A DNA stretch of 64,000 nt from Yponomeuta sedellus (lineage: Eukaryota > Arthropoda > Insecta > Lepidoptera > Yponomeutidae): the NCBI GenBank assembly GCA_934045075.1, contig OW203740.1:21217878-21281877 (forward strand), written 5' to 3'. Positions within the stretch are counted from its first letter, which is position 1; every line of letters starts with the position of its first letter. The notes beneath the pieces were generated by a model that saw only the letters and a list, made by a program, of their open reading frames with translations, was not told the DNA's origin and did not search any database. This document shows positions 1 through 64,000 of this stretch, piece after piece. A program made the position numbers and the translations under genes.

Positions 1-2
1 TC

Positions 3-526
3 GAACAGCTTGTGCGATTTGGTCTGCGTTCGGACGATTATCACCGACTCGTAGGTTAGACCCTGAGCTTCGTGGATTGTTAGTACGCACGACCCGTAGC
101 CTATACCGTATCCCTGGCTGGTTAGGGATTTCTTTTCCTCCTGTGTATGGGTGAGGAAAAGGGTTTTCGGTTGGCTTTTTGGTATTTGTGCGCCGCTAAA
201 TTTTTTCAGCTCGATGGAATGTACCCGAGTTCTTGACGAGTACATTCCTGGGTAAACTTCTCTGAGAGCGTACGCCACGTCCATCGGGTTTCGGTGCGTG
301 CATAGCAGCTCCTGATCGATGGTCGCCATCAGGCTAGGGCGGCTGTAGCGCATCTCGAACAGATTTTCACGGTCGATGTATGGTAGTTGGTTGACATCTC
401 CAACGAGGACGATCTCGCCCGCCTTTGACAGTCGGGCGGCCATTACTATAGCCCCAAAGTGGTTCATGAGAGCCTCGTCGACCAACAAGCGTTTGATCTT
501 AACGGGCTCCCTGAATCCATTTGGGT
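3..526 (-). pseudogene. Endogenous viral element: alphavirus-like superfamily 1 helicase fragment (partial)
   Basis: Read on the minus strand, the frame is open for about 175 codons with no stop and runs off the left edge of the window. Seen: a Walker-B-like VDEALM near the start, then VGDVNQLPYIDR (motif III), a QELLCTHRNP segment (motif IV region) and TIHEAQGLTYESV (motif V). This order is that of the viral SF1 helicase of the alphavirus-like RNA virus supergroup, which unwinds RNA in the replication complex. The Walker A half is missing on the right, where the frame meets TTTGGG-TTAGG and then a TSR insertion. No poly(A) or other viral domain is visible. Inference: a 5'-truncated DNA copy of a virga-, nege- or kita-like RNA of an arthropod virus; the family cannot be settled. 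A cellular SF1 helicase is less likely because the motif wording is viral. Confidence 0.82.
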
Positions 527-527
527 T
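513..527. repeat. Left target-site duplication of TSR unit 1
   Basis: GAATCCATTTGGGTT is repeated at 1354-1368. The two copies bracket the unit exactly, which fixes its ends and shows target-primed insertion into the junction of viral-like DNA and telomeric repeat. Confidence 0.9.
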
Positions 528-1353
528 TTTTTTTTTTTTGGTAACGCGGGGGAATGCATTTACGCACTTCACCGCTCTGCTGTCAGGGGACAACAGAGCG
601 GCTTCGTGTGGGACTCCCAGCGACACGGAGCTGGCATAACCTCCGTGACGACTGGACTACCCACTAAACCCCCGCGGTGATCCTCCTCTCCTCTACCGGG
701 TCGCGGGGTAGGCCATAGGCTAAATCACCGCGACCCGGCAAGAGGTCGCCCCTCCGCGTGAGGGGCTCGACTGGTGGGGGAGCCAGAGTGGCTCCCCAGC
801 GGCGCCCCCTGCCCCATCGCAACGCCTCATACGATGGGGCAAGGAAACGCCGCGTCTCCTCAGGGGGGCCGTATAGGCCCCCATACGCTCCAACGCGCCG
901 CCCTCCCCCGACCCATTGCCCATACAATAGGACAAGAGGAGGGCGGCGCATCGCTGCGAGGCCCGTCGCGTCGCTCACCAGCGCTTTTCTGATGAAACAG
1001 AGAAGGTGGAGAGCGAGCGCGCGGGCCCTCTCTGTGCTGGAAGGCACCCCCGGATCACGCAGGGGCGCCTTCCAGCCCGCCGTGTTAGAGGCGGAGGGTC
1101 CCCTGACCCTCCGCCCACGGCCCTCTGGTCCGACTGGTACGAGGCGCACGAGGCGCCCCCCCCAGCCGGACCTCCTACTCTTGGTCGCCTGGGTCCCGCT
1201 CCACGGTGTGAAGCAGGGCCCAAGCGACGCCACCTTCGACCGCTCCAAGGAGCGGTCCCTCCGTGGTTGCTCTTAGTTTCACCGTGGGTGGCCGTCCAAC
1301 ACCCACGGCTACTTAGCCCCCTCGCCACGACAAGGCGGCAACCGTCGAGGGGG
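528..1353 (-). mobile_element. TSR unit 1, subfamily A (complete, 15-bp TSD)
   Basis: Short GC-rich retroposon whose RNA strand is minus: ribozyme-like 5' end at the right, hairpin-rich body, 3' end GCATTCCCCCGCGTTACC then poly(A) (poly-T 528-539). Subfamily A is marked by the block CGACACGGAGCTGGCATAACC near the 3' end and by a 9-bp hairpin GACCGCTCC/GGAGCGGTC next to the 5' domain. Overlapping open frames on both strands have no recognisable domain and are treated as chance frames in stop-poor DNA. Confidence 0.85.
1265..1353 (-). ncRNA. Candidate HDV-like self-cleaving ribozyme, 5' end of unit 1
   Basis: Numbering from the 5' end of the element (position 1353): P1 pairs nt 1-7 CCCCCTC with 31-37 GAGGGGG; P3 pairs 16-19 with 26-29 around a six-base loop; P4 pairs 46-54 CCGTGGGTG with 64-72 CACCCACGG; P2 pairs 11-15 GGTTG with 85-89 CAACC. 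The J4/2 strand is TGAAACTAAGAG, with a C-N-A-A-G placed where the catalytic C lies in the HDV family. Predicted cleavage is immediately 5' of nt 1, which is the observed element end. Nothing has been tested; P1.1 is unresolved and nt 1 is C rather than the usual G. Confidence 0.62.
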
Positions 1354-1368
1354 GAATCCATTTGGGTT
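1354..1368. repeat. Right target-site duplication of TSR unit 1
   Basis: Second copy of GAATCCATTTGGGTT, running straight into AGGTTAGGTTAGG. Removing the unit restores ...CCATTTGGGTTAGGTTAGG. Confidence 0.9.
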
Positions 1369-1383
1369 AGGTTAGGTTAGGTT
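1364..1383 (+). repeat. Telomeric (GGTTA)n tract
   Basis: GGGTTAGGTTAGGTTAGGTT between unit 1 and unit 2. This is the first telomeric tract inward of the viral fragment. Confidence 0.9.
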
Positions 1384-2420
1384 TTTTTTTTTTTTTTGGT
1401 AACGCGGGGGAATGCATTTACGCACTTCACCACTCTGCTGTCAGGGGACAACAGAGCGGCTTCGTGTGGGACTCCCAGCCCGAGGGCTGGACTACCCACT
1501 AAACCCCCGCGGTGATCCTCCTCTCCTCTACCGGGTCGCGGGGTAGGCCAAAGGTTAAGTCACCGCGACCCGGCAAGAGGTCGCCCCTCCACGTGAGGGG
1601 CTCGACTGGTGGGGGAGCCAGAGTGGCTCCCCAGCGGTGCCCCCTGCCCCATCGCTACGACGGGGCAAGGAAACGCCGCGTCTCCTCGGGGGGGCCATGT
1701 AGGCCCCCATACGCTCCAATGCGCCGCCCCCCCACATCCCATTGCTAAAACAATGGGACTAGAGGGGGCGGCGCATCGCTGCGAGGCCCGTCGCGTCGCT
1801 CACCAGCGCCTCTCTGATGAAGCAGAGAAGGTGGAGAGCGAGCGCGCGGGCCCTCTCTGTGCTGGAAGGCACCCCCGGATCACGCAGGGGCGCCTTCCGG
1901 CCCGCCGTGTTAGAGGCTGAGGGTCCCCTGACCCTCCGCCCACGGCACTGGTCCGACTGGTACGAGGCGCTCGGACGCCCCCCCCAGCCGGACCTCCTCC
2001 TCTTGGTCGCTTGGGTCCCACTCCACGGTGTGAAGCAGGGCCCAAGCGACTAAACAGTCGCAGGGGATAGGGAGAGAGGCGCACCGCAATACCAGCACTC
2101 CTCTTCCCCTGCGACCCCACCGCGTCCGCCATCAACCGGTGGCGGCCCCGGTAAGGCCGCGGCAGGCAGGGAGAGCGGCGCACCGCAATACCGGCACTCC
2201 TCTCCCACCGCGGCCTCCTCCCTTCGGCTGCGATGCCGCCCATACGACATCGCAGCCCGCCTCAGTGGCGGTGCTGCCCATACAGCACCGCCACCTACTG
2301 ACCGCTCAACTCGCGAGCGAGGAGCGGTCCCTCCTGGGTTGCTCTTAGTTTCACCGTGGCGGTCCTGAACCACGGCTACTTAGCCCCCTCGCCACGACAA
2401 GGCGGCAACCGTCGAGGGGG
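1384..2420 (-). mobile_element. TSR unit 2, subfamily B (complete)
   Basis: Subfamily B carries CCCGAGGGCTGG near the 3' end in place of the A block. It has an extra 5' half made of hairpins: CGCAGGGGA/TCCCCTGCG, GCGATGCCGCCCATACGACATCGC and GGCGGTGCTGCCCATACAGCACCGCC. The last 84 nt fold like the ribozyme of unit 1 with a shorter P4 (CCGTGG/CCACGG). The end is followed by an extra AGGGGG before AGGTTAGG. Confidence 0.85.
2337..2420 (-). ncRNA. Candidate HDV-like ribozyme, short-P4 variant
   Basis: P1, P2 and P3 sequences match unit 1. P4 is a six-pair stem CCGTGG/CCACGG with a different loop, and J4/2 keeps C-T-A-A-G. The changed P4 still pairs, which supports the fold. Confidence 0.6.
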
Positions 2421-2436
2421 AGGGGGAGGTTAGGTT

Positions 2437-3482
2437 TTTTTTTTTTTTTTGGTAACGCGGGGGGAATGCATTTACGCACTTCACCACTCTGCTGTCAGGG
2501 GACAACAGAGCGGCTTCGTGTGGGACTCCCAGCCCGAGGGCTGGACTACCCACTAAACCCCCGCGGTGATCCTCCTCTCCTCTACCGGGTCGCGGGGTAG
2601 GCCATAGGTTAAGTCACCGCGACCCGGCAAGAGGTCGCCCCACTGGAGGGGCTCGACTGGTGGGGGAGCCAGAGTGGCTCCCCAGCGGCGCCCCCTGCCC
2701 CATCGCAACGACGGAGCAAGGGAACGCCGCGTCTCCTCAGGGGGGCCATATAGGCCCCCATACGCTCCAATGCGCCGCCCCCCCACATCACATTGCTAAA
2801 ACAATGGGACTAGAGGGGGCGGCGCATCGCTGCGAGGCCCGTCGCGTCGCTCACCAGCGCTTCTCTGAGAACAGAGAAGGTGGAGAGCGAGCGCGCGGGC
2901 CCTCTCTGTGCCGGAAGGCACCCCCGGATCACGCAGGGGCGCCTTCCGGCCCGCCGTGTTAGAGGCTGAGGGTCCCCTGACCCTCCGCCCACGGCCTTGG
3001 TCCGACTGGTACGAGGCGCACAAGGCGCCCCCCCCAGCCGGACCTCCTCCTCTTGGTCGCTTGGGTCCCACTCCACGGTGTGAAGCAGGGCCCAAGCGAC
3101 TAAACGGTCGCAGGGGATAGGGAGAGAGGCGCACCGCAATACCAGCACTCCTCCTCCCCTGCGACCCCACCGCGTCCGCCATCAGCCGGTGGCGGCCCCG
3201 GTAAGGCCGCGGCAGGCAGGGAGAGCGGCGCACCGTAATACCGGCACTCCTCTCCCGCCGCGGCCTCCTCCGTACGGCTGCGATGCCGCCCATACGGCAT
3301 CGCAGCCCGCCTCAGTGGCGGTGCTGCCCATACAGCACCGCCACCTACTGACCGCTCGACTCGCAAGCGAGGAGCGGTCCCTCCGCGGTTGCTCTTGGTT
3401 TCACCGTGGGTGTGTTCCCGCCCGTAGGCCCCCACGGCTACTTAGCCCCCTCGCCACGACAAGGCGGCAACCGTCGAGGGGG
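2437..3482 (-). mobile_element. TSR unit 3, subfamily B (complete)
   Basis: Differs from unit 2 by a CACTGGAGGGGC version of the 3' hairpin, GAGAACAGAG in place of GATGAAGCAGAG in the central hairpin, and a long-loop P4 in the 5' domain. Confidence 0.85.
3387..3482 (-). ncRNA. Candidate HDV-like ribozyme, long-L4 variant
   Basis: P1, P2 and P3 are as in unit 1. P4 is CCGTGGG/CCCACGG closed by a 20-base loop, and J4/2 reads TGAAACCAAGAG, so N of C-N-A-A-G is C here and T in unit 1. Confidence 0.6.
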
Positions 3483-3499
3483 AGGGGGGAGGTTAGGTT

Positions 3500-4549
3500 T
3501 TTTTTTTTTTTTTTGGTAACGCGGGGGAATGCATTTACGCACTTCACCACTCTGCTGTCAGGGGACAACAGAGCGGCTTCGTGTGGGACTCCCAGCCCGA
3601 GGGCTGGACTACCCACTAAACCCCCGCGGTGATCCTCCTCTCCTCTACCGGGTCGCGGGGTAGGCCAAAGGTTAAATCACCGCGACCCGGCAAGAGGTCG
3701 CCCCTCCACGTGAGGGGCTCGACTGGTGGGGGAGCCAGAGTGGCTCCCCAGCGGCGCCCCCTGCCCCATCGCTACGACGGGGCAAGGAAACGCCGCGTCT
3801 CCTCGGGGGGGCCATATAGGCCCCCATTCGCTCCAATGCGCCGCCCCCCCCCATCCCATTGCTAAAACAATGGGACTAGAGGGGGCGGCGCATCGCTGCG
3901 AGGCCCGTCGCGTCGCTCACCAGCGCTTCTCTGAGAACAGAGAAGGTGGAGAGCGAGCGCGCGGGCCCTCTCTGTGCTGGAAGGCACCCCCGGATCACGC
4001 AGGGGTGCCTTCCGGCCCGCCGTGTTAGAGGCGGAGAGTCCCCTGACCCCCCGCCCACGGCACTGATCCGACTGGTACGAGGCGCACAAGGCGCCCCCCC
4101 CCAGCCAGACCTCCTCCTCTTGGTCGCCCGGGTCCCGCTCCACAGTGTGAAACAGGGCCCAGGCGACTAGACGGTCGCAGGGGATAGGGAGAGAGGCGCA
4201 CCGCAATACCAGCACTCCTCCTCCCCTGCGACCCCACCGCGTCCGCCATCAACCGGTGGCGGCCCCGGTAAGGCCGCGGCAGGCAGGGAGAGCGGCGCAC
4301 CGTAATACCGGCACTCCTCTCCCGCCGCGGCCTCCTCCCTTCGGCTGCGATGCCGCCCATACGACATCGCAGCCCGCCTCAGTGGCGGTGCTGCCCATAC
4401 AGCACCGCCACCTACTGACCGCTCGACTCGCAAGCGAGGAGCGGTCCCTCCGCGGTTGCTCTTGGTTTCACCGTGGGTGTGTTCCCGCCCGTAGGCCCCC
4501 ACGGCTACTTAGCCCCCTCGCCACGACAAGGCGGCAACCGTCGAGGGGG
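3500..4549 (-). mobile_element. TSR unit 4, subfamily B (complete)
   Basis: Long-L4 5' domain. Carries the GGTCGCCCGGGTCC form of the central stem opposite CCCAGGCGAC, and a slightly altered GGGGTGCCTTCC arm. Two-base telomeric spacer differences only from unit 3 at its right edge. Confidence 0.83.
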
Positions 4550-4566
4550 AGGGGGGAGGTTAGGTT

Positions 4567-5394
4567 TTTTTTTTTTTTTGGTTACGCGGGGGAATGCATT
4601 TACGCACTTCACCGCTCTGCTGTCAGGGGACAACAGAGCGGCTTCGTGTGGGACTCCCAGCGACACGGAGCTGGCATAACCTCCGTGACGACTGGACTAC
4701 CCACTAAACCCCCGCGGTGATCCTCCTCTCCTCTACCGGGTCGCGGGGTAGGCCATAGGCTAAATCACCGCGACCCGGCAAGAGGTCGCCCCGTGAGGGG
4801 CTCGACTGGTGGGGGAGCCAGAGTGACTCCCCAGCGGCGCCCCCTGCCCCATCGCAACGCCTCATACGATGGGGCAAGGAAACGCCGCGTCTCCTCAGGG
4901 GGGCCCTATAGGCCCCCATACGCTCCAACGCGCCGCCCCCCCCCGACCCATTGCCCATACAATAGGACAGGAGGAGGGCGGCGCATCGCTGCGAGGCCCG
5001 TCGCGTCGCTCACCAGCGCTTCTCTGATGAAGCAGAGAAGGTGGAGAGCGAGCGCGCGGGCCCTCTCTGTGCTGGAAGGCACCCCCGGATCACGCAGGGG
5101 CGCCTTCCAGCCCGCCGTGTTAGAGGCGGAGGGTCCCCTGACCCTCCGCCCACGGCCCTCTGATCCGACTGGTACGAGGCGCACGAGGCGCCCCCCCCAG
5201 CCGGACCTCCTACTCTTGGTCGCCTGGGTCCCGCTCCACGGTGTGAAGCAGGGCCCAAGCGACGCCACCTCCGACCGCTCCAAGGAGCGGTCCCTCCGTG
5301 GTTGCTCTTAGTTTCACCGTGGGTGGCCGTCTAACACCCACGGCTACTTAGCCCCCTCGCCACGACAAGGCGGCAACCGTCGAGGGGGGGGGGG
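4567..5394 (-). mobile_element. TSR unit 5, subfamily A (complete)
   Basis: A-type 3' block, CGCCTCATACGATGGGGC hairpin and short 5' half. The right end runs into a longer G tract (about 14 G) before AGGTT, so the exact 5' terminus is blurred. Confidence 0.83.
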
Positions 5395-5399
5395 AGGTT

Positions 5400-6135
5400 T
5401 TTTTTTTTTTTTTTTGGTAACGCGGGGGAATGCATTTACGCACTTCACCACTCTGCTGTCAGGGGACAACAGAGCAGCTTCGTGTGGGACTCCCAGCCCG
5501 AGGGCTGGACTACCCACTAAACCCCCGCGGTGATCCTCCTCTCCTCTACCGGGTCGCGGGGTAGGCCAAAGGTTAAGTCACCGCGACCCGGCAAGAGGTC
5601 GCCCCTCCACGTGAGGGGCTCGACTGGTGGGGGAGCCAAAGTGGCTCCCCAGCGGCGCCCCCTGCCCCATCGCTACGACGGGGCAAGGAAACGCCGCGTC
5701 TCCTCGGGGGGGCCATATAGGCCCCCATTCGCTCCAATGCGCCGCCCCCCCCCCATCCCATTGCTAAAACAATGGGACTAGAGGGGGCGGCGCATCGCTG
5801 CGAGGCCCGTCGCGTCGCTCACCAGCACTTCTCTGAGAACAGAGAAGGTGGAGAGCGAGCGCGCGGGCCCTCTCTGTGCTGGAAGGCACCCCCGGATCAC
5901 GCAGGGGCGCCTTCCGGCCCGCCGTGTTAGAGGCTGAGGGTCCCCTGACCCTCCGCCCACGGCCCTGGTCCGACTGGTACGAGGCGCACAAGGCGCCCCC
6001 CCCAGCCGGACCTCCTCCTCTTGGTCGCCCGGGTCCCGCTCCACAGTGTGAAACAGGGCCCAGGCGACTAGACGGTCGCAGGGGATAGGGAGAGAGGCGC
6101 ACCGCTATACCAACACTCCTCCTAGGGGGGGGGGG
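5400..6135 (-). mobile_element. TSR unit 6, subfamily B, 5'-truncated
   Basis: Matches subfamily B from the poly-T to CACTCCTCCT and then stops at a run of about 11 G followed by AGGTT. The ribozyme-like 5' domain and the hairpins before it are missing. Confidence 0.8.
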
Positions 6136-6140
6136 AGGTT

Positions 6141-7192
6141 TTTTTTTTTTTTTTTTTGGTAACGCGGGGGAATGCATTTACGCACTTCACCACTCTGCTG
6201 TCAGGGGACAACAGAGCGGCTTCGTGTGGGACTCCCAGCCCGAGGGCTGGACTACCCACTAAACCCCCGCGGTGATCCTCCTCTCCTCTACCGGGTCGCG
6301 GGGTAGGCCATAGGTTAAATCACCGCGACCCGGCAAGAGGTCGCCCCTCCACTAGAGGGGCTCGACTGGTGGGGGAGCCAAAGTGGCTCCCCAGCGGCGC
6401 CCCCTGCCCCATCGCTACGACGGGGCAAGGAAACGCCGCGTCTCCTCGGGGGGGCCATATAGGCCCCCATTCGCTCCAATGCGCCGCCCCCCCCCATCCC
6501 ATTGCTAAAACAATGGGACTAGAGGGGGCGGCGCATCGCTGCGAGGCCCGTCGCGTCGCTCACCAGCACCTCTCTGAGAACAGAGAAGGTGGAGAGCGAG
6601 CGCGCGGGCCCTCTCTGTGCTGGAAGGCACCCCCGGATCACGCAGGGGCGCCTTCCGGCCCGCCGTGTTAGAGGCGGCGGGTCCCCTGACCCTCCGCCCA
6701 CGGCCCTGGTCCGACTGGTACGAGGCGCACAAGGCGCCCCCCCCCAGCCGGACCTCCTCCTCTTGGTCGCCCGGGTCCCGCTCCACAGTGTGAAACAGGG
6801 CCCAGGCGACTAGACGGTCGCAGGGGATAGGGAGAGAGGCGCACCGCTATACCAACAATCCTCTTCCCCTGCGACCCCACCGCGTCCGCCATCAGCCGGT
6901 GGCGGCCCCGGTAAGGCCGCGGCAGGCAGGGAGAGCGGCGCACCGTAATACCGGCACTCCTCTCCCGCCGCGGCCTCCTCCCTTCGGCTGCGATGCCGCC
7001 CATACGACATCGCAGCCCGCCTCAGTGGCGGTGCTGCCCATACAGCACCGCCACCTACTGACCGCTCAACTCGCAAGCGAGGAGCGGTCCCTCCGCGGTT
7101 GCTCTTGGTTTCACCGTGGGTGTGTTCCCGCCCGTAGGCCCCCACGGCTACTTAGCCCCCTCGCCACGACAAGGCGGCAACCGTCGAGGGGG
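6141..7192 (-). mobile_element. TSR unit 7, subfamily B (complete)
   Basis: Identified by CTCCACTAGAGGGGC in the 3' hairpin and the TATACCAACAATCCTC variant in the 5' half. Long-L4 ribozyme-like end, then extra G-rich bases and three telomeric repeats. Confidence 0.83.
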
Positions 7193-7223
7193 AGGGGGGG
7201 GGGAGGTTAGGTTAGGTTAGGTT

Positions 7224-7598
7224 TTTTTTTTTTTTTTGGTAACGCGGGGGAATGCATTTACGCACTTCACCACTCTGCTGTCAGGGGACAACAGAGCGGC
7301 TTCGTGTGGGACTCCCAGCCCGAGGGCTGGACTACCCACTAAACCCCCGCGGTGATCCTCCTCTCCTCTACCGGGTCGCGGGGTAGGCCAAAGGTTAAAT
7401 CACCGCGACCCGGCAAGAGGTCGCCCCTCCACGTGAGGGGCTCGACTGGTGGGGGAGCCAAAGTGGCTCCCCAGCGGCGCCCCCTGCCCCATCGCTACGA
7501 CGGGGCAAGGAAACGCCGCGTCTCCTCGGGGGGGCCATATAGGCCCCCATACGCTCCAATGCGCCGCCCTCCCCCCAGCCCCCGGACTAGAGGGGGGG
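7224..7598 (-). mobile_element. TSR unit 8, subfamily B, severely truncated
   Basis: Only the 3' ~375 bp remain, ending in a rearranged CCCCCCAGCCCCCGGACTAGAGGGGGGG. No ribozyme domain. Confidence 0.8.
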
Positions 7599-7608
7599 AG
7601 GTTAGGTT

Positions 7609-8645
7609 TTTTTTTTTTTAGGTAACGCGGGGGAATGCATTTACGCATTTCACCACTCTGCTGTCAGGGGACAACAGAGCGGCTTCGTGTGGGACTCCCA
7701 GCCGGAGGGCTGGACTACCCACTAAACCCCCGCGGTGATCCTCCTCTCCTCTACCGGGTCGCGGGGTAGGCCAAAGGTTAAATCACCGCGACCCGGCAAG
7801 AGGTCGCCCCTCCACGTGAGGGGCTCGACTGGTGGGGGAGCCAAAGTGGCTCCCCAGCGGCGCCCCCTGCCCCATCGCTACGACGGGGCAAGGAAACGCC
7901 GCGTCTCCTCGGGGGGGCCATATAGGCCCCCATACGCTCCAATGCGCCGCCCCCCCCCATCCCATTGCTAAAACAATGGGACTAGAGGGGGCGGCGCATC
8001 GCTGCGAGGCCCGTCGCGTCGCTCACCAGCGCTTCTCTGATGAAGCAGAGAAGGTGGAGAGCGAGCGCGCGGGCCCTCTCTGTGCCGGAAGGCACCCCCG
8101 GATCACGCAGGGGCGCCTTCCGGCCCGCCGTGTTACAGGAGGAGAGTCCCCTGACCCTCCGCCCACGGCCCTGGTCCGACTGGTACGAGGCGCACAAGGC
8201 GCCCCCCCCAGCCGGACCTCCTCCTCTTGGTCGCCCGGGTCCCGCTCCACAGTGTGAAACAGGGCCCAGGCGACTAGACGGTCGCAGGGGATAGGGAGAG
8301 AGGCGCACCGCTATACCAGCACTCCTCTTCCCCTGCGACCCCACCGCGTCCGCCATCAACCGGTGGCGGCCCCGGTAAGGCCGCGGCAGGCAGGGAGAGC
8401 GGCGCACCGTAATACCGGCACTCCTCTCCCGCCGCGGCCTCCTCCCTTCGGCTGCGATGCCGCCCATACGACATCGCAGCCCGCCTCAGTGGCGGTGCTG
8501 CCCATACAGCACCGCCACCTACTGACCGCTCAACTCGCGAGCGAGGAGCGGTCCCTCCTGGGTTGCTCTTAGTTTCACCGTGGCGGTCCTGAACCACGGC
8601 TACTTAGCCCCCTCGCCACGACAAGGCGGCAACCGTCGAGGGGGG
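7609..8645 (-). mobile_element. TSR unit 9, subfamily B (complete)
   Basis: Near-identical to units 16 and 29, sharing the rare GTTACAGGAGGAGAG variant and the short-P4 5' domain. The poly-T is followed by AGGTAACG instead of GGTAACG. Confidence 0.85.
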
Positions 8646-8658
8646 GGGAGGTTAGGTT

Positions 8659-10694
8659 TTTTTTTTTTTTTTTTGGTTACGCGGGGGAATGCATTTACGC
8701 ACTTCGGCGCCCTGTTGCCGGGGGACAACAAGGCGCCTTTGTGTGGGACTCCCAGCCCGGAGGCTGGACTACCCACTAAACCCCCGCGGTGTTCCTCCTC
8801 TACTCTACCGGGTCACGGGATATGCCAGAGGTTAAGTCACCGTGACCCGGCGAGAGGGCGTCCCATAGGACTCTCCTTGTGAGGGGGGGCCGCACGGACC
8901 CCCCCTGCGCTATGAAAGCGTCGACTTGCCCGCACGCCCGCCCCCCGGGGCTCCTCTGTATTCAGAGGAGGCCGTGGGCGGGCGCGCGGGCACCCTATGT
9001 TTTGCCGGAAGGCACCCCGGAACACGCGAAGGCGCCTTCCGGCTCGCCGTGATGGTGGGCGGGGGGTCCCCCGACCCTCCGCCCACGGCCGCTCTAGTCG
9101 GGGGTGCGCGCATATCCCGCGCGGCGCCGCCCCCTATTTGGACGGCGGGGCGGGAGCGTGAGCCCTGCCCGCTCCCGTTCCCGCAGCTCCTCTCGTTTGG
9201 CCGCCATCACCTCGCTAGCGAACGTGGCGACGGCGGCCCAACTCTCTTGGCTGCCGGCCATTTGCGGGATAATGGCCGGCAGCGACAGGTCGGCCCCCAC
9301 AACGGCCATGAGGGAGGTCCGCTGCGCGCTCCAGGCGGAGCACACAGCTAGCGTGTGCTCCGCCGTATCCTCCTCGTTGGACGCGCAGTACCGGCACTCG
9401 GGGCCCGACTCTATCCCTACCACCTCCCACAGGTACTTGGCAAAGCAGCCGTGACCTGTGAGGAGTTGGGTCAGGTGATAGGTCGACGCCCCGTGCGCCC
9501 GCTCCACCCATGGCCGCAGGACCGGCCGGACCGCCTCCACGAGTCTCCGACTCGCGGAGGGGTCCTCCAACCTCAGGGCCCACCTTCGGAAGAGATCGTC
9601 GCGAGCCTCCTGCCTCCAACGTACGATCTCTGCCGGGGTGGGCCACCCTCCACTGTTCCGCATCAGGGCACTCCGCTCGTACACCTCCCTGAGGACTCCC
9701 GCCTCGAGGTCCCAGGGGAGACTCGCCGCTAACAAACACGCCGCCTCGTAGGAGACGGTGTGGTACGCTCTTGCAGCCCTCTGCGCTATTACCCGTTGCG
9801 GGCGGCGCAACAAAGCTATGTTGCTAGCGCAGAGGGCCTCCGCCCATATGGGCGCTCCATACAGTGCTTTGGAGCGCACCACACCGTCGTAGAGGCGGCG
9901 ACAAGAGCTCCCCGGACCACCGCTGTTAGGCAGCAACCTCGCGAGCCTCCCGGCATACGACACCAGCTTTGGCGTCAGCTGCCGGAAGTGCTCGCGGAAA
10001 CTCCACCGACTGTCGAGGACCAGTCCCAGGTACTTCATGGTACCCCCGACAGCGATGGAGGCGCCACCAACGGTGATCTCGGAACCTCGAGGCGGCCTCA
10101 TCCGAGGCCCATAAAAGAACATGGCCTCGGACTTCTCGAGGGCGACCGTGAGCCCTAGTGCCCTGATGCGGCGCACGACCTGCGCTACTCCCGCCGTAGC
10201 CAGGACCTTGGCGTCCCGGAAAGTGGGTCCTCGCGCGGTGACCAGGGTGTCGTCGGCGTAACAGAGTACGCCGACTCCCCGAAGAGTGGTACCGCGCAGG
10301 ACCCAGTCGTACCCGACGTTCCACAGGAGCGGCCCGAGCACCGACCCCTGTGGAACACCGCAGGACATCTCCCTGCGGACCACTTCCGACCGGGACGGGT
10401 AACACACGGCCCGGTCTACGAAGTAGTCCGCAAGGACCCGCCTGAGGTACCACGGCACTTCGTGGTACCCCAGGGCCTCCGCTATGGCCTGCCAGGGGAG
10501 GGTATTGAAGGCGTTGGAGATGTCTAAAGAGACAGCCAACAACACCTCCCCCCGGCCAGTCACCTCCACGACGCTGTCTCTGAGACGGGAGATGGCGTCC
10601 AACGTCGATCTCCCGCGACGGAAGCCGAATTGGTCGCCGCTCAAGTTGGGCCCCGCCCCCTCCAGGTGCCGGACGAGACGCGCAGCGAGGGGGG
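8659..10694 (-). mobile_element. R1/TRAS-like telomeric LINE, 5'-truncated
   Basis: Poly-T joined to GGTTAGG on the left; right end cut off inside the RT domain and joined to AGGTTAGG. The 3' UTR (8673-9093) ends in the same GCGGGGGAATGCATTTACGCACTT block (on +) as the TSR units and shares further blocks TGTGGGACTCCCAGC and ACTAAACCCCCGCGGTG, plus the GGAAGGCGCC...GGTGCCTTCC hairpin. It is therefore the best candidate for the TSR-A/B partner. Confidence 0.85.
9094..10689 (-). CDS. R1/TRAS-like reverse transcriptase, C-terminal part
   Basis: Copies element RNA into DNA at a nicked telomeric target. The frame is open from the truncated right edge; the first Met (10644) is internal and is not a real start. 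Seen in order: SGDQFGFRRGRSTLDA (RT), VSLDISNAFNTLPW, the PQGSVLGPLLWN motif, the catalytic CYADDTL, a thumb region, then CRYCASNEEDTAEHTLAVC, the C-terminal CCHC finger of R1-clade LINEs. No RNase H domain is present, unlike the other LINEs here. The endonuclease and ORF1 are lost by truncation, so this copy cannot move by itself. The tail is Arg-rich. Confidence 0.88.
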   Translation of the reverse strand, partial: LAARLVRHLEGAGPNLSGDQFGFRRGRSTLDAISRLRDSVVEVTGRGEVLLAVSLDISNAFNTLPWQAIAEALGYHEVPWYLRRVLADYFVDRAVCYPSRSEVVRREMSCGVPQGSVLGPLLWNVGYDWVLRGTTLRGVGVLCYADDTLVTARGPTFRDAKVLATAGVAQVVRRIRALGLTVALEKSEAMFFYGPRMRPPRGSEITVGGASIAVGGTMKYLGLVLDSRWSFREHFRQLTPKLVSYAGRLARLLPNSGGPGSSCRRLYDGVVRSKALYGAPIWAEALCASNIALLRRPQRVIAQRAARAYHTVSYEAACLLAASLPWDLEAGVLREVYERSALMRNSGGWPTPAEIVRWRQEARDDLFRRWALRLEDPSASRRLVEAVRPVLRPWVERAHGASTYHLTQLLTGHGCFAKYLWEVVGIESGPECRYCASNEEDTAEHTLAVCSAWSAQRTSLMAVVGADLSLPAIIPQMAGSQESWAAVATFASEVMAAKREELRERERAGLTLPPRRPNRGRRRAGYARTPD

Positions 10695-10724
10695 AGGTTA
10701 GGTTAGGTTAGGTTAGGTTAGGTT
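10695..10724 (+). repeat. Telomeric (GGTTA)n tract
   Basis: Five repeats between the truncated LINE and unit 11, starting AGG and ending GGTT as at every minus-strand insertion. Confidence 0.9.
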
Positions 10725-11774
10725 TTTTTTTTTTTTTTTTTGGTAACGCGGGGGAATGCATTTACGCACTTCACCACTCTGCTGTCAGGGGACAACAGAG
10801 CGGCTTCGTGTGGGACTCCCAGCCCAAGGGCTGGACTACCCACTAAACCCCCGCGGTGATCCTCCTCTCCTCTACCGGGTCGCGGGGTAGGCCAAAGGTT
10901 AAATCACCGCGACCCGGCAAGAGGTCGCCCCACTGGAGGGGCTCGACTGGTGGGGGAGCCAGAGTGGCTCCCCAGCGGCGCCCCTTGCCCCATCGCAACG
11001 ACGGAGCAAGGGAACGCCGCGTCTCCTCAGGGGGGCCATATAGGCCCCCATACGCTCCAATGCGCCGCCCCCCCCCATCCCATTGCTAAAACAATGGGAC
11101 TAGAGGGGGCGGCGCATCGCTGCGAGGCCCGTCGCGTCGCTCACCAGCGCTTCTCTGAGAACAGAGAAGGTGGAGAGCGAGCGCGCGGGCCCTCTCTGTG
11201 CTGGAAGGCACCCCCGGATCACGCAGGGGCGCCTTCCGGCCCGCCGTGTTAGAGGCGGAGAGTCCCCTGACCCCCCGCCCACGGCACTGATCCGACTGGT
11301 ACGAGGCGCCCGGAGGCGCCCCCCCCCAGCCGGACCTCCTCCTCTTGGTCGCTTGGGTCCCACTCCACGGTGTGAAGCAGGGCCCAAGCGACTAAACGGT
11401 CGCAGGGGACAGGGAGAGAGGCGCACCGCAATACCAGCACTCCTCCTCCCCTGCGACCCCACCGCGTCCGCCATCAACCGGTGGCGGCCCCGGTAAGGCC
11501 GCGGCAGGCAGGGAGAGCGGCGCACCGTAATACCGGCACTCCTCTCCCGCCGCGGCCTCCTCCCTTCGGCTGCGATGCCGCCCATACGGCATCGCAGCCC
11601 GCCTCAGTGGCGGTGCTGCCCATACAGCACCGCCACCTACTGACCGCTCGACTCGCAAGCGAGGAGCGGTCCCTCCGCGGTTGCTCTTGGTTTCACCGTG
11701 GGTGTGTTCCCGCCCGTAGGCCCCCACGGCTACTTAGCCCCCTCGCCACGACAAGGCGGCAACCGTCGAGGGGG
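10725..11774 (-). mobile_element. TSR unit 11, subfamily B (complete)
   Basis: CACTGGAGGGGC hairpin as in unit 3 and a GCCCGGAGGCGCC insertion in the central block. Long-L4 5' domain. Confidence 0.85.
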
Positions 11775-11779
11775 AGGTT

Positions 11780-12613
11780 TTTTTTTTTTTTTTTGGTTAC
11801 GCGGGGGAATGCATTTACGCACTTCACCGCTCTGCTGTCAGGGGACAACAGAGCGGCTTCGTGTGGGACTCCCAGCGACACGGAGCTGGCATAACCTCGG
11901 TGACGACTGGACTACCCACTAAACCCCCGCGGTGATCCTCCTCTCCTCTACCGGGTCGCGGGGTAGGCCATAGGCTAAATCACCGCGACCCGGCAAGAGG
12001 TCGCCCCGTGAGGGGCTCGACTGGTGGGGGAGCCAGAGTGGCTCCCCAGCGGCGCCCCCTGCCCCATCGCAACGCCTCATACGATGGGGCAAGGAAACGC
12101 CGCGTCTCCTCAGGGGGGCCCTATAGGCCCCCATACGCTCCAACGCGCCGCCCCCCCCCGACCCATTGCCCATACAATAGGACAAGAGGAGGGCGGCGCA
12201 TCGCTGCGAGGCCCGTCGCGTCGCTCACCAGCGCTTCTCTGATGAAGCAGAGAAGGTGGAGAGCGAGCGCGCGGGCCCTCTCTGTGCTGGAAGGCACCCC
12301 CGGATCACGCAGGGGCGCCTTCCAGCCCGCCGTGCTAGAGGCAGAGGGTCCCCTGACCCTCCGCCCACGGCCCTCTGGTCCGACTGGTACGAGGCGCACG
12401 AGGCGCCCCCCCCAGCCGGACCTCCTACTCTTGGTCGCCTGGGTCCCGCTCCACGGTGTGAAGCAGGGCCCAAGCGACGCCACCTCCGACCGCTCCAAGG
12501 AGCGGTCCCTCCGTGGTTGCTCTTAGTTTCACCGTGGGTGGCCGTCCAACACCCACGGCTACTTAGCCCCCTCGCCACGACAAGGCGGCAACCGTCGAGG
12601 GGGGTCGAGGGGG
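11780..12613 (-). mobile_element. TSR unit 12, subfamily A (complete, duplicated 5' terminus)
   Basis: Nearly identical to unit 14. The 5' end reads GTCGAGGGGG twice in a row before AGGTTAGG. Confidence 0.85.
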
Positions 12614-12628
12614 AGGTTAGGTTAGGTT

Positions 12629-14695
12629 TTTTTTTTTTTTTTTTTCGCGTTGGAGGAGGGGAATACTCATGTATACCACCGAACCCGTGCTCGGTGGCAT
12701 GCCCGACTCTACTGGGAATTTCTCCCAGCAGCCTACGGACTAAACCCCTCCCCCTGTTAGTTCCTGTCGCTATTTATTATGCGACAACTTTTGTCACTGC
12801 AATGTTAAAATGCTGATACACAATTTTCCCTTTCATATTTCTTATCCTATATTACATAATTACACAGCAATTACACAGCAAGAATACATTTATCCTTGCA
12901 CATAATTATAATCGTTTGCACTTAATTAATCTTTTTTTTTTTTTTTGAGTCTATTCTTACACTAGGTTAGATACTATTTACAGTCTTGTCTTAATCTGAC
13001 TTAAAATAAACATGTATGACATAATCTGACTTAAAATAAACATGTGGATATGGGTGTGGACGTGGAGCGGTCGCTTCCTATTTAGTCAAAGCAAATACTA
13101 CCGTTATTTTTGTTAGCCCGCATCGCGATTTGTTCCGCATAATCGAGGAATGTCTCCCTATATTTGTCGTTATTGACTAATATAGCGTAATTATCATTGC
13201 AAATCTTTATCCCTAATTTCTGTTCAATGTCCAATCTTTGTTTACCGTAAACCACGCATTCGTTTAATAAGTGGGGTACATCCTGGGGGCTGCTTCCGTC
13301 ACAATCACAATATGGATGGTCTTTGATTTTAAATCTGTACAAGTATGCGCCAAAACCACCATGCCCGGTAAGTATTTGTGATCTTAGATTGTACATTTCC
13401 ATTTTTGTGAGTGTTTTGTAGGCCTGTCTCACGTCCGGGAAGAATAATTTGGTTACGGCTCCTGTGCTTCCGCTGCTGTACTCTTGTTGCCAATCGCAGA
13501 TTGTGCTTGTTCTGAGGCTGTACTTTAAGTATGATATAGGGACCCCGTCGTAGACAGCTCTCTGCTTATTTTTTAACGCTGCTTGCTTAGCAAGTTCGTC
13601 TGCTCTCTCATTTCCTGGGATTCCGGCGTGGGCTTTAATCCAGTACAACTTGATGTGGCCTCCGTTACTCTCTAGTGAGCTCAAGTCCTCGTGTGCTTTT
13701 ACCACGAGCGGGTGGGTACTAGTGGGGTCTTTTATAGCCTCAAGCGCCGATCTGGAATCGCTGATGATGTTGGCTTTCTTGCCTCTGTCTTCCCGTGCCA
13801 TTTTTATTGCGCAGATGATTGCAGTCAGTTCAGCCTGGTACACTGTGCAATAATTTTCAAGCCTGCAACCTCGCTTTTTGACTTCTTTGCCGTCTTCCCA
13901 CCAAGATACAGCTGCACCGACCCTGCCTTCAATTTTGCTCCCGTCCGTGTAGATCTGCGGCCAGCCGTTGCTGATCTTGTCAACGTCACTGGCATGGTTG
14001 ATGATGTCGAACCCTGGCCCCTTACGTTCGGCTGGATGCGGAAGGTGGAAGACACTCACTCTCTTCTCGATGGTTCGCCCCGGAAGCTCCTCAATTGGTT
14101 TCCCTCGCTTCATCCCGTATAGTGCTGCTGCCTCTTTCAGTCTGAGGTCTAGGGGAATTATTCTTGCAAGTGTGGAGCTTGACGCGAGAGAAGCGGTCTT
14201 GTGTGTCTTTGCAGACCTTATAGCGAACATACGTGTTAGCTTATCTAACCATCGTTTGACGTTCTTATTATCTATAGCTGGAGCCCAAACGCTAGCGGCG
14301 TAGAGAACAATCGGTTCGATGACAGCTGTATATATTGTTCTCACAATGTCCGCGTTTAGGCCCCAGGTTGCTCTTGCAGCTTTGGATACTGCTCTGTAAA
14401 TGTTGGTAACCTTTACTGCTATTTTCTTGAGGTGCGGTATGAAGTTCAAGTGTTTGTCAATAGTTAATCCTAGCACCATTATTTCGTCGGACAACATGAT
14501 GTCGGTACCGTTCATTTTAAAATCTGGTTTATCGTATTTCAGCTTCTTTGTCACTATCATGGCTTGTGTTTTGTGGGCCGCAAAATTCAGCTTGTTTTCG
14601 CCGCCAAAAGCTGATATGTCGTTCAGCGTTTTGTTTACTATGGCCGTAAGATCTCGAGTATTGTCGGAGTACGCGATCAGCAGCAGATCATCGGC
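12629..14695 (-). mobile_element. RNase-H-bearing LINE (R1/LOA-like), 5'-truncated
   Basis: Poly-T joined to GGTTAGGTT; right end stops at the RT catalytic ADD and joins AGGTTAGG. The 3' UTR (about 12646-13081) is A+T-rich, has no similarity to the TSR tail, and holds two short tandem repeats: TAATCTGACTTAAAATAAAC starting near 12992 and 13022, and ATTACACAGCA near 12860. Confidence 0.83.
13082..14695 (-). CDS. LINE ORF2 fragment: RT end, RNase H, CCHC finger
   Basis: Open from the truncation point, where the frame begins with ADDLLLIAYSDN, so the RT palm is lost just before its catalytic motif. Then follow the thumb (LGLTIDKHLNF), a type I RNase H with the acidic residues in YTDGSK, QAEL, SDSRSA and NERADELA, and a C-terminal CDCDGSSPQDVPHLLNEC finger after ILTGHGGFG. 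The Met at 14560 is internal. Cannot be active. The arrangement fits the R1/LOA/I group; the exact clade needs a tree. Confidence 0.85.
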   Translation of the reverse strand, partial: ADDLLLIAYSDNTRDLTAIVNKTLNDISAFGGENKLNFAAHKTQAMIVTKKLKYDKPDFKMNGTDIMLSDEIMVLGLTIDKHLNFIPHLKKIAVKVTNIYRAVSKAARATWGLNADIVRTIYTAVIEPIVLYAASVWAPAIDNKNVKRWLDKLTRMFAIRSAKTHKTASLASSSTLARIIPLDLRLKEAAALYGMKRGKPIEELPGRTIEKRVSVFHLPHPAERKGPGFDIINHASDVDKISNGWPQIYTDGSKIEGRVGAAVSWWEDGKEVKKRGCRLENYCTVYQAELTAIICAIKMAREDRGKKANIISDSRSALEAIKDPTSTHPLVVKAHEDLSSLESNGGHIKLYWIKAHAGIPGNERADELAKQAALKNKQRAVYDGVPISYLKYSLRTSTICDWQQEYSSGSTGAVTKLFFPDVRQAYKTLTKMEMYNLRSQILTGHGGFGAYLYRFKIKDHPYCDCDGSSPQDVPHLLNECVVYGKQRLDIEQKLGIKICNDNYAILVNNDKYRETFLDYAEQIAMRANKNNGSICFD

Positions 14696-14720
14696 AGGTT
14701 AGGTTAGGTTAGGTTAGGTT
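14696..14720 (+). repeat. Telomeric (GGTTA)n tract
   Basis: Five repeats between the truncated LINE and unit 14. Confidence 0.88.
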
Positions 14721-15546
14721 TTTTTTTTTTTTTTTTTGGTTACGCGGGGGAATGCATTTACGCACTTCACCGCTCTGCTGTCAGGGGACAACAGAGCGGC
14801 TTCGTGTGGGACTCCCAGCGACACGGAGCTGGCATAACCTCCGTGACGACTGGACTACCCACTAAACCCCCGCGGTGATCCTCCTCTCCTCTACCGGGTC
14901 GCGGGGTAGGCCATAGGCTAAATCACCGCGACCCGGCAAGAGGTCGCCCCGTGAGGGGCTCGACTGGTGGGGGAGCCAGAGTGGCTCCCCAGCGGCGCCC
15001 CCTGCCCCATCGCAACGCCTCATACGATGGGGCAAGGAAACGCCGCGTCTCCTCAGGGGGGCCCTATAGGCCCCCATACGCTCCAACGCGCCGCCCCCCC
15101 CCGACCCATTGCCCATACAATAGGACAAGAGGAGGGCGGCGCATCGCTGCGAGGCCCGTCGCGTCGCTCACCAGCGCTTCTCTGATGAAGCAGAGAAGGT
15201 GGAGAGCGAGCGCGCGGGCCCTCTCTGTGCTGGAAGGCACCCCCGGATCACGCAGGGGCGCCTTCCAGCCCGCCGTGCTAGAGGCAGAGGGTCCCCTGAC
15301 CCTCCGCCCACGGCCCTCTGGTCCGACTGGTACGAGGCGCACGAGGCGCCCCCCCCAGCCGGACCTCCTACTCTTGGTCGCCTGGGTCCCGCTCCACGGT
15401 GTGAAGCAGGGCCCAAGCGACGCCACCTCCGACCGCTCCAAGGAGCGGTCCCTCCGTGGTTGCTCTTAGTTTCACCGTGGGTGGCCGTCCAACACCCACG
15501 GCTACTTAGCCCCCTCGCCACGACAAGGCGGCAACCGTCGAGGGGG
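14721..15546 (-). mobile_element. TSR unit 14, subfamily A (complete)
   Basis: Matches unit 12 almost base for base, including the CCGTGCTAGAGGCAGAGG variant, but ends with a single GTCGAGGGGG. Confidence 0.85.
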
Positions 15547-15576
15547 AGGTTAGGTTAGGTTAGGTTAGGTTAGGTT
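15547..15576 (+). repeat. Telomeric (GGTTA)n tract
   Basis: Six repeats. Confidence 0.88.
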
Positions 15577-16498
15577 TTTTTTTTTTTTTTGGTAACGCGG
15601 GGGAATGCATTTACGCACTTCACCACTCTGCTGTCAGGGGACAACAGAGCGGCTTCGTGTGGGACTCCCAGCCCGAGGGCTGGACTACCCACTAAACCCC
15701 CGCGGTGATCCTCCTCTCCTCTACCGGGTCGCGGGGTAGGCCAAAGGTTAAATCACCGCGACCCGGCAAGAGGTCGCCCCTCCACGAGGGGCTCGACTGG
15801 TGGGGGAGCCAGAGTGGCTCCCCAGCGGCGCCCCCTGCCCCATCGCTACGACGGGGCAAGGAAACGCCGCGTCTCCTCGGGGGGGCCATATAGGCCCCCA
15901 TACGCTCCAATGCGCCGCCCCCCCCCATCCTAGACTAGAGGGGGCGGCGCATCGCTGCGAGGCCCGTCGCGTCGCTCACCAGCGCCTCTCTGATGAAGCA
16001 GAGAAGGTGGAGAGCGAGCGCGCGGGCCCTCTCTTTGCCGGAAGGCACCCCCGGATCACGCAGGGGCGCCTTCCGGCCCGCCGTGTTAGAGGCGGAGAGT
16101 CCCCTGACCCTCCGCCCACGGCCCTGATCCGACTGGTACGAGGCGCACAAGGCGCCCCCCCCAGCCGGACCTCCTCCTCTTGGTCGCCCGGGTCCCGCTC
16201 CACAGTGTGAAACAGGGCCCAGGCGACTAAACGGTCGCAGGGGATAGGGAGAGAGGCGCACCGTAATACCGGCACTCCTCTCCCGCCGCGGCCTCCTCCG
16301 TACGGCTGCGATGCCGCCCATACGGCATCGCAGCCCGCCTCAGTGGCGGTGCTGCCCATACAGCACCGCCACCTACTGACCGCTCGACTCGCAAGCGAGG
16401 AGCGGTCCCTCCGCGGTTGCTCTTGGTTTCACCGTGGCGGTCCTGAACCACGGCTACTTAGCCCCCTCGCCACGACAAGGCGGCAACCGTCGAGGGGG
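15577..16498 (-). mobile_element. TSR unit 15, subfamily B, internally deleted
   Basis: Lacks the stretch between the two internal GCGCACCGYAATACC repeats, fusing them into one (near 16256), and lacks the CCCATTGCTAAAACAATGGG hairpin. Both termini and the short-P4 ribozyme-like end are kept. Confidence 0.83.
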
Positions 16499-16503
16499 AG
16501 GTT

Positions 16504-17551
16504 TTTTTTTTTTTTTTGGTAACGCGGGGGAATGCATTTACGCACTTCACCACTCTGCTGTCAGGGGACAACAGAGCGGCTTCGTGTGGGACTCCCAGCC
16601 AGAGGGCTGGACTACCCACTAAACCCCCGCGGTGATCCTCCTCTCCTCTACCGGGTCGCGGGGTAGGCCAAAGGTTAAATCACCGCGACCCGGCAAGAGG
16701 TCGCCCCTCCACGTGAGGGGCTCGACTGGTGGGGGAGCCAAAGTGGCTCCCCAGCGGCGCCCCCTGCCCCATCGCTACGACGGGGCAAGGAAACGCCGCG
16801 TCTCCTCGGGGGGGCCATATAGGCCCCCATACGCTCCAATGCGCCGCCCCCCCCCATCCCATTGCTAAAACAATGGGACTAGAGGGGGCGGCGCATCGCT
16901 GCGAGGCACGTCGCGTCGCTCACCAGCGCTTCTCTGATGAAGCAGAGAAGGTGGAGAGCGAGCGCGCGGGCCCTCTCTGTGCCGGAAGGCACCCCCGGAT
17001 CACGCAGGGGCGCCTTCCGGCCCGCCGTGTTACAGGAGGAGAGTCCCCTGACCCTCCGCCCACGGCCCTGGTCCGACTGGTACGAGGCGCACAAGGCGCC
17101 CCCCCCAGCCGGACCTCCTCCTCTTGGTCGCCCGGGTCCCGCTCCACAGTGTGAAACAGGGCCCAGGCGACTAGACGGTCGCAGGGGATAGGGAGAGAGG
17201 CGCACCGCTATACCAGCACTCCTCTTCCCCTGCGACCCCACCGCGTCCGCCATCAACCGGTGGCGGCCCCGGTAAGGCCGCGGCAGGCAGGGAGAGCGGC
17301 GCACCGTAATACCGGCACTCCTCTCCCGCCGCGGCCTCCTCCCTTCGGCTGCGATGCCGCCCATACGACATCGCAGCCCGCCTCAGTGGCGGTGCTGCCC
17401 ATACAGCACCGCCACCTACTGACCGCTCAACTCGCGAGCGAGGAGCGGTCCCTCCTGGGTTGCTCTTAGTTTCACCGTGGCGGTCCTGAACCACGGCTAC
17501 TTAGCCCCCTCGCCACGACAAGGCGGCAACCGTCGAGGGGGGTCGAGGGGG
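16504..17551 (-). mobile_element. TSR unit 16, subfamily B (complete, duplicated 5' terminus)
   Basis: Copy of the unit 9/29 type (GTTACAGGAGGAGAG). Ends with GTCGAGGGGGG-TCGAGGGGG before AGGTT, and has no telomeric spacer beyond AGGTT. Confidence 0.85.
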
Positions 17552-17556
17552 AGGTT

Positions 17557-17866
17557 TTTTTTTTTTTTTTTGGTAACGCGGGGGAATGCATTTACGCACT
17601 TCACCACTCTGCTGTCAGGGGACAACAGAGCGGCTTCGTGTGGGACTCCCAGCCCGAGGGCTGGACTACCCACTAAACCCCCGCGGTGATCCTCCTCTCC
17701 TCTACCGGGTCGCGGGGTAGGCCATAGGTTAAATCACCGCGACCCGGCAAGAGGTCGCCCCTCCACTAGAGGGGCTCGACTGGTGGGGGAGCCAAAGTGG
17801 CTCCCCAGCGGCGCCCCCTGCCCCATCGCTACGACGGGGCAAGGAAACGCCGCGTCTCCTCGGGGG
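17557..17866 (-). mobile_element. TSR unit 17, subfamily B, left (3') part
   Basis: 3' third of a unit-7-like TSR (CTCCACTAGAGGGGC), cut at CTCCTCGGGGG by Ty3/gypsy element 1. About 490 bp expected between this edge and the right part (23735-23993) are absent. Confidence 0.82.
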
Positions 17867-17995
17867 TGTAAGGACGGGTGTTTGTATACAATAAAACGTT
17901 CTGACTGCTCGAGAATAACTGTCTCATTTATTCGGATACACAATCTTAAATAGGAGTCACATACGTATTGGTTATAGATTTCTTATACTATTACA
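17867..17995 (-). repeat. 3' LTR of gypsy element 1
   Basis: 129 bp with TGT...ACA ends, base-for-base identical to the copy at 23606 as far as I can compare. Confidence 0.9.
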
Positions 17996-18065
17996 CCTTA
18001 CCCGAAAAAGTAAAATAAAATAACCATAAGTTAATTTTATTTTAGTACTATACAATAAATGCAAC

Positions 18066-20843
18066 TTAACTAGGTTGATTATATAATTTTGTTCTATTTT
18101 TATGAACTAAATCTATTTTACCGTGTTTTGCAATTTCGACGTTTGGAGCTACATCTTTAATAACTTCGTAAGGTCCATTATAAATTCTCTGTAGTTTGTT
18201 ACCAGTTTCATTTTTTACTAAAATCAAATCTCCTTTATTGTATGTTACGCTATTGCTATTTTGGTCATATTTCAGTTTTCTTTTTATTTTACTGTCTACT
18301 AAATTTTGTCGTGCTTCCTTTTGAGCTGTTTGAATTCTGTACTTTAATTCTAGCGGGTAATTATCACAATTGTAAAGTGGATCTACTTTATCTTTAGTTA
18401 AATTTGATGGAATGTTGCATTTCTTGCCAAAAACTAGTTCAAAAGGGGTATACTGTGTCACTGTATGAACTGAAGTGTTATAAGAAAAACACCAAAAGGA
18501 AAGCCACGTGCTCCATGATCCCATGTGATTATCTGCCTGCATCCGTAAGTAGTTACCTAAATTTTTGTGTGTATTTTCTAGAGAACCAATAGTTTGATGA
18601 TGATACGCTGTAGAGTTAAGTGTAGTAATATTTAATAATTTACATACCTCCTTGAAGATTGATGATAAAAACTCCGTCCCTCTGTCTGTTGTGATTTTCT
18701 CAGGAATACCAAATCTTAGTATAAAATTACTTACAAATGTTCTGGCTACTTCCTCTGCTGACTTACTTACCATTGCATAAGCTTCCACATATTTGCTTAA
18801 CTCGCATTGTATAGTTAATATATAACTAAAATTGTTATCATCTCTATCCAATGGTCCAACAACGTCCAGAAAAACAGTTTGCATCGCCGAAGTTGCGGTC
18901 GATGTAATCGTCATTGGTTCTTTTACGTAATGACTACTGTGTTTAAATTTTTGACATTTATCACATTTTTTAATAAAATCCTTAACATCCTTCTCTAAAC
19001 CTGGCCAAAAGTAATTTTGTTTGATATTGTTGTACATTCTTCTGATACCAGCGTGGCCACTTGTTGGTAACAGATGAAAATCATTCAAAATTACTCTTCG
19101 GTCATCTTTATTCTCTATTCTTTTTATATTATTTAATATACATAGTCGTGGTCCGGACCAATCTTTATTTTTCTTTATTTCTTTTACTATCTCTTTAGTA
19201 AAATTATCATATTTTATATTCCTTTCAAATATTAATTCGTGCACGTTTATTTTTTCACAAAAACTCTTCAGTTCCCTCACAAAAGCGTCTGGCGTCAGTT
19301 GCGATTGGGATACTGGGTTTATAAATAATATCATTCTCCTAGGAGCAAAACAAAATACTTTATTTTCTATTTCTATCTCTTTTTCACTTTTTAATTTATT
19401 TAAAATTTCTCTATCCGTAAATCTCAATTCAACAGATATTTTAGGTTTACTATAAATTTCTACAACTTTCGGTTGCGCAGGCCGATCGTCCGTAGTAACT
19501 ATAGCACTCCTAGAAATCTGATCCTCTTCATTTTTTCTAAGTTGGGAACGAGTCATAACATTTACACTTCCATTCATCTCTTTCAATTCTTGTGACGTAA
19601 TACGAAGGCGTGACATCGCGTCAGCTATAATATTTTCTTTTCCTTTTATATATTCAATCTCAAAATCGTATTCTTCCAAGATAATTCTAAATTTCATTAA
19701 TCTGCTTGATGGATCTCTCATTCCAAATAAATACATTAACGGCTTATGATCAGTTTGGATTAAAAATTTTCTACCATAAAGATAAGGTCGAAAATGTTTG
19801 ACAGCCCATACTATTGCCAAAAGTTCCTTCTCTATCGTCGGATAGTTTAACTCTGATTTGTTCATATTTCTGCTTGCAAACGCTATCGGCCTTTTATCTT
19901 CATTACATATCACCGCTCCTAAAGAGTAATTTGATGCATCTGTTTGTAATATGAATTTTTTATTCTCTCTAAAGTCCGGATATTGTAATATAGGGGATGA
20001 CACTATTTTCGCTTTTAGATCTTCAAAGCATTTTTGACAATTTTCGTCCCAATTAAATTGCATATTCTTTTTAGTTAATCGTGTTAAATAATAAGCTGAT
20101 TTTGCAAAATTTTTAATGAATTTCCTGTAATAATTTGCGAAAGCTACAAATCTGACAACTTCCACAACATTTTTCGGAACGGGCCAATTTTTTAGTGCCT
20201 GAATTTTTTCTGGGTCTGGTAAGACACCATCTCCGGAAATAACATGTCCTAAATACAAAATATTTTGTTTTAGAAAATCGCATTTAAATGGATTTAATTT
20301 TAAGTTAACCTCTCGTAGCCTTCCAAAAACATCTAGTAAATTTTTATTATGGTCTGATAATGATTTTCCGAAAATTATTAAGTCGTCCAAATACACTAAG
20401 CATTTTTCGTACGTGAGTCCCGACATTGCGATTGTCATCATTTTTGAAAATGAATTCGGACTAGTCTTTAACCCCATAGGCATTCTAGTCATTTGATACT
20501 GACCTGAAAGTGATGCTTTACAATTTTGACTGTCATTTTCAGAAACTCTATATTGGCCTGAACAAAATGCGGTATATTTACGACATTCTGGGTCAAGTTC
20601 GCATTGATAATAGCCGCTAGAAAGGTCAAGTGTCGTAAAATAGATAGAACCTGAGAGAGAATCTAAAATTTCATTTATGTTTGGCAAAGGAAATTTATCA
20701 TCCTGTATAATGTTGTTAAGTTTTCGATAGTCAATGACTAATCGCCATTTTTTTTCTCCAGAAATGTCATTCATTTTTTTTTTTTTGAACCAACAGTATT
20801 GGACTCGCCCATTCACTCTGACAGGGTTCGATAATACCTTCAT
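18066..20843 (-). CDS. pol: Gypsy element 1 pol: RT, RNase H, integrase
   Basis: Seen in order: RT fingers WRLVIDYRKLN, catalytic CLVYLDDLIIF, RNase H (FILQTDASNYSLGA...YPTIEKELLAIVW), the integrase zinc finger H-x-H-x-C-x2-C around GHAGIRRMYNNI and KKCDKCQ, and the integrase core D, D, E in FLDVVGP, TTDRGTEF and GSLENTH. The true reading enters from the upstream frame (20767-21789) across a run of 13 A, so the Met at 20843 is not a start. In RT, an 18-residue segment (YRVSENDSQNCKASLSGQ) separates AFCSGQ from YQMTRMPMGL. It looks like an in-frame insertion flanked by TCAGG(C/T)CA(A/G)TAT repeats. Confidence 0.88.
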   Translation of the reverse strand: MKVLSNPVRVNGRVQYCWFKKKKMNDISGEKKWRLVIDYRKLNNIIQDDKFPLPNINEILDSLSGSIYFTTLDLSSGYYQCELDPECRKYTAFCSGQYRVSENDSQNCKASLSGQYQMTRMPMGLKTSPNSFSKMMTIAMSGLTYEKCLVYLDDLIIFGKSLSDHNKNLLDVFGRLREVNLKLNPFKCDFLKQNILYLGHVISGDGVLPDPEKIQALKNWPVPKNVVEVVRFVAFANYYRKFIKNFAKSAYYLTRLTKKNMQFNWDENCQKCFEDLKAKIVSSPILQYPDFRENKKFILQTDASNYSLGAVICNEDKRPIAFASRNMNKSELNYPTIEKELLAIVWAVKHFRPYLYGRKFLIQTDHKPLMYLFGMRDPSSRLMKFRIILEEYDFEIEYIKGKENIIADAMSRLRITSQELKEMNGSVNVMTRSQLRKNEEDQISRSAIVTTDDRPAQPKVVEIYSKPKISVELRFTDREILNKLKSEKEIEIENKVFCFAPRRMILFINPVSQSQLTPDAFVRELKSFCEKINVHELIFERNIKYDNFTKEIVKEIKKNKDWSGPRLCILNNIKRIENKDDRRVILNDFHLLPTSGHAGIRRMYNNIKQNYFWPGLEKDVKDFIKKCDKCQKFKHSSHYVKEPMTITSTATSAMQTVFLDVVGPLDRDDNNFSYILTIQCELSKYVEAYAMVSKSAEEVARTFVSNFILRFGIPEKITTDRGTEFLSSIFKEVCKLLNITTLNSTAYHHQTIGSLENTHKNLGNYLRMQADNHMGSWSTWLSFWCFSYNTSVHTVTQYTPFELVFGKKCNIPSNLTKDKVDPLYNCDNYPLELKYRIQTAQKEARQNLVDSKIKRKLKYDQNSNSVTYNKGDLILVKNETGNKLQRIYNGPYEVIKDVAPNVEIAKHGKIDLVHKNRTKLYNQPS

Positions 20844-21789
20844 TCAATAAATTACTTATTTGTTTATTTATTTCAGATTTCTGTGAATACGGTAATCTGT
20901 AAGGCTTGGTGTATACTGGCTCTACATTTGGCTTTAATGTTATTCGGTGGTTATAAATGTTAGTGGTCGTTAATTTATCTCCTGGTAGTAAAAATATATC
21001 AGAATATTTAGCACAAATATTTTCGATTGTTTCCTTCTCCTCACTATTCAAGTGTTTAAGCTGTAATAACTCAAATAATTTCTTTACCCGATCAGCACTA
21101 ATCTTGTCACATTTATCAAAAGAGCAAATATCGTACTCATTAATTTGGCAAAAGGTTGGTTGTATTTTATCCAAACATATTTCCTTTTCTGTTGTGTTAA
21201 GTACCAGAATAGGTATCATACCATTTTTAGGCTTTACTAATGTACTAGCAAGAAAAACTCCTTCATATAACTCAGTCGCACAAATAAGGCACTCTTCAGA
21301 CATATCCGTTTTGATATAATGAATTGTCTCTGATCTTGATGGTAATATAAAAACTTGTTTAATTCCTTCTTTCTTTTTGTCTATCGGCATTGTAATAATA
21401 TTACCTGCACTGTTACATAATGATATTGAATCTGATTTAAAATTAATAATTGCTTTATGCTTTTTTAGAAAATCACGTCCTAATATTCCGTTAAAGGGCA
21501 GTGATTCGAAAACATAGAATTTGTTTTCTTGCAATTGATCCGAGGTATTTAATGAAGTACCTAATGTTAAATAAACGTATCCAATAGCTTCAAGTTTACC
21601 GCCAATACCATTTATACAATACGGCTCTCTATGGATCGGAATGTTTAGCTGAGAAACATGTTTATACTCTATAGCAGAAACTGATGCCCCTGTATCAATT
21701 AGGAATTGTTGCCAATAACAATCAAGACGTAACTGGATGCAGCACATGTTGTCGCTAGCATAAAACATGTTGTTATTATTATTAGTCAC
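20767..21789 (-). CDS. pol: Gypsy element 1 pol: protease and RT start
   Basis: Aspartic protease with the active site LIDTGASVSAIE near residue 33, a linker with KKEGIKQVFILPSRSE, then the RT entry (VEPVYTKPYRLPYSQK, IIEPCQSEWASPILLVQKKK), where the frame stops just after 13 A. It overlaps the end of gag in the +1 frame and has no ATG there. The overlap contains TTTTTTCGTGACTAA, so a +1 slip at the T run is a plausible way to make Gag-Pol. The stop after the A run is an indel or a homopolymer sequencing error. Confidence 0.87.
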   Translation of the reverse strand: MTNNNNNMFYASDNMCCIQLRLDCYWQQFLIDTGASVSAIEYKHVSQLNIPIHREPYCINGIGGKLEAIGYVYLTLGTSLNTSDQLQENKFYVFESLPFNGILGRDFLKKHKAIINFKSDSISLCNSAGNIITMPIDKKKEGIKQVFILPSRSETIHYIKTDMSEECLICATELYEGVFLASTLVKPKNGMIPILVLNTTEKEICLDKIQPTFCQINEYDICSFDKCDKISADRVKKLFELLQLKHLNSEEKETIENICAKYSDIFLLPGDKLTTTNIYNHRITLKPNVEPVYTKPYRLPYSQKSEINKQISNLLNEGIIEPCQSEWASPILLVQKKKNE

Positions 21790-22999
21790 GAAAAAACTTA
21801 TGCTCCTCCGTAGAAGGCGCGGTCTCGATTTCGCTCGTGTTGCTGTCTCCGCTCATTGTGTTTATCTGTCCGTTTCGTCCTGAATGTTGGTAGGTATTTC
21901 TGTCAAAATTCGTGTACCTACCTCTGAACGGTGAAGACTGACCTCGTCCATACTGCTGATTACCACCTCGGCCACGATGGAACGTGGACGAACCACCGCG
22001 ATGAAACCGGTTTTGGTAGTTATGGTAACCTCTTCCACGAACTGGGGCGTTGTATGCACGGCTACTGCATCCTCGGCGCGAACCTCTGAAACTTTTTTGT
22101 CCTCTATGAAAAGTCATAATATTACCAGTTGGTGTTGCCGTTGTGTCCTCGTCGATTGCTACCTGAATAGCATCTCTTAATGAGTCAAAATTTCGGGCAG
22201 CTATTATTGTACCTAGTCTCCTATTACGTAATCCGTCAGCGAATCGCTTGATCGCCTGTTTTTCATTTAGAGGCTGTAAAATATTGAGACTTTCCACTTT
22301 TCCGTCTGCTTGAGAAATAGTGAGGTCCATAAACAACTCTGAAAGTTCCTTACCAAACTCGTCTATTGACCTTTGATCTTGACGCAAGGTTTGTAGTTTA
22401 TTCTGCAATGCTACTGGGCTCTTTTTAGGCAAAAGAATACTCCGCATATCCGATATCAGTTCCTGAACAGTATTGTAACTGGTTTTTAACTTCAATTTTG
22501 CAGCCTGACTCAGTCTACTTTTCAAAACAAAATTAATCAAATTTGTCTTGCATTGCTGGCTACTCAAAATAGATGCGTAATATTCCACCCCGTCAATAAG
22601 TTGTTTAGTAGTCGCGTCGTCATTGTTCAAAACTGGCAATAAACTAAGTGCAGTTTTTAAATCAAACTCCATTTTGGACTTTTCACTGTGACTCAATTTT
22701 AAATCTGATGTGCTCGCTTCCCTATAGGTTTTGTTACAAAAATCTCTTATAAAATTAATTAACTCTTTTACCCTCTCACAATATTTTTTTATCAATGTTA
22801 AATTTTCCCCACTTAATTTCTTACTAGCTATTTGTTTTTCAATTTCTATAATCAACAATTTATATTCCTCATACACTGTATTAGCCTCATTTAGCTTTCC
22901 TCGTAAACGTTCGAGTGTCCTTTTTTCATAACTCAACTTCACTAAATTATCTCTTATCGATTTTAACTTTACTAATATAATACTAAGATCTTCGGCCAT
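21782..22999 (-). CDS. gag: Gypsy element 1 gag
   Basis: 405-residue capsid protein. The first ~120 residues are charged and probably coiled-coil (ILVKLKSIRDNLVKLSYEKR). The middle is the gag capsid fold region (LINFVLKSRLSQAAKLKL, QRSIDEFGKELSELF). The C-terminal 100 residues hold many RG/RGG boxes (RGRGYHNYQNRFHRGG) in place of CCHC zinc knuckles, presumably binding RNA. The start is the first ATG after the leader. Confidence 0.82.
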   Translation of the reverse strand: MAEDLSIILVKLKSIRDNLVKLSYEKRTLERLRGKLNEANTVYEEYKLLIIEIEKQIASKKLSGENLTLIKKYCERVKELINFIRDFCNKTYREASTSDLKLSHSEKSKMEFDLKTALSLLPVLNNDDATTKQLIDGVEYYASILSSQQCKTNLINFVLKSRLSQAAKLKLKTSYNTVQELISDMRSILLPKKSPVALQNKLQTLRQDQRSIDEFGKELSELFMDLTISQADGKVESLNILQPLNEKQAIKRFADGLRNRRLGTIIAARNFDSLRDAIQVAIDEDTTATPTGNIMTFHRGQKSFRGSRRGCSSRAYNAPVRGRGYHNYQNRFHRGGSSTFHRGRGGNQQYGRGQSSPFRGRYTNFDRNTYQHSGRNGQINTMSGDSNTSEIETAPSTEEHKFFRD

Positions 23000-23167
23000 A
23001 GCCCATTATTACTCGTAAAATTTTATTTTATGTTTCCAATAGCATAATAAGACTATAATATAACCATACCTCAATTAAGTTCCTTTAACACTTGAACAAT
23101 AATACCTTCACATACTATTTTTTAATTTTACACACTTTGGTTACACTTCGTTACACTTTGGTTACAC

Positions 23168-23494
23168 TCATGGTTTCATCTGTAGATCGTCTCCGGACCG
23201 TGGATTGTTGCCGCATGAAGAACAAGTCACTGGCGGTGCACTAGTTCGATGCACGGAGAACGAACGTCGCAGGTTTTGGCGAAGCATTTGGTTGTTAATC
23301 CAAGTATGGTGGCAGTTTCTGTAGCACTTGTAGAAGAAGAAGATGGCCGCGATAAGAAGTAGAGCGAGGATTATCATCATCACGGTGCTGATAGCTGAGA
23401 TATGGTATTGCAGCTGTTCTGTGCTCGCTGAATTGCCGGCTCCATTCTGGTTGATGAAGACTTCTTCCTTTCTTTCGGTTTTTGAGTTGCACAT
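23168..23494 (-). CDS. Small single-pass membrane protein ORF upstream of gag
   Basis: 108 codons between the 5' LTR and gag of gypsy element 1. An N-terminal region of about 35 residues (two basic stretches, no cleavable signal evident) is followed by a strong membrane segment (about residues 35-56, VMMIILALLLIAAIFFF), then YKCYRNCHH with cysteines next to the membrane, and a basic, Cys-containing tail. I do not recognise the family. Its place before gag is unusual, because env-like genes normally follow pol. It may be an accessory membrane protein, or an untranslated leader frame. Confidence 0.5.
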   Translation of the reverse strand: MCNSKTERKEEVFINQNGAGNSASTEQLQYHISAISTVMMIILALLLIAAIFFFYKCYRNCHHTWINNQMLRQNLRRSFSVHRTSAPPVTCSSCGNNPRSGDDLQMKP

Positions 23495-23582
23495 TTTTGA
23501 TTCAGTTGCAAACGGGTATTACGGTATTTACATTATTTTACTGCGTTACTAATAGTCGAGGAGCGCGAGCGCGGATCCAAAT

Positions 23583-23605
23583 CCGAATATGGCAAAGGGT
23601 CGCCA
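23583..23605 (-). promoter_or_regulatory. Primer binding site of gypsy element 1
   Basis: TGGCGACCCTTTGCCATATT begins right after the 5' LTR on the minus strand. The TGGCGACC start is the pattern I associate with tRNA-Arg-primed Ty3/gypsy elements; the tRNA assignment is from memory. Confidence 0.55.
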
Positions 23606-23734
23606 TGTAAGGACGGGTGTTTGTATACAATAAAACGTTCTGACTGCTCGAGAATAACTGTCTCATTTATTCGGATACACAATCTTAAATAGGAGTCACA
23701 TACGTATTGGTTATAGATTTCTTATACTATTACA
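23606..23734 (-). repeat. 5' LTR of gypsy element 1
   Basis: 129 bp identical to the copy at 17867. On the right it joins CCGTAATACCGG of a TSR-B unit. Confidence 0.9.
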
Positions 23735-23993
23735 CCGTAATACCGGCACTCCTCTCCCGCCGCGGCCTCCTCCCTTCGGCTGCGATGCCGCCCATACGAC
23801 ATCGCAGCCCGCCTCAGTGGCGGTGCTGCCCATACAGCACCGCCACCTACTGACCGCTCAACTCGCAAGCGAGGAGCGGTCCCTCCGCGGTTGCTCTTGG
23901 TTTCACCGTGGGTGTGTTCCCGCCCGTAGGCCCCCACGGCTACTTAGCCCCCTCGCCACGACAAGGCGGCAACCGTCGAGGGGGTCGAGGGGG
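23735..23993 (-). mobile_element. TSR unit 17, right (5') part
   Basis: Resumes at CCGTAATACCGGCACTCC and runs to a long-L4 ribozyme-like end with a repeated TCGAGGGGG terminus. Confidence 0.82.
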
Positions 23994-24008
23994 AGGTTAG
24001 GTTAGGTT

Positions 24009-25045
24009 TTTTTTTTTTTTTTGGTAACGCGGGGGAATGCATTTACGCACTTCACCACTCTGCTGTCAGGGGACAACAGAGCGGCTTCGTGTGGGACTCC
24101 CAGCCCGAGGGCTGGACTACCCACTAAACCCCCGCGGTGATCCTCCTCTCCTCTACCGGGTCGCGGGGTAGGCCAAAGGTTAAATCACCGCGACCCGGCA
24201 AGAGGTCGCCCCTCCACGTGAGGGGCTCGACTGGTGGGGGAGCCAAAGTGGCTCCCCAGCGGCGCACCCTGCCCCATCGCTACGACGGGGCAAGGAAACG
24301 CCGCGTCTCCTCGGGGGGGCCATATAGGCCCCCATACGCTCCAATGCGCCGCCCCCCCCCATCCCATTGCTAAAACAATGGGACTAGAGGGGGCGGCGCA
24401 TCGCTGCGAGGCCCGTCGCGTCGCTCACCAGCGCCTCTCTGATGAAGCAGAGAAGGTGGAGAGCGAGCGCGCGGGCCCTCTCTGTGCTGGAAGGCACCCC
24501 CGGATCACGCAGGGGCGCCTTCCGGCCCGCCGTGTTAGAAGCTGAGGGTCCCCTGACCCTCCGCCCACGGCACTGGTCCGACTGGAACGAGGCGCTCGGA
24601 CGCCCCCCCCAGCCGGACCTCCTCCTCTTGGTCGCTTGGGTCCCACTCCACGGTGTGAAGCAGGGCCCAAGCGACTAAACGGTCGCAGGGGATAGGGAGA
24701 GAGGCGCACCGCAATACCAGCACTCCTCTTCCCCTGCGACCCCACCGCGTCCGCCATCAACCGGTGGCGGCCCCGGTAAGGCCGCGGCAGGCAGGGAGAG
24801 CGGCGCACCGTAATACCGGCACTCCTCTCCCGCCGCGGCCTCCTCCCTTCGGCTGCGATGCCGCCCATACGACATCGCAGCCCGCCTCAGTGGCGGTGCT
24901 GCCCATACAGCACCGCCACCTACTGACCGCTCGACTCGCAAGCGAGGAGCGGTCCCTCCGCGGTTGCTCTTGGTTTCACCGTGGCGGTCCTGAACCACGG
25001 CTACTTAGCCCCCTCGCCACGACAAGGCGGCAACCGTCGAGGGGG
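24009..25045 (-). mobile_element. TSR unit 18, subfamily B (complete)
   Basis: Has GGCGCACCCTGCC in place of GGCGCCCCCTGCC, and GACTGGAACGAGG in the block shared with TSR-D. Short-P4 ribozyme-like end. Confidence 0.84.
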
Positions 25046-25050
25046 AGGTT

Positions 25051-25530
25051 TTTTTTTTTTTTTTTCACCGCTCTGCTGTCAGGGGACAACAGAGCGGCTT
25101 CGTGTGGGACTCCCAGCGACACGGAGCTGGCATAACCTCCGTGACGACTGGACTACCCACTAAACCCCCGCGGTGATCCTCCTCTCCTCTACCGGGTCGC
25201 GGGGTAGGCCATAGGCTAAATCACCGCGACCCGGCAAGAGGTCGCCCCTCCGCGTGAGGGGCTCGACTGGTGGGGGAGCCAGAGTGGCTCCCCAGCGGCG
25301 CCCCCTGCCCCATCGCAACGCCTCATACGATGGGGCAAGGAAACGCCGCGTCTCCTCAGGGGGGCCGTACAGGCCCCCATACGCTCCAACGCGCCGCCCT
25401 CCCCCGACCCATTGCCCATACAATAGGACAAGAGGAGGGCGGCGCATCGCTGCGAGGCCCGTCGCGTCGCTCACCAGCGCTTCTCTGATGAAACAGAGAA
25501 GGTGGAGAGCGAGCGCGCGGGCCCTCTCTG
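25051..25530 (-). mobile_element. TSR unit 19, subfamily A, left (3') part, 3' tail missing
   Basis: Poly-T is joined directly to CACCGCTCTGCTGTC, so the usual 30-base 3' terminus (GGTAACG...GCACTT) is absent. The unit is interrupted at GCCCTCTCTGT by a CR1-type LINE. Confidence 0.83.
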
Positions 25531-25595
25531 TAATGAAATGAAATGAAATGAAATGAAATGAAATGAAATGAAATGAAATGAAAATGAAATGAAAA
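25531..25595 (-). repeat. Microsatellite 3' tail of the CR1-type LINE
   Basis: About a dozen AATGA units on +, with one extra A in the run. Short-repeat 3' tails are typical of CR1-group LINEs. Confidence 0.85.
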
Positions 25596-25772
25596 GGTTT
25601 TATTCAAAGTAGCGCAGATACTGCGGCTTAATGAACGTTACAAGTTAAACTAGGTGTCCATTTCAAAATCTGGATCATTTTGGAGAAAAAATGGACAAAA
25701 AAACTCCAAACTTAGTCTTTTCAAATTCCTTAATTAACAGAATTTACACAGATACTACAAAACTCGTGAATT

Positions 25773-28622
25773 TTACATGCTTGAATTCCAGACATCATTG
25801 TCATCTAAATAATCCTTAATATTATAGTAGCTCTTTTGGCACAAAGTGTACTTTACACATTTTTTGAACCGCGCTTCAGTCAAACTTAATATATCTTCAG
25901 GGATTTTATTGTAGAAGCGTATACAATGCCCCATGAAGGATGTATTAACTTTTGCCAGCCTAAATCTTGGGATCAAAAGTTTATGTTTATTTCTAGTATT
26001 TACATTATGTTGGCTACCTGCAGTTTTAAAGTTGCTAATATTTTTCCTGACATACATAATATTTTCATAGATATACTGACTGGCAACTGTCAGGATGTTT
26101 GTTTCTTTAAAGAATTCTCTTAACGAGTCTCTACTGCCTAGCTTATAGATGAATCTGATCGCTCTTTTCTGCAAGACGAAGATGGTCTCAATGTCCGCTG
26201 CCCGTCCCCACAGTAGTATGCCGTAGGACATGATACTATGGAAGTAACTAAAATAAACGAGCCTGGCAGTTGCGACGTCAGTTAGTTCCCTAATTCTTTT
26301 AACAGCATATGCTGCAGAGCTAAGCCTATTTGCCAATTTTTCTATATGAGGACCCCATTGAAGCTTTGCATCAATTGTGATACCTAAAAATACAGTTTCT
26401 TCGACAAGGTCTAGTTTGTCCCTTCCCAATATAACTTTGCTGTCAACTACTTTGACATTTGGTAGAGTGAACTTTATACATTTTGTCTTTTTTGAATTTA
26501 ACAATAAGTTATTAGACGTAAACCAGTTTAGTACCTGAGAGAGAGCAGCATTAGTATTGTCAAGGTCATCTTCTTGTCTCTTAATTTTGAAAATAAGTGA
26601 CGTGTCATCTGCAAATAGTACTATCTCTGACATATTTTGAACCATGAACGGCAAATCATTTACATATACGAGGAAGAGGAACGGCCCCAAAATCGATCCC
26701 TGTGGTACTCCTATCCTGACCTCTGACCCTGAAGATTTAGTTCTATTTATATCAGCTCTTTGAATTCTTCCTTCTAAATATGATGTCATAAGTTTTAGGC
26801 TATTCCCGTTTATACCATAGTGCTTTAATTTTAAAAGAAGTGTTTTATGGTCAACGCAATCAAATGCTTTTGACAAGTCACAGAATACGCCTATAGCATC
26901 CTTGCGATCTTCCCATGCACTAAATATATGTTTAACTAACATGACGCCGGCGTCCGTTGTAGAGCGCCCTTGCGTAAAGCCGAATTGCTGACCATGGAGA
27001 AGTTGATAGTCATTGAAGTGTGTAAGCAGTTGACCTAGAACTATCTTCTCGAATATTTTACTCAAAACGGGTAGAACCGAGACTGGTCTGAAATTTGAAG
27101 GATCTTGCTTATCACCACTTTTAAATAAAGGAACGAGCCTACTATATTTCATTAGATCTGGGAATATACCCTCATCTAGACATTTGTTAAAGATTCTGGC
27201 TAAATAGGGTGCTAGGGTGTCGATTACTGAGCTAACTACTGTTACTGACATACCCCACAAATCTTCAGTTTTTTTAAGCTTTAGCTTTTTAAACGATTTA
27301 ATCACGGTATGAGCTTCAATATAATCAAACGAAAAATCGTGATCGCATAGGGGGACATTGTCTTTCAAAATAGTTTCTGCAAGAGCTGGAGAAGAGTCTA
27401 AAGGAGCTGTCGTTATAATTGGAACATTTGTAAAGAACTGTTCAAAAGCCGCAGCAATGTCTTCATTTGAGGTTATTAATTTATTATTTATTTTAAGTGC
27501 AAATTCGCGATCTCCCAATTTGGATTTACCAGTTTCCTTATTTATAATAGCCCAAATTGTTTTAGATTTATTAGAAGATTGAAGGATTTTTGATTTTATA
27601 TACTCGCATTTTGCTTTGTGGCAGACGGCCTTAAATAATTTTGAATATAGTTTTACATACTGTATAAAACTGGGGTTGTATGTATATGTTTTTTTCTCAT
27701 ACAGTGAATAAAGTGTGTCCCTACTTTTTCGGATGCCGGCAGTGGCCCATTCACTAAATTGTAATTTATTTTGTTTGCAGGATATCTGTTTTAATTTAAA
27801 AACTTTTTCAAAACTATCTGAAACAGCCTTGAAGAAATCTCGATAGAGAACATTAGCATCTTGAGTTTTATTTTTTTGAATAGGTAATCTTTTTTTTAAG
27901 TCAAGTTTAAACAATTCTAGTTTTTTATTTGTTATCACCCTGCAGAGTACATCTTGCTCTATTTTTTTTAAATCTGCTTTAAAATGTACAATTTGACCAC
28001 TGTGGTCTGATTTAAGACAATTCACTGTAGAATAATGGGAAAATTCACAGTCACAGTATACGTTGTCAAGGCAGGTGGCGGTGGTTTCGGTAATCCTGGT
28101 GGGCTCTAAGAAAATATTCATCAAATTAAAAGACTTAAAAATAAGTTTTAATTTAGCACTCGAAGGGGAATCTACAAGCAGGTTTACATTAAAATCACCA
28201 CAGACTATAACCTTCTTATTATTACTGCAGGCTACTTTTAATACATCCTCTAATACAGATTCGAATACACTGTAATCACTGGTGGGGGGCCTGTATACGC
28301 TTACTACAATGTGTGACGATAATTCAACACAAGATAGTTCAATTATTTTTTCAACAGAAAGCCTGCAAATATCTTTCCTTTCTTTAAATTTTAAACCATC
28401 CTTTACTAGTATTAAAGATCCCCCATGCAATGCTAACTTTCTATTGTAGCAACTGGCTAACTGATAATTATGTACAGAAAAATTCATATGAGATTCTAAT
28501 AGCCAGTGCTCCGTAACACAAAGTATGTCAATCTCATGTTGCTCTAAGAACAATTCTAACTCTAGTAGCTTTCCAGAAAAACCACCCTGTATGTTCTGAT
28601 TAGCTAAAGTGATTTTTTTTAA
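25773..28622 (-). CDS. CR1-type LINE ORF2: endonuclease and reverse transcriptase
   Basis: APE-type endonuclease followed by RT. Residues upstream of the first Met (28553) contain ANQNIQGGFSG, which includes the endonuclease's conserved Asn, so the real protein must start earlier; that part is open, has no ATG and overlaps the end of ORF1 in the -1 frame. Further motifs: VTEHWL (catalytic Glu), VCGDFNVNLL, SDHSG (catalytic Asp-His); RT with PVSVLPVLSKIFEK, FCDLSKAFDCVDH, GVPQGSILGPFLF and VLFADDTS. No RNase H. The frame has no internal stop, so the copy may be recent. Confidence 0.87.
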   Translation of the reverse strand, partial: LKKITLANQNIQGGFSGKLLELELFLEQHEIDILCVTEHWLLESHMNFSVHNYQLASCYNRKLALHGGSLILVKDGLKFKERKDICRLSVEKIIELSCVELSSHIVVSVYRPPTSDYSVFESVLEDVLKVACSNNKKVIVCGDFNVNLLVDSPSSAKLKLIFKSFNLMNIFLEPTRITETTATCLDNVYCDCEFSHYSTVNCLKSDHSGQIVHFKADLKKIEQDVLCRVITNKKLELFKLDLKKRLPIQKNKTQDANVLYRDFFKAVSDSFEKVFKLKQISCKQNKLQFSEWATAGIRKSRDTLYSLYEKKTYTYNPSFIQYVKLYSKLFKAVCHKAKCEYIKSKILQSSNKSKTIWAIINKETGKSKLGDREFALKINNKLITSNEDIAAAFEQFFTNVPIITTAPLDSSPALAETILKDNVPLCDHDFSFDYIEAHTVIKSFKKLKLKKTEDLWGMSVTVVSSVIDTLAPYLARIFNKCLDEGIFPDLMKYSRLVPLFKSGDKQDPSNFRPVSVLPVLSKIFEKIVLGQLLTHFNDYQLLHGQQFGFTQGRSTTDAGVMLVKHIFSAWEDRKDAIGVFCDLSKAFDCVDHKTLLLKLKHYGINGNSLKLMTSYLEGRIQRADINRTKSSGSEVRIGVPQGSILGPFLFLVYVNDLPFMVQNMSEIVLFADDTSLIFKIKRQEDDLDNTNAALSQVLNWFTSNNLLLNSKKTKCIKFTLPNVKVVDSKVILGRDKLDLVEETVFLGITIDAKLQWGPHIEKLANRLSSAAYAVKRIRELTDVATARLVYFSYFHSIMSYGILLWGRAADIETIFVLQKRAIRFIYKLGSRDSLREFFKETNILTVASQYIYENIMYVRKNISNFKTAGSQHNVNTRNKHKLLIPRFRLAKVNTSFMGHCIRFYNKIPEDILSLTEARFKKCVKYTLCQKSYYNIKDYLDDNDVWNSSM

Positions 28623-30427
28623 GAGGGGCTTTTCTGTGGTCTGCGCTGACAGTTTAAATCAGCAGTCAAGCTTAACTTATTTATGTTAGGTTTTTTTAAA
28701 GCCTCTGAGTACAGAGGTTTACTAGTAGAACTTTTTCTACAGTTTTTATTTACTAATGGTACCTGTTTTATTGTCGTAACAATAATAGGGTCATAAATAT
28801 TGAATGCCAACAATTTGGCAATCTGTCGTTTTGAACGAAGGGGCACATACATTGTGTCCCTAGTCAATATAAAATTTCGAATAAAGTTATTCGTATCAAA
28901 ATAAAAAACTTGATCTCTATGACCAAATGTCATGTTATATAACAGACGGTTAAGTTTACCTATCCGTGCATTCTGTGTCTCTGACAATGTTTTTGAATAG
29001 GGAAAAGCACAGATAATGATTTTCCTTACATTTAAAGCTATTATGGACTCATAGTAATTTATCAATTCACTTTCTTGAATCCCTGTGCTGTTCCCCATTA
29101 ATAATACAATAGTAGTATTTCTATCATACTGTTTGCTGAGCAGAGCGTTGATTAATTGCATGTAAGAGGCATTTGGCATACATATGTTTTCTACATGCTG
29201 TTTTAAATGGATCTGCAGCCTGGTTCCTAGACCTACACCTATTTTGTCTGAGAAAATTATTGTCTTGTAAGGGGCACCATTGAATGGAACTGAACTGCTC
29301 GTTGGCCTGGTTGTCGGTTGTCTGTCCAGTACTGCATTCCGGGTCGATGGCGCACTGGTCTCCGCTATCGCATTTGATGGTGCAGGCTGTCTGTTTGGCT
29401 CGCCTTCATGCTGTTGTGCCCGATCCAGCGGTAAAGGGGCTGGTGTGTTGGGCAAGCTGCACGGCGGTGACAAGCATGGCTTCTGACTGCCTGTTGAGTT
29501 CAGCTGTGGAAGGGCTGGGTCTTCAAGCACATTATTCGGTGGCTGCAGGGGTAACCAGCTTGGTTTGTCTTCTGAGTCTTCTGATTCATGGATGAAGGTG
29601 GACTCAACACGTTCCAGGTTGCTTTTGCCAAGAGAAATCAACCCATTCACAGTTGAAATGCAGTCATTGTACTGAGTTTGCATAGCCGAGTACTTGCAGG
29701 TGATGTCTAGTAATTGAAACTGCAAATCTTCCACTTGTAATTGCAGTTCAGCCATCGCTAGCTCATGGTCCACATTACTAGCAAATAATTCTTTCTGGCA
29801 TTCGGCCATTTCCGTTTCTAACTGTAGTTTTTGACGAAGAATTGGTACACTTTCTATACTTTTTCTGTTTCGTTTTATCAATTTCTGTACCTTCTGAATG
29901 TATTTATTTGTTTTAATATACTTCTTTATGGTTTTCACGCTGTTCATTTTGATACTACTGGTATTCCCCATAGCGCAGGACTTATCGCTGGCTGTGGTTA
30001 GGTCGACTGTTAGTATTCCGGCTTCACTCATCACTTCACTATACAAATCCATGGTTCTAGCGCTATCTTTTTGTTGTTCTTGTTCACTGATTTGCTGAAG
30101 CTCCTGGTGCGCCTCAGCAAGCTGGTGTTCAAGCGAGCGTATTCGTTGCAGTGCTACACCATGGACATCATGGCACTGGTTGAACGAGTTGACTTGCTGT
30201 TGCAGCTCATCCCGTTGGGCACTTAGATCTTGGCATTGTATGTCCAATTCACTGAGCTCTGCTTTAAGCGCTGAGTTGGTTTTATTCTGTTTATGAATCT
30301 CCTCTTCACTTTCCTCTCGTTCTTGTAGAAGTGTGTCGCACAACTCTTTGGTCTTTTTGAGCTCAAGCAGCGTGGCTTTCAGTTTCAGCTCCATGTCTCG
30401 CACAGTCACCTTGCTTCGGGTGAACAT
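28619..30427 (-). CDS. CR1-type LINE ORF1: coiled coil plus SGNH esterase-like domain
   Basis: 602 residues. About residues 5-115 and 185-280 are long heptad-rich coiled coils. A Pro/Ser-rich linker follows (about 295-385). The C-terminal ~200 residues resemble the SGNH/GDSL-esterase-like fold known in CR1-group ORF1 proteins: a Ser-poor start (IIFSDKIGVGLG), TTIVLLMGNSTGIQ at the Asn block and alternating strands and helices. The usual catalytic Ser and His are not clear, so enzyme activity is doubtful. Such ORF1 proteins bind the element RNA. Confidence 0.7.
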   Translation of the reverse strand: MFTRSKVTVRDMELKLKATLLELKKTKELCDTLLQEREESEEEIHKQNKTNSALKAELSELDIQCQDLSAQRDELQQQVNSFNQCHDVHGVALQRIRSLEHQLAEAHQELQQISEQEQQKDSARTMDLYSEVMSEAGILTVDLTTASDKSCAMGNTSSIKMNSVKTIKKYIKTNKYIQKVQKLIKRNRKSIESVPILRQKLQLETEMAECQKELFASNVDHELAMAELQLQVEDLQFQLLDITCKYSAMQTQYNDCISTVNGLISLGKSNLERVESTFIHESEDSEDKPSWLPLQPPNNVLEDPALPQLNSTGSQKPCLSPPCSLPNTPAPLPLDRAQQHEGEPNRQPAPSNAIAETSAPSTRNAVLDRQPTTRPTSSSVPFNGAPYKTIIFSDKIGVGLGTRLQIHLKQHVENICMPNASYMQLINALLSKQYDRNTTIVLLMGNSTGIQESELINYYESIIALNVRKIIICAFPYSKTLSETQNARIGKLNRLLYNMTFGHRDQVFYFDTNNFIRNFILTRDTMYVPLRSKRQIAKLLAFNIYDPIIVTTIKQVPLVNKNCRKSSTSKPLYSEALKKPNINKLSLTADLNCQRRPQKSPS

Positions 30428-30553
30428 ACTGGTGTCACCTGGAAAATAACCGGGAATCGGTGTCAGTGTGTGACCACTTAAAATGTTATTGGCTGATAAA
30501 GAGTTGGTGGTACGTTATAGATGTTGAGTGAGCGTGTTATGTTGACTGAGGCT

Positions 30554-30883
30554 AGTGCTGGAAGGCACCCCCGGATCACGCAGGGGCGCCTTCCAGCCCG
30601 CCGTGTTAGAGGCGGAGGGTCCCCTGACCCTCCGCCCACGGCCCTCTGGTCCGACTGGTACGAGGCGCACGAGGCGCCCCCCCCAGCCGGACCTCCTACT
30701 CTTGGTCGCCTGGGTCCCGCTCCACGGTGTGAAGCAGGGCCCAAGCGACGCCACCTCCGACCGCTCCAAGGAGCGGTCCCTCCGTGGTTGCTCTTAGTTT
30801 CACCGTGGGTGGCCGTCCAACACCCACGGCTACTTAGCCCCCTCGCCACGACAAGGCGGCAACCGTCGAGGGGGTCGAGGGGG
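30554..30883 (-). mobile_element. TSR unit 19, right (5') part
   Basis: Continues from GTGCTGGAAGGCAC to an A-type ribozyme-like end whose last nine bases TCGAGGGGG are duplicated. Confidence 0.85.
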
Positions 30884-30893
30884 AGGTTAGGTT

Positions 30894-31946
30894 TTTTTTT
30901 TTTTTTTTTGGTAACGCGGGGAATGCATTTACGCACTTCACCGCTCTGCTGTCAGGGGACAACAGAGCGGCTTCGTGTGGGACTCCCAGCCCGAGGGCTG
31001 GACTACCCACTAAACCCCCGCGGTGATCCTCCTCTCCTCTACCGGGTCGCGGGGTAGGCCAAAGGTTAAATCACCGCGACCCGGCAAGAGGTCGCCCCTC
31101 CACGTGAGGGGCTCGACTAGTGGGGGAGCCGAAGTGGCTCCCCAGCGGCGCCCCCTGCCCCATCGCTACGACGGGGCAAGGAAACGCCGCGTCTCCTCGG
31201 GGGGGCCATAAAGGCCCCCATACGCTCCAATGCGCCGCCCCCCCACATCACATTGCTAAAACAATGGGACTAGAGGGGGCGGCGCATCGCTGCGAGGCCC
31301 GTCGCGTCGCTCACCAGCGCTTCTCTGAGAACAGAGAAGGTGGAGAGCGAGCGCGCGGGCCCTCTCTGTGCCGGAAGGCACCCCCGGATCACGCAGGGGC
31401 GCCTTCCGGCCCGCCGTGTTAGAGGCGGAGAGTCCCCTGACCCCCCGCCCACGGCACTGATCCGACTGGTACGAGGCGCCCGGAGGCGCCCCCCCAGCCG
31501 GACCTCCTCCTCTTGGTCGCTTGGGTCCCACTCCACGGTGTGAAGCAGGGCCCAAGCGACTAAACGGTCGCAGGGGACAGGGAGAGAGGCGCACCGCAAT
31601 ACCAGCACTCCTCTTCCCCTGCGACCCCACCGCGTCCGCCATCAACCGGTGGCGGCCCCGGTAAGGCCGCGGCAGGCAGGGAGAGCGGCGCACCGTAATA
31701 CCGGCACTCCTCTCCCGCCGCGGCCTCCTCCTTACGGCTGCGATGCCGCCCATACGGCATCGCAGCCCGCCTCAGTGGCGGTGCTGCCCATACAGCACCG
31801 CCACCTACTGACCGCTCGACTCGCAAGCGAGGAGCGGTCCCTCCGCGGTTGCTCTTGGTTTCACCGTGGGTGTGTTCCCGCCCGTAGGCCCCCACGGCTA
31901 CTTAGCCCCCTCGCCACGACAAGGCGGCAACCGTCGAGGGGGGGGG
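30894..31946 (-). mobile_element. TSR unit 20, subfamily B (complete)
   Basis: Carries GCGGGGAATGC (one G fewer) at the 3' end, CGACTAGTGGGGGAG, and GCCATAAAGGCCCCC in place of GCCATATAGGCCCCC. Long-L4 5' domain. Confidence 0.84.
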
Positions 31947-31951
31947 AGGTT

Positions 31952-32778
31952 TTTTTTTTTTTTGGTAACGCGGGGGAATGCATTTACGCACTTCACCACT
32001 CTGCTGTCAGGGGACAACAGAGCGGCTTCGTGTGGGACTCCCAGCCCGAGGGCTGGACTACCCACTAAACCCCCGCGGTGATCCTCCTCTCCTCTACCGG
32101 GTCGCGGGGTAGGCCAAAGGTTAAATCACCGCGACCCGGCAAGAGGTCGCCCCTCCACGTGAGGGGCTCGACTAGTGGGGGAGCCAAAGTGGCTCCCCAG
32201 CGGCGCCCCCTGCCCCATCGCTACGACGGGGCAAGGAAACGCCGCGTCTCCTCGGGGGGGCCATAAAGGTCCCCATACGCTCCAATGCGCCGCCCCCCCA
32301 CATCACATTGCTAAAACAATGGGACTAGAGGGGGCGGCGCATCGCTGCGAGGCCCGTCGCGTCGCTCACCAGCGCTTCTCTGAGGACAGAGAAGGCGGAG
32401 AGCGAGCGCGCGGGCCCTCTCTGTGCCGGAAGGCACCCCCGGATCACGCAGGGGCGCCTTCCGGCCCGCCGTGTTAGAGGCGGAGAGTCCCCTGACCCCC
32501 CGCCCACGGCCCTGATCCGACTGGTACGAGGCGCCCGGAGGCGCCCCCCCCCAGCCGGACCTCCTCCTCTTGGTCGCTTGGGTCCCACTCCACGGTGTGA
32601 AGCAGGGCCCAAGCGACTAAACGGTCGCGGTGCTGCCCACACAGCACCGCCACCTACTGACCGCTCAACTCGCAAGCGAGGAGCGGTCCCTCCGCGGTTG
32701 CTCTTTGTTTCACCGTGGTCCCGCAACCACGGCTACTAAAGCCCCCTCGCCACGACAAGGCGGCAACCGTCGAGGGGG
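31952..32778 (-). mobile_element. TSR unit 21, subfamily B-short
   Basis: Shares the CTAGTGGG and CCATAAAGG variants with unit 20, but the 5' half is cut down: GGTCGCGGTGCTGCCCACACAGCACCGCC replaces about 220 bp of hairpins. Same form as unit 23. Confidence 0.84.
32696..32778 (-). ncRNA. Candidate HDV-like ribozyme, B-short variant
   Basis: P1, P2 and P3 are unchanged. P4 is CCGTGGT/ACCACGG with loop TGCGGG, J4/2 is TGAAACAAAGAG (N of C-N-A-A-G is A), and J1.1/4 is CTTTAGTAG in place of CTAAGTAG. The stem differs in sequence from units 1, 2 and 3 yet pairs fully. Confidence 0.6.
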
Positions 32779-32789
32779 GAGGGGGGGGG

Positions 32790-32824
32790 AGGTTAGGTTA
32801 GGTTAGGTTAGGTTAGGTTAGGTT
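32790..32824 (+). repeat. Telomeric (GGTTA)n tract
   Basis: Seven repeats between a minus-strand TSR and the first plus-strand TSR-D. Confidence 0.9.
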
Positions 32825-33709
32825 GGGGTGCGATGCCAGATTACCTTCCCGTGTGCCCTTCCGCTTCCTTTCCTACTGATTCATCTTGAACCAGTAGGAG
32901 GGGTAGGTGGCAAGGGCCGGTGCACCCTGGGCGCTGGTCAGTAACTTCTCTTTATGGGATCTTGCTGGCCAGCGGCGAAAAATCTGGCGGGAGGGGTCGC
33001 GTGGGCCCTGTTTCACTTTGTGGAGCGGGACCCAGGCGACCAACCGAATGAAGGACCGACTGGGGGGGGCGCCGCTGCGCGGAAGCGCGTGCGCCTCGTA
33101 CCAGTCGGACCAGAGTGGCCGCCGGGACGCGGAGGGTCGGGGGACTCTCTGCGTCCATCACGGCGGGCCGGAAGGCGCCCTTGCGTGTTCCGAGGGTGCC
33201 TTCTGGCACGGAGGGGGCCCGCGCGGTCGCTCACCGCCTTCTTTGCTTTCAGAGAAGTGCTGGTGGGTGACGTGACGGGCCTCACGTGTGGGGCGTGTGG
33301 GGACCGGGACGCTTGGGCCCCCACGCGCCTCAACGAGGAGGTGCGCCGCCCTCCCCGTCTCATCGACCGGGTTGCGATGGGATGGAGGGGGCGGCGCGTT
33401 GGGGCGTATGGGGGCCAAGATCATACGCACTTGACCCCTATGCGCTCCAACGAAGAGATGCGGCGTTTTCTAGCCCCGTCGTCGAGCACCGACGGGGCAG
33501 AAGCGCCGCCGAAGGAGTGCCCGAAAGGGCGCCCGCAGACGGGGTCGCGGAAGTGTGCGCAAGCGTTCCCGTGGCCCCGTCCTTTGCGGTGCGGAGGAAC
33601 ACCCCAGGAGTTTTAGTCGGTATACCGCCCTTTTCAGGGCGGGGAGTCCGACATAACCACTGTGCTCCCCCGAGCCGGTGGTACCCGTAATTGGGGTTTC
33701 TCCTGGGTG

Positions 33710-33753
<44 letters not shown>
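32825..33753 (+). mobile_element. TSR-D copy 1 (plus strand, opposite to TSR-A/B)
   Basis: About 885 bp starting GGGGTGCGATGCC and ending TCTCCTGGGTG, then 44 A, then GGTTAGG. The centre (about 33000-33480) is the reverse complement of the TSR-A/B core: 33089-33115 matches 1123-1149 over 27 bases, and CGGCGGGCCGGAAGGCGCCC (33161-33180) is also shared. The 5' ~170 bp and the 3' ~230 bp are different. Insertion polarity is that of SART-type elements. Long open frames (up to 220 codons) have no domain and I do not call them genes. Confidence 0.85.
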
Positions 33754-33755
<2 letters not shown>

Positions 33756-33777
33756 TTAGGTTAGGTTAGGTTAGGTT
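33754..33777 (+). repeat. Telomeric (GGTTA)n tract
   Basis: About five repeats between two TSR-D copies. Confidence 0.9.
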
Positions 33778-34682
33778 GGGGTGCGATGCCAGATTACCTT
33801 CCCGTGTGCCCTTCCGCTTCCTTTCCTACTGATTCATCTTGAACCAGTAGGAGGGGTAGGTGGCAAGGGCCGGTGCACCCTGGGCGCTGGTCAGTAACTT
33901 CTCTTTATGGGATCTTGCTGGCCAGCGGCGAAAAATCTGGCGGGAGGGGTCGCGTGGGCCCTGTTTCACTTTGTGGAGCGGGACCCAGGCGACCAACCGA
34001 ATGAAGGACCGACTGGGGGGGGCGCCGCTGCGCGGAAGCGCGTGCGCCTCGTACCAGTCGGACCAGAGTGGCCGCCGGGACGCGGAGGGTCGGGGGACTC
34101 TCTGCGTCCATCACGGCGGGCCGGAAGGCGCCCTTGCGTGTTCCGAGGGTGCCTTCTGGCACGGAGGGGGCCCGCGCGGTCGCTCACCGCCTTCTCTACT
34201 TTCAGAGAAGTGCTGGTGGGCGACGTGACGGGCCTCACGTGTGGGGCGTGTGGGGACCGGGACGCTTGGGCCCCCACGCGCCTCAACGAGGAGGTGCGCC
34301 GCCCTGCCCGTCTCATCGACCGGCTTGCGATGGGATGGAGGGGGCGGCGCGTTGGGGCGTATGGGGGCCAAGATCATACGCACTTGGCCCCTATGCGCTC
34401 CAACGAAGAGATGCGGCGTTTTCTAGCCCCGTCGTCGAGCACCGACGGGGCAGAAGCGCCGCCGAAGGAGTGCCCGAAAGGGCGCCCGCAGACGGGGTCG
34501 CGGAAGTGTGCGCAAGCGTTCCCGTGGCCCCGTCCTTTGCGGTGCGGAGGAACACCCCAGGAGTTTTAGTCGGTATACCGCCCTTTTCAGGGCGGGGAGT
34601 CCGACATAACCACTGTGCTCCCCCGAGCCGGTGGTACCCGTAAGTGGGGTTTCTCCTGGGTGAAAAAAAAAAAAAAAAAAAA
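33778..34682 (+). mobile_element. TSR-D copy 2
   Basis: Differs from copy 1 by a handful of bases (for example TTCTCTACTTTC for TTCTTTGCTTTC) and has a 20-A tail. Followed by GGTTAGGTTAGGTTAGGTT and then LINE-1 in the opposite orientation. Confidence 0.85.
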
Positions 34683-34701
34683 GGTTAGGTTAGGTTAGGT
34701 T

Positions 34702-37700
34702 TTTTTTTTTTTTCTGGACATCCGGTGAAAAATCCATCATGGACGCCAGGGAAGGGGACCCTGGCAGTGTCGGACTCCTACCGACTAAAAAACACCGAAT
34801 GCCCATCATCTTTTTTCCCTCTAACAGGAGTCAGAGTCCTTGCATATCTTTTGACTTTCTTTGGCTTTCTTTTTATTCTTTTCTTTTTCCATGTTTTTTT
34901 TTTTTTTTGCAATGTTCTTAAATTTAGTACATAGTATTAAATTATATGCTAATTCTCATTTGTCACACATTAGGTCACATATTATATATACTCATATATA
35001 TTTCTATATACTAATCTATACACAACAGTGTACCTACTTTATTTATTCCTATTGCCTACTCTTAATACTATCTTTTTACAGTACTCCAAGAACTTGTCTC
35101 TTACATTATTGTCTTGCATAATTTCGTACAGGTTTTCTTTCCTTATCACTATACCTAATTCTATTTCTATATCTAGCCTATACCTACCGTACGCAGGACA
35201 GTCCGTTACCACATGGATGGAGCTCTCTGCGACGTTTGGGTCGCAGATGCACGCCGGGTTCTCCTTGCACTTGAATCGGTTCAAGTACTCGGAGAACCCG
35301 CCGTGCCCCGTCAATAGCTGTGTCGCAAGGTGGTCGGTAGTAAGCTTTTTTATTATTGGGTATGCCCTTACTGCATCCGGGAAGAACTTTTTCGTTGTTG
35401 TCGCTGTTTCTCCACCCTTATACCGCTCATTCCATTCGTCAAGCGACAACATCCGGATCTGTCGCTTGGCGAATGAGACGGGGCATTTATCGTAGTCTGT
35501 CTTTCGCTTCAGTTTTAAGGCAGCTTCCTTCGCAAGCTCGTCTGCCCTCTCATTTCCCTCTAATCCCGCATGAGCCTTTATCCAATATAGCTTTATTTCT
35601 TTTCCTTGCTGGTGAAGCCTGGTGATGTTGTTCCTTATATTCAAAGCTAATGGATGGAGGGAGACATTGTTTGTTACTGTTTCCAGGGCTGATCTTGAGT
35701 CGCAGAAGAAATTGCAGCTTTGCTGCGTCGCTTGCAGGGCCTGCGTCGTGGCCTCCAGGAGAGCGAGCAGCTCCGCCTGGTAGACCGTGCAGAAGTGGTC
35801 GAGTTTTAACTTCTTGTTTTTTATTTCGACACCATCAAGCCAGATTGAAATTGCGGCCCCGACCTTTCCCTCTATCTTGCTTCCGTCGGTATATATTTTA
35901 AGGCCGCCCCTGTCATGCTCTTCCACTTGTGCACGGTCCGCCAGACAGGTAAACTGCAGTTCCACCATATGTGCCGGGTGTGGTGCTTCGGTGAACAGGA
36001 CGGGTCTCTCCATCTCTCGGTCTCCCACTACCCCCCGGGAATAACCTTTCCTTGCACAGTAAAGTGAGGCCGCTTCCCGGATCCTTATGTCCAAGGGAAG
36101 CAACCCAGCGAGTAGTAGGGCCGAGTTCAGGGAGACCGTTCGATACGCCTTTGTGATTTTTTGAGCAAATCCCCTCTGCACCGTGTTTAACTGTTTTTGG
36201 ACGCCTAGTTTGTTTGTAGCTGGCGCCCACGCACTGGCCGCGTACATGACGACAGGCTCCACCACTGCCGTGTATATGGCTCCGATCACCTCGGGATTCA
36301 GACCCCAGTGGATTTTAGCTGCCCTCGCTAGCTGTTTATAGAGACCAAGTGCCTTACGGCAGACATTGGCCACATGTGCGTTGAAAGTTAGCTTGTCATC
36401 CACTGTGAGTCCTAAGATTTTGATCTCCCGGGACAGTTCAATGTCCACCCCGCCCATGCTCAGCCGTGGGGAGTCGTACTTCAATTTCTTTGTAATTACC
36501 ATTGCCTTGGTCTTGTGTGGTGCAAAGTTAAGCTTGTTTCTGACTCCCCACTTCCGGACATGCGCGAGGGCGGCATCGGCCTGCCCCTGAATATCAATGG
36601 CCGTATCTCCCGAGAAGATCAGAACCACATCATCAGCAAACGCTTGGCAGTAGTGACCCCTGCCCTCCAGATCTTTTAGGAGAGGATCCAGCAGCAGGTT
36701 CCAGAACGTTGGCCCCCCTATGGAGCCCTGGACGCACCCCTTACTGGTCGTTCTCTTGTGTTCTGCTCCCGCGTATCTGACTCTAACTTTTCTGTCGGAC
36801 AGGTAGGAGTCAACCAGACGTCTGAGATTCACCGGACATGTCGTCTCGGCCAATCTGCATCGTATGGCGGGCCACCACGCGTTGTCGAAGGCTCCCTCTA
36901 TGTCAAGTGAAACCACTGTTACAATCTTTTTATCTTCCACTTTTGATCGTATGTACTCAATCATGACATAGAGGGAGTCCTCGGTGCCACGCTGTGGTGT
37001 GAACCCGAACTGCCTCTCGCTCATGCCCGGCAGAACGTGGAACCTGATCCTTCTGACCATCATCTTTTCCAGTATCTTCCCAAATACAGGCAACAGTCCG
37101 ATAGGCCGGTAAGACTTGGCATGGGTATAGTCTTCTTTTCCTGGTTTTCTCAGAACTGCTATGACGGCCTCCTTCCAATCACCGGGGAAGTGACTGAGGG
37201 CCAAGCATTTGTTGGCGAGTGCCAATAGGACTTGCGGATCATGATCGACGACAGCCCCGCATATGTCGGCCGTGAATCCATCGAGTCCCGGGGCCTTTTT
37301 GGGGTTGAAACTCGACGCGGCCCACTGCAGCTCCGCCATGGTAAATGGAGGATCACATGTTTCACCATGTCCCCTCTCATTTACCATGTCGGCCTTAGCC
37401 CGCACTTGCATGTGGTCCACACTATCGGTTCGAGTTTCATCCTCCGGGTAGAAAGTGTCGGCCAGCAACTTGGCCGACTCTTCGTTATCAAGCGCCTCCC
37501 CGTTACTGACCAGAACAACATCTTCCTCCCGTTTGGTGATGCGCCCTATGACTCGATAGATTCCGTCCCACATACTCTCCCTGTCCTGCTTTTCGCAGAA
37601 CGTTTTCCAACTGGAGGTCTGAGCCCTCCTCGCCTCAGTTTCGTAGGCTTCCTTTGCCCGGAGGTACTGAGCTACCACCCATGCTCGGCGAGTGGGTGCC

Positions 37701-38761
37701 GCACAGCGTATTCTTCTCTTTTTGGTCATGACCTCCCTTTTAAGCTGTGTAAGTTCCTCGGTCCACCAAGGCAACCGTCCTTGCTTTCGGTCAGTGACTT
37801 TTGGAATTGATTCATCGCAAGCTATTTTAACAGTTTTTATAAATTTTTCTACCACTTTTTCTAATTTTTCTGTATTTTCTATCCCGTCTATTGCTTCTTT
37901 ACTAATCTTTTCCTTTTCCCAAAATTGATCCAATTTCTTATGAAACAGACCCCATTTTGCCTTCCTTGTGTTGTATGTCCTTGTTGTTCTTTTGATGTCA
38001 ATTCCAACTGCCTTTTCTAGACTGATGTCAAACACTATTGCCCTGTGGTCCGAGCTGGTCACATCCTCCGAGACCTTCCAGTTCTCCACCCGACCGAGCA
38101 TATCCTCCGAGCAAATGGTCACATCGACACAGCTTGTGTAACGTTTGCCTCCCCTGATGGTGTCGAATGTGGGCCCTGTACCTTGGTTAAGTATGTGCCA
38201 GTCGAGTTCGCCGATCATGCCCGCAATTGCCTCTCCTCTATGGTCCACTCGCTCGCTACCCCACCATGTGTTCCACGCGTTAACGTCTCCACCCAGCAGC
38301 AGACACGCAGTGCCAATCTCATTTGCCACCTTCTCTAACCATTCGATGTAGGGTTCAATTGGGCTATCACCTTCCAGGTACATTGACACCACTCCTATTT
38401 GTGTTGCCCCTGTCTTCAACTTAATGACGGTAATGTTAGGGGTCGTAAGTGTTGGGCAATGTGTGATGTCGAGATTCCTGTCGAAAAGCACAATCGCGGA
38501 CTTGTTTACTTTGGCGGCGTTGTTGTCGCACTGCACCACTCTTGTACCTGGATAAGTTTTGAGCCTCCCAGTGTTCCCAACATATGGTTCCTGTACAATG
38601 GCGAGAGCCACCTTCCTTTTAACTGCCTCTACCATCAACTCAGCAGTGGCTAGCTTGCTCCTTTGCAGGTTGGCTTGTATCACTGCAAATCTGCTGCCGG
38701 ATGGGGTGTTTTCGCCAGGGACGCCTTTAGCAGTAGCAGTAGGACCGAGCAAACATATATA
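34702..38761 (-). mobile_element. LINE-1: RNase-H-bearing R1/LOA-like LINE, ORF1 missing
   Basis: Poly-T at 34702-34713 joined to telomeric GGTT. A 3' UTR of about 320 bp (A+T-rich, nothing recognised) is followed by ORF2. The right edge is close to the start of ORF2, at ATATATA, where gypsy element 2 inserted. Across that element the sequence continues straight into the A+T tail of LINE-2, with no telomeric repeat. Confidence 0.82.
35039..38752 (-). CDS. LINE-1 ORF2: endonuclease, RT, RNase H, CCHC
   Basis: About 1,237 codons without a stop. The start codon is lost: the frame begins at a TTG next to the truncation. APE endonuclease: QANLQRSKLATAEL, VQEPYVG, GGDVNAWNTWWGS, SSDHRAIVF. Linker WWTEELTQLKRE. 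RT: KSYRPIGLLPVFGKILEKM, SLDIEGAFDNAWW, CVQGSIGGPTFWN, catalytic QAFADDVVL (F in place of the common Y). RNase H: YTDGSKIEG, YQAELLALLE, CDSRSALE, NERADELAKE. C-terminal CICDPNVAESSIHVVTDC finger. All catalytic residues are present; only ORF1 and the true 5' end are missing. Confidence 0.9.
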   Translation of the reverse strand: MLGPTATAKGVPGENTPSGSRFAVIQANLQRSKLATAELMVEAVKRKVALAIVQEPYVGNTGRLKTYPGTRVVQCDNNAAKVNKSAIVLFDRNLDITHCPTLTTPNITVIKLKTGATQIGVVSMYLEGDSPIEPYIEWLEKVANEIGTACLLLGGDVNAWNTWWGSERVDHRGEAIAGMIGELDWHILNQGTGPTFDTIRGGKRYTSCVDVTICSEDMLGRVENWKVSEDVTSSDHRAIVFDISLEKAVGIDIKRTTRTYNTRKAKWGLFHKKLDQFWEKEKISKEAIDGIENTEKLEKVVEKFIKTVKIACDESIPKVTDRKQGRLPWWTEELTQLKREVMTKKRRIRCAAPTRRAWVVAQYLRAKEAYETEARRAQTSSWKTFCEKQDRESMWDGIYRVIGRITKREEDVVLVSNGEALDNEESAKLLADTFYPEDETRTDSVDHMQVRAKADMVNERGHGETCDPPFTMAELQWAASSFNPKKAPGLDGFTADICGAVVDHDPQVLLALANKCLALSHFPGDWKEAVIAVLRKPGKEDYTHAKSYRPIGLLPVFGKILEKMMVRRIRFHVLPGMSERQFGFTPQRGTEDSLYVMIEYIRSKVEDKKIVTVVSLDIEGAFDNAWWPAIRCRLAETTCPVNLRRLVDSYLSDRKVRVRYAGAEHKRTTSKGCVQGSIGGPTFWNLLLDPLLKDLEGRGHYCQAFADDVVLIFSGDTAIDIQGQADAALAHVRKWGVRNKLNFAPHKTKAMVITKKLKYDSPRLSMGGVDIELSREIKILGLTVDDKLTFNAHVANVCRKALGLYKQLARAAKIHWGLNPEVIGAIYTAVVEPVVMYAASAWAPATNKLGVQKQLNTVQRGFAQKITKAYRTVSLNSALLLAGLLPLDIRIREAASLYCARKGYSRGVVGDREMERPVLFTEAPHPAHMVELQFTCLADRAQVEEHDRGGLKIYTDGSKIEGKVGAAISIWLDGVEIKNKKLKLDHFCTVYQAELLALLEATTQALQATQQSCNFFCDSRSALETVTNNVSLHPLALNIRNNITRLHQQGKEIKLYWIKAHAGLEGNERADELAKEAALKLKRKTDYDKCPVSFAKRQIRMLSLDEWNERYKGGETATTTKKFFPDAVRAYPIIKKLTTDHLATQLLTGHGGFSEYLNRFKCKENPACICDPNVAESSIHVVTDCPAYGRYRLDIEIELGIVIRKENLYEIMQDNNVRDKFLEYCKKIVLRVGNRNK

Positions 38762-38949
38762 TGTGGGAATGGAACGTTGATGGACTGAGTAGAATGGAAT
38801 GCAAGATGTGAGCGAGAGATAAGTGTGAGAGCGGGATAAAAGACTAAGATGGGGATTGTCTGTAACTGGGTTGGGCTCTGAGAGAAGACGAATAAAAATT
38901 AAAGAAATTCACTGAGCTTTATTATTTTGCTCAAAAACACATCCCTACA
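38762..38949 (+). repeat. 5' LTR of gypsy element 2
   Basis: 188 bp, TGTGGG...CCTACA, with AATAAA-like bases near the end. Identical to 43718-43905. Confidence 0.92.
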
Positions 38950-38953
38950 TTTT

Positions 38954-38971
38954 TGGGGGCTCGTCCGGGAT
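38954..38971 (+). promoter_or_regulatory. Primer binding site, tRNA-Pro type
   Basis: TGGGGGCTCGTCCGGGAT, four bases after the LTR. It is the same 18-base site used by murine leukaemia-type retroviruses with tRNA-Pro, so the match is to a conserved tRNA and does not imply kinship. Confidence 0.8.
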
Positions 38972-39080
38972 GTGGGCAGAATAAAGGAGGCAAGTGATTA
39001 CGACGTAAAACGAAGATACGACGACGACGACGAACGACACCGCGTGTCGGTGAAGACGGAAGACGCCATTACCCGGTGCA

Positions 39081-42000
39081 TTGCACTACGAAGACGAACT
39101 ACGACGTGTGCGCATGGCCGAGAACTTAAAATCCACCCAAACGACGACGACGACTACAGCTACTACGAGTAATACGACGCAACAAACGACGAGTCGACTC
39201 ATTATGATTGAAGCAACCATGGACCCCACGTGCGGAATCGCTAAGTACAGCTCGGACGATCCGACATATTCTGCGTCTAAATGGGCCCAGGATATTGAGG
39301 ATAATGCGGAAATATTCAACTGGACGCCTCAACAAAAGCTAATTATAGCGCGAAGATCTATCACGGGCACGGCAGAACTGTGGCTCAGGACAGAAAAGGT
39401 GCACAAGTCATTCGAAGAGCTCAAGACGGCCATTTTGAAGGAATTTCCAGAAGCCTTGAATTCCAAAGAAATGCACGAAGCAATGGCAGCGCGTGTGAAG
39501 AGACGTGATGAATCGTACTATCAGTACATGCTCATTATGAAAGAGATGGGAAAAAGAGCTAAATTTCCTGACTACGTTTCAATCCAGTATATCATAGATG
39601 GAATCCTGGATACAGAGGTAAACAAGATGGTACTTTATGGAACTACAACATATCCTGTCCTCAAGGAGAAACTTACACTTTATGAAAAGATTAAAGAAAA
39701 GACAGTGCATCAGGTCACCCGGAACCGTACAGAAACTAAGAAGCATCAACCCAGCGTCAACAAACGGTGCTACAATTGCGGCGAGGCTAATCATGTGGCT
39801 ACAATGTGTCGCAATGGAATTAAATGTTTTCGCTGCAACAAATTCGGCCATAAGGGCAATGAGTGCAACGAACCGGCGGCCACAGGCGGCAGCGGCAGAC
39901 CGTCGGTAATGCAGCAACATAGTTCGGCGGGTGGCGCCACCGCATACAAACCCGCGAGTCAGTCGGCAAAGCAGCGCTCCGCCATGTTTGGAAACACAGC
40001 CAATCAGGACAGCGGAACGGAAATTCACGATGGCGGCCAAATGTCATCGAGTGACAGCACTGGAGAGGTTATGCAGGTCGTAAACAAGACGGAATCGACA
40101 AACAAAGCGGTAAAATCAGTGATTTTAGATGGAAAAACTGTTAGTGCGTTGATCGATACGGGAAGCGACTTAAATTTAATGGCGGATAACTTCTACAACG
40201 AACTCTCGATTGCGAAACAAAACGAAGATATGGTGTTAACAGGAATTGGACTGACAAAAATAAGATCGAGTGGTAAATGTACTGTAAGTGTTTACATCGA
40301 CGACCATGAATACAACGAGGTTACATTCCATATTGTTCCGCAAAGCTGTATGCCTTATAGGTTAATTATTGGGCAAGAATTTCTTCATAATATCTTTATG
40401 GTTATGTCTGAGGGTTCTATTTGTTTGATGCCACAAGAGGAAGAATGGTTGATGAGAGTGAACTGTTGTATGAGTAATGAGGATGTTGCAGGTTCGATCG
40501 CAGACCCCATAGTTAAAGGTGAGGTGCAGAAGCTTGTCGAAGAGTATACTCCGACTGGCACAAAGGAGTCGCCAATTGAGATGAAGATTATCCTGAAAGA
40601 TGAAATCCCTGTAGCCCAGCGGCCAAGACGGGTGTCGCTAGGTGAGCAAAGGCTTATTGAAGAGCAGGTGAGGGAGTGGCTAGCCAATGGAATAATTCAG
40701 GTAAGCTATTCTGAATATTCTAGTCCATTAGTGTTGGTTAAGAAAAAAGATGGATCTACGAGAGTGTGTGTTGACTATCGCTTGTTAAATAAAAAGATTA
40801 TCAAAGATGAATTCCCACTTCCCTTGATTGATGACTTGATAGATAAATTGAGACATGCTACTGTTTTTAGTGTCCTGGACTTAAAGAATGGATTTTTCCA
40901 CCTGAAAGTAAGCAAAGAATCGGTGCAATACACATCGTTTGTCACACACAATGGACAGTTCGAGTTCCTACGTGCGCCTTTCGGTCTGTGTTTGTCCCCT
41001 AAGTATTTCATGAGATTCATTACAGTTATTTTTAGAGAACTGATAGCTGCAAATGTTATGATGATTTTCATTGATGACATAATCATTCCAGCTACCAATG
41101 AAAAAGAAGCAGTGGATAAACTACGTGTGGTACTGAATGTGGCCTCACAGCATGGCTTAGAGATAAATTGGAAGAAAGCCAGACTCATAACGCCTGAGAT
41201 AGAATACCTAGGTCATCTCATTAAAGACGGAGAAGTACGACCAAGCCCGGCAAAGATAGAAGCAGTAAAGAAGTATCCGGAGCCTAAGAATGCAAAGCAA
41301 GTAATGAGTTTTATAGGTCTCACGTCTTACTTCAGAAAGTATATTCCACATTATGCAATGATCGCCAAGCCTTTGTCCGACCTGTTAAAGAAGGATGTTG
41401 TGTTTACTTTTGACGAAGAACAAAGGCAAGCCTTTAACACACTTAAAGAAAGACTGACGAGTGACCCTGTGCTAAAGATATACGATCCTAAGCTACCGAC
41501 TGAGCTACACACAGATGCATCAAGCCAAGCACTAGCTGCAATACTCCTACAGGAGCAAGAAGATGGTAACTTGCATCCGGTACATTATATGAGTCATAAA
41601 ACAAGTGAATCAGAAAGTAGATATTCCAGCTATGAGTTAGAAGCATTGGCCGTGGTTCAGGGAGTAAAGAAATTCCGGCATTATCTATATGGAATACACT
41701 TTAAAATAGTAACAGATTGTAAAGCATTTGAATTGACTCTAAAGAAGAAAGATCTTACCGCAAAAGTGGCCCGATGGGCACTAATTCTAGATGAGTTTGA
41801 TTATGTAATTGAACATCGATCTGGTACAAGAATGCGCCATGCAGATGCACTAAGCCGCTACCCGTTTGTAGCAGCTGTAACAAGTCTAAGTGAGGATGTG
41901 AAACAAGCACAGAAGAGAGATGAGGAGCTTAATGCTATACGACAGCTAGTAGAAAAGGACGGAAGTTACCAAGATTTCTGGATGGATAATGGTATCCTTT

Positions 42001-43091
42001 ACAGAGGCAACCAGAAACAGATGATGGTCCCGAGGTCAATGGAAAAAGAAATTGTTAGGAGAGTGCATCAGAAAGGGCATTTCTCAACAAAGAAGATGAA
42101 AGAAGCAATAAGTAAAGATTACTACATAAGAAGTCTTGATAAAATTATAGAAGAAGCAATACTAAGTTGCATTCCATGTCTTTTAGCAACCAGGAAAGAA
42201 GGCAAGCAGGAAGGCTACTTAAATCCAATAGAAAAGGAAGGAACGCCACTGCATACTCTGCACTTGGATCACATAGGGCCTTTAACAGAAACAAGAAAGC
42301 AGTACAACTACATACTTACAATGGTGGATGCATTTACAAAGTTTGTATGGCTTTTTCCTACCAAATCAACTTCTAGTGCTGAGGTGCTGAATAAGCTTCG
42401 TGTTCACCAGCAGACTTTTGGTAATCCCTCCAGGATCATAACTGACAGAGGAACAGCATTTACGAGCGGAGATTTTAAAAGCTTTTGTAAAGAAGAGAAC
42501 ATTCAACATGTGACAATTACCACTGGAATACCAAGAGGCAATGGACAAGTGGAAAGAATTCATCGTATACTAATTCCAATGCTAACCAAGCTATGTCTCG
42601 AAGATAAGTCTTTATGGTTCAAGCATGTCAGTCGTGTACAAAGAGCTATAAATAGCACATACCAGAGAAGCATTGATATGTCACCATTTGAGCTGCTAGT
42701 AGGCATCAAGATGAAATGCAAGGAAGATGTGGCAATTATGGAGTTATTACAGAAAGAAGTTAGTCAGAATTTCCAAGAAGAGCGAGAAAAACTAAGACAG
42801 TCTGCTAAACAGCAAATACAGAAAATTCAAGAAGAAAATAAGAAGAGTTATTACAGGAAAAGAAAGCCAAGTAACAAGTATGAGCTTAATGACTTAGTGG
42901 CAATCAAAAGGACTCAGTTTGGCCCCGGTCTTAAGTTAAAACCACACTTTCTAGGACCCTATCAGGTGGTAAAAGTAAAACGGAACGATCGCTATGATGT
43001 AGAGAAACTTTATGATGACACTGAAGGTCCGAAGAAAACTTCCAGTGCTGCAGACTTAATGAAAAAGTGGCCCAGTGAAAATATTGACTAG
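39081..43091 (+). CDS. gag-pol: Gypsy element 2 Gag-Pol polyprotein
   Basis: 1,336 residues in one frame. Gag capsid region about 60-215; two CCHC knuckles about 230-268 (CYNCGEANHVATMC, CFRCNKFGHKGNEC); aspartic protease with LIDTGSDLN near 357; RT about 515-700 with VDYRLLNKK and a catalytic IFIDDII near 662, where F replaces the usual Y of YxDD; RNase H with HTDASSQALAA and SYELEALAVV; integrase about 990-1255 with an HHCC finger (HQKGHF...CIPC) and core D, D, E in LDHIGPL, ITDRGTAF and GQVERIHR. A fused Gag-Pol without a stop means no frameshift is needed. Several in-frame ATGs lie near the start (39081, 39114, 39204), so the exact start is open. Confidence 0.9.
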   Translation: MHYEDELRRVRMAENLKSTQTTTTTTATTSNTTQQTTSRLIMIEATMDPTCGIAKYSSDDPTYSASKWAQDIEDNAEIFNWTPQQKLIIARRSITGTAELWLRTEKVHKSFEELKTAILKEFPEALNSKEMHEAMAARVKRRDESYYQYMLIMKEMGKRAKFPDYVSIQYIIDGILDTEVNKMVLYGTTTYPVLKEKLTLYEKIKEKTVHQVTRNRTETKKHQPSVNKRCYNCGEANHVATMCRNGIKCFRCNKFGHKGNECNEPAATGGSGRPSVMQQHSSAGGATAYKPASQSAKQRSAMFGNTANQDSGTEIHDGGQMSSSDSTGEVMQVVNKTESTNKAVKSVILDGKTVSALIDTGSDLNLMADNFYNELSIAKQNEDMVLTGIGLTKIRSSGKCTVSVYIDDHEYNEVTFHIVPQSCMPYRLIIGQEFLHNIFMVMSEGSICLMPQEEEWLMRVNCCMSNEDVAGSIADPIVKGEVQKLVEEYTPTGTKESPIEMKIILKDEIPVAQRPRRVSLGEQRLIEEQVREWLANGIIQVSYSEYSSPLVLVKKKDGSTRVCVDYRLLNKKIIKDEFPLPLIDDLIDKLRHATVFSVLDLKNGFFHLKVSKESVQYTSFVTHNGQFEFLRAPFGLCLSPKYFMRFITVIFRELIAANVMMIFIDDIIIPATNEKEAVDKLRVVLNVASQHGLEINWKKARLITPEIEYLGHLIKDGEVRPSPAKIEAVKKYPEPKNAKQVMSFIGLTSYFRKYIPHYAMIAKPLSDLLKKDVVFTFDEEQRQAFNTLKERLTSDPVLKIYDPKLPTELHTDASSQALAAILLQEQEDGNLHPVHYMSHKTSESESRYSSYELEALAVVQGVKKFRHYLYGIHFKIVTDCKAFELTLKKKDLTAKVARWALILDEFDYVIEHRSGTRMRHADALSRYPFVAAVTSLSEDVKQAQKRDEELNAIRQLVEKDGSYQDFWMDNGILYRGNQKQMMVPRSMEKEIVRRVHQKGHFSTKKMKEAISKDYYIRSLDKIIEEAILSCIPCLLATRKEGKQEGYLNPIEKEGTPLHTLHLDHIGPLTETRKQYNYILTMVDAFTKFVWLFPTKSTSSAEVLNKLRVHQQTFGNPSRIITDRGTAFTSGDFKSFCKEENIQHVTITTGIPRGNGQVERIHRILIPMLTKLCLEDKSLWFKHVSRVQRAINSTYQRSIDMSPFELLVGIKMKCKEDVAIMELLQKEVSQNFQEEREKLRQSAKQQIQKIQEENKKSYYRKRKPSNKYELNDLVAIKRTQFGPGLKLKPHFLGPYQVVKVKRNDRYDVEKLYDDTEGPKKTSSAADLMKKWPSENID

Positions 43092-43717
43092 GTGAGTGAT
43101 CAGATTGAATGAGGATGAAAGTGATTTTGAATGTCAGAATGAAGAATGAATGGCTAAACCAATTTGTACTAATTGCATTTCTCTTACGTGTCATTTCACT
43201 TAGATTCCTCAGCATAACCTAGGACTAGATCTACGTATTTCTTTAAGATTGTCTGCCTAAAATCATAGTGAGTAGGTTGTTAATTGTAAAACGGGTGTTT
43301 ACTCAATAGAATTTAAGTTTGAAATTTACTTTAATTAACTTAAAGTGTATGAATTATGTCTTGAATAAGAACCTAGAGTGTTAAACGAATTATTATTAAG
43401 ATAATTACCTACGTGTTTTCTAAATTCGATTGTTAAAATTACATTGGAGCTAATATAGTGCTATGAATGTTGATATGTTGATATTGTGTTAATAATGGTA
43501 AGGTAAAGTGGTACATATTGTTTATTTACTTAGTTTTTGGTTGAGCATTGACCTGTTATAAGGCTGTTGAACTTTATGTTGAATATTTTGGATGGTTGTT
43601 AGAGATTTCTATGTTTATTTCATGCTATGTCTTAAGTTGTGTTTAGATGTTAAGTAGATTTAAGAGGAGAATAGGGGCAGCATATCTGTGGACAGATATG
43701 AAAGTAGGATGGCCGAA

Positions 43718-43905
43718 TGTGGGAATGGAACGTTGATGGACTGAGTAGAATGGAATGCAAGATGTGAGCGAGAGATAAGTGTGAGAGCGGGATAAAAGAC
43801 TAAGATGGGGATTGTCTGTAACTGGGTTGGGCTCTGAGAGAAGACGAATAAAAATTAAAGAAATTCACTGAGCTTTATTATTTTGCTCAAAAACACATCC
43901 CTACA
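43718..43905 (+). repeat. 3' LTR of gypsy element 2
   Basis: 188 bp, no difference seen from the 5' LTR. Confidence 0.92.
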
Positions 43906-46900
43906 TATATATATATTATTATTATTATTTTTTTTTTTTAATTAGGGGCATCTGCCACACTTGGGCTACACCCTGCCCCCATTCGCCCTTGCGGCCGCGC
44001 GCGTTACCCCCAGGGCGAAGGCAAGGAAGGTTTCTCGACTCTTGGAGTCGGCCATAAAGGCGGCGAACGCCTCGCACCTCACCGCTCTTCCCAGGCGTAT
44101 CTCGCAATCGGCCCTTGCAGCTCCGAAACGGGGACACTCCTCCAGCAGGTGCTCCAGCGTTTCGGGAGTCTCGTCATCACAGATGCAGGACGGACTCCCC
44201 GCGAGCTTGAACCTGTGGAGGTACGCTCGAAAGCCGCCGTGCCCCGTAAGGAGCTGCGCCTTGGCATTGCACATTGTGAATTTGCCAAGGACTTTGTGGG
44301 CCGATGCGACGTCCGGGAAGAACAGCGAGGTGACGCGGCCTGTGGCAGACTCGCTGTAGCGAGCCTGCCACTTTGCCACTGTCTCCCGTCTCACCTGCAG
44401 TTTTGCGTGTGAGACGGGATACAGGTCATAGGCTGCCGCGTCTTTGCGAGACAACGCCGCCCTCTTGGCCAACTCGTCCGCGCGTTCGTTGCCGGGGATC
44501 CCGACGTGGGCCTTGATCCAGTAAAACCGGATCAGGCCCCCGTTTTCCTGAATGTGCGCCAGCTGGCCGTGGATCTTCACGGCCAGCGGGTGTGTGGGCG
44601 AGGTACTCCTGAGCAACTCCAGAGCGGATCTGGAGTCGCTCAGAACACTCGCCCTGATGGGAGCGGGACCCCCGGCAACGAGGTCGAGAGCCTTAGAGAT
44701 CGCCACCATCTCCGCTTGGAAGACGGAGGCGAATCTCTCCAGCCTGAACCCCCTAGTGCGGACCTCAGCGCCGCTCTTCCACAGTGTGACCGCTCCCCCC
44801 ACCTTGCCCTCGATCTTACTGCCGTCCGTGTAGGCCCTGGGCCAGTCGTCGGGCACCTTACTGAGCTCCTCCACGCTGGCCACCTCCTCAAACTCCACAG
44901 GAGTTCTAAGAGCGGGGTGTGCCAGCGTGAACGGGCTGCATCGGTGCTCGACTTCCCGGCCCGGGAGCGGGGCGAAGGGCCTCCCCCTCTTCAGCTCATA
45001 GAGTTGAAGGGCCTCCTCGGCCCTTAGGTCGAGGGGGAGGATCCTCGCCAGGAGGACGGCAGCAGTGAGGGAGGTGGTGCGATGGGCCTTAGCGATGCGG
45101 ATCGCGAAGGCCCTGGTCACCCTGTCGAGCACGGCCCTGGGGCCCGCACGATGCGCGACAGGCGCCCAGACGTTGGCCGCATAGAGGATGGTAGGCTCGA
45201 TGACGGTAGTGTAGAGCAGCCGGACGATATCGGCATTTAAGCCCCAAGTCGCCCTGGCCGCTCTAGACACCATCTGGAACCTAGCCATAGCTTTGCCGCA
45301 GACCCTGTTGAGGTGGCTAAGAAAATTGAGGTTCTTGTCGATCGTCAGACCCAGTACGGTGATCTCATCCGAGAACGCGATGTCTTCCCCCCCAAGACTC
45401 AGTTTGGGCGGGATTACATCGCGCTTCTTGGTGACCACCATAGCTTGGGTCTTTCGAGCGGCGAACCTCATCTTAGCCGCCTCTCCCCACTCAGACACGG
45501 CTTCCAGCGCGGCGTTGAGGATCCCCTCAAGCTCACCCGCAGTCTGCGCCGCGGCGATAATCAAAATATCGTCCGCGAACGCCTGCAGGTGAGCTCTCAG
45601 GTCCTCGCCGCGCCGGAGCAAAGGGTCGAGTAGCAGGTTCCACAGCAGGGGACCGCACGTCGAGCCTTGGATGCAACCCTTCGAAGTAGGTCTGTCTACT
45701 TGTGCTCCAGCGTACCTGACTGTGACCTGTCTTTCGCTCAGGTAGCTGCACAGAAGTTGGTAGACAGACTGGTCGCATCCAGTGGCCAGGATCTGGTGTT
45801 TTATTCCGGGCCACCACGCATTGTCGAAGGCCCCCTCGATATCGAGGGAGACTACTCCGACAATGCGTTTCTGCCCGACGTGATCTCTTATGAGCTGGAC
45901 AGCATCATACAAAGCGTCCTCCGTGCTGCGCTGCGGCATAAAGCCATATTGGCGCGGGCTCAGTCCTCCGCCCAACCCGAGCTGCCAGAGCAGCCTCCCG
46001 GCCATCATCTTCTCCAGGATCTTCCCCAGGACGGACAGGAGCCCAATTGGCCTGTATGACTTAGGCCGCGTGTAGTCATCTCTGCTGGGCTTAGGCAGGA
46101 TTTTGACTACAGCGGCCTTCCAGTCCTTAGGGAAGTAACCTAGAGAGAGGCAGGCGTTCATCAGGGCAACAAATAAATCATTTCTTGCCCTGATGGCCGC
46201 ACTGCAGATGTCGGCCGTGAGGCCGTCCCCCCCGGGCGCCTTTTTAGGGTGGATGCCCTTCAAGACGCCCGAGAGCTCGTGCTGGGAGAAGGGAATAAAC
46301 TCCCGCGGCTTGGCACTGGCTTCATCCTCCATGCGGGCAACTGCCTGCCTGACGCGGGCATGAGTGTCTAACTCGGACTGAAGATCGTCAGCTGGGTAGA
46401 ATGTATCAGCTATGAGAGCTGTGGAACCCTCGGCATCCAGGGTGCGTCCATCCGCGCCGCTGAGGAGGGTGTCCTCCTTCCGACGAGCGGCGCATCTTAG
46501 CACCCTATAGATGCCGTCCCACACGCTCTCATGCTCCTGCTTTGTGCAGAATTCCACCCAGCTGGCGGTCTTGGCCGCCTCTATGGCGGCCTTGTAGTCC
46601 TCCTTGGCCACCAGATACTCCTCAACTACCCTATCCCTTCTGCGGCGATTCGCGTGCCGGATTCGACCCCTCAACGTGATGAGGTTGCGCTTCTTGGCCT
46701 GCAACTCAGGGCTCCACCAAATCACCCGTTTGGGTGCCTTTGGTGGAGCCAGAAGAGGGATCGAATCCTCGCACGCACCGTGAATCGCCTCCTTGTCCCG
46801 CAGCTCTCCCATGACGTCGAACGAGATCAGGTCCCGTGCTGCCTTTACGTCTTTCTTAATCTCCCCAAGGTCCTTGGCGATTGACGGTGGCACCGCGCCC

Positions 46901-48048
46901 GCGGCCAACCCCTCCAGGCAAGCCGCGTGGGCCGCCTCGCGTCTGGCCACGTCCGCGGCGAACTCCGCCTTGGCGGCCTCCATCCTCAGGCAGAGAGTCT
47001 GCCTGGACTCGCCCAGCCGAAGAACCATCTGGTAAAGTTCGCCGAGCGAGCCCACGACAAACTCCCTCGTCTCCCTTTTTAAATTGCCCGAGGATTCCAG
47101 CCTCTCCTTCGCCGCCAGCATTACGTCGTTGGCCATCCTCGGGAGGTTGGCCAGTGTTCCGGTCACTGACCCTCCCGAGGATGACCTGCCGATCTGGGGC
47201 GACTGAGAGGCCGGTAGGAGGCCACCGGGGACAATAAGGTCCGTCGCCGCGGTCTCGTTGGCGTTGGGGAGCGGTATGGTTGGTGGCGCGGCGCCGGCAG
47301 AAGTAGGCCCCGCGGCCCTGGCTCCCTCCATCGGGGCTTTCTTAGTTATCACCTTTACAGGCGGGGTTCCGCGGGACCCCTTAGTGAGCAGGGCGCCCGC
47401 TGCCCTCCCGGACGGCTGGCTCTTGGCCTCCGCCGTGGCCGCAGATTTGCGCTGCCTGGCATCCATTAAAATTGTGTCGAGATAGGGGGCCGATTAAGCG
47501 ATGTCCAAACCCCTTTGGTCAAGCCGAGCGAGATAGGCGGGTTTACGGTAATATTGTACGGCAAAAGGGCCGAGTCAACAGTAAAATATTTAAAATTGTA
47601 TCTGTAAAACTTAACCTAGTGCAAAAGGGCAATTGTAAAATAACTTAAATCTAAGCCAAGATGGGCGGTTCTGTCATCAGATTTAAAAATTTAAAATTAA
47701 TCAAAATTAATAATATGCCAAAAGGCCACGTCAATAAATAGTTAAAAATTAATATCTAGGCCAAAAGGGGCAACAATGTCAAGAAAACATAAAAAATATT
47801 TGGAATGATTGAGGGTAAAATTAAATTTGTAAAAGTTGTAGATAAGGTAAATTAGAGTAAAATAATGAAATTGTGTGATAAAATTGTAAAGTGAAATTGT
47901 ATATAATATGATGATTGGATTAAATTGTGTTTAACTTTATAAAATTATCCCAGTAAAAGCAGTAAAAGAACTAATTCACAATGATATCACAGCTTGTCAA
48001 TTGAGAGTAAAATGTGGTCCCTGCCCCCTTGTGACCGAATGTCCTGCG

Positions 48049-48049
<1 letters not shown>
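43906..48049 (-). mobile_element. LINE-2: R1/LOA-like LINE with fused, endonuclease-less ORF
   Basis: The 3' end is A-rich then (TAA)n/(TA)n (43906-43939 on +). Its left neighbour is the 5' edge of LINE-1, not telomeric DNA. 47467-48049 is an A+T-rich 5' leader with four spaced copies of a GGCAAAAGGGC-like motif (near 47560, 47622, 47714, 47760). The right edge meets a run of 51 T. Confidence 0.8.
43966..47466 (-). CDS. LINE-2 ORF1-ORF2 fusion: gag-like N terminus joined to RT-RNase H
   Basis: 1,166 codons, one frame, ATG start. Residues 1 to about 205 are ORF1-like: basic Pro/Ala-rich start, then an Ala-rich helical stretch (LGELYQMVLRLGESRQTLCLRMEAA in part). Near 205-225 the frame passes straight into the endonuclease-RT linker (ACEDSIPLL..., VIWWSPELQAKK), so the ORF1 zinc knuckles and the whole APE endonuclease are missing. 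RT (SYRPIGLLSVLGKILEKM, SLDIEGAFDNAWW, CIQGSTCGPLLWN, QAFADDILI), RNase H (YTDGSKIEG, QAEMVAIS, SDSRSALE, NERADELAKR) and CICDDETPETLEHLLEEC finger are intact. It could polymerise but not nick its target. Confidence 0.87.
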   Translation of the reverse strand: MDARQRKSAATAEAKSQPSGRAAGALLTKGSRGTPPVKVITKKAPMEGARAAGPTSAGAAPPTIPLPNANETAATDLIVPGGLLPASQSPQIGRSSSGGSVTGTLANLPRMANDVMLAAKERLESSGNLKRETREFVVGSLGELYQMVLRLGESRQTLCLRMEAAKAEFAADVARREAAHAACLEGLAAGAVPPSIAKDLGEIKKDVKAARDLISFDVMGELRDKEAIHGACEDSIPLLAPPKAPKRVIWWSPELQAKKRNLITLRGRIRHANRRRRDRVVEEYLVAKEDYKAAIEAAKTASWVEFCTKQEHESVWDGIYRVLRCAARRKEDTLLSGADGRTLDAEGSTALIADTFYPADDLQSELDTHARVRQAVARMEDEASAKPREFIPFSQHELSGVLKGIHPKKAPGGDGLTADICSAAIRARNDLFVALMNACLSLGYFPKDWKAAVVKILPKPSRDDYTRPKSYRPIGLLSVLGKILEKMMAGRLLWQLGLGGGLSPRQYGFMPQRSTEDALYDAVQLIRDHVGQKRIVGVVSLDIEGAFDNAWWPGIKHQILATGCDQSVYQLLCSYLSERQVTVRYAGAQVDRPTSKGCIQGSTCGPLLWNLLLDPLLRRGEDLRAHLQAFADDILIIAAAQTAGELEGILNAALEAVSEWGEAAKMRFAARKTQAMVVTKKRDVIPPKLSLGGEDIAFSDEITVLGLTIDKNLNFLSHLNRVCGKAMARFQMVSRAARATWGLNADIVRLLYTTVIEPTILYAANVWAPVAHRAGPRAVLDRVTRAFAIRIAKAHRTTSLTAAVLLARILPLDLRAEEALQLYELKRGRPFAPLPGREVEHRCSPFTLAHPALRTPVEFEEVASVEELSKVPDDWPRAYTDGSKIEGKVGGAVTLWKSGAEVRTRGFRLERFASVFQAEMVAISKALDLVAGGPAPIRASVLSDSRSALELLRSTSPTHPLAVKIHGQLAHIQENGGLIRFYWIKAHVGIPGNERADELAKRAALSRKDAAAYDLYPVSHAKLQVRRETVAKWQARYSESATGRVTSLFFPDVASAHKVLGKFTMCNAKAQLLTGHGGFRAYLHRFKLAGSPSCICDDETPETLEHLLEECPRFGAARADCEIRLGRAVRCEAFAAFMADSKSRETFLAFALGVTRAAARANGGRV

Positions 48050-48100
<51 letters not shown>
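48050..48100. repeat. Poly-T run of 51 bases
   Basis: Probably the complement of a poly(A) tail of segment X, which lies to its right on the minus strand. No telomeric repeat lies between it and LINE-2. Confidence 0.7.
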
Positions 48101-49179
48101 CTTCAAAGTAGTCTAGCAAGATCCGGTGCTCGTCGGCAATCTCAGCGGTGAAAACCGCAGCTCACCACGACCACGCGTTCCGAAGTTATCCTACTTTGAA
48201 CAAAATAAAGATGGCGGCCAAGATGGCGGCTATTTCCTATCTCGGTAACGGAGAAGCGCAGGTAGGTCGTGTTTGGGTTCAAAAGTTTCGTCTTTTTAAG
48301 ACGATTACAACGGTAAGTGGATAATAATTTTAACTTCAACGGTTTACAATTAATTTAACAAAAACACTTACTTATTTCTAAAAACGTCGATTTCTCCTAA
48401 ACTACCCAATGGAATTTAATTTTAAAAGCAATGTACAGTATAATGCGGAAGTTCTAATGATATTCTAATGATAATTTTTTATTATTTCTATTTTTAAGTA
48501 AGTTCGTTAAAATAATTTTATAAAATTTTTAATAAATCAAGCTTGGTATATGTGAAAAATCCAAAAATTTGCACAGTAATACTTAAAAATAGAGCGAACC
48601 TTGTCAACAAATAAAAACAGTAGGTCGTCGCTTTAGATTTTTAGTAATTTAATGTTAAAGTCCAAATTTTTTATAATATGCAGTCTTCTGACCTTTTCTC
48701 CGGCTGTAGTTGCTGTAGCGACGAGATCTAAACGGCGGGTAGTTGGGATTTTATCCTGCGTCCGATGGTGTAACGATCTTGAACCGCAGACGTCTGGTTT
48801 CCAAAAACCGTGCCACGTGGTTTTTGTTTTTTTGCGTGGTTTCGGTCGAAACCGTGGCCGAAGATATCGGTGTGATATATCACTGGATGCGGCTTTTGAA
48901 GGCGCACAAGATGGTCGTAAAAAATGTATGGGGTACCGCGATAAATCACGAGAAATTTGCAAAAAACTTGGTGATTTTTTCGTGAAAAACGGTTTTATCA
49001 CTACACTTGCTCGGATTGTAGTCTCCGGCTAAAATTTTTTGTTGCAACGTGTCGGGCTCACTTTTGCGCACGTTTTGGTATATAGCACGTCACTGTAGCA
49101 CTAAAATTTCCCACTCAAAAGAATTTTCGAGCGCGGAGCTTGAGGCAAAAGCAGCTTACCGAGGGGCTCTCGGGGCGGG
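48101..49179 (-). other. Segment X: unidentified poly(A)-tailed sequence
   Basis: About 1.1 kb, A+T-rich on the left and mixed on the right, joined to a telomeric-type GGTTAGG through CGGGACTCTGG at the right edge. Short inverted repeat TTCAAAGTAG/CTACTTTGAA at its left end (48102 and about 48191). Two overlapping frames of about 120 codons on opposite strands (48633-49001 minus, 48652-49032 plus) share no recognised domain and are probably spurious. On + near 48211 there is ATGGCGGCCAAGATGGCGGC followed by a possible splice donor CAGGTAGGT. It could be a retrocopy of a host or unknown transcript, or an unrecognised element. Confidence 0.45.
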
Positions 49180-49193
49180 ACTCTGGTTAGGTT
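49180..49193. repeat. Left target-site duplication of TSR unit 22
   Basis: ACTCTGGTTAGGTT, repeated at 50029-50042; up to three preceding G are also shared. Confidence 0.85.
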
Positions 49194-50028
49194 TTTTTTT
49201 TTTTTTTGGTAACGCGGGGGAATGCATTTACGCACTTCACCACTCTGCTGTCAGGGGACAACAGAGCGGCTTCGTGTGGGACTCCCAGCGACACGGAGCT
49301 GGCATAACCTCCGTGACGACTGGACTACCCACTAAACCCCCGCGGTGATCCTCCTCTCCTCTACCGGGTCGCGGGGTAGGCCATAGGCTAAATCACCGCG
49401 ACCCGGCAAGAGGTCGCCCCTCCACGTGAGGGGCTCGACTGGTGGGGGAGCCAGAGTGGCTCCCCAGCGGCGCCCCCCGCCCCATCGCAACGCCTCATAC
49501 GATGGGGCAAGGAAACGCCGCGTCTCCTCGGGGGGGCCCTATAGGCCCCCATACGCTCCAACGCGCCGCCCTCCCCCGACCCATTGCCCATACAATAGGA
49601 CAAGAGGAGGGCGGCGCATCGCTGCGAGGCCCGTCGCGTCGCTCCCCAGCGCTTCTCTGATGAAGCAGAGAAGGTGGAGAGCGAGCGCGCGGGCCCTCTC
49701 TGTGCTGGAAGGCACCCCCGGATCACGCAGGGGCGCCTTCCGGCCCGCCGTGTTAGAGGCGGAGGGTCCCCTGACCCTCCGCCCACGGCCCTCTGGTCCG
49801 ACTGGTACGAGACGCACGAAGGCGCCCCCCCCAGCCGGACCTCCTACTCTTGGTCGCCAGGGTCCCGCTCCACGGTGTGAAGCAGGGCCCAAGCGACGCC
49901 ACCTCCGACCGCTCCAAGGAGCGGTCCCTCCTTGGTTGCTCTTGGTTTCACCGTGGGTGCTACCGGCCCGTAGGCCCCCACGGCTACTTAGCCCCCTCGC
50001 CACGACAAGGCGGCAACCGTCGAGGGGG
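49194..50028 (-). mobile_element. TSR unit 22, subfamily A-prime (complete, TSD)
   Basis: A-type 3' block and CCTCATACGATGGGG hairpin, but the P4 region reads GGGTGCTACCGGCCCGTAGGCCCCCACGG. Shares CGCTCCCCAGCG and GAGACGCACGAAGGCG with unit 28. Its TSD gives the second independent fix of the element ends. Confidence 0.86.
49934..50028 (-). ncRNA. Candidate HDV-like ribozyme, A-prime variant
   Basis: P4 CCGTGGG/CCCACGG with its own loop (about 19 bases); J4/2 TGAAACCAAGAG. P1, P2 and P3 are unchanged. Confidence 0.6.
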
Positions 50029-50057
50029 ACTCTGGTTAGGTTAGGTTAGGTTAGGTT
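50029..50057 (+). repeat. Right TSD of unit 22 and telomeric tract
   Basis: ACTCTGGTTAGGTT followed by three further GGTTA repeats. Confidence 0.85.
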
Positions 50058-50884
50058 TTTTTTTTTTTTTGGTAACGCGGGGGAATGCATTTACGCACTT
50101 CACCACTCTGCTGTCAGGGGACAACAGAGCGGCTTCGTGTGGGACTCCCAGCCCGAGGGCTGGACTACCCACTAAACCCCCGCGGTGATCCTCCTCTCCT
50201 CTACCGGGTCGCGGGGTAGGCCAAAGGTTAAATCACCGCGACCCGGCAAGAGGTCGCCCCTCCACGTGAGGGGCTCGACTAGTGGGGGAGCCAAAGTGGC
50301 TCCCCAGCGGCGCCCCCTGCCCCATCACTACGACGGGGCAAGGAAACGCCGCGTCTCCTCGGGGGGGCCATAAAGGCCCCCATACGCTCCAATGCGCCGC
50401 CCCCCCACATCACACTGCTAAAACAATGGGACTAGAGGGGGCGGCGCATCGCTGCGAGGCCCGTCGCATCGCTCACCAGCGCTTCTCTGAGAACAGAGAA
50501 GGTGGAGAGCGAGCGCGCGGGCCCTCTCTGTGCCGGAAGGCACCCCCGGATCACGCAGGGGCGCCTTCCGGCCCGCCGTGTTAGAGGCGGAGAGTCCCCT
50601 GACCCCCCGCCCACGGCACTGATCCGACTGGTACGAAGCGCCCGGAGGCGCCCCCCCCAGCCGGACCTCCTCCTCTTGGTCGCTTGGGTCCCACTCCACG
50701 GTGTGAAGCAGGGCCCAAGCGACTAAACGGTCGCGGTGCTGCCCAAACAGCACCGCCACCTACTGACCGCTCAACTCGCAAGCGAGGAGCGGTCCCTCCG
50801 CGGTTGCTCTTTGTTTCACCGTGGTCCCGCAACCACGGCTACTAAAGCCCCCTCGCCACGACAAGGCGGCAACCGTCGAGGGGG
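50058..50884 (-). mobile_element. TSR unit 23, subfamily B-short
   Basis: Close copy of unit 21 (GTGCTGCCCAAACAGCACCGCC in place of CCCACACAGC; CATCACTACGACGGGG). B-short ribozyme-like end. Confidence 0.84.
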
Positions 50885-50894
50885 AGGTTAGGTT

Positions 50895-51758
50895 TTTTTT
50901 TTTTTTTTGGTAACGCGGGGGAATGCATTTACGCACTTCGGCGCCCTGCTGTCGGGGGACAACAAGGCGCCTTTGTGTGGGACTCCCAGCCCCAAGGCTG
51001 GACTACCCACTAAACCCCCGCGGTGTTCCTCCTCTACTCTACCGGGTCACGGGATATGCCAGAGGTTAAGTCACCGCGACCCGGCGAGAGGGTGTCCCAT
51101 AGGACTCTCCTTGTGAGGGGGGGGGCCGCACGGACCCCCCCTGCGCTATGAAAGCGTCGACTTGCCCGCACGCCCGCCCCCCGGGGCTCCTCTGTATTCA
51201 GAGGAGGCCGTGGGCGGGCGCGCGGACACTCTATGTTTCGCCGGAAGGCACCCCGGAACACACGAGGGCGCCTTCCGGCTCGCCGTGATGGTGAGCGGGG
51301 GGTCCCCCGACCCTCCGCCCACGGCCGCTCTAGTCGGGGGCGCGCGCATATCCCGCGCGGCGCCGCCCCCTATTTGGACGGCGGGGCGGGAGCGTGAGCC
51401 CTGCCCGCTCCCGTTCCCGCAGCTCCTCTCGTTTGGCCGCCATCACCTCGCCAGCGAACGTGGCGACGGCGGCCCAACTCTCTTGACTGCCGGCCATTTG
51501 CGGGATAATGGCCGGCAGCGACAGGTCGGCCCCTACAACGGCCATGAGGGAGGTCCGCTGCGCGCTCCAGGCGGAGCACACAGCTAGCGTGTGCTCCGCC
51601 GTGTCCTCCGCGTTGGACGCGCAGTACCGGCACTCGGGGCCCGACTCTATCCCTACCACCTCCCACAGGTACTTGGCAAAACAGCCGTGACCTGTGAGGA
51701 GTTGGGTCAGGTGATAGGTCAGCGCCCCGTGCGCCCGCTCCACCCATGGCCGCAGGAG
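50895..51758 (-). mobile_element. R1/TRAS-like telomeric LINE, second 5'-truncated copy
   Basis: Same family as 8659-10694 at high identity, but cut within the C-terminal region at CGCAGG. The 3' UTR ends in the shared GCGGGGGAATGCATTTACGCACTT block. Confidence 0.85.
51330..51758 (-). pseudogene. R1/TRAS-like ORF2 C-terminal remnant
   Basis: Begins at LRPWVERAHGAL and contains the CRYCASNAEDTAEHTLAVC finger and the Arg-rich tail ending in PNRGRRRAGYARAPD. RT and all upstream domains are missing. Only a few substitutions from the copy at 9094. Confidence 0.85.
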
Positions 51759-51767
51759 GGGGAGGTT

Positions 51768-52817
51768 TTTTTTTTTTTTTTTGGTAACGCGGGGGAATGC
51801 ATTTACGCACTTCACCACTCTGCTGTCAGGGGACAACAGAGCGGCTTCGTGTGGGACTCCCAGCCCGAGGGCTGGACTACCCACTAAACCCCCGCGGTGA
51901 TCCTCCTCTCCTCTACCGGGTCGCGGGGTAGGCCAAAGGTTAAATCACCGCGACCCGGCAAGAGGTCGCCCCTCCGCGTGAGGGGCTCGACTGGTGGGGG
52001 AGCCAAAGTGGCTCCCCAGCGGCGCCCCCTGCCCCATCGCTACGACGAGGCAAGGAAACGCCGCGTCTCCTCGGGGGGGCCATATAGGCCCCCATACGCT
52101 CCAATGCGCCGCCCCCCCCCATCCCATTGCTAAAACAATGGGACTAGAGGGGGCGGCGCATCGCTGCGAGGCCCGTCGCGTCGCTCACCAGCGCTTCTCT
52201 GAGAACAGAGAAGGTGGAGAGCGAGCGCGCGGGCCCTCTCTGTGCTGGAAGGCACCCCCGGATCACGCAGGGGCGCCTTCCGGCCCGCCGTGTTAGAGGC
52301 GGAGAGTCCCCTGACCCCCCGCCCACGGCCCTAATCCGACTGGTACGAGGCGCTCGGAGGCGCCCCCCCCAGCCGGACCTCCTCCTCTTGGTCGCTTGGG
52401 TCCCACTCCACGGTGTGAAGCAGGGCCCAAGCGACTAAACGGTCGCAGGGGACAGGGAGAGAGGCGCACCGCAATACCAGCACTCCTCTTCCCCTGCGAC
52501 CCCACCGCGTCCGCCATCAACCGGTGGCGGCCCCGGTAAGGCCGCGGCAGGCAGGGAGAGCGGCGCACCGTAATACCGGCACTCCTCTCCTGCCGCGGCC
52601 TCCTCCCTTCGGCTGCGATGCCGCCCATACGACATCGCAGCCCGCCTCAGTGGCGGTGCTGCCCATACAGCACCGCCACCTACTGACCGCTCGACTCGCA
52701 AGCGAGGAGCGGTCCCTCCGCGGTTGCTCTTGGTTTCACCGTGGGTGTGTTCCCGCCCGTAGGCCCCCACGGCTACTTAGCCCCCTCGCCACGACAAGGC
52801 GGCAACCGTCGAGGGGG
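51768..52817 (-). mobile_element. TSR unit 25, subfamily B (complete)
   Basis: CTCCGCGTGAGGGG and CTACGACGAGGC variants at the 3' side. Its 5' half and right junction (GAGGGGGAGGAGGGGGAGG) are identical to those of unit 26. Confidence 0.85.
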
Positions 52818-52841
52818 AGGAGGGGGAGGTTAGGTTAGGTT

Positions 52842-53892
52842 TTTTTTTTTTTTTTTTGGTAACGCGGGGGAATGCATTTACGCACTTCACCACTCTGCTG
52901 TCAGGGGACAACAGAGCGGCTTCGTGTGGGACTCCCAGCCCGAGGGCTGGACTACCCACTAAACCCCCGCGGTGATCCTCCTCTCCTCTACCGGGTCGCG
53001 GGGTAGGCCATAGGTTAAATCACCGCGACCCGGCAAGAGGTCGCCCCTCCACTAGAGGGGCTCGACTGGTGGGGGAGCCAAAGTGGCTCCCCAGCGGCGC
53101 CCCCTGCCCCATCGCTACGACGGGGCAAGGAAACGCCGCGTCTCCTCGGGGGGGCCATATAGGCCCCCATTCGCTCCAATGCGCCGCCCCCCCCCATCCC
53201 ATTGCTAAAACAATGGGACTAGAGGGGGCGGCGCATCGCTGCGAGGCCCGTCGCGTCGCTCACCAGCACCTCTCTGAGAACAGAGAAGGTGGAGAGCGAG
53301 CGCGCGGGCCCTCTCTGTGCTGGAAGGCACCCCCGGATCACGCAGGGGCGCCTTCCGGCCCGCCGTGTTAGAGGCGGAGAGTCCCCTGACCCCCCGCCCA
53401 CGGCCCTAATCCGACTGGTACGAGGCGCTCGGAGGCGCCCCCCCCAGCCGGACCTCCTCCTCTTGGTCGCTTGGGTCCCACTCCACGGTGTGAAGCAGGG
53501 CCCAAGCGACTAAACGGTCGCAGGGGACAGGGAGAGAGGCGCACCGCAATACCAGCACTCCTCTTCCCCTGCGACCCCACCGCGTCCGCCATCAACCGGT
53601 GGCGGCCCCGGTAAGGCCGCGGCAGGCAGGGAGAGCGGCGCACCGTAATACCGGCACTCCTCTCCTGCCGCGGCCTCCTCCCTTCGGCTGCGATGCCGCC
53701 CATACGACATCGCAGCCCGCCTCAGTGGCGGTGCTGCCCATACAGCACCGCCACCTACTGACCGCTCGACTCGCAAGCGAGGAGCGGTCCCTCCGCGGTT
53801 GCTCTTGGTTTCACCGTGGGTGTGTTCCCGCCCGTAGGCCCCCACGGCTACTTAGCCCCCTCGCCACGACAAGGCGGCAACCGTCGAGGGGG
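52842..53892 (-). mobile_element. TSR unit 26, subfamily B (complete)
   Basis: 3' half identical in type to unit 27 (CTCCACTAGAGGGG), 5' half identical in type to unit 25, at a constant 1,075-base offset. Confidence 0.85.
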
Positions 53893-53916
53893 AGGAGGGG
53901 GAGGTTAGGTTAGGTT

Positions 53917-54965
53917 TTTTTTTTTTTTTTTGGTAACGCGGGGGAATGCATTTACGCACTTCACCACTCTGCTGTCAGGGGACAACAGAGCGGCTTCGTG
54001 TGGGACTCCCAGCCCGAGGGCTGGACTACCCACTAAACCCCCGCGGTGATCCTCCTCTCCTCTACCGGGTCGCGGGGTAGGCCATAGGTTAAATCACCGC
54101 GACCCGGCAAGAGGTCGCCCCTCCACTAGAGGGGCTCGACTGGTGGGGGAGCCAAAGTGGCTCCCCAGCGGCGCCCCCTGCCCCATCGCTACGACGGGGC
54201 AAGGAAACGCCGCGTCTCCTCGGGGGGGCCATATAGGCCCCCATTCGCTCCAATGCGCCGCCCCCCCCCATCCCATTGCTAAAACAATGGGACTAGAGGG
54301 GGCGGCGCATCGCTGCGAGGCCCGTCGCGTCGCTCACCAGCACCTCTCTGAGAACAGAGAAGGTGGAGAGCGAGCGCGCGGGCCCTCTCTGTGCTGGAAG
54401 GCACCCCCGGATCACGCAGGGGCGCCTTCCGGCCCGCCGTGTTAGAGGCGGCGGGTCCCCTGACCCTCCGCCCACGGCCCTGGTCCGACTGGTACGAGGC
54501 GCACAAGGCGCCCCCCCCAGCCGGACCTCCTCCTCTTGGTCGCCCGGGTCCCGCTCCACAGTGTGAAACAGGGCCCAGGCGACTAGACGGTCGCAGGGGA
54601 TAGGGAGAGAGGCGCACCGCTATACCAACAATCCTCCTCCCCTGCGACCCCACCGCGTCCGCCATCAGCCGGTGGCGGCCCCGGTAAGGCCGCGGCAGGC
54701 AGGGAGAGCGGCGCACCGTAATACCGGCACTCCTCTCCCGCCGCGGCCTCCTCCCTTCGGCTGCGATGCCGCCCATACGACATCGCAGCCCGCCTCAGTG
54801 GCGGTGCTGCCCATACAGCACCGCCACCTACTGACCGCTCAACTCGCGAGCGAGGAGCGGTCCCTCCGCGGTTGCTCTTGGTTTCACCGTGGGTGTGTTC
54901 CCGCCCGTAGGCCCCCACGGCTACTTAGCCCCCTCGCCACGACAAGGCGGCAACCGTCGAGGGGG
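53917..54965 (-). mobile_element. TSR unit 27, subfamily B (complete)
   Basis: 5' half is of the unit 7 kind (GAGGCGGCGGGTCC, TATACCAACAATCC). Long-L4 ribozyme-like end. Confidence 0.85.
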
Positions 54966-54970
54966 AGGTT

Positions 54971-55817
54971 TTTTTTTTTTTTTTTGGTAACGCGGGGGAA
55001 TGCATTTACGCACTTCCCCACTCTGCTGTCAGGGGACAACAGAGCGGCTTCGTGTGGGACTCCCAGCGACACGGAGCTGGCATAACCTCCGTGACGACTG
55101 GACTACCCACTAAACCCCCGCGGTGATCCTCCTCTCCTCTACCGGGTCGCGGGGTAGGCCATAGGCTAAATCACCGCGACCCGGCAAGAGGTCGCCCCTC
55201 CAAGTGAGGGGCTCGACTGGTGGGGGAGCCAGAGTGGCTCCCCAGCGGCGCCCCCCGCCCCATCGCAACGCCTCATACGATGGGGCAAGGAAACGCCGCG
55301 TCTCCTCGGGGGGGCCCTATAGGCCCCCATACGCTCCAACGCGCCGCCCCCCCCCCGACCCATTGCCCATACAATAGGACAAGAGGAGGGCGGCGCATCG
55401 CTGCGAGGCCCGTCGCGTCGCTCCCCAGCGCTTCTCTGATGAAGCAGAGAAGGTGGAGAGCGAGCGCGCGGGCCCTCTCTGTGCTGGAAGGCACCCCCGG
55501 ATCACGCAGGGGCGCCTTCCGGCCCGCCGTGTTAGAGGCGGAGGGTCCCCTGACCCTCCGCCCACGGCCCTCTGGTCCGACTGGTACGAGACGCACGAAG
55601 GCGCCCCCCCCCAGCCGGACCTCCTACTCTTGGTCGCCTGGGTCCCGCTCCACGGTGTGAAGCAGGGCCCAAGCGACGCCACCTCCGACCGCTCCAAGGA
55701 GCGGTCCCTCCGTGGTTGCTCTTGGTTTCACCGTGGGTGCTACCGGCCCGTAGGCCCCCACGGCTACTTAGCCCCCTCGCCACGACAAGGCGGCAACCGT
55801 CGAGGGGGTCGAGGGGG
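54971..55817 (-). mobile_element. TSR unit 28, subfamily A-prime (complete, duplicated 5' terminus)
   Basis: Sister of unit 22, with GCACTTCCCCACTC at the 3' side. Ends GTCGAGGGGG-TCGAGGGGG before AGGTTAGG. Confidence 0.85.
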
Positions 55818-55832
55818 AGGTTAGGTTAGGTT

Positions 55833-56867
55833 TTTTTTTTTTTGGTAACGCGGGGGAATGCATTTACGCACTTCACCACTCTGCTGTCAGGGGACAACAG
55901 AGCGGCTTCGTGTGGGACTCCCAGCCAGAGGGCTGGACTACCCACTAAACCCCCGCGGTGATCCTCCTCTCCTCTACCGGGTCGCGGGGTAGGCCAAAGG
56001 TTAAATCACCGCGACCCGGCAAGAGGTCGCCCCTCCACGTGAGGGGCTCGACTGGTGGGGGAGCCAAAGTGGCTCCCCAGCGGCGCCCCCTGCCCCATCG
56101 CTACGACGGGGCAAGGAAACGCCGCGTCTCCTCGGGGGGGCCATATAGGCCCCCATACGCTCCAATGCGCCGCCCCCCCCCATCCCATTGCTAAAACAAT
56201 GGGACTAGAGGGGGCGGCGCATCGCTGCGAGGCCCGTCGCGTCGCTCACCAGCGCTTCTCTGATGAAGCAGAGAAGGTGGAGAGCGAGCGCGCGGGCCCT
56301 CTCTGTGCCGGAAGGCACCCCCGGATCACGCAGGGGCGCCTTCCGGCCCGCCGTGTTACAGGAGGAGAGTCCCCTGACCCTCCGCCCACGGCCCTGGTCC
56401 GACTGGTACGAGGCGCACAAGGCGCCCCCCCCAGCCGGACCTCCTCCTCTTGGTCGCCCGGGTCCCGCTCCACAGTGTGAAACAGGGCCCAGGCGACTAG
56501 ACGGTCGCAGGGGATAGGGAGAGAGGCGCACCGCTATACCAGCACTCCTCTTCCCCTGCGACCCCACCGCGTCCGCCATCAACCGGTGGCGGCCCCGGTA
56601 AGGCCGCGGCAGGCAGGGAGAGCGGCGCACCGTAATACCGGCACTCCTCTCCCGCCGCGGCCTCCTCCCTTCGGCTGCGATGCCGCCCATACGACATCGC
56701 AGCCCGCCTCAGTGGCGGTGCTGCCCATACAGCACCGCCACCTACTGACCGCTCAACTCGCGAGCGAGGAGCGGTCCCTCCTGGGTTGCTCTTAGTTTCA
56801 CCGTGGCGGTCCTGAACCACGGCTACTTAGCCCCCTCGCCACGACAAGGCGGCAACCGTCGAGGGGG
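55833..56867 (-). mobile_element. TSR unit 29, subfamily B (complete)
   Basis: Third near-identical copy of the unit 9/16 type, 48 kb from unit 9. Short-P4 ribozyme-like end followed by the longest telomeric tract of the window. Confidence 0.85.
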
Positions 56868-56917
56868 AGGTTAGGTTAGGTTAGGTTAGGTTAGGTTAGG
56901 TTAGGTTAGGTTAGGTT
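56868..56917 (+). repeat. Telomeric (GGTTA)n tract, longest in the window
   Basis: Ten uninterrupted repeats. Confidence 0.92.
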
Positions 56918-57830
56918 GGGGTGGGGTGCGATGCAAGATTACCTTCCCGTGTGCCCTTCCGCTTCCGTTCCTACTGATTCATCTTGAACCAGTAGGAAGG
57001 GTAAGTGGCAAGGGCCGGTGCACCCTGGGCGCTGGTCAGTAACTTCTCTTTATGGGATCTTGCTGGCCAGCGGCGAAAAATCTGGCGGGAGGGGTCGCGT
57101 GGGCCCTGTTTCACTTTGTGGAGCGGGACCCAGGCGACCAACCGAATGAAGGACCGACTGGGGGGGGCGCCGCTGCGCGGAAGCGCGCGCGCCTCGTACC
57201 AGTCGGACCAGAGTGGCCGCCGGGACGCGGAGGGTCGGGGGACTCTCCGCGTCCATCACGGCGGGCCGGAAGGCGCCCTTGCGTGTTCCGAGGGTGCCTT
57301 CTGGCACGGAGGGGGCCCGCGCGGTCGCTCACCGCCTTCTCTGCTTTCAGAGAAGTGCTGGTGGGCGACGTGACGGGCCTCACGTGTGGGGCGTGTGGGG
57401 ACCGGGACGCTTGGGCCCCCACGCGCCTCAACGAGGAGGTGCGCCGCCCTCCCCGTCTCATCGACCGGCTTGCGATGGGATGGAGGGGGCGGCGCGTTGG
57501 GGCGTATGGGGGCCAAGATCATACGCACTTGGCCCCTATGCGCTCCAACGAAGAGATGCGGCGTTTTCTAGCCCCGTCGTCGAGCACCGACGGGGCAAAA
57601 GCGCCGCCGAAGGAGTGCCCGAAAGGGCGCCCGCAGACGGGGTCGCGGAAGTGTGCGCAAGCGTTCCCGTGGCCCCGTCCTTTGCGGTGCGGAGGAACAC
57701 CCCAGGAGTTTTAGTCGGTATACCGCCCTTTTCAGGGCGGGGAGTCCGACATAACCACTGTGCTCCCCCGAGCCGGTGGTACCCGTAAGTGGGGTTTCTC
57801 CTGGGTGAAAAAAAAAAAAAAAAAAAAAAA
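56918..57830 (+). mobile_element. TSR-D copy 3
   Basis: Starts GGGGTGGGGTGCGATGC, with an extra GGGGT at the 5' end compared with the other copies; 23-A tail. GCGCGCGCCTCG at the core where copies 1 and 2 have GCGTGCGCCTCG. Confidence 0.85.
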
Positions 57831-57839
57831 GGTTAGGTT

Positions 57840-58744
57840 GGGGTGCGATGCCAGATTACCTCCCCGTGTGCCCTTCCGCTTCCGTTCCTACTGATTCATT
57901 TTGAACCAGTGGGAAGGGTAAGTGGCAAGGGCCGGTGCACCCTGGGCGCTGGTCAGTAACTTCTCTTTATGGGATCTTGCTGGCCAGCGGCGAAAAATCT
58001 GGCGGGAGGGGTCGCGTGGGCCCTGTTTCACTTTGTGGAGCGGGACCCAGGCGACCAACCGAATGAAGGACCGACTGGGGGGGGCGCCGCTGCGCGGAAG
58101 CGCGCGCGCCTCGTACCAGTCGGACCAGAGTGGCCGCCGGGACGCGGAGGGTCGGGGGACTCTCCGCGTCCATCACGGCGGGCCGGAAGGCGCCCTTGCG
58201 TGTTCCGAGGGTGCCTTCTGGCACGGAGGGGGCCCGCGCGGTCGCTCACCGCCTTCTCTGCTTTCAGAGAAGTGCTGGTGGGCGACGTGACGGGCCTCAC
58301 GTGTGGGGCGTGTGGGGACCGGGACGCTTGGGCCCCCACGCGCCTCAACGAGGAGGTGCGCCGCCCTCCCCGTCTCATCGACCGGGTTGCGATGGGATGG
58401 AGGGGGCGGCGCGTTGGGGCGTATGGGGGCCAAGATCATACGCACTTGGCCCCTATGCGCTCCAACGAAGAGATGCGGCGTTTTCTAACCCCGTCGTCGA
58501 GCACCGACGGGGCAGAAGCGCCGCCGAAGGAGTGCCCGAAAGGGCGCCCGCAGACGGGGTCGCGGAAGTGTGCGCAAGCGTTCCCGTGGCCCCGTCCTTT
58601 GCGGTGCGGAGGAACACCCCAGGAGTTTTAGTCGGTATACCGCCCTTTTCAGGGCGGGGAGTCCGACATAACCACTGTGCTCCCCCGAGCCGGTGGTACC
58701 CGTAATTGGGGTTTCTCCTGGGTGAAAAAAAAAAAAAAAAAAAA
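57840..58744 (+). mobile_element. TSR-D copy 4
   Basis: Separated from copy 3 by less than two telomeric repeats; 20-A tail. Shares GCGCGCGCC with copy 3. Confidence 0.85.
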
Positions 58745-58778
58745 GGTTAGGTTAGGTTAGGTTAGGTTAGGTTAGGTT
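58745..58778 (+). repeat. Telomeric (GGTTA)n tract
   Basis: About seven repeats, ending GGTT against the poly-T of LINE-4. Confidence 0.9.
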
Positions 58779-58867
58779 TTTTTTTTTTTAATAAATTGAG
58801 GCTTCATTTGTGCTCGCAGTGCTAATGGGTTACACCGCGAGCGCACTGAATGTTTAAATTGGGTGAT

Positions 58868-61800
58868 TTATGAGAGTGTGTTGCGACATGTATTGTTGAA
58901 CTGTTTTAGATTTTGGACTATGTATGTAATGAAGTTATGGAAGGAGTTAAGCGTTGATTCTTTACTGATGATTTGAGACAAGTTGAAAGGATGAATGTTA
59001 TTTATTTGTGATGTTATAGTGTGGGAGAGTCTTTTAGTAGCGAATCTGGGGCAAGATTTTAGAAGATGGTCCCAGGTCTGAGAGGTTTGATCGTCGCAGG
59101 GACATTTGTCATCTGCGACGATATGGAACCGGTTGAGGTATGCCTTATGGTAGGCGTGGTTAGTGAGGAACTGAGTAATAGGGAAGTTGGGTTTGACGAC
59201 ATCTAAATAGTTACTCAGTTCCTCATGAGTGGGCAGGAGCGTTCGCGTGTAAGCGCAAGAGCCAGGGTCAGCGTACAGGGCTGAGGCAGCCTCTGCAGCT
59301 TTCACTTTGTTGAGGTATTTTACGTGGCTGATTGGGACAGCAAGATAGTCAGGCGTCCGATGCAGCGATGCGGCCGCCTTCGCTGCAGCGTCAGCCGCCT
59401 CATTTCCGGTAAAGCCGACGTGGGCCTTGATCCACGCGAAATCGACGGTGAGCCCAGATGAGCGGGCCTGATAAATGAGGTGGTGTATACGCACAGCAAA
59501 GGGGTTGCTGCTGTTGGGATTTCCGAGTTCGGTCAATCCGGATTTGCTGTCCGAAAGAACGAGGCAGGGTGAGAGTAGGTGTTTATTTATATGCTCGCAT
59601 GTCATTTGAAGCGCGAGCATTTCCGCCTGAAAAACAGAGCAATAGTCGTGGAGTTTTAACTTTACCACCGCAGCCTGCTCCCCAGACGGTGTGTAGGTGA
59701 TGAAAGCGGCGCCGACTCCGTCCTCATGCTTGCTTCCGTCTGTATATATTTGCCAGGTGTTATTGGCAGTATTCTGCGCGAAGTCAGAGGCGGAGGAAAT
59801 TTCCTTAAACTCAACGCCTATTCGCGCTGAAGGGTGTAGAAGTTCCGACGGAGAACAGAGGCGCTCGACAGGGATGTCCTCAAGAAGTAACGAAGACTTT
59901 CCCGTGAGTTTGGTTCGCTCAATGTCAGCAACGGCGGCGACCTTGGCTGGTAGTGGAGTTAATTGGGCAAGCGAGATTGAGGCAGCCGTGCTGACAGTGC
60001 GGAAGCCTCGGATGATTTTTATGCCGAAGATGCGTTGGAGTTGGAGGAGCTTTTTGTAGGCACATTTATACTTCAAGGCGCCGGACCAGATTCCAGCACC
60101 GTAACAGACTATGGGCTCTATGACCTGAAGATAGATGGTTTTAATGTTGTCAGAGTGTACGCCCCAGGTGGGACGAACGAAGAGTGTAAGTTTATGGAAG
60201 AGCTTTTTGCATTTTTCGGTAATGGAGTTGACGTGTTGGATGAAGCGAAGTTTACGGTCTATGGTGATGCCTAAGTAACAGATATGGTTGACAAAGGTAA
60301 GGGACTGATTGTTGACGCGGATATGACATTTCGTAGCTTTGTCGGTGAAGGCGATGATCTGGGTTTTGGAGGGGCCGAACTCAAGCTTGACACCCTCACC
60401 CCAGTTAAAGATTTTCTCCAGTGCGTCGCAGACAATGATTTCGAGCTGAATGTGTGACTTGTGGTGGGCTATGAGGAGGACGTCGTCCGCATAGGCCTGC
60501 AGGCTGCAACCATCTGGCAGTGGTGCCCCGAGGAGCTCATCAAGGATGAGGTTCCAGAGCATGGGACCGACGACGGAGCCCTGGATGCAGCCGCGAGACA
60601 TGGATTTGCGGACCTCGCAATCAGCAAACCGGATGAGGACTTCTCGGTCCTCCACATAGCTCAGAAGTAGACGGTACAAATTTCCAGGACAATTAACTTC
60701 GCGAAGGCGCATAAAAATCGCAGGCCACCAGGCTCTATCAAATGCCGCTTTAATGTCCAGGGAGACGGCGATGACTTGTTCTCCCCGAGATTTAGCGGTC
60801 TTGATTGCATGAAGTGCGTTGGCGATGGCGTGGACGGCGGAGGTCTGGCATTTAAAGCCGTATTGTCTGTCGGAGCTGCAGTTATTTAAATTAAGATGGT
60901 AGGTGAGGCGATTTACAATGAGACGCTCTAGGAGCTTCCCAAAGACATTGATAAGTCCTATCGGCCTAAAGCTGGACAGGCTGGTGTAGTCGGATTTGCT
61001 AGGTTTGGGTATGATTTTTGCAGTGGCTCTCTTCCATATTACGGGAAAATGATTAAGGCGCAGACTGGCATTCATGATGCCGATCACTTCATCAGGAAAC
61101 CAGGTGGCGACTCGCAAGCATATGTCGGCTGTTAGGTGGTCAAGGCCGGGTGCTCTCTTGTGATTCATACCACTGAGACCCTCGAGGATCTCATGCAGTG
61201 CGAAGGAAGGTTCGGGCGGGGTATCAATAGCGCTGTGCATTGCATTGCGGAGCCTATAGTGCTTGGAAGTGAGATCCTGAGAGTCATCTGGGTAGAATTG
61301 GTGGAGGAGGGCCTGGGCGGTGTCCAACGAATCGGAGGTGTAAGAGCCATCATCTAATTTTAGGGTGGCCGGGGCTTGGGTGATAGGCCGGGTTTTGATG
61401 AGGCGATTGGTGACGGACCAGACGTCCTCCTTCTTCTGGCGGCTGCAGAACTCTCGGAAATGTTCCGAGGAGGCCGCACAAAAGGCATCGGAGTACGCAC
61501 GTCTAGCGCGCTCGCGCTTCGCAAGGAGTTCCTCGAGGGGGCGCTGGCGTCGCGCAGCCCTGCTGAGATCATGATGGCTCTTGATGGTGGCCCGTTTTAG
61601 TTGTTCAAGCTCATCGCTCCACCAGGGGACGCGACGAGGAGGGCCAGTGGCCTTAGGCAGCAATCGGTCACAGGTTCTCTGCACTGCTGTTGTAAAATTG
61701 GCAGTGTACAGGTCCAGCTGATGAGGTGAGAGCTCGTCAAAGTTGGGAGTAGGCGGCAGATGGTTGGCCATTTCATGTTCGAAGTTGGGTCGAAGGTTGT

Positions 61801-62593
61801 CCCATTTAACATGTGAGGAGTTATAACGATAAGTCGTTTGCCTGCGGGTGGTAGTAGGCTTGAAGCTCCCAAGAAGTGCCCGGAACGTAATTGAGTTATG
61901 GTCGGAGGAGGCACAAATATCTGTATCGACCGACCAATTGGCGAGGGAGATACTGTTTGTGTCGCTTATAAGAGTGAGGTCTATTATCGAGTTGCAGGGT
62001 CGCCGGTGTGTGACGGTGTTGAACGTCGGAGTGTCGCCGACGTTGCATATTGTCAGGTTGTGGATAACAGCGAGATCATACACAGCATCACCCCTGGAGT
62101 TATTGTCGGGGGAGCCCCAACTGTTGTGGTGCCCATTGAAGTCCCCGCAGATCAGGTGAGTGGACCCGGCTGTTCTAGTAAGGAACAGCTCGAGTTTCCT
62201 GTAGACGTTGTGCGGGTCACTGCGGGGTTCAATGTACACCGAGATGAGGTAAAATTTATGACCGGTTTGGTTTCTGACGAGAATGACACTGAGGTTGGAA
62301 TCAGAGTATTCCGCCATGCCAATAGCACACAAAGCTTTGTTGCGCACAAGGATAGCCGACTTGATTGGCCGATCAGTTTTGAACTGATGGGTGGAGTAGC
62401 CGTCAACAGGCTTAAGGACGTCCGTGTTGGAGAGATAGGGTTCCTGAATGAAGGCAACGTCGACTCCGGCGTCAGCTATATGACGGTGAAATTCGTGCAG
62501 GGCATTCCTGCTCCTGCCAAGGTTGACCTGCAGACACTGTAGTGTGACGTTATGTGGATGGTTTGCTGCCGACCGTAACCTACTGTGGACCAT
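58868..62593 (-). CDS. LINE-4 ORF2: endonuclease, RT, RNase H, CCHC
   Basis: 1,241 residues, ATG start. APE endonuclease about 15-225: LQVNLGRSRNAL, IQEPYLS, ICGDFNGHHNSWGS, SSDHNSITF. RT about 480-760: FRPIGLINVFGKLLERL, SLDIKAAFDRAWW, CIQGSVVGPMLWN, catalytic QAYADDVLL. RNase H about 940-1075: YTDGSKHEDG, FQAEMLALQ, SDSKSG, NEAADAAA. C-terminal CPCDDQTSQTWDHLLKSC finger. No stop or frameshift. The endonuclease presumably cuts between T and A of TTAGG, since the copy sits there. The ATG lies 14 bases before the end of ORF1, so ORF2 is probably made by reinitiation or frameshift. Confidence 0.92.
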   Translation of the reverse strand: MVHSRLRSAANHPHNVTLQCLQVNLGRSRNALHEFHRHIADAGVDVAFIQEPYLSNTDVLKPVDGYSTHQFKTDRPIKSAILVRNKALCAIGMAEYSDSNLSVILVRNQTGHKFYLISVYIEPRSDPHNVYRKLELFLTRTAGSTHLICGDFNGHHNSWGSPDNNSRGDAVYDLAVIHNLTICNVGDTPTFNTVTHRRPCNSIIDLTLISDTNSISLANWSVDTDICASSDHNSITFRALLGSFKPTTTRRQTTYRYNSSHVKWDNLRPNFEHEMANHLPPTPNFDELSPHQLDLYTANFTTAVQRTCDRLLPKATGPPRRVPWWSDELEQLKRATIKSHHDLSRAARRQRPLEELLAKRERARRAYSDAFCAASSEHFREFCSRQKKEDVWSVTNRLIKTRPITQAPATLKLDDGSYTSDSLDTAQALLHQFYPDDSQDLTSKHYRLRNAMHSAIDTPPEPSFALHEILEGLSGMNHKRAPGLDHLTADICLRVATWFPDEVIGIMNASLRLNHFPVIWKRATAKIIPKPSKSDYTSLSSFRPIGLINVFGKLLERLIVNRLTYHLNLNNCSSDRQYGFKCQTSAVHAIANALHAIKTAKSRGEQVIAVSLDIKAAFDRAWWPAIFMRLREVNCPGNLYRLLLSYVEDREVLIRFADCEVRKSMSRGCIQGSVVGPMLWNLILDELLGAPLPDGCSLQAYADDVLLIAHHKSHIQLEIIVCDALEKIFNWGEGVKLEFGPSKTQIIAFTDKATKCHIRVNNQSLTFVNHICYLGITIDRKLRFIQHVNSITEKCKKLFHKLTLFVRPTWGVHSDNIKTIYLQVIEPIVCYGAGIWSGALKYKCAYKKLLQLQRIFGIKIIRGFRTVSTAASISLAQLTPLPAKVAAVADIERTKLTGKSSLLLEDIPVERLCSPSELLHPSARIGVEFKEISSASDFAQNTANNTWQIYTDGSKHEDGVGAAFITYTPSGEQAAVVKLKLHDYCSVFQAEMLALQMTCEHINKHLLSPCLVLSDSKSGLTELGNPNSSNPFAVRIHHLIYQARSSGLTVDFAWIKAHVGFTGNEAADAAAKAAASLHRTPDYLAVPISHVKYLNKVKAAEAASALYADPGSCAYTRTLLPTHEELSNYLDVVKPNFPITQFLTNHAYHKAYLNRFHIVADDKCPCDDQTSQTWDHLLKSCPRFATKRLSHTITSQINNIHPFNLSQIISKESTLNSFHNFITYIVQNLKQFNNTCRNTLS

Positions 62594-63824
62594 AGTCGGT
62601 GCGCGAACGGATTTTATTTATTGCGGAGGTCATTCGAGGACAATTGAGGGACGTGGCGCTATGGCCAACATTAGCACGAGAGTCGGTAGCCTTCGCATGT
62701 TGCGTGCAATTATAGCACTGTAAGGCTTCGGAGTCTTTATTTAGAGGGCAGGTCTGGTAGTCATGGTGAGGTGCCGCGCAGTGGGAGCAGATGGCGCTCT
62801 CAGCAGTGCAGCGAGCCTTGGTGTGTCCATACTGCAGGCATTTGAAACACTGCAGAACGGGCACATAGTCCTCGGCATGAACCCTCTGGTGGTCGAGGTT
62901 CAGCTTCACCTGTTTGGTCACAGCCTTCCACACGGTGGGTGAGGTTATAAAAACGGCGTTGTACAAAGCTTTGTTGCGGTTGGCACGTTTGAAGCGGAAG
63001 GAGAAATCGTCCTTGGATTGGATGGCGGATTTGAGCGTCTCGTTTTGACCGACAAGAATGTCGACCAGCTCTTCGGCGGGGATTTCCCCTGAGATTCCTT
63101 TAAAGATCACCATAGGGCGCAGGGTTTTCGAGACCTCGGCACGAACAGGGCAGTCGGGCTTGTCAAGTTTCTTAAGGGCAACATCACGGTGAGCGACGGA
63201 GTCAAACTCTACCCGGATCTTATTATTTGACACGTACTTAACCGCTGCCGGTGTAAAGTTGGTGTCTTTGAAGGAGATAGAGCTCTTCCAAGTTTTCAGA
63301 GTCTCTTCGGGGTTAAGCACGGCTTTCGTGGAGGCGACGATGATTGCGGGTTTAGTTTTCGGGGGAGCCAGTTTGGGTTTAGTAGCGGCGGTCTGTTGTG
63401 ACCGGACTACGCTAGCGAATGTCGGAGCCGGGGTTGGACTGGGGATGTTGATCTTTGAGATCTCTTCCCGGATTGTGCGTCGGACGTCGTCAACGGTAAG
63501 TGCATTGGGGTTTTGATAGCAAGGAGCGATGTCCGGAGAGGTAGTAAGTAGCTTTCGGATGGCCGCGGAATTCTCCAGCATTGTCTTTTTGTTGGGGCGT
63601 TTAATATTCCCACAATCCTTGACAGCATCCTCGATGCCTTTAAGCAGCTCGAGGACCTGGAGGAGTACGGGATTAGCTTCCAGTGCCCGTGAGGTGGATG
63701 GTGGAGTAGACGTGCTGTTTTCGGAGTCTTCACTTCCGTATCGGAGCGGGGCAAGCAAACCTGAGCTGTCCAGATCATCGCTGGTTCGTGAGCGGGACAT
63801 CGACCCTATCGGCGACCTCAGCAT
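62580..63824 (-). CDS. LINE-4 ORF1: gag-like RNA-binding protein
   Basis: 414 residues. A Ser-rich start (MLRSPIGSMSRSRTSDDLD), a helical region, an RRM-like middle (about 175-300, VKYVSNNKIRVEF..., PMVIFKGISGEIPAEELVDIL) and three C-terminal zinc knuckles: CFKCLQYGHTKARC, CSHCAAPHHDYQTC and a longer-spaced CYNCTQ...HSATSLNC. This is the layout of the ORF1 proteins of R1-clade and related LINEs, which package the RNA and, in telomeric types, carry it to telomeres. Ends in ...RTDYGPQ, overlapping the ORF2 start. Confidence 0.88.
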   Translation of the reverse strand: MLRSPIGSMSRSRTSDDLDSSGLLAPLRYGSEDSENSTSTPPSTSRALEANPVLLQVLELLKGIEDAVKDCGNIKRPNKKTMLENSAAIRKLLTTSPDIAPCYQNPNALTVDDVRRTIREEISKINIPSPTPAPTFASVVRSQQTAATKPKLAPPKTKPAIIVASTKAVLNPEETLKTWKSSISFKDTNFTPAAVKYVSNNKIRVEFDSVAHRDVALKKLDKPDCPVRAEVSKTLRPMVIFKGISGEIPAEELVDILVGQNETLKSAIQSKDDFSFRFKRANRNKALYNAVFITSPTVWKAVTKQVKLNLDHQRVHAEDYVPVLQCFKCLQYGHTKARCTAESAICSHCAAPHHDYQTCPLNKDSEALQCYNCTQHAKATDSRANVGHSATSLNCPRMTSAINKIRSRTDYGPQ

Positions 63825-64000
63825 CCTTATAAAACGACAACAAACACTAAATATGCACTTTTAGTTTTGTAACGTTTTATAACGTAAGATAACTATGAGG
63901 GAGGGACAGAATTTAACCGTAGCAGCTCAAGTGGGGTATCAATCGACGCGTAGGAGGCCCACAAAGCGAAGAGTGGTGGTTCGGGTGAAGTCTGACGGAA

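Follow-up and report, generated by a model that had tools for sequence, protein, structure and literature searches.

Self-cleaving ribozymes of the HDV type have been documented in R2, R4, L1Tc and RTE elements (PMC3774820). The R2 ribozyme combines a P1 of 6-7 bp, a P2 of at least 5 bp, a catalytic C and few fixed active-site letters with a variable P4 and a J1/4 of 0-2 nt (PMC3774820). Short derivatives may carry such a structure as well. The R2 SIDEs and R2/R1 hybrid SIDEs of Drosophila, which lie in 28S genes, join a 5' R2 ribozyme to a LINE 3' end, and self-cleavage in vitro was reported for ribozymes of R2-derived SIDEs (PMC3414825). In trypanosomatids, an HDV-like ribozyme is common to a LINE and its short deleted derivatives (L1Tc/NARTc, SIDER); its 77-nt sequence doubles as an internal promoter, and no tie to telomere repeats is described in the available part of that source (PMC4035085). 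In Bombyx, whose telomerase activity is undetectable by TRAP (PMC7265360), the TTAGG repeats are the target of the autonomous TRAS and SART elements, which insert in opposite orientations, carry poly(A) tails and need their 3' UTR (PMC7265360, PMC4700185); the word "ribozyme" has 0 occurrences in the available texts of these two papers. The Terminons/Penelope-like elements are attached to telomeric repeats and carry a self-cleaving motif, but the motif is a hammerhead, and the elements are giant and of another class (PMC7761336).

The window analysed here, a single stretch of 64 kb from Yponomeuta sedellus that provided all data, holds two families of short elements, F1 on the minus strand and F2 on the plus strand. 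As in the Drosophila SIDEs, a 5' HDV-like fold is combined with a LINE 3' end; unlike them, F1 and F2 lie in TTAGG repeats, form two families in opposite orientations and have different ribozyme sequences, with lengths of ~0.8-1 kb. The helix lengths, candidate catalytic C, few fixed letters and variable P4 recall the R2 ribozyme, whereas J1/4 is longer in F1, L3 has a large insertion in F2, and both families are found outside rDNA. Target, opposite orientations and A tails are shared with TRAS and SART, and the attachment of a self-cleaving motif to telomeric repeats with the Terminons. Among the literature matches listed, chiefly non-subscription texts, no description of an HDV-like ribozyme in a TTAGG-targeted element was found; folds of this type are already known, and their use in elements that target telomeres appears to be new.

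The array and its two element families

The window covers a telomeric array whose plus strand reads TTAGG, in 16 tracts of two or more repeats each; CCTAA tracts are absent from that strand. F1 is represented by 24 units with a full start, alongside at least two truncated copies that lack the 5' part, and F2 by four units. Uninterrupted F1 units measure ~0.81 kb (short) or ~1.03 kb (long), with one of 0.91 kb. In the F1 alignment 118 of 764 columns are variable, and the longest invariant runs (64 and 47 columns near the 3' end, 39 at the 5' end) lie where they would be expected if those parts were needed. The F2 body is ~80% identical to that of F1 over 296 nt, and the F2 5' end, GGGGTGCGATGCCAGATTACC, is unrelated to the F1 5' end. 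A tails are 13-19 nt long at F1-type ends (mean 16.5, n=26, two ends of the telomeric LINE A included) and 20, 20, 23 and 44 nt in the four F2 copies. Coordinates are collected in Table 1.

Several observations concern the array itself. The flanks of unit 1 (1354-1381 and 500-525) contain TTAGG repeats abutting non-telomeric sequence at a TTTGGG/TTAGG seam, possibly a healed chromosome end. One F1 unit (25049-25531 and 30555-30874) is interrupted by a LINE (25773-30514) that has no flanking telomere repeats. The 3' end of this unit copy, at ~25064, lies ~28 nt short of the usual one and has an A17 tail nonetheless, which weakens the idea that F1-type A tails were copied from DNA. Two frames inside the array, 18066-23005 (minus strand) and 39054-43091 (plus strand), look by eye like LTR-type retroelements, the former interrupting an F1 unit (break between 23733 and 17866).

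An origin of F1 and F2 as Pol III SINEs was rejected for want of convincing internal A and B boxes. The B-box core GWTCRANNC was absent from F1 short, F1 long and F2; degenerate matches were limited to B boxes with two mismatches (one in F1 long, two in F2) and, towards the 3' end of F1 short and F1 long alike, an A box with one mismatch. Viral and prokaryotic contigs gave 0 exact matches to a ribozyme word, and viral contigs 0 to a word from the 3' tail, as would be expected if the element belongs to insects.

Table 1. Coordinates of the 5' folds, 3' folds and associated elements in the window
Feature	Position	Strand	Remarks
F1 unit 1, whole short-class element, 814 nt	540..1353	-	A14 tail at 526-539; TSD AACCCAAATGGATTC
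F1 unit 1 HDV-like ribozyme (P1, P2, P3, P4, J4/2)	1265..1353	-	predicted cut 5' of base 1353
P1 5' strand, nt 1-7, CCCCCTC	1347..1353	-	unit 1
P1 3' strand, nt 31-37, GAGGGGG	1317..1323	-	unit 1
P2 5' strand, nt 11-16, GGTTGC	1338..1343	-	unit 1
P2 3' strand, nt 84-89, GCAACC	1265..1270	-	unit 1; base 89 = 1265
P3 nt 18-20/28-30, GCC/GGC, with L3 UUGUCGU (21-27)	1324..1336	-	unit 1
P4 nt 46-54/64-72	1282..1308	-	unit 1
J4/2 C-N-A-A-G, nt 78-82	1272..1276	-	candidate catalytic C = nt 78 = 1276
F1 ribozyme	2327..2420	-	descriptor match at base 1
F1 ribozyme	3377..3482	-	descriptor match at base 1
F1 ribozyme	4444..4549	-	descriptor match at base 1
F1 ribozyme	5290..5388	-	descriptor match at base 1
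F1 ribozyme	7087..7192	-	descriptor match at base 1
F1 ribozyme	8551..8644	-	descriptor match at base 1
F1 ribozyme	11669..11774	-	descriptor match at base 1
F1 ribozyme	12505..12603	-	descriptor match at base 1
F1 ribozyme	15448..15546	-	descriptor match at base 1
F1 ribozyme	16405..16498	-	descriptor match at base 1
F1 ribozyme	17448..17541	-	descriptor match at base 1
F1 ribozyme, unit split between 23733 and 17866	23879..23984	-	descriptor match at base 1
F1 ribozyme	24952..25045	-	descriptor match at base 1
F1 ribozyme, unit split by a LINE	30776..30874	-	descriptor match at base 1
F1 ribozyme	31837..31942	-	descriptor match at base 1
F1 ribozyme variant, N = A, J1/4 CTTTAG	32686..32778	-	descriptor match at base 1
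F1 ribozyme; flank duplication partly non-telomeric, AACCTAACCAGAGT	49924..50028	-	descriptor match at base 1
F1 ribozyme variant, N = A, J1/4 CTTTAG	50792..50884	-	descriptor match at base 1
F1 ribozyme	52712..52817	-	descriptor match at base 1
F1 ribozyme	53787..53892	-	descriptor match at base 1
F1 ribozyme	54860..54965	-	descriptor match at base 1
F1 ribozyme	55704..55808	-	descriptor match at base 1
F1 ribozyme	56774..56867	-	descriptor match at base 1
F2 HDV-like fold, copy 1	32825..32988	+	large insertion in L3; descriptor match
F2 copy 32825 P1	32825-32831/32922-32928	+	F2 copy 1
F2 copy 32825 P2	32835-32842/32981-32988	+	F2 copy 1
F2 copy 32825 P3	32843-32845/32919-32921	+	F2 copy 1
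F2 copy 32825 P4	32932-32941/32965-32974	+	F2 copy 1
F2 copy 32825 candidate catalytic C	32976	+	F2 copy 1
F2 HDV-like fold, second copy	33778..33941	+	descriptor match
F2 copy, one broken P2 pair (A.G)	56923..57086	+	without descriptor match
F2 HDV-like fold, fourth copy	57840..58003	+	descriptor match
R2-type 3' RNA fold, F1 unit 1	545..676	-	fold comparison
R2-type 3' RNA fold, F2 copy	57698..57806	+	fold comparison
LINE A, 5'-truncated telomeric LINE	8675..10697	-	3' UTR parts shared with F1, 79-80% identity
R2-type 3' UTR of LINE B (13082-14698)	12649..12811	-	RF00524, 50 bits vs gathering 38

An HDV-like fold at the 5' ends

An earlier note on this DNA had described an HDV-like fold at the start of unit 1, and its helices and coordinates proved exact there. 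The nested double pseudoknot it had read (P1-P2-P3-P1'-P4-CNAAG-P2') was recovered at all 24 F1 starts, and the N of C-N-A-A-G is T, C or A between fixed neighbours, as it had stated; CNAAG itself is present in 24/24 F1 units. In HDV-like ribozymes the catalytic C lies in J4/2, in a C-N-R-A context. P4 is flanked in all 24 units by AGUA (nt 41-44) opposite GAA (nt 74-76; ~1278-1313, minus strand), an arrangement that we take to resemble the loop E (bulged-G) motif. Against an HDV-like reading, P1.1 in F1 has, by eye, G23-C38 as its one good pair plus a U.U mismatch, and J1/4 exceeds the R2 range. F1 CCUUGUCGUGG is identical at 9 of 11 bases to the conserved CCUCCUCGUGG of R2Dm (PMC5035012). 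An HDV-like reading of the F1 5' end is supported by the position of the fold at base 1 in all 24 units, by its invariant core with a variable P4 tip and N, and by the shuffle controls and the second family described below.

The second family, absent from that account, has the same fold on the opposite strand. By descriptor it was found at base 1 in three of the four F2 copies, and J4/2 reads CGAAA in these three. When the P1-P3 pairs of unit 1 were compared with those of the F2 copy at 57840, 11 of 16 had changed on both sides, none on one side and five were equal, with all of them paired; all P1-P3 pairs are formed in the copy at 32825 too. L3 reads, by eye, UUCCCGU or UCCCCGU in F2 against UUGUCGU in F1 (consensus U[U/C][G/C][U/C]CGU); by the same inspection the U and G letters of L3 seem to be there in both families, and the candidate pair of P1.1, a helix that looks intact in F2, changes from G-C in F1 to C-G in F2. 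The F2 P1 starts with a G.U pair, as does that of HDV. Between L3 and P3', F2 has an insertion of ~66 extra nt that folds as a hairpin, which is unusual for an HDV-like fold.

The specificity of the fold was examined with a descriptor, either loose (P1 of 7 bp, P2 of at least 5, P3 of 3, P4 of at least 4, and C-N-R-A-[AG]) or strict (P2 of at least 6 and P4 of at least 7). The loose form alone is not specific, as 47 of its 74 rows in the window lie away from element starts. The strict form gave 29 matches, 27 of them at element starts and two in copies of one segment of LINE A (9323 and 51559), which were set aside as false positives lying away from any element end; in 40 block-shuffled windows the mean was 1.4 strict matches, or 0.075 with a P1 span of no more than 45. 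Dinucleotide shuffling of the first 130 nt of unit 1 produced any match at base 1 in 5 of 20,000 cases and a strong (strict) one in none. For the first 190 nt of the F2 copy at 32825, shuffled sequences matched at base 1 in 11 of 51,283 cases and strongly in two, and none combined a P2 of at least 7 with a P4 of at least 8 (the real F2 has 9 and 13 by the same descriptor); a separate 5,000 shuffles gave two matches of any kind and no strong one at base 1.

Variation within F1 is distributed unevenly. In 21 of the 24 units (30874, 23984 and 8644, with split or composite 3' ends, were omitted), one of 47 columns is variable in nt 1-47 (pi 0.004), 12 of 26 in nt 48-75 around P4 (pi 0.19) and 3 of 18 in nt 76-93 (pi 0.08), the body having a pi of 0.026-0.071. 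The eight distinct F1 5' rows share invariant pairs in P1 (7), P2 (6), P3 (3) and the core-proximal part of P4 (6), the stem CCGTGG/CCACGG being common to every P4 version while the distal pairs alone vary. The earlier note had pointed to P4 versions that differ and still pair. Distal and tip variation was indeed seen, but it makes a weak covariation argument. One P4 pair is altered on both sides; equal pairing was reached by 148 of 500 shuffles and the count of both-sided pairs by 473, although the covariation score was reached by only 21. Covariation support from F1 alone is at most faint, and the replacement of pairs between the two families is the better evidence for the fold.

The covariance-model check suggested in the earlier note, which had counted a miss as refutation, gave no Rfam HDV match above background. 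Neither the window, searched by cmscan at the gathering cut-offs and at E<=3, nor a single 5' end of each family, searched at E<=10, matched an HDV family, other matches being mostly miRNA-named hairpins below cut-offs. This result was weighed lightly because P2 crosses P1, so that the two cannot be modelled together, and because conservation in HDV-like ribozymes is limited to some five nucleotides (PMC4870747). A covariance model built from F1 recovered the 24 sequences it was made from and, beyond these, only two matches of 8.4 bits; as it did not find F2, it cannot link F1 to F2.

Element boundaries and the telomeric LINEs

The earlier note had placed the predicted cut exactly at the element end defined by the target-site duplication. 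This held for unit 1 and for about half of the units: in 12 of the 24 F1 units, C1 is immediately preceded by a duplication of at least 14 nt that contains non-repeat letters. In five (1353, 12603, 17541, 32778 and 52817) the longest duplication, of 14-16 nt with non-repeat letters, ends exactly there; in eight the match continues 1-5 nt into the C run and its end is ambiguous, seven of these still having at least 14 nt with non-repeat letters that end at C1, while in the eighth (56867) the part before C1 is purely telomeric. Two F1 flanks show a purely telomeric duplication and four have AACCT alone in common. The claim did not hold for the remaining five (7192, 3482, 31942, 5388 and 2420), where the match ends 1-6 nt upstream of C1 with extra C-rich bases, possibly non-templated, in between. 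The flanks of 53892 and 4549, both among the seven just named, may be tandem duplications. Extra copies of CCCCCTCGA upstream of some units were considered as re-copied 5' ends, and this was rejected since most fit duplications that include the neighbour's 5' end. In F2 the first G directly follows AGGTT in three copies, and the copy at 56923 has an extra GGGGT between.

At the other end, a 3' plan is common to F1, F2, LINE A and LINE B, consisting of a closing stem, a UUUAGU stem-loop that has an internal loop, a further stem-loop and a third, small stem. In an alignment of seven sequences both partners vary in 10 of the 32 predicted pairs, although the covariation term is near zero (-0.12). 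The 3' ends of F1, F2 and LINE A gave no match to the RF00524 model (F1 unit 1 and one F2 copy being tested), and the shared plan was not clearly seen in the folded 3' ends of LINEs D, E and F. As nt 602-828 and 224-356 of F1 unit 1 are 79-80% identical to the LINE A 3' UTR, F1 resembles a LINE with an internal deletion. The window has two copies of LINE A, each lacking its 5' part, and no plus-strand LINE belonging to F2 was seen in it.

LINE B carries an RNase H (13082-14698), and its protein is 44-50% identical to those of LINEs D and E. The LINE E open frame (43966-47493, minus strand) has Pfam RT and RNase H but no endonuclease, and its 5' end possibly extends to 49191; no descriptor match was found in the stretch around ~49180, the possible LINE E 5' end. 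Protein matches of LINE D bear R1-type names, not R2, and, judged by such database match names, the telomeric LINEs appear to resemble the R1 clade. For two LINE frames, the best 120 of 722 and of 199 protein matches were unnamed metagenome proteins and named, mostly lepidopteran ones; the latter, among the matches listed, come from Loxostege, Parnassius, Arctia, Tuta and others (55-64% identity for the top named rows), and a few of those listed are labelled bee, ant or bacterial.

Origin of the elements and alternative explanations

We consider it probable, at about 0.82, that F1 and F2 are SIDE-type derivatives of R1-like telomeric LINEs whose 5' ends are freed by a putative HDV-like ribozyme and whose 3' fold is recognised by the donor protein. 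The fold, its position at base 1, the pair replacement between two families, the flanking duplications and the 3' end common to F1 and LINE A are seen in the sequence; from these we infer cleavage, read-through transcription, the strand nicked and the protein donor. A transcript running through the telomere would be cut immediately upstream of base 1 and so acquire a defined 5' end. The R2-type 3' fold and A tail would then let a LINE protein begin target-primed reverse transcription where one strand is nicked, the TTAGG strand for F1 and the CCTAA strand for F2. By orientation, F1 corresponds to the TRAS site and F2 to the SART site as given in PMC7265360. Cutting of read-through RNA and its copying by a LINE protein would be the simplest account by analogy with the R2 SIDEs (PMC3414825).

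A fold that arose by chance in GC-rich, hairpin-rich sequence might account for the many loose descriptor rows away from element starts, but it is extremely improbable given how seldom shuffled sequence of either family matched at base 1 and given that the only strict matches off element starts, 2 of 29, are copies of one LINE segment. Another reading is a conserved but non-catalytic RNA, such as a signal for LINE protein binding or packaging, that merely resembles the HDV order. Conserved structured 5' RNAs do occur in LINEs, and the imperfect look of P1.1 in F1 and the interruption of L3 in F2 would suit such a role. Against it, the first base of both families is also the first base of P1, the letter at N in CNAAG changes although its neighbours are fixed, and, judged by eye, L3 and J4/2 keep their letters where those in pairs change; we regard it as unlikely.

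The structure could also be a ribozyme that was once active and is now inactive, carried along by recent copying or gene conversion of a few master units. The F1 units are very similar, and long identical flanks resembling those of tandem duplicates are shared (53892/52817), as such copying would predict; however, the variable columns of the F1 alignment hardly touch the 5' core, and the eight distinct 5' rows all retain P1, P2 and P3. This explanation is accordingly judged improbable, somewhat more so than a non-catalytic RNA. Within the preferred reading of SIDE-type derivatives with a putative ribozyme, a further and rather doubtful suggestion concerns the source of the RNA. Telomeric transcripts of both strands might act as a promoterless source, C-rich RNA feeding F1 and G-rich TERRA-like RNA feeding F2, with separately evolved ribozymes chopping tandem co-transcripts to unit length and the ribozyme of the next unit setting the 3' end; the arrays would then process themselves with neither Pol III nor a private promoter.

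If the preferred reading is true, a ribozyme can turn telomeric read-through RNA into templates for retrotransposition, tied to R1-like LINEs. The two families, with their largely replaced helices and a large L3 insertion, would offer a natural experiment on the importance of individual positions in the fold, and the finding would bear on the way in which the TTAGG arrays of Lepidoptera become filled with retroelements.
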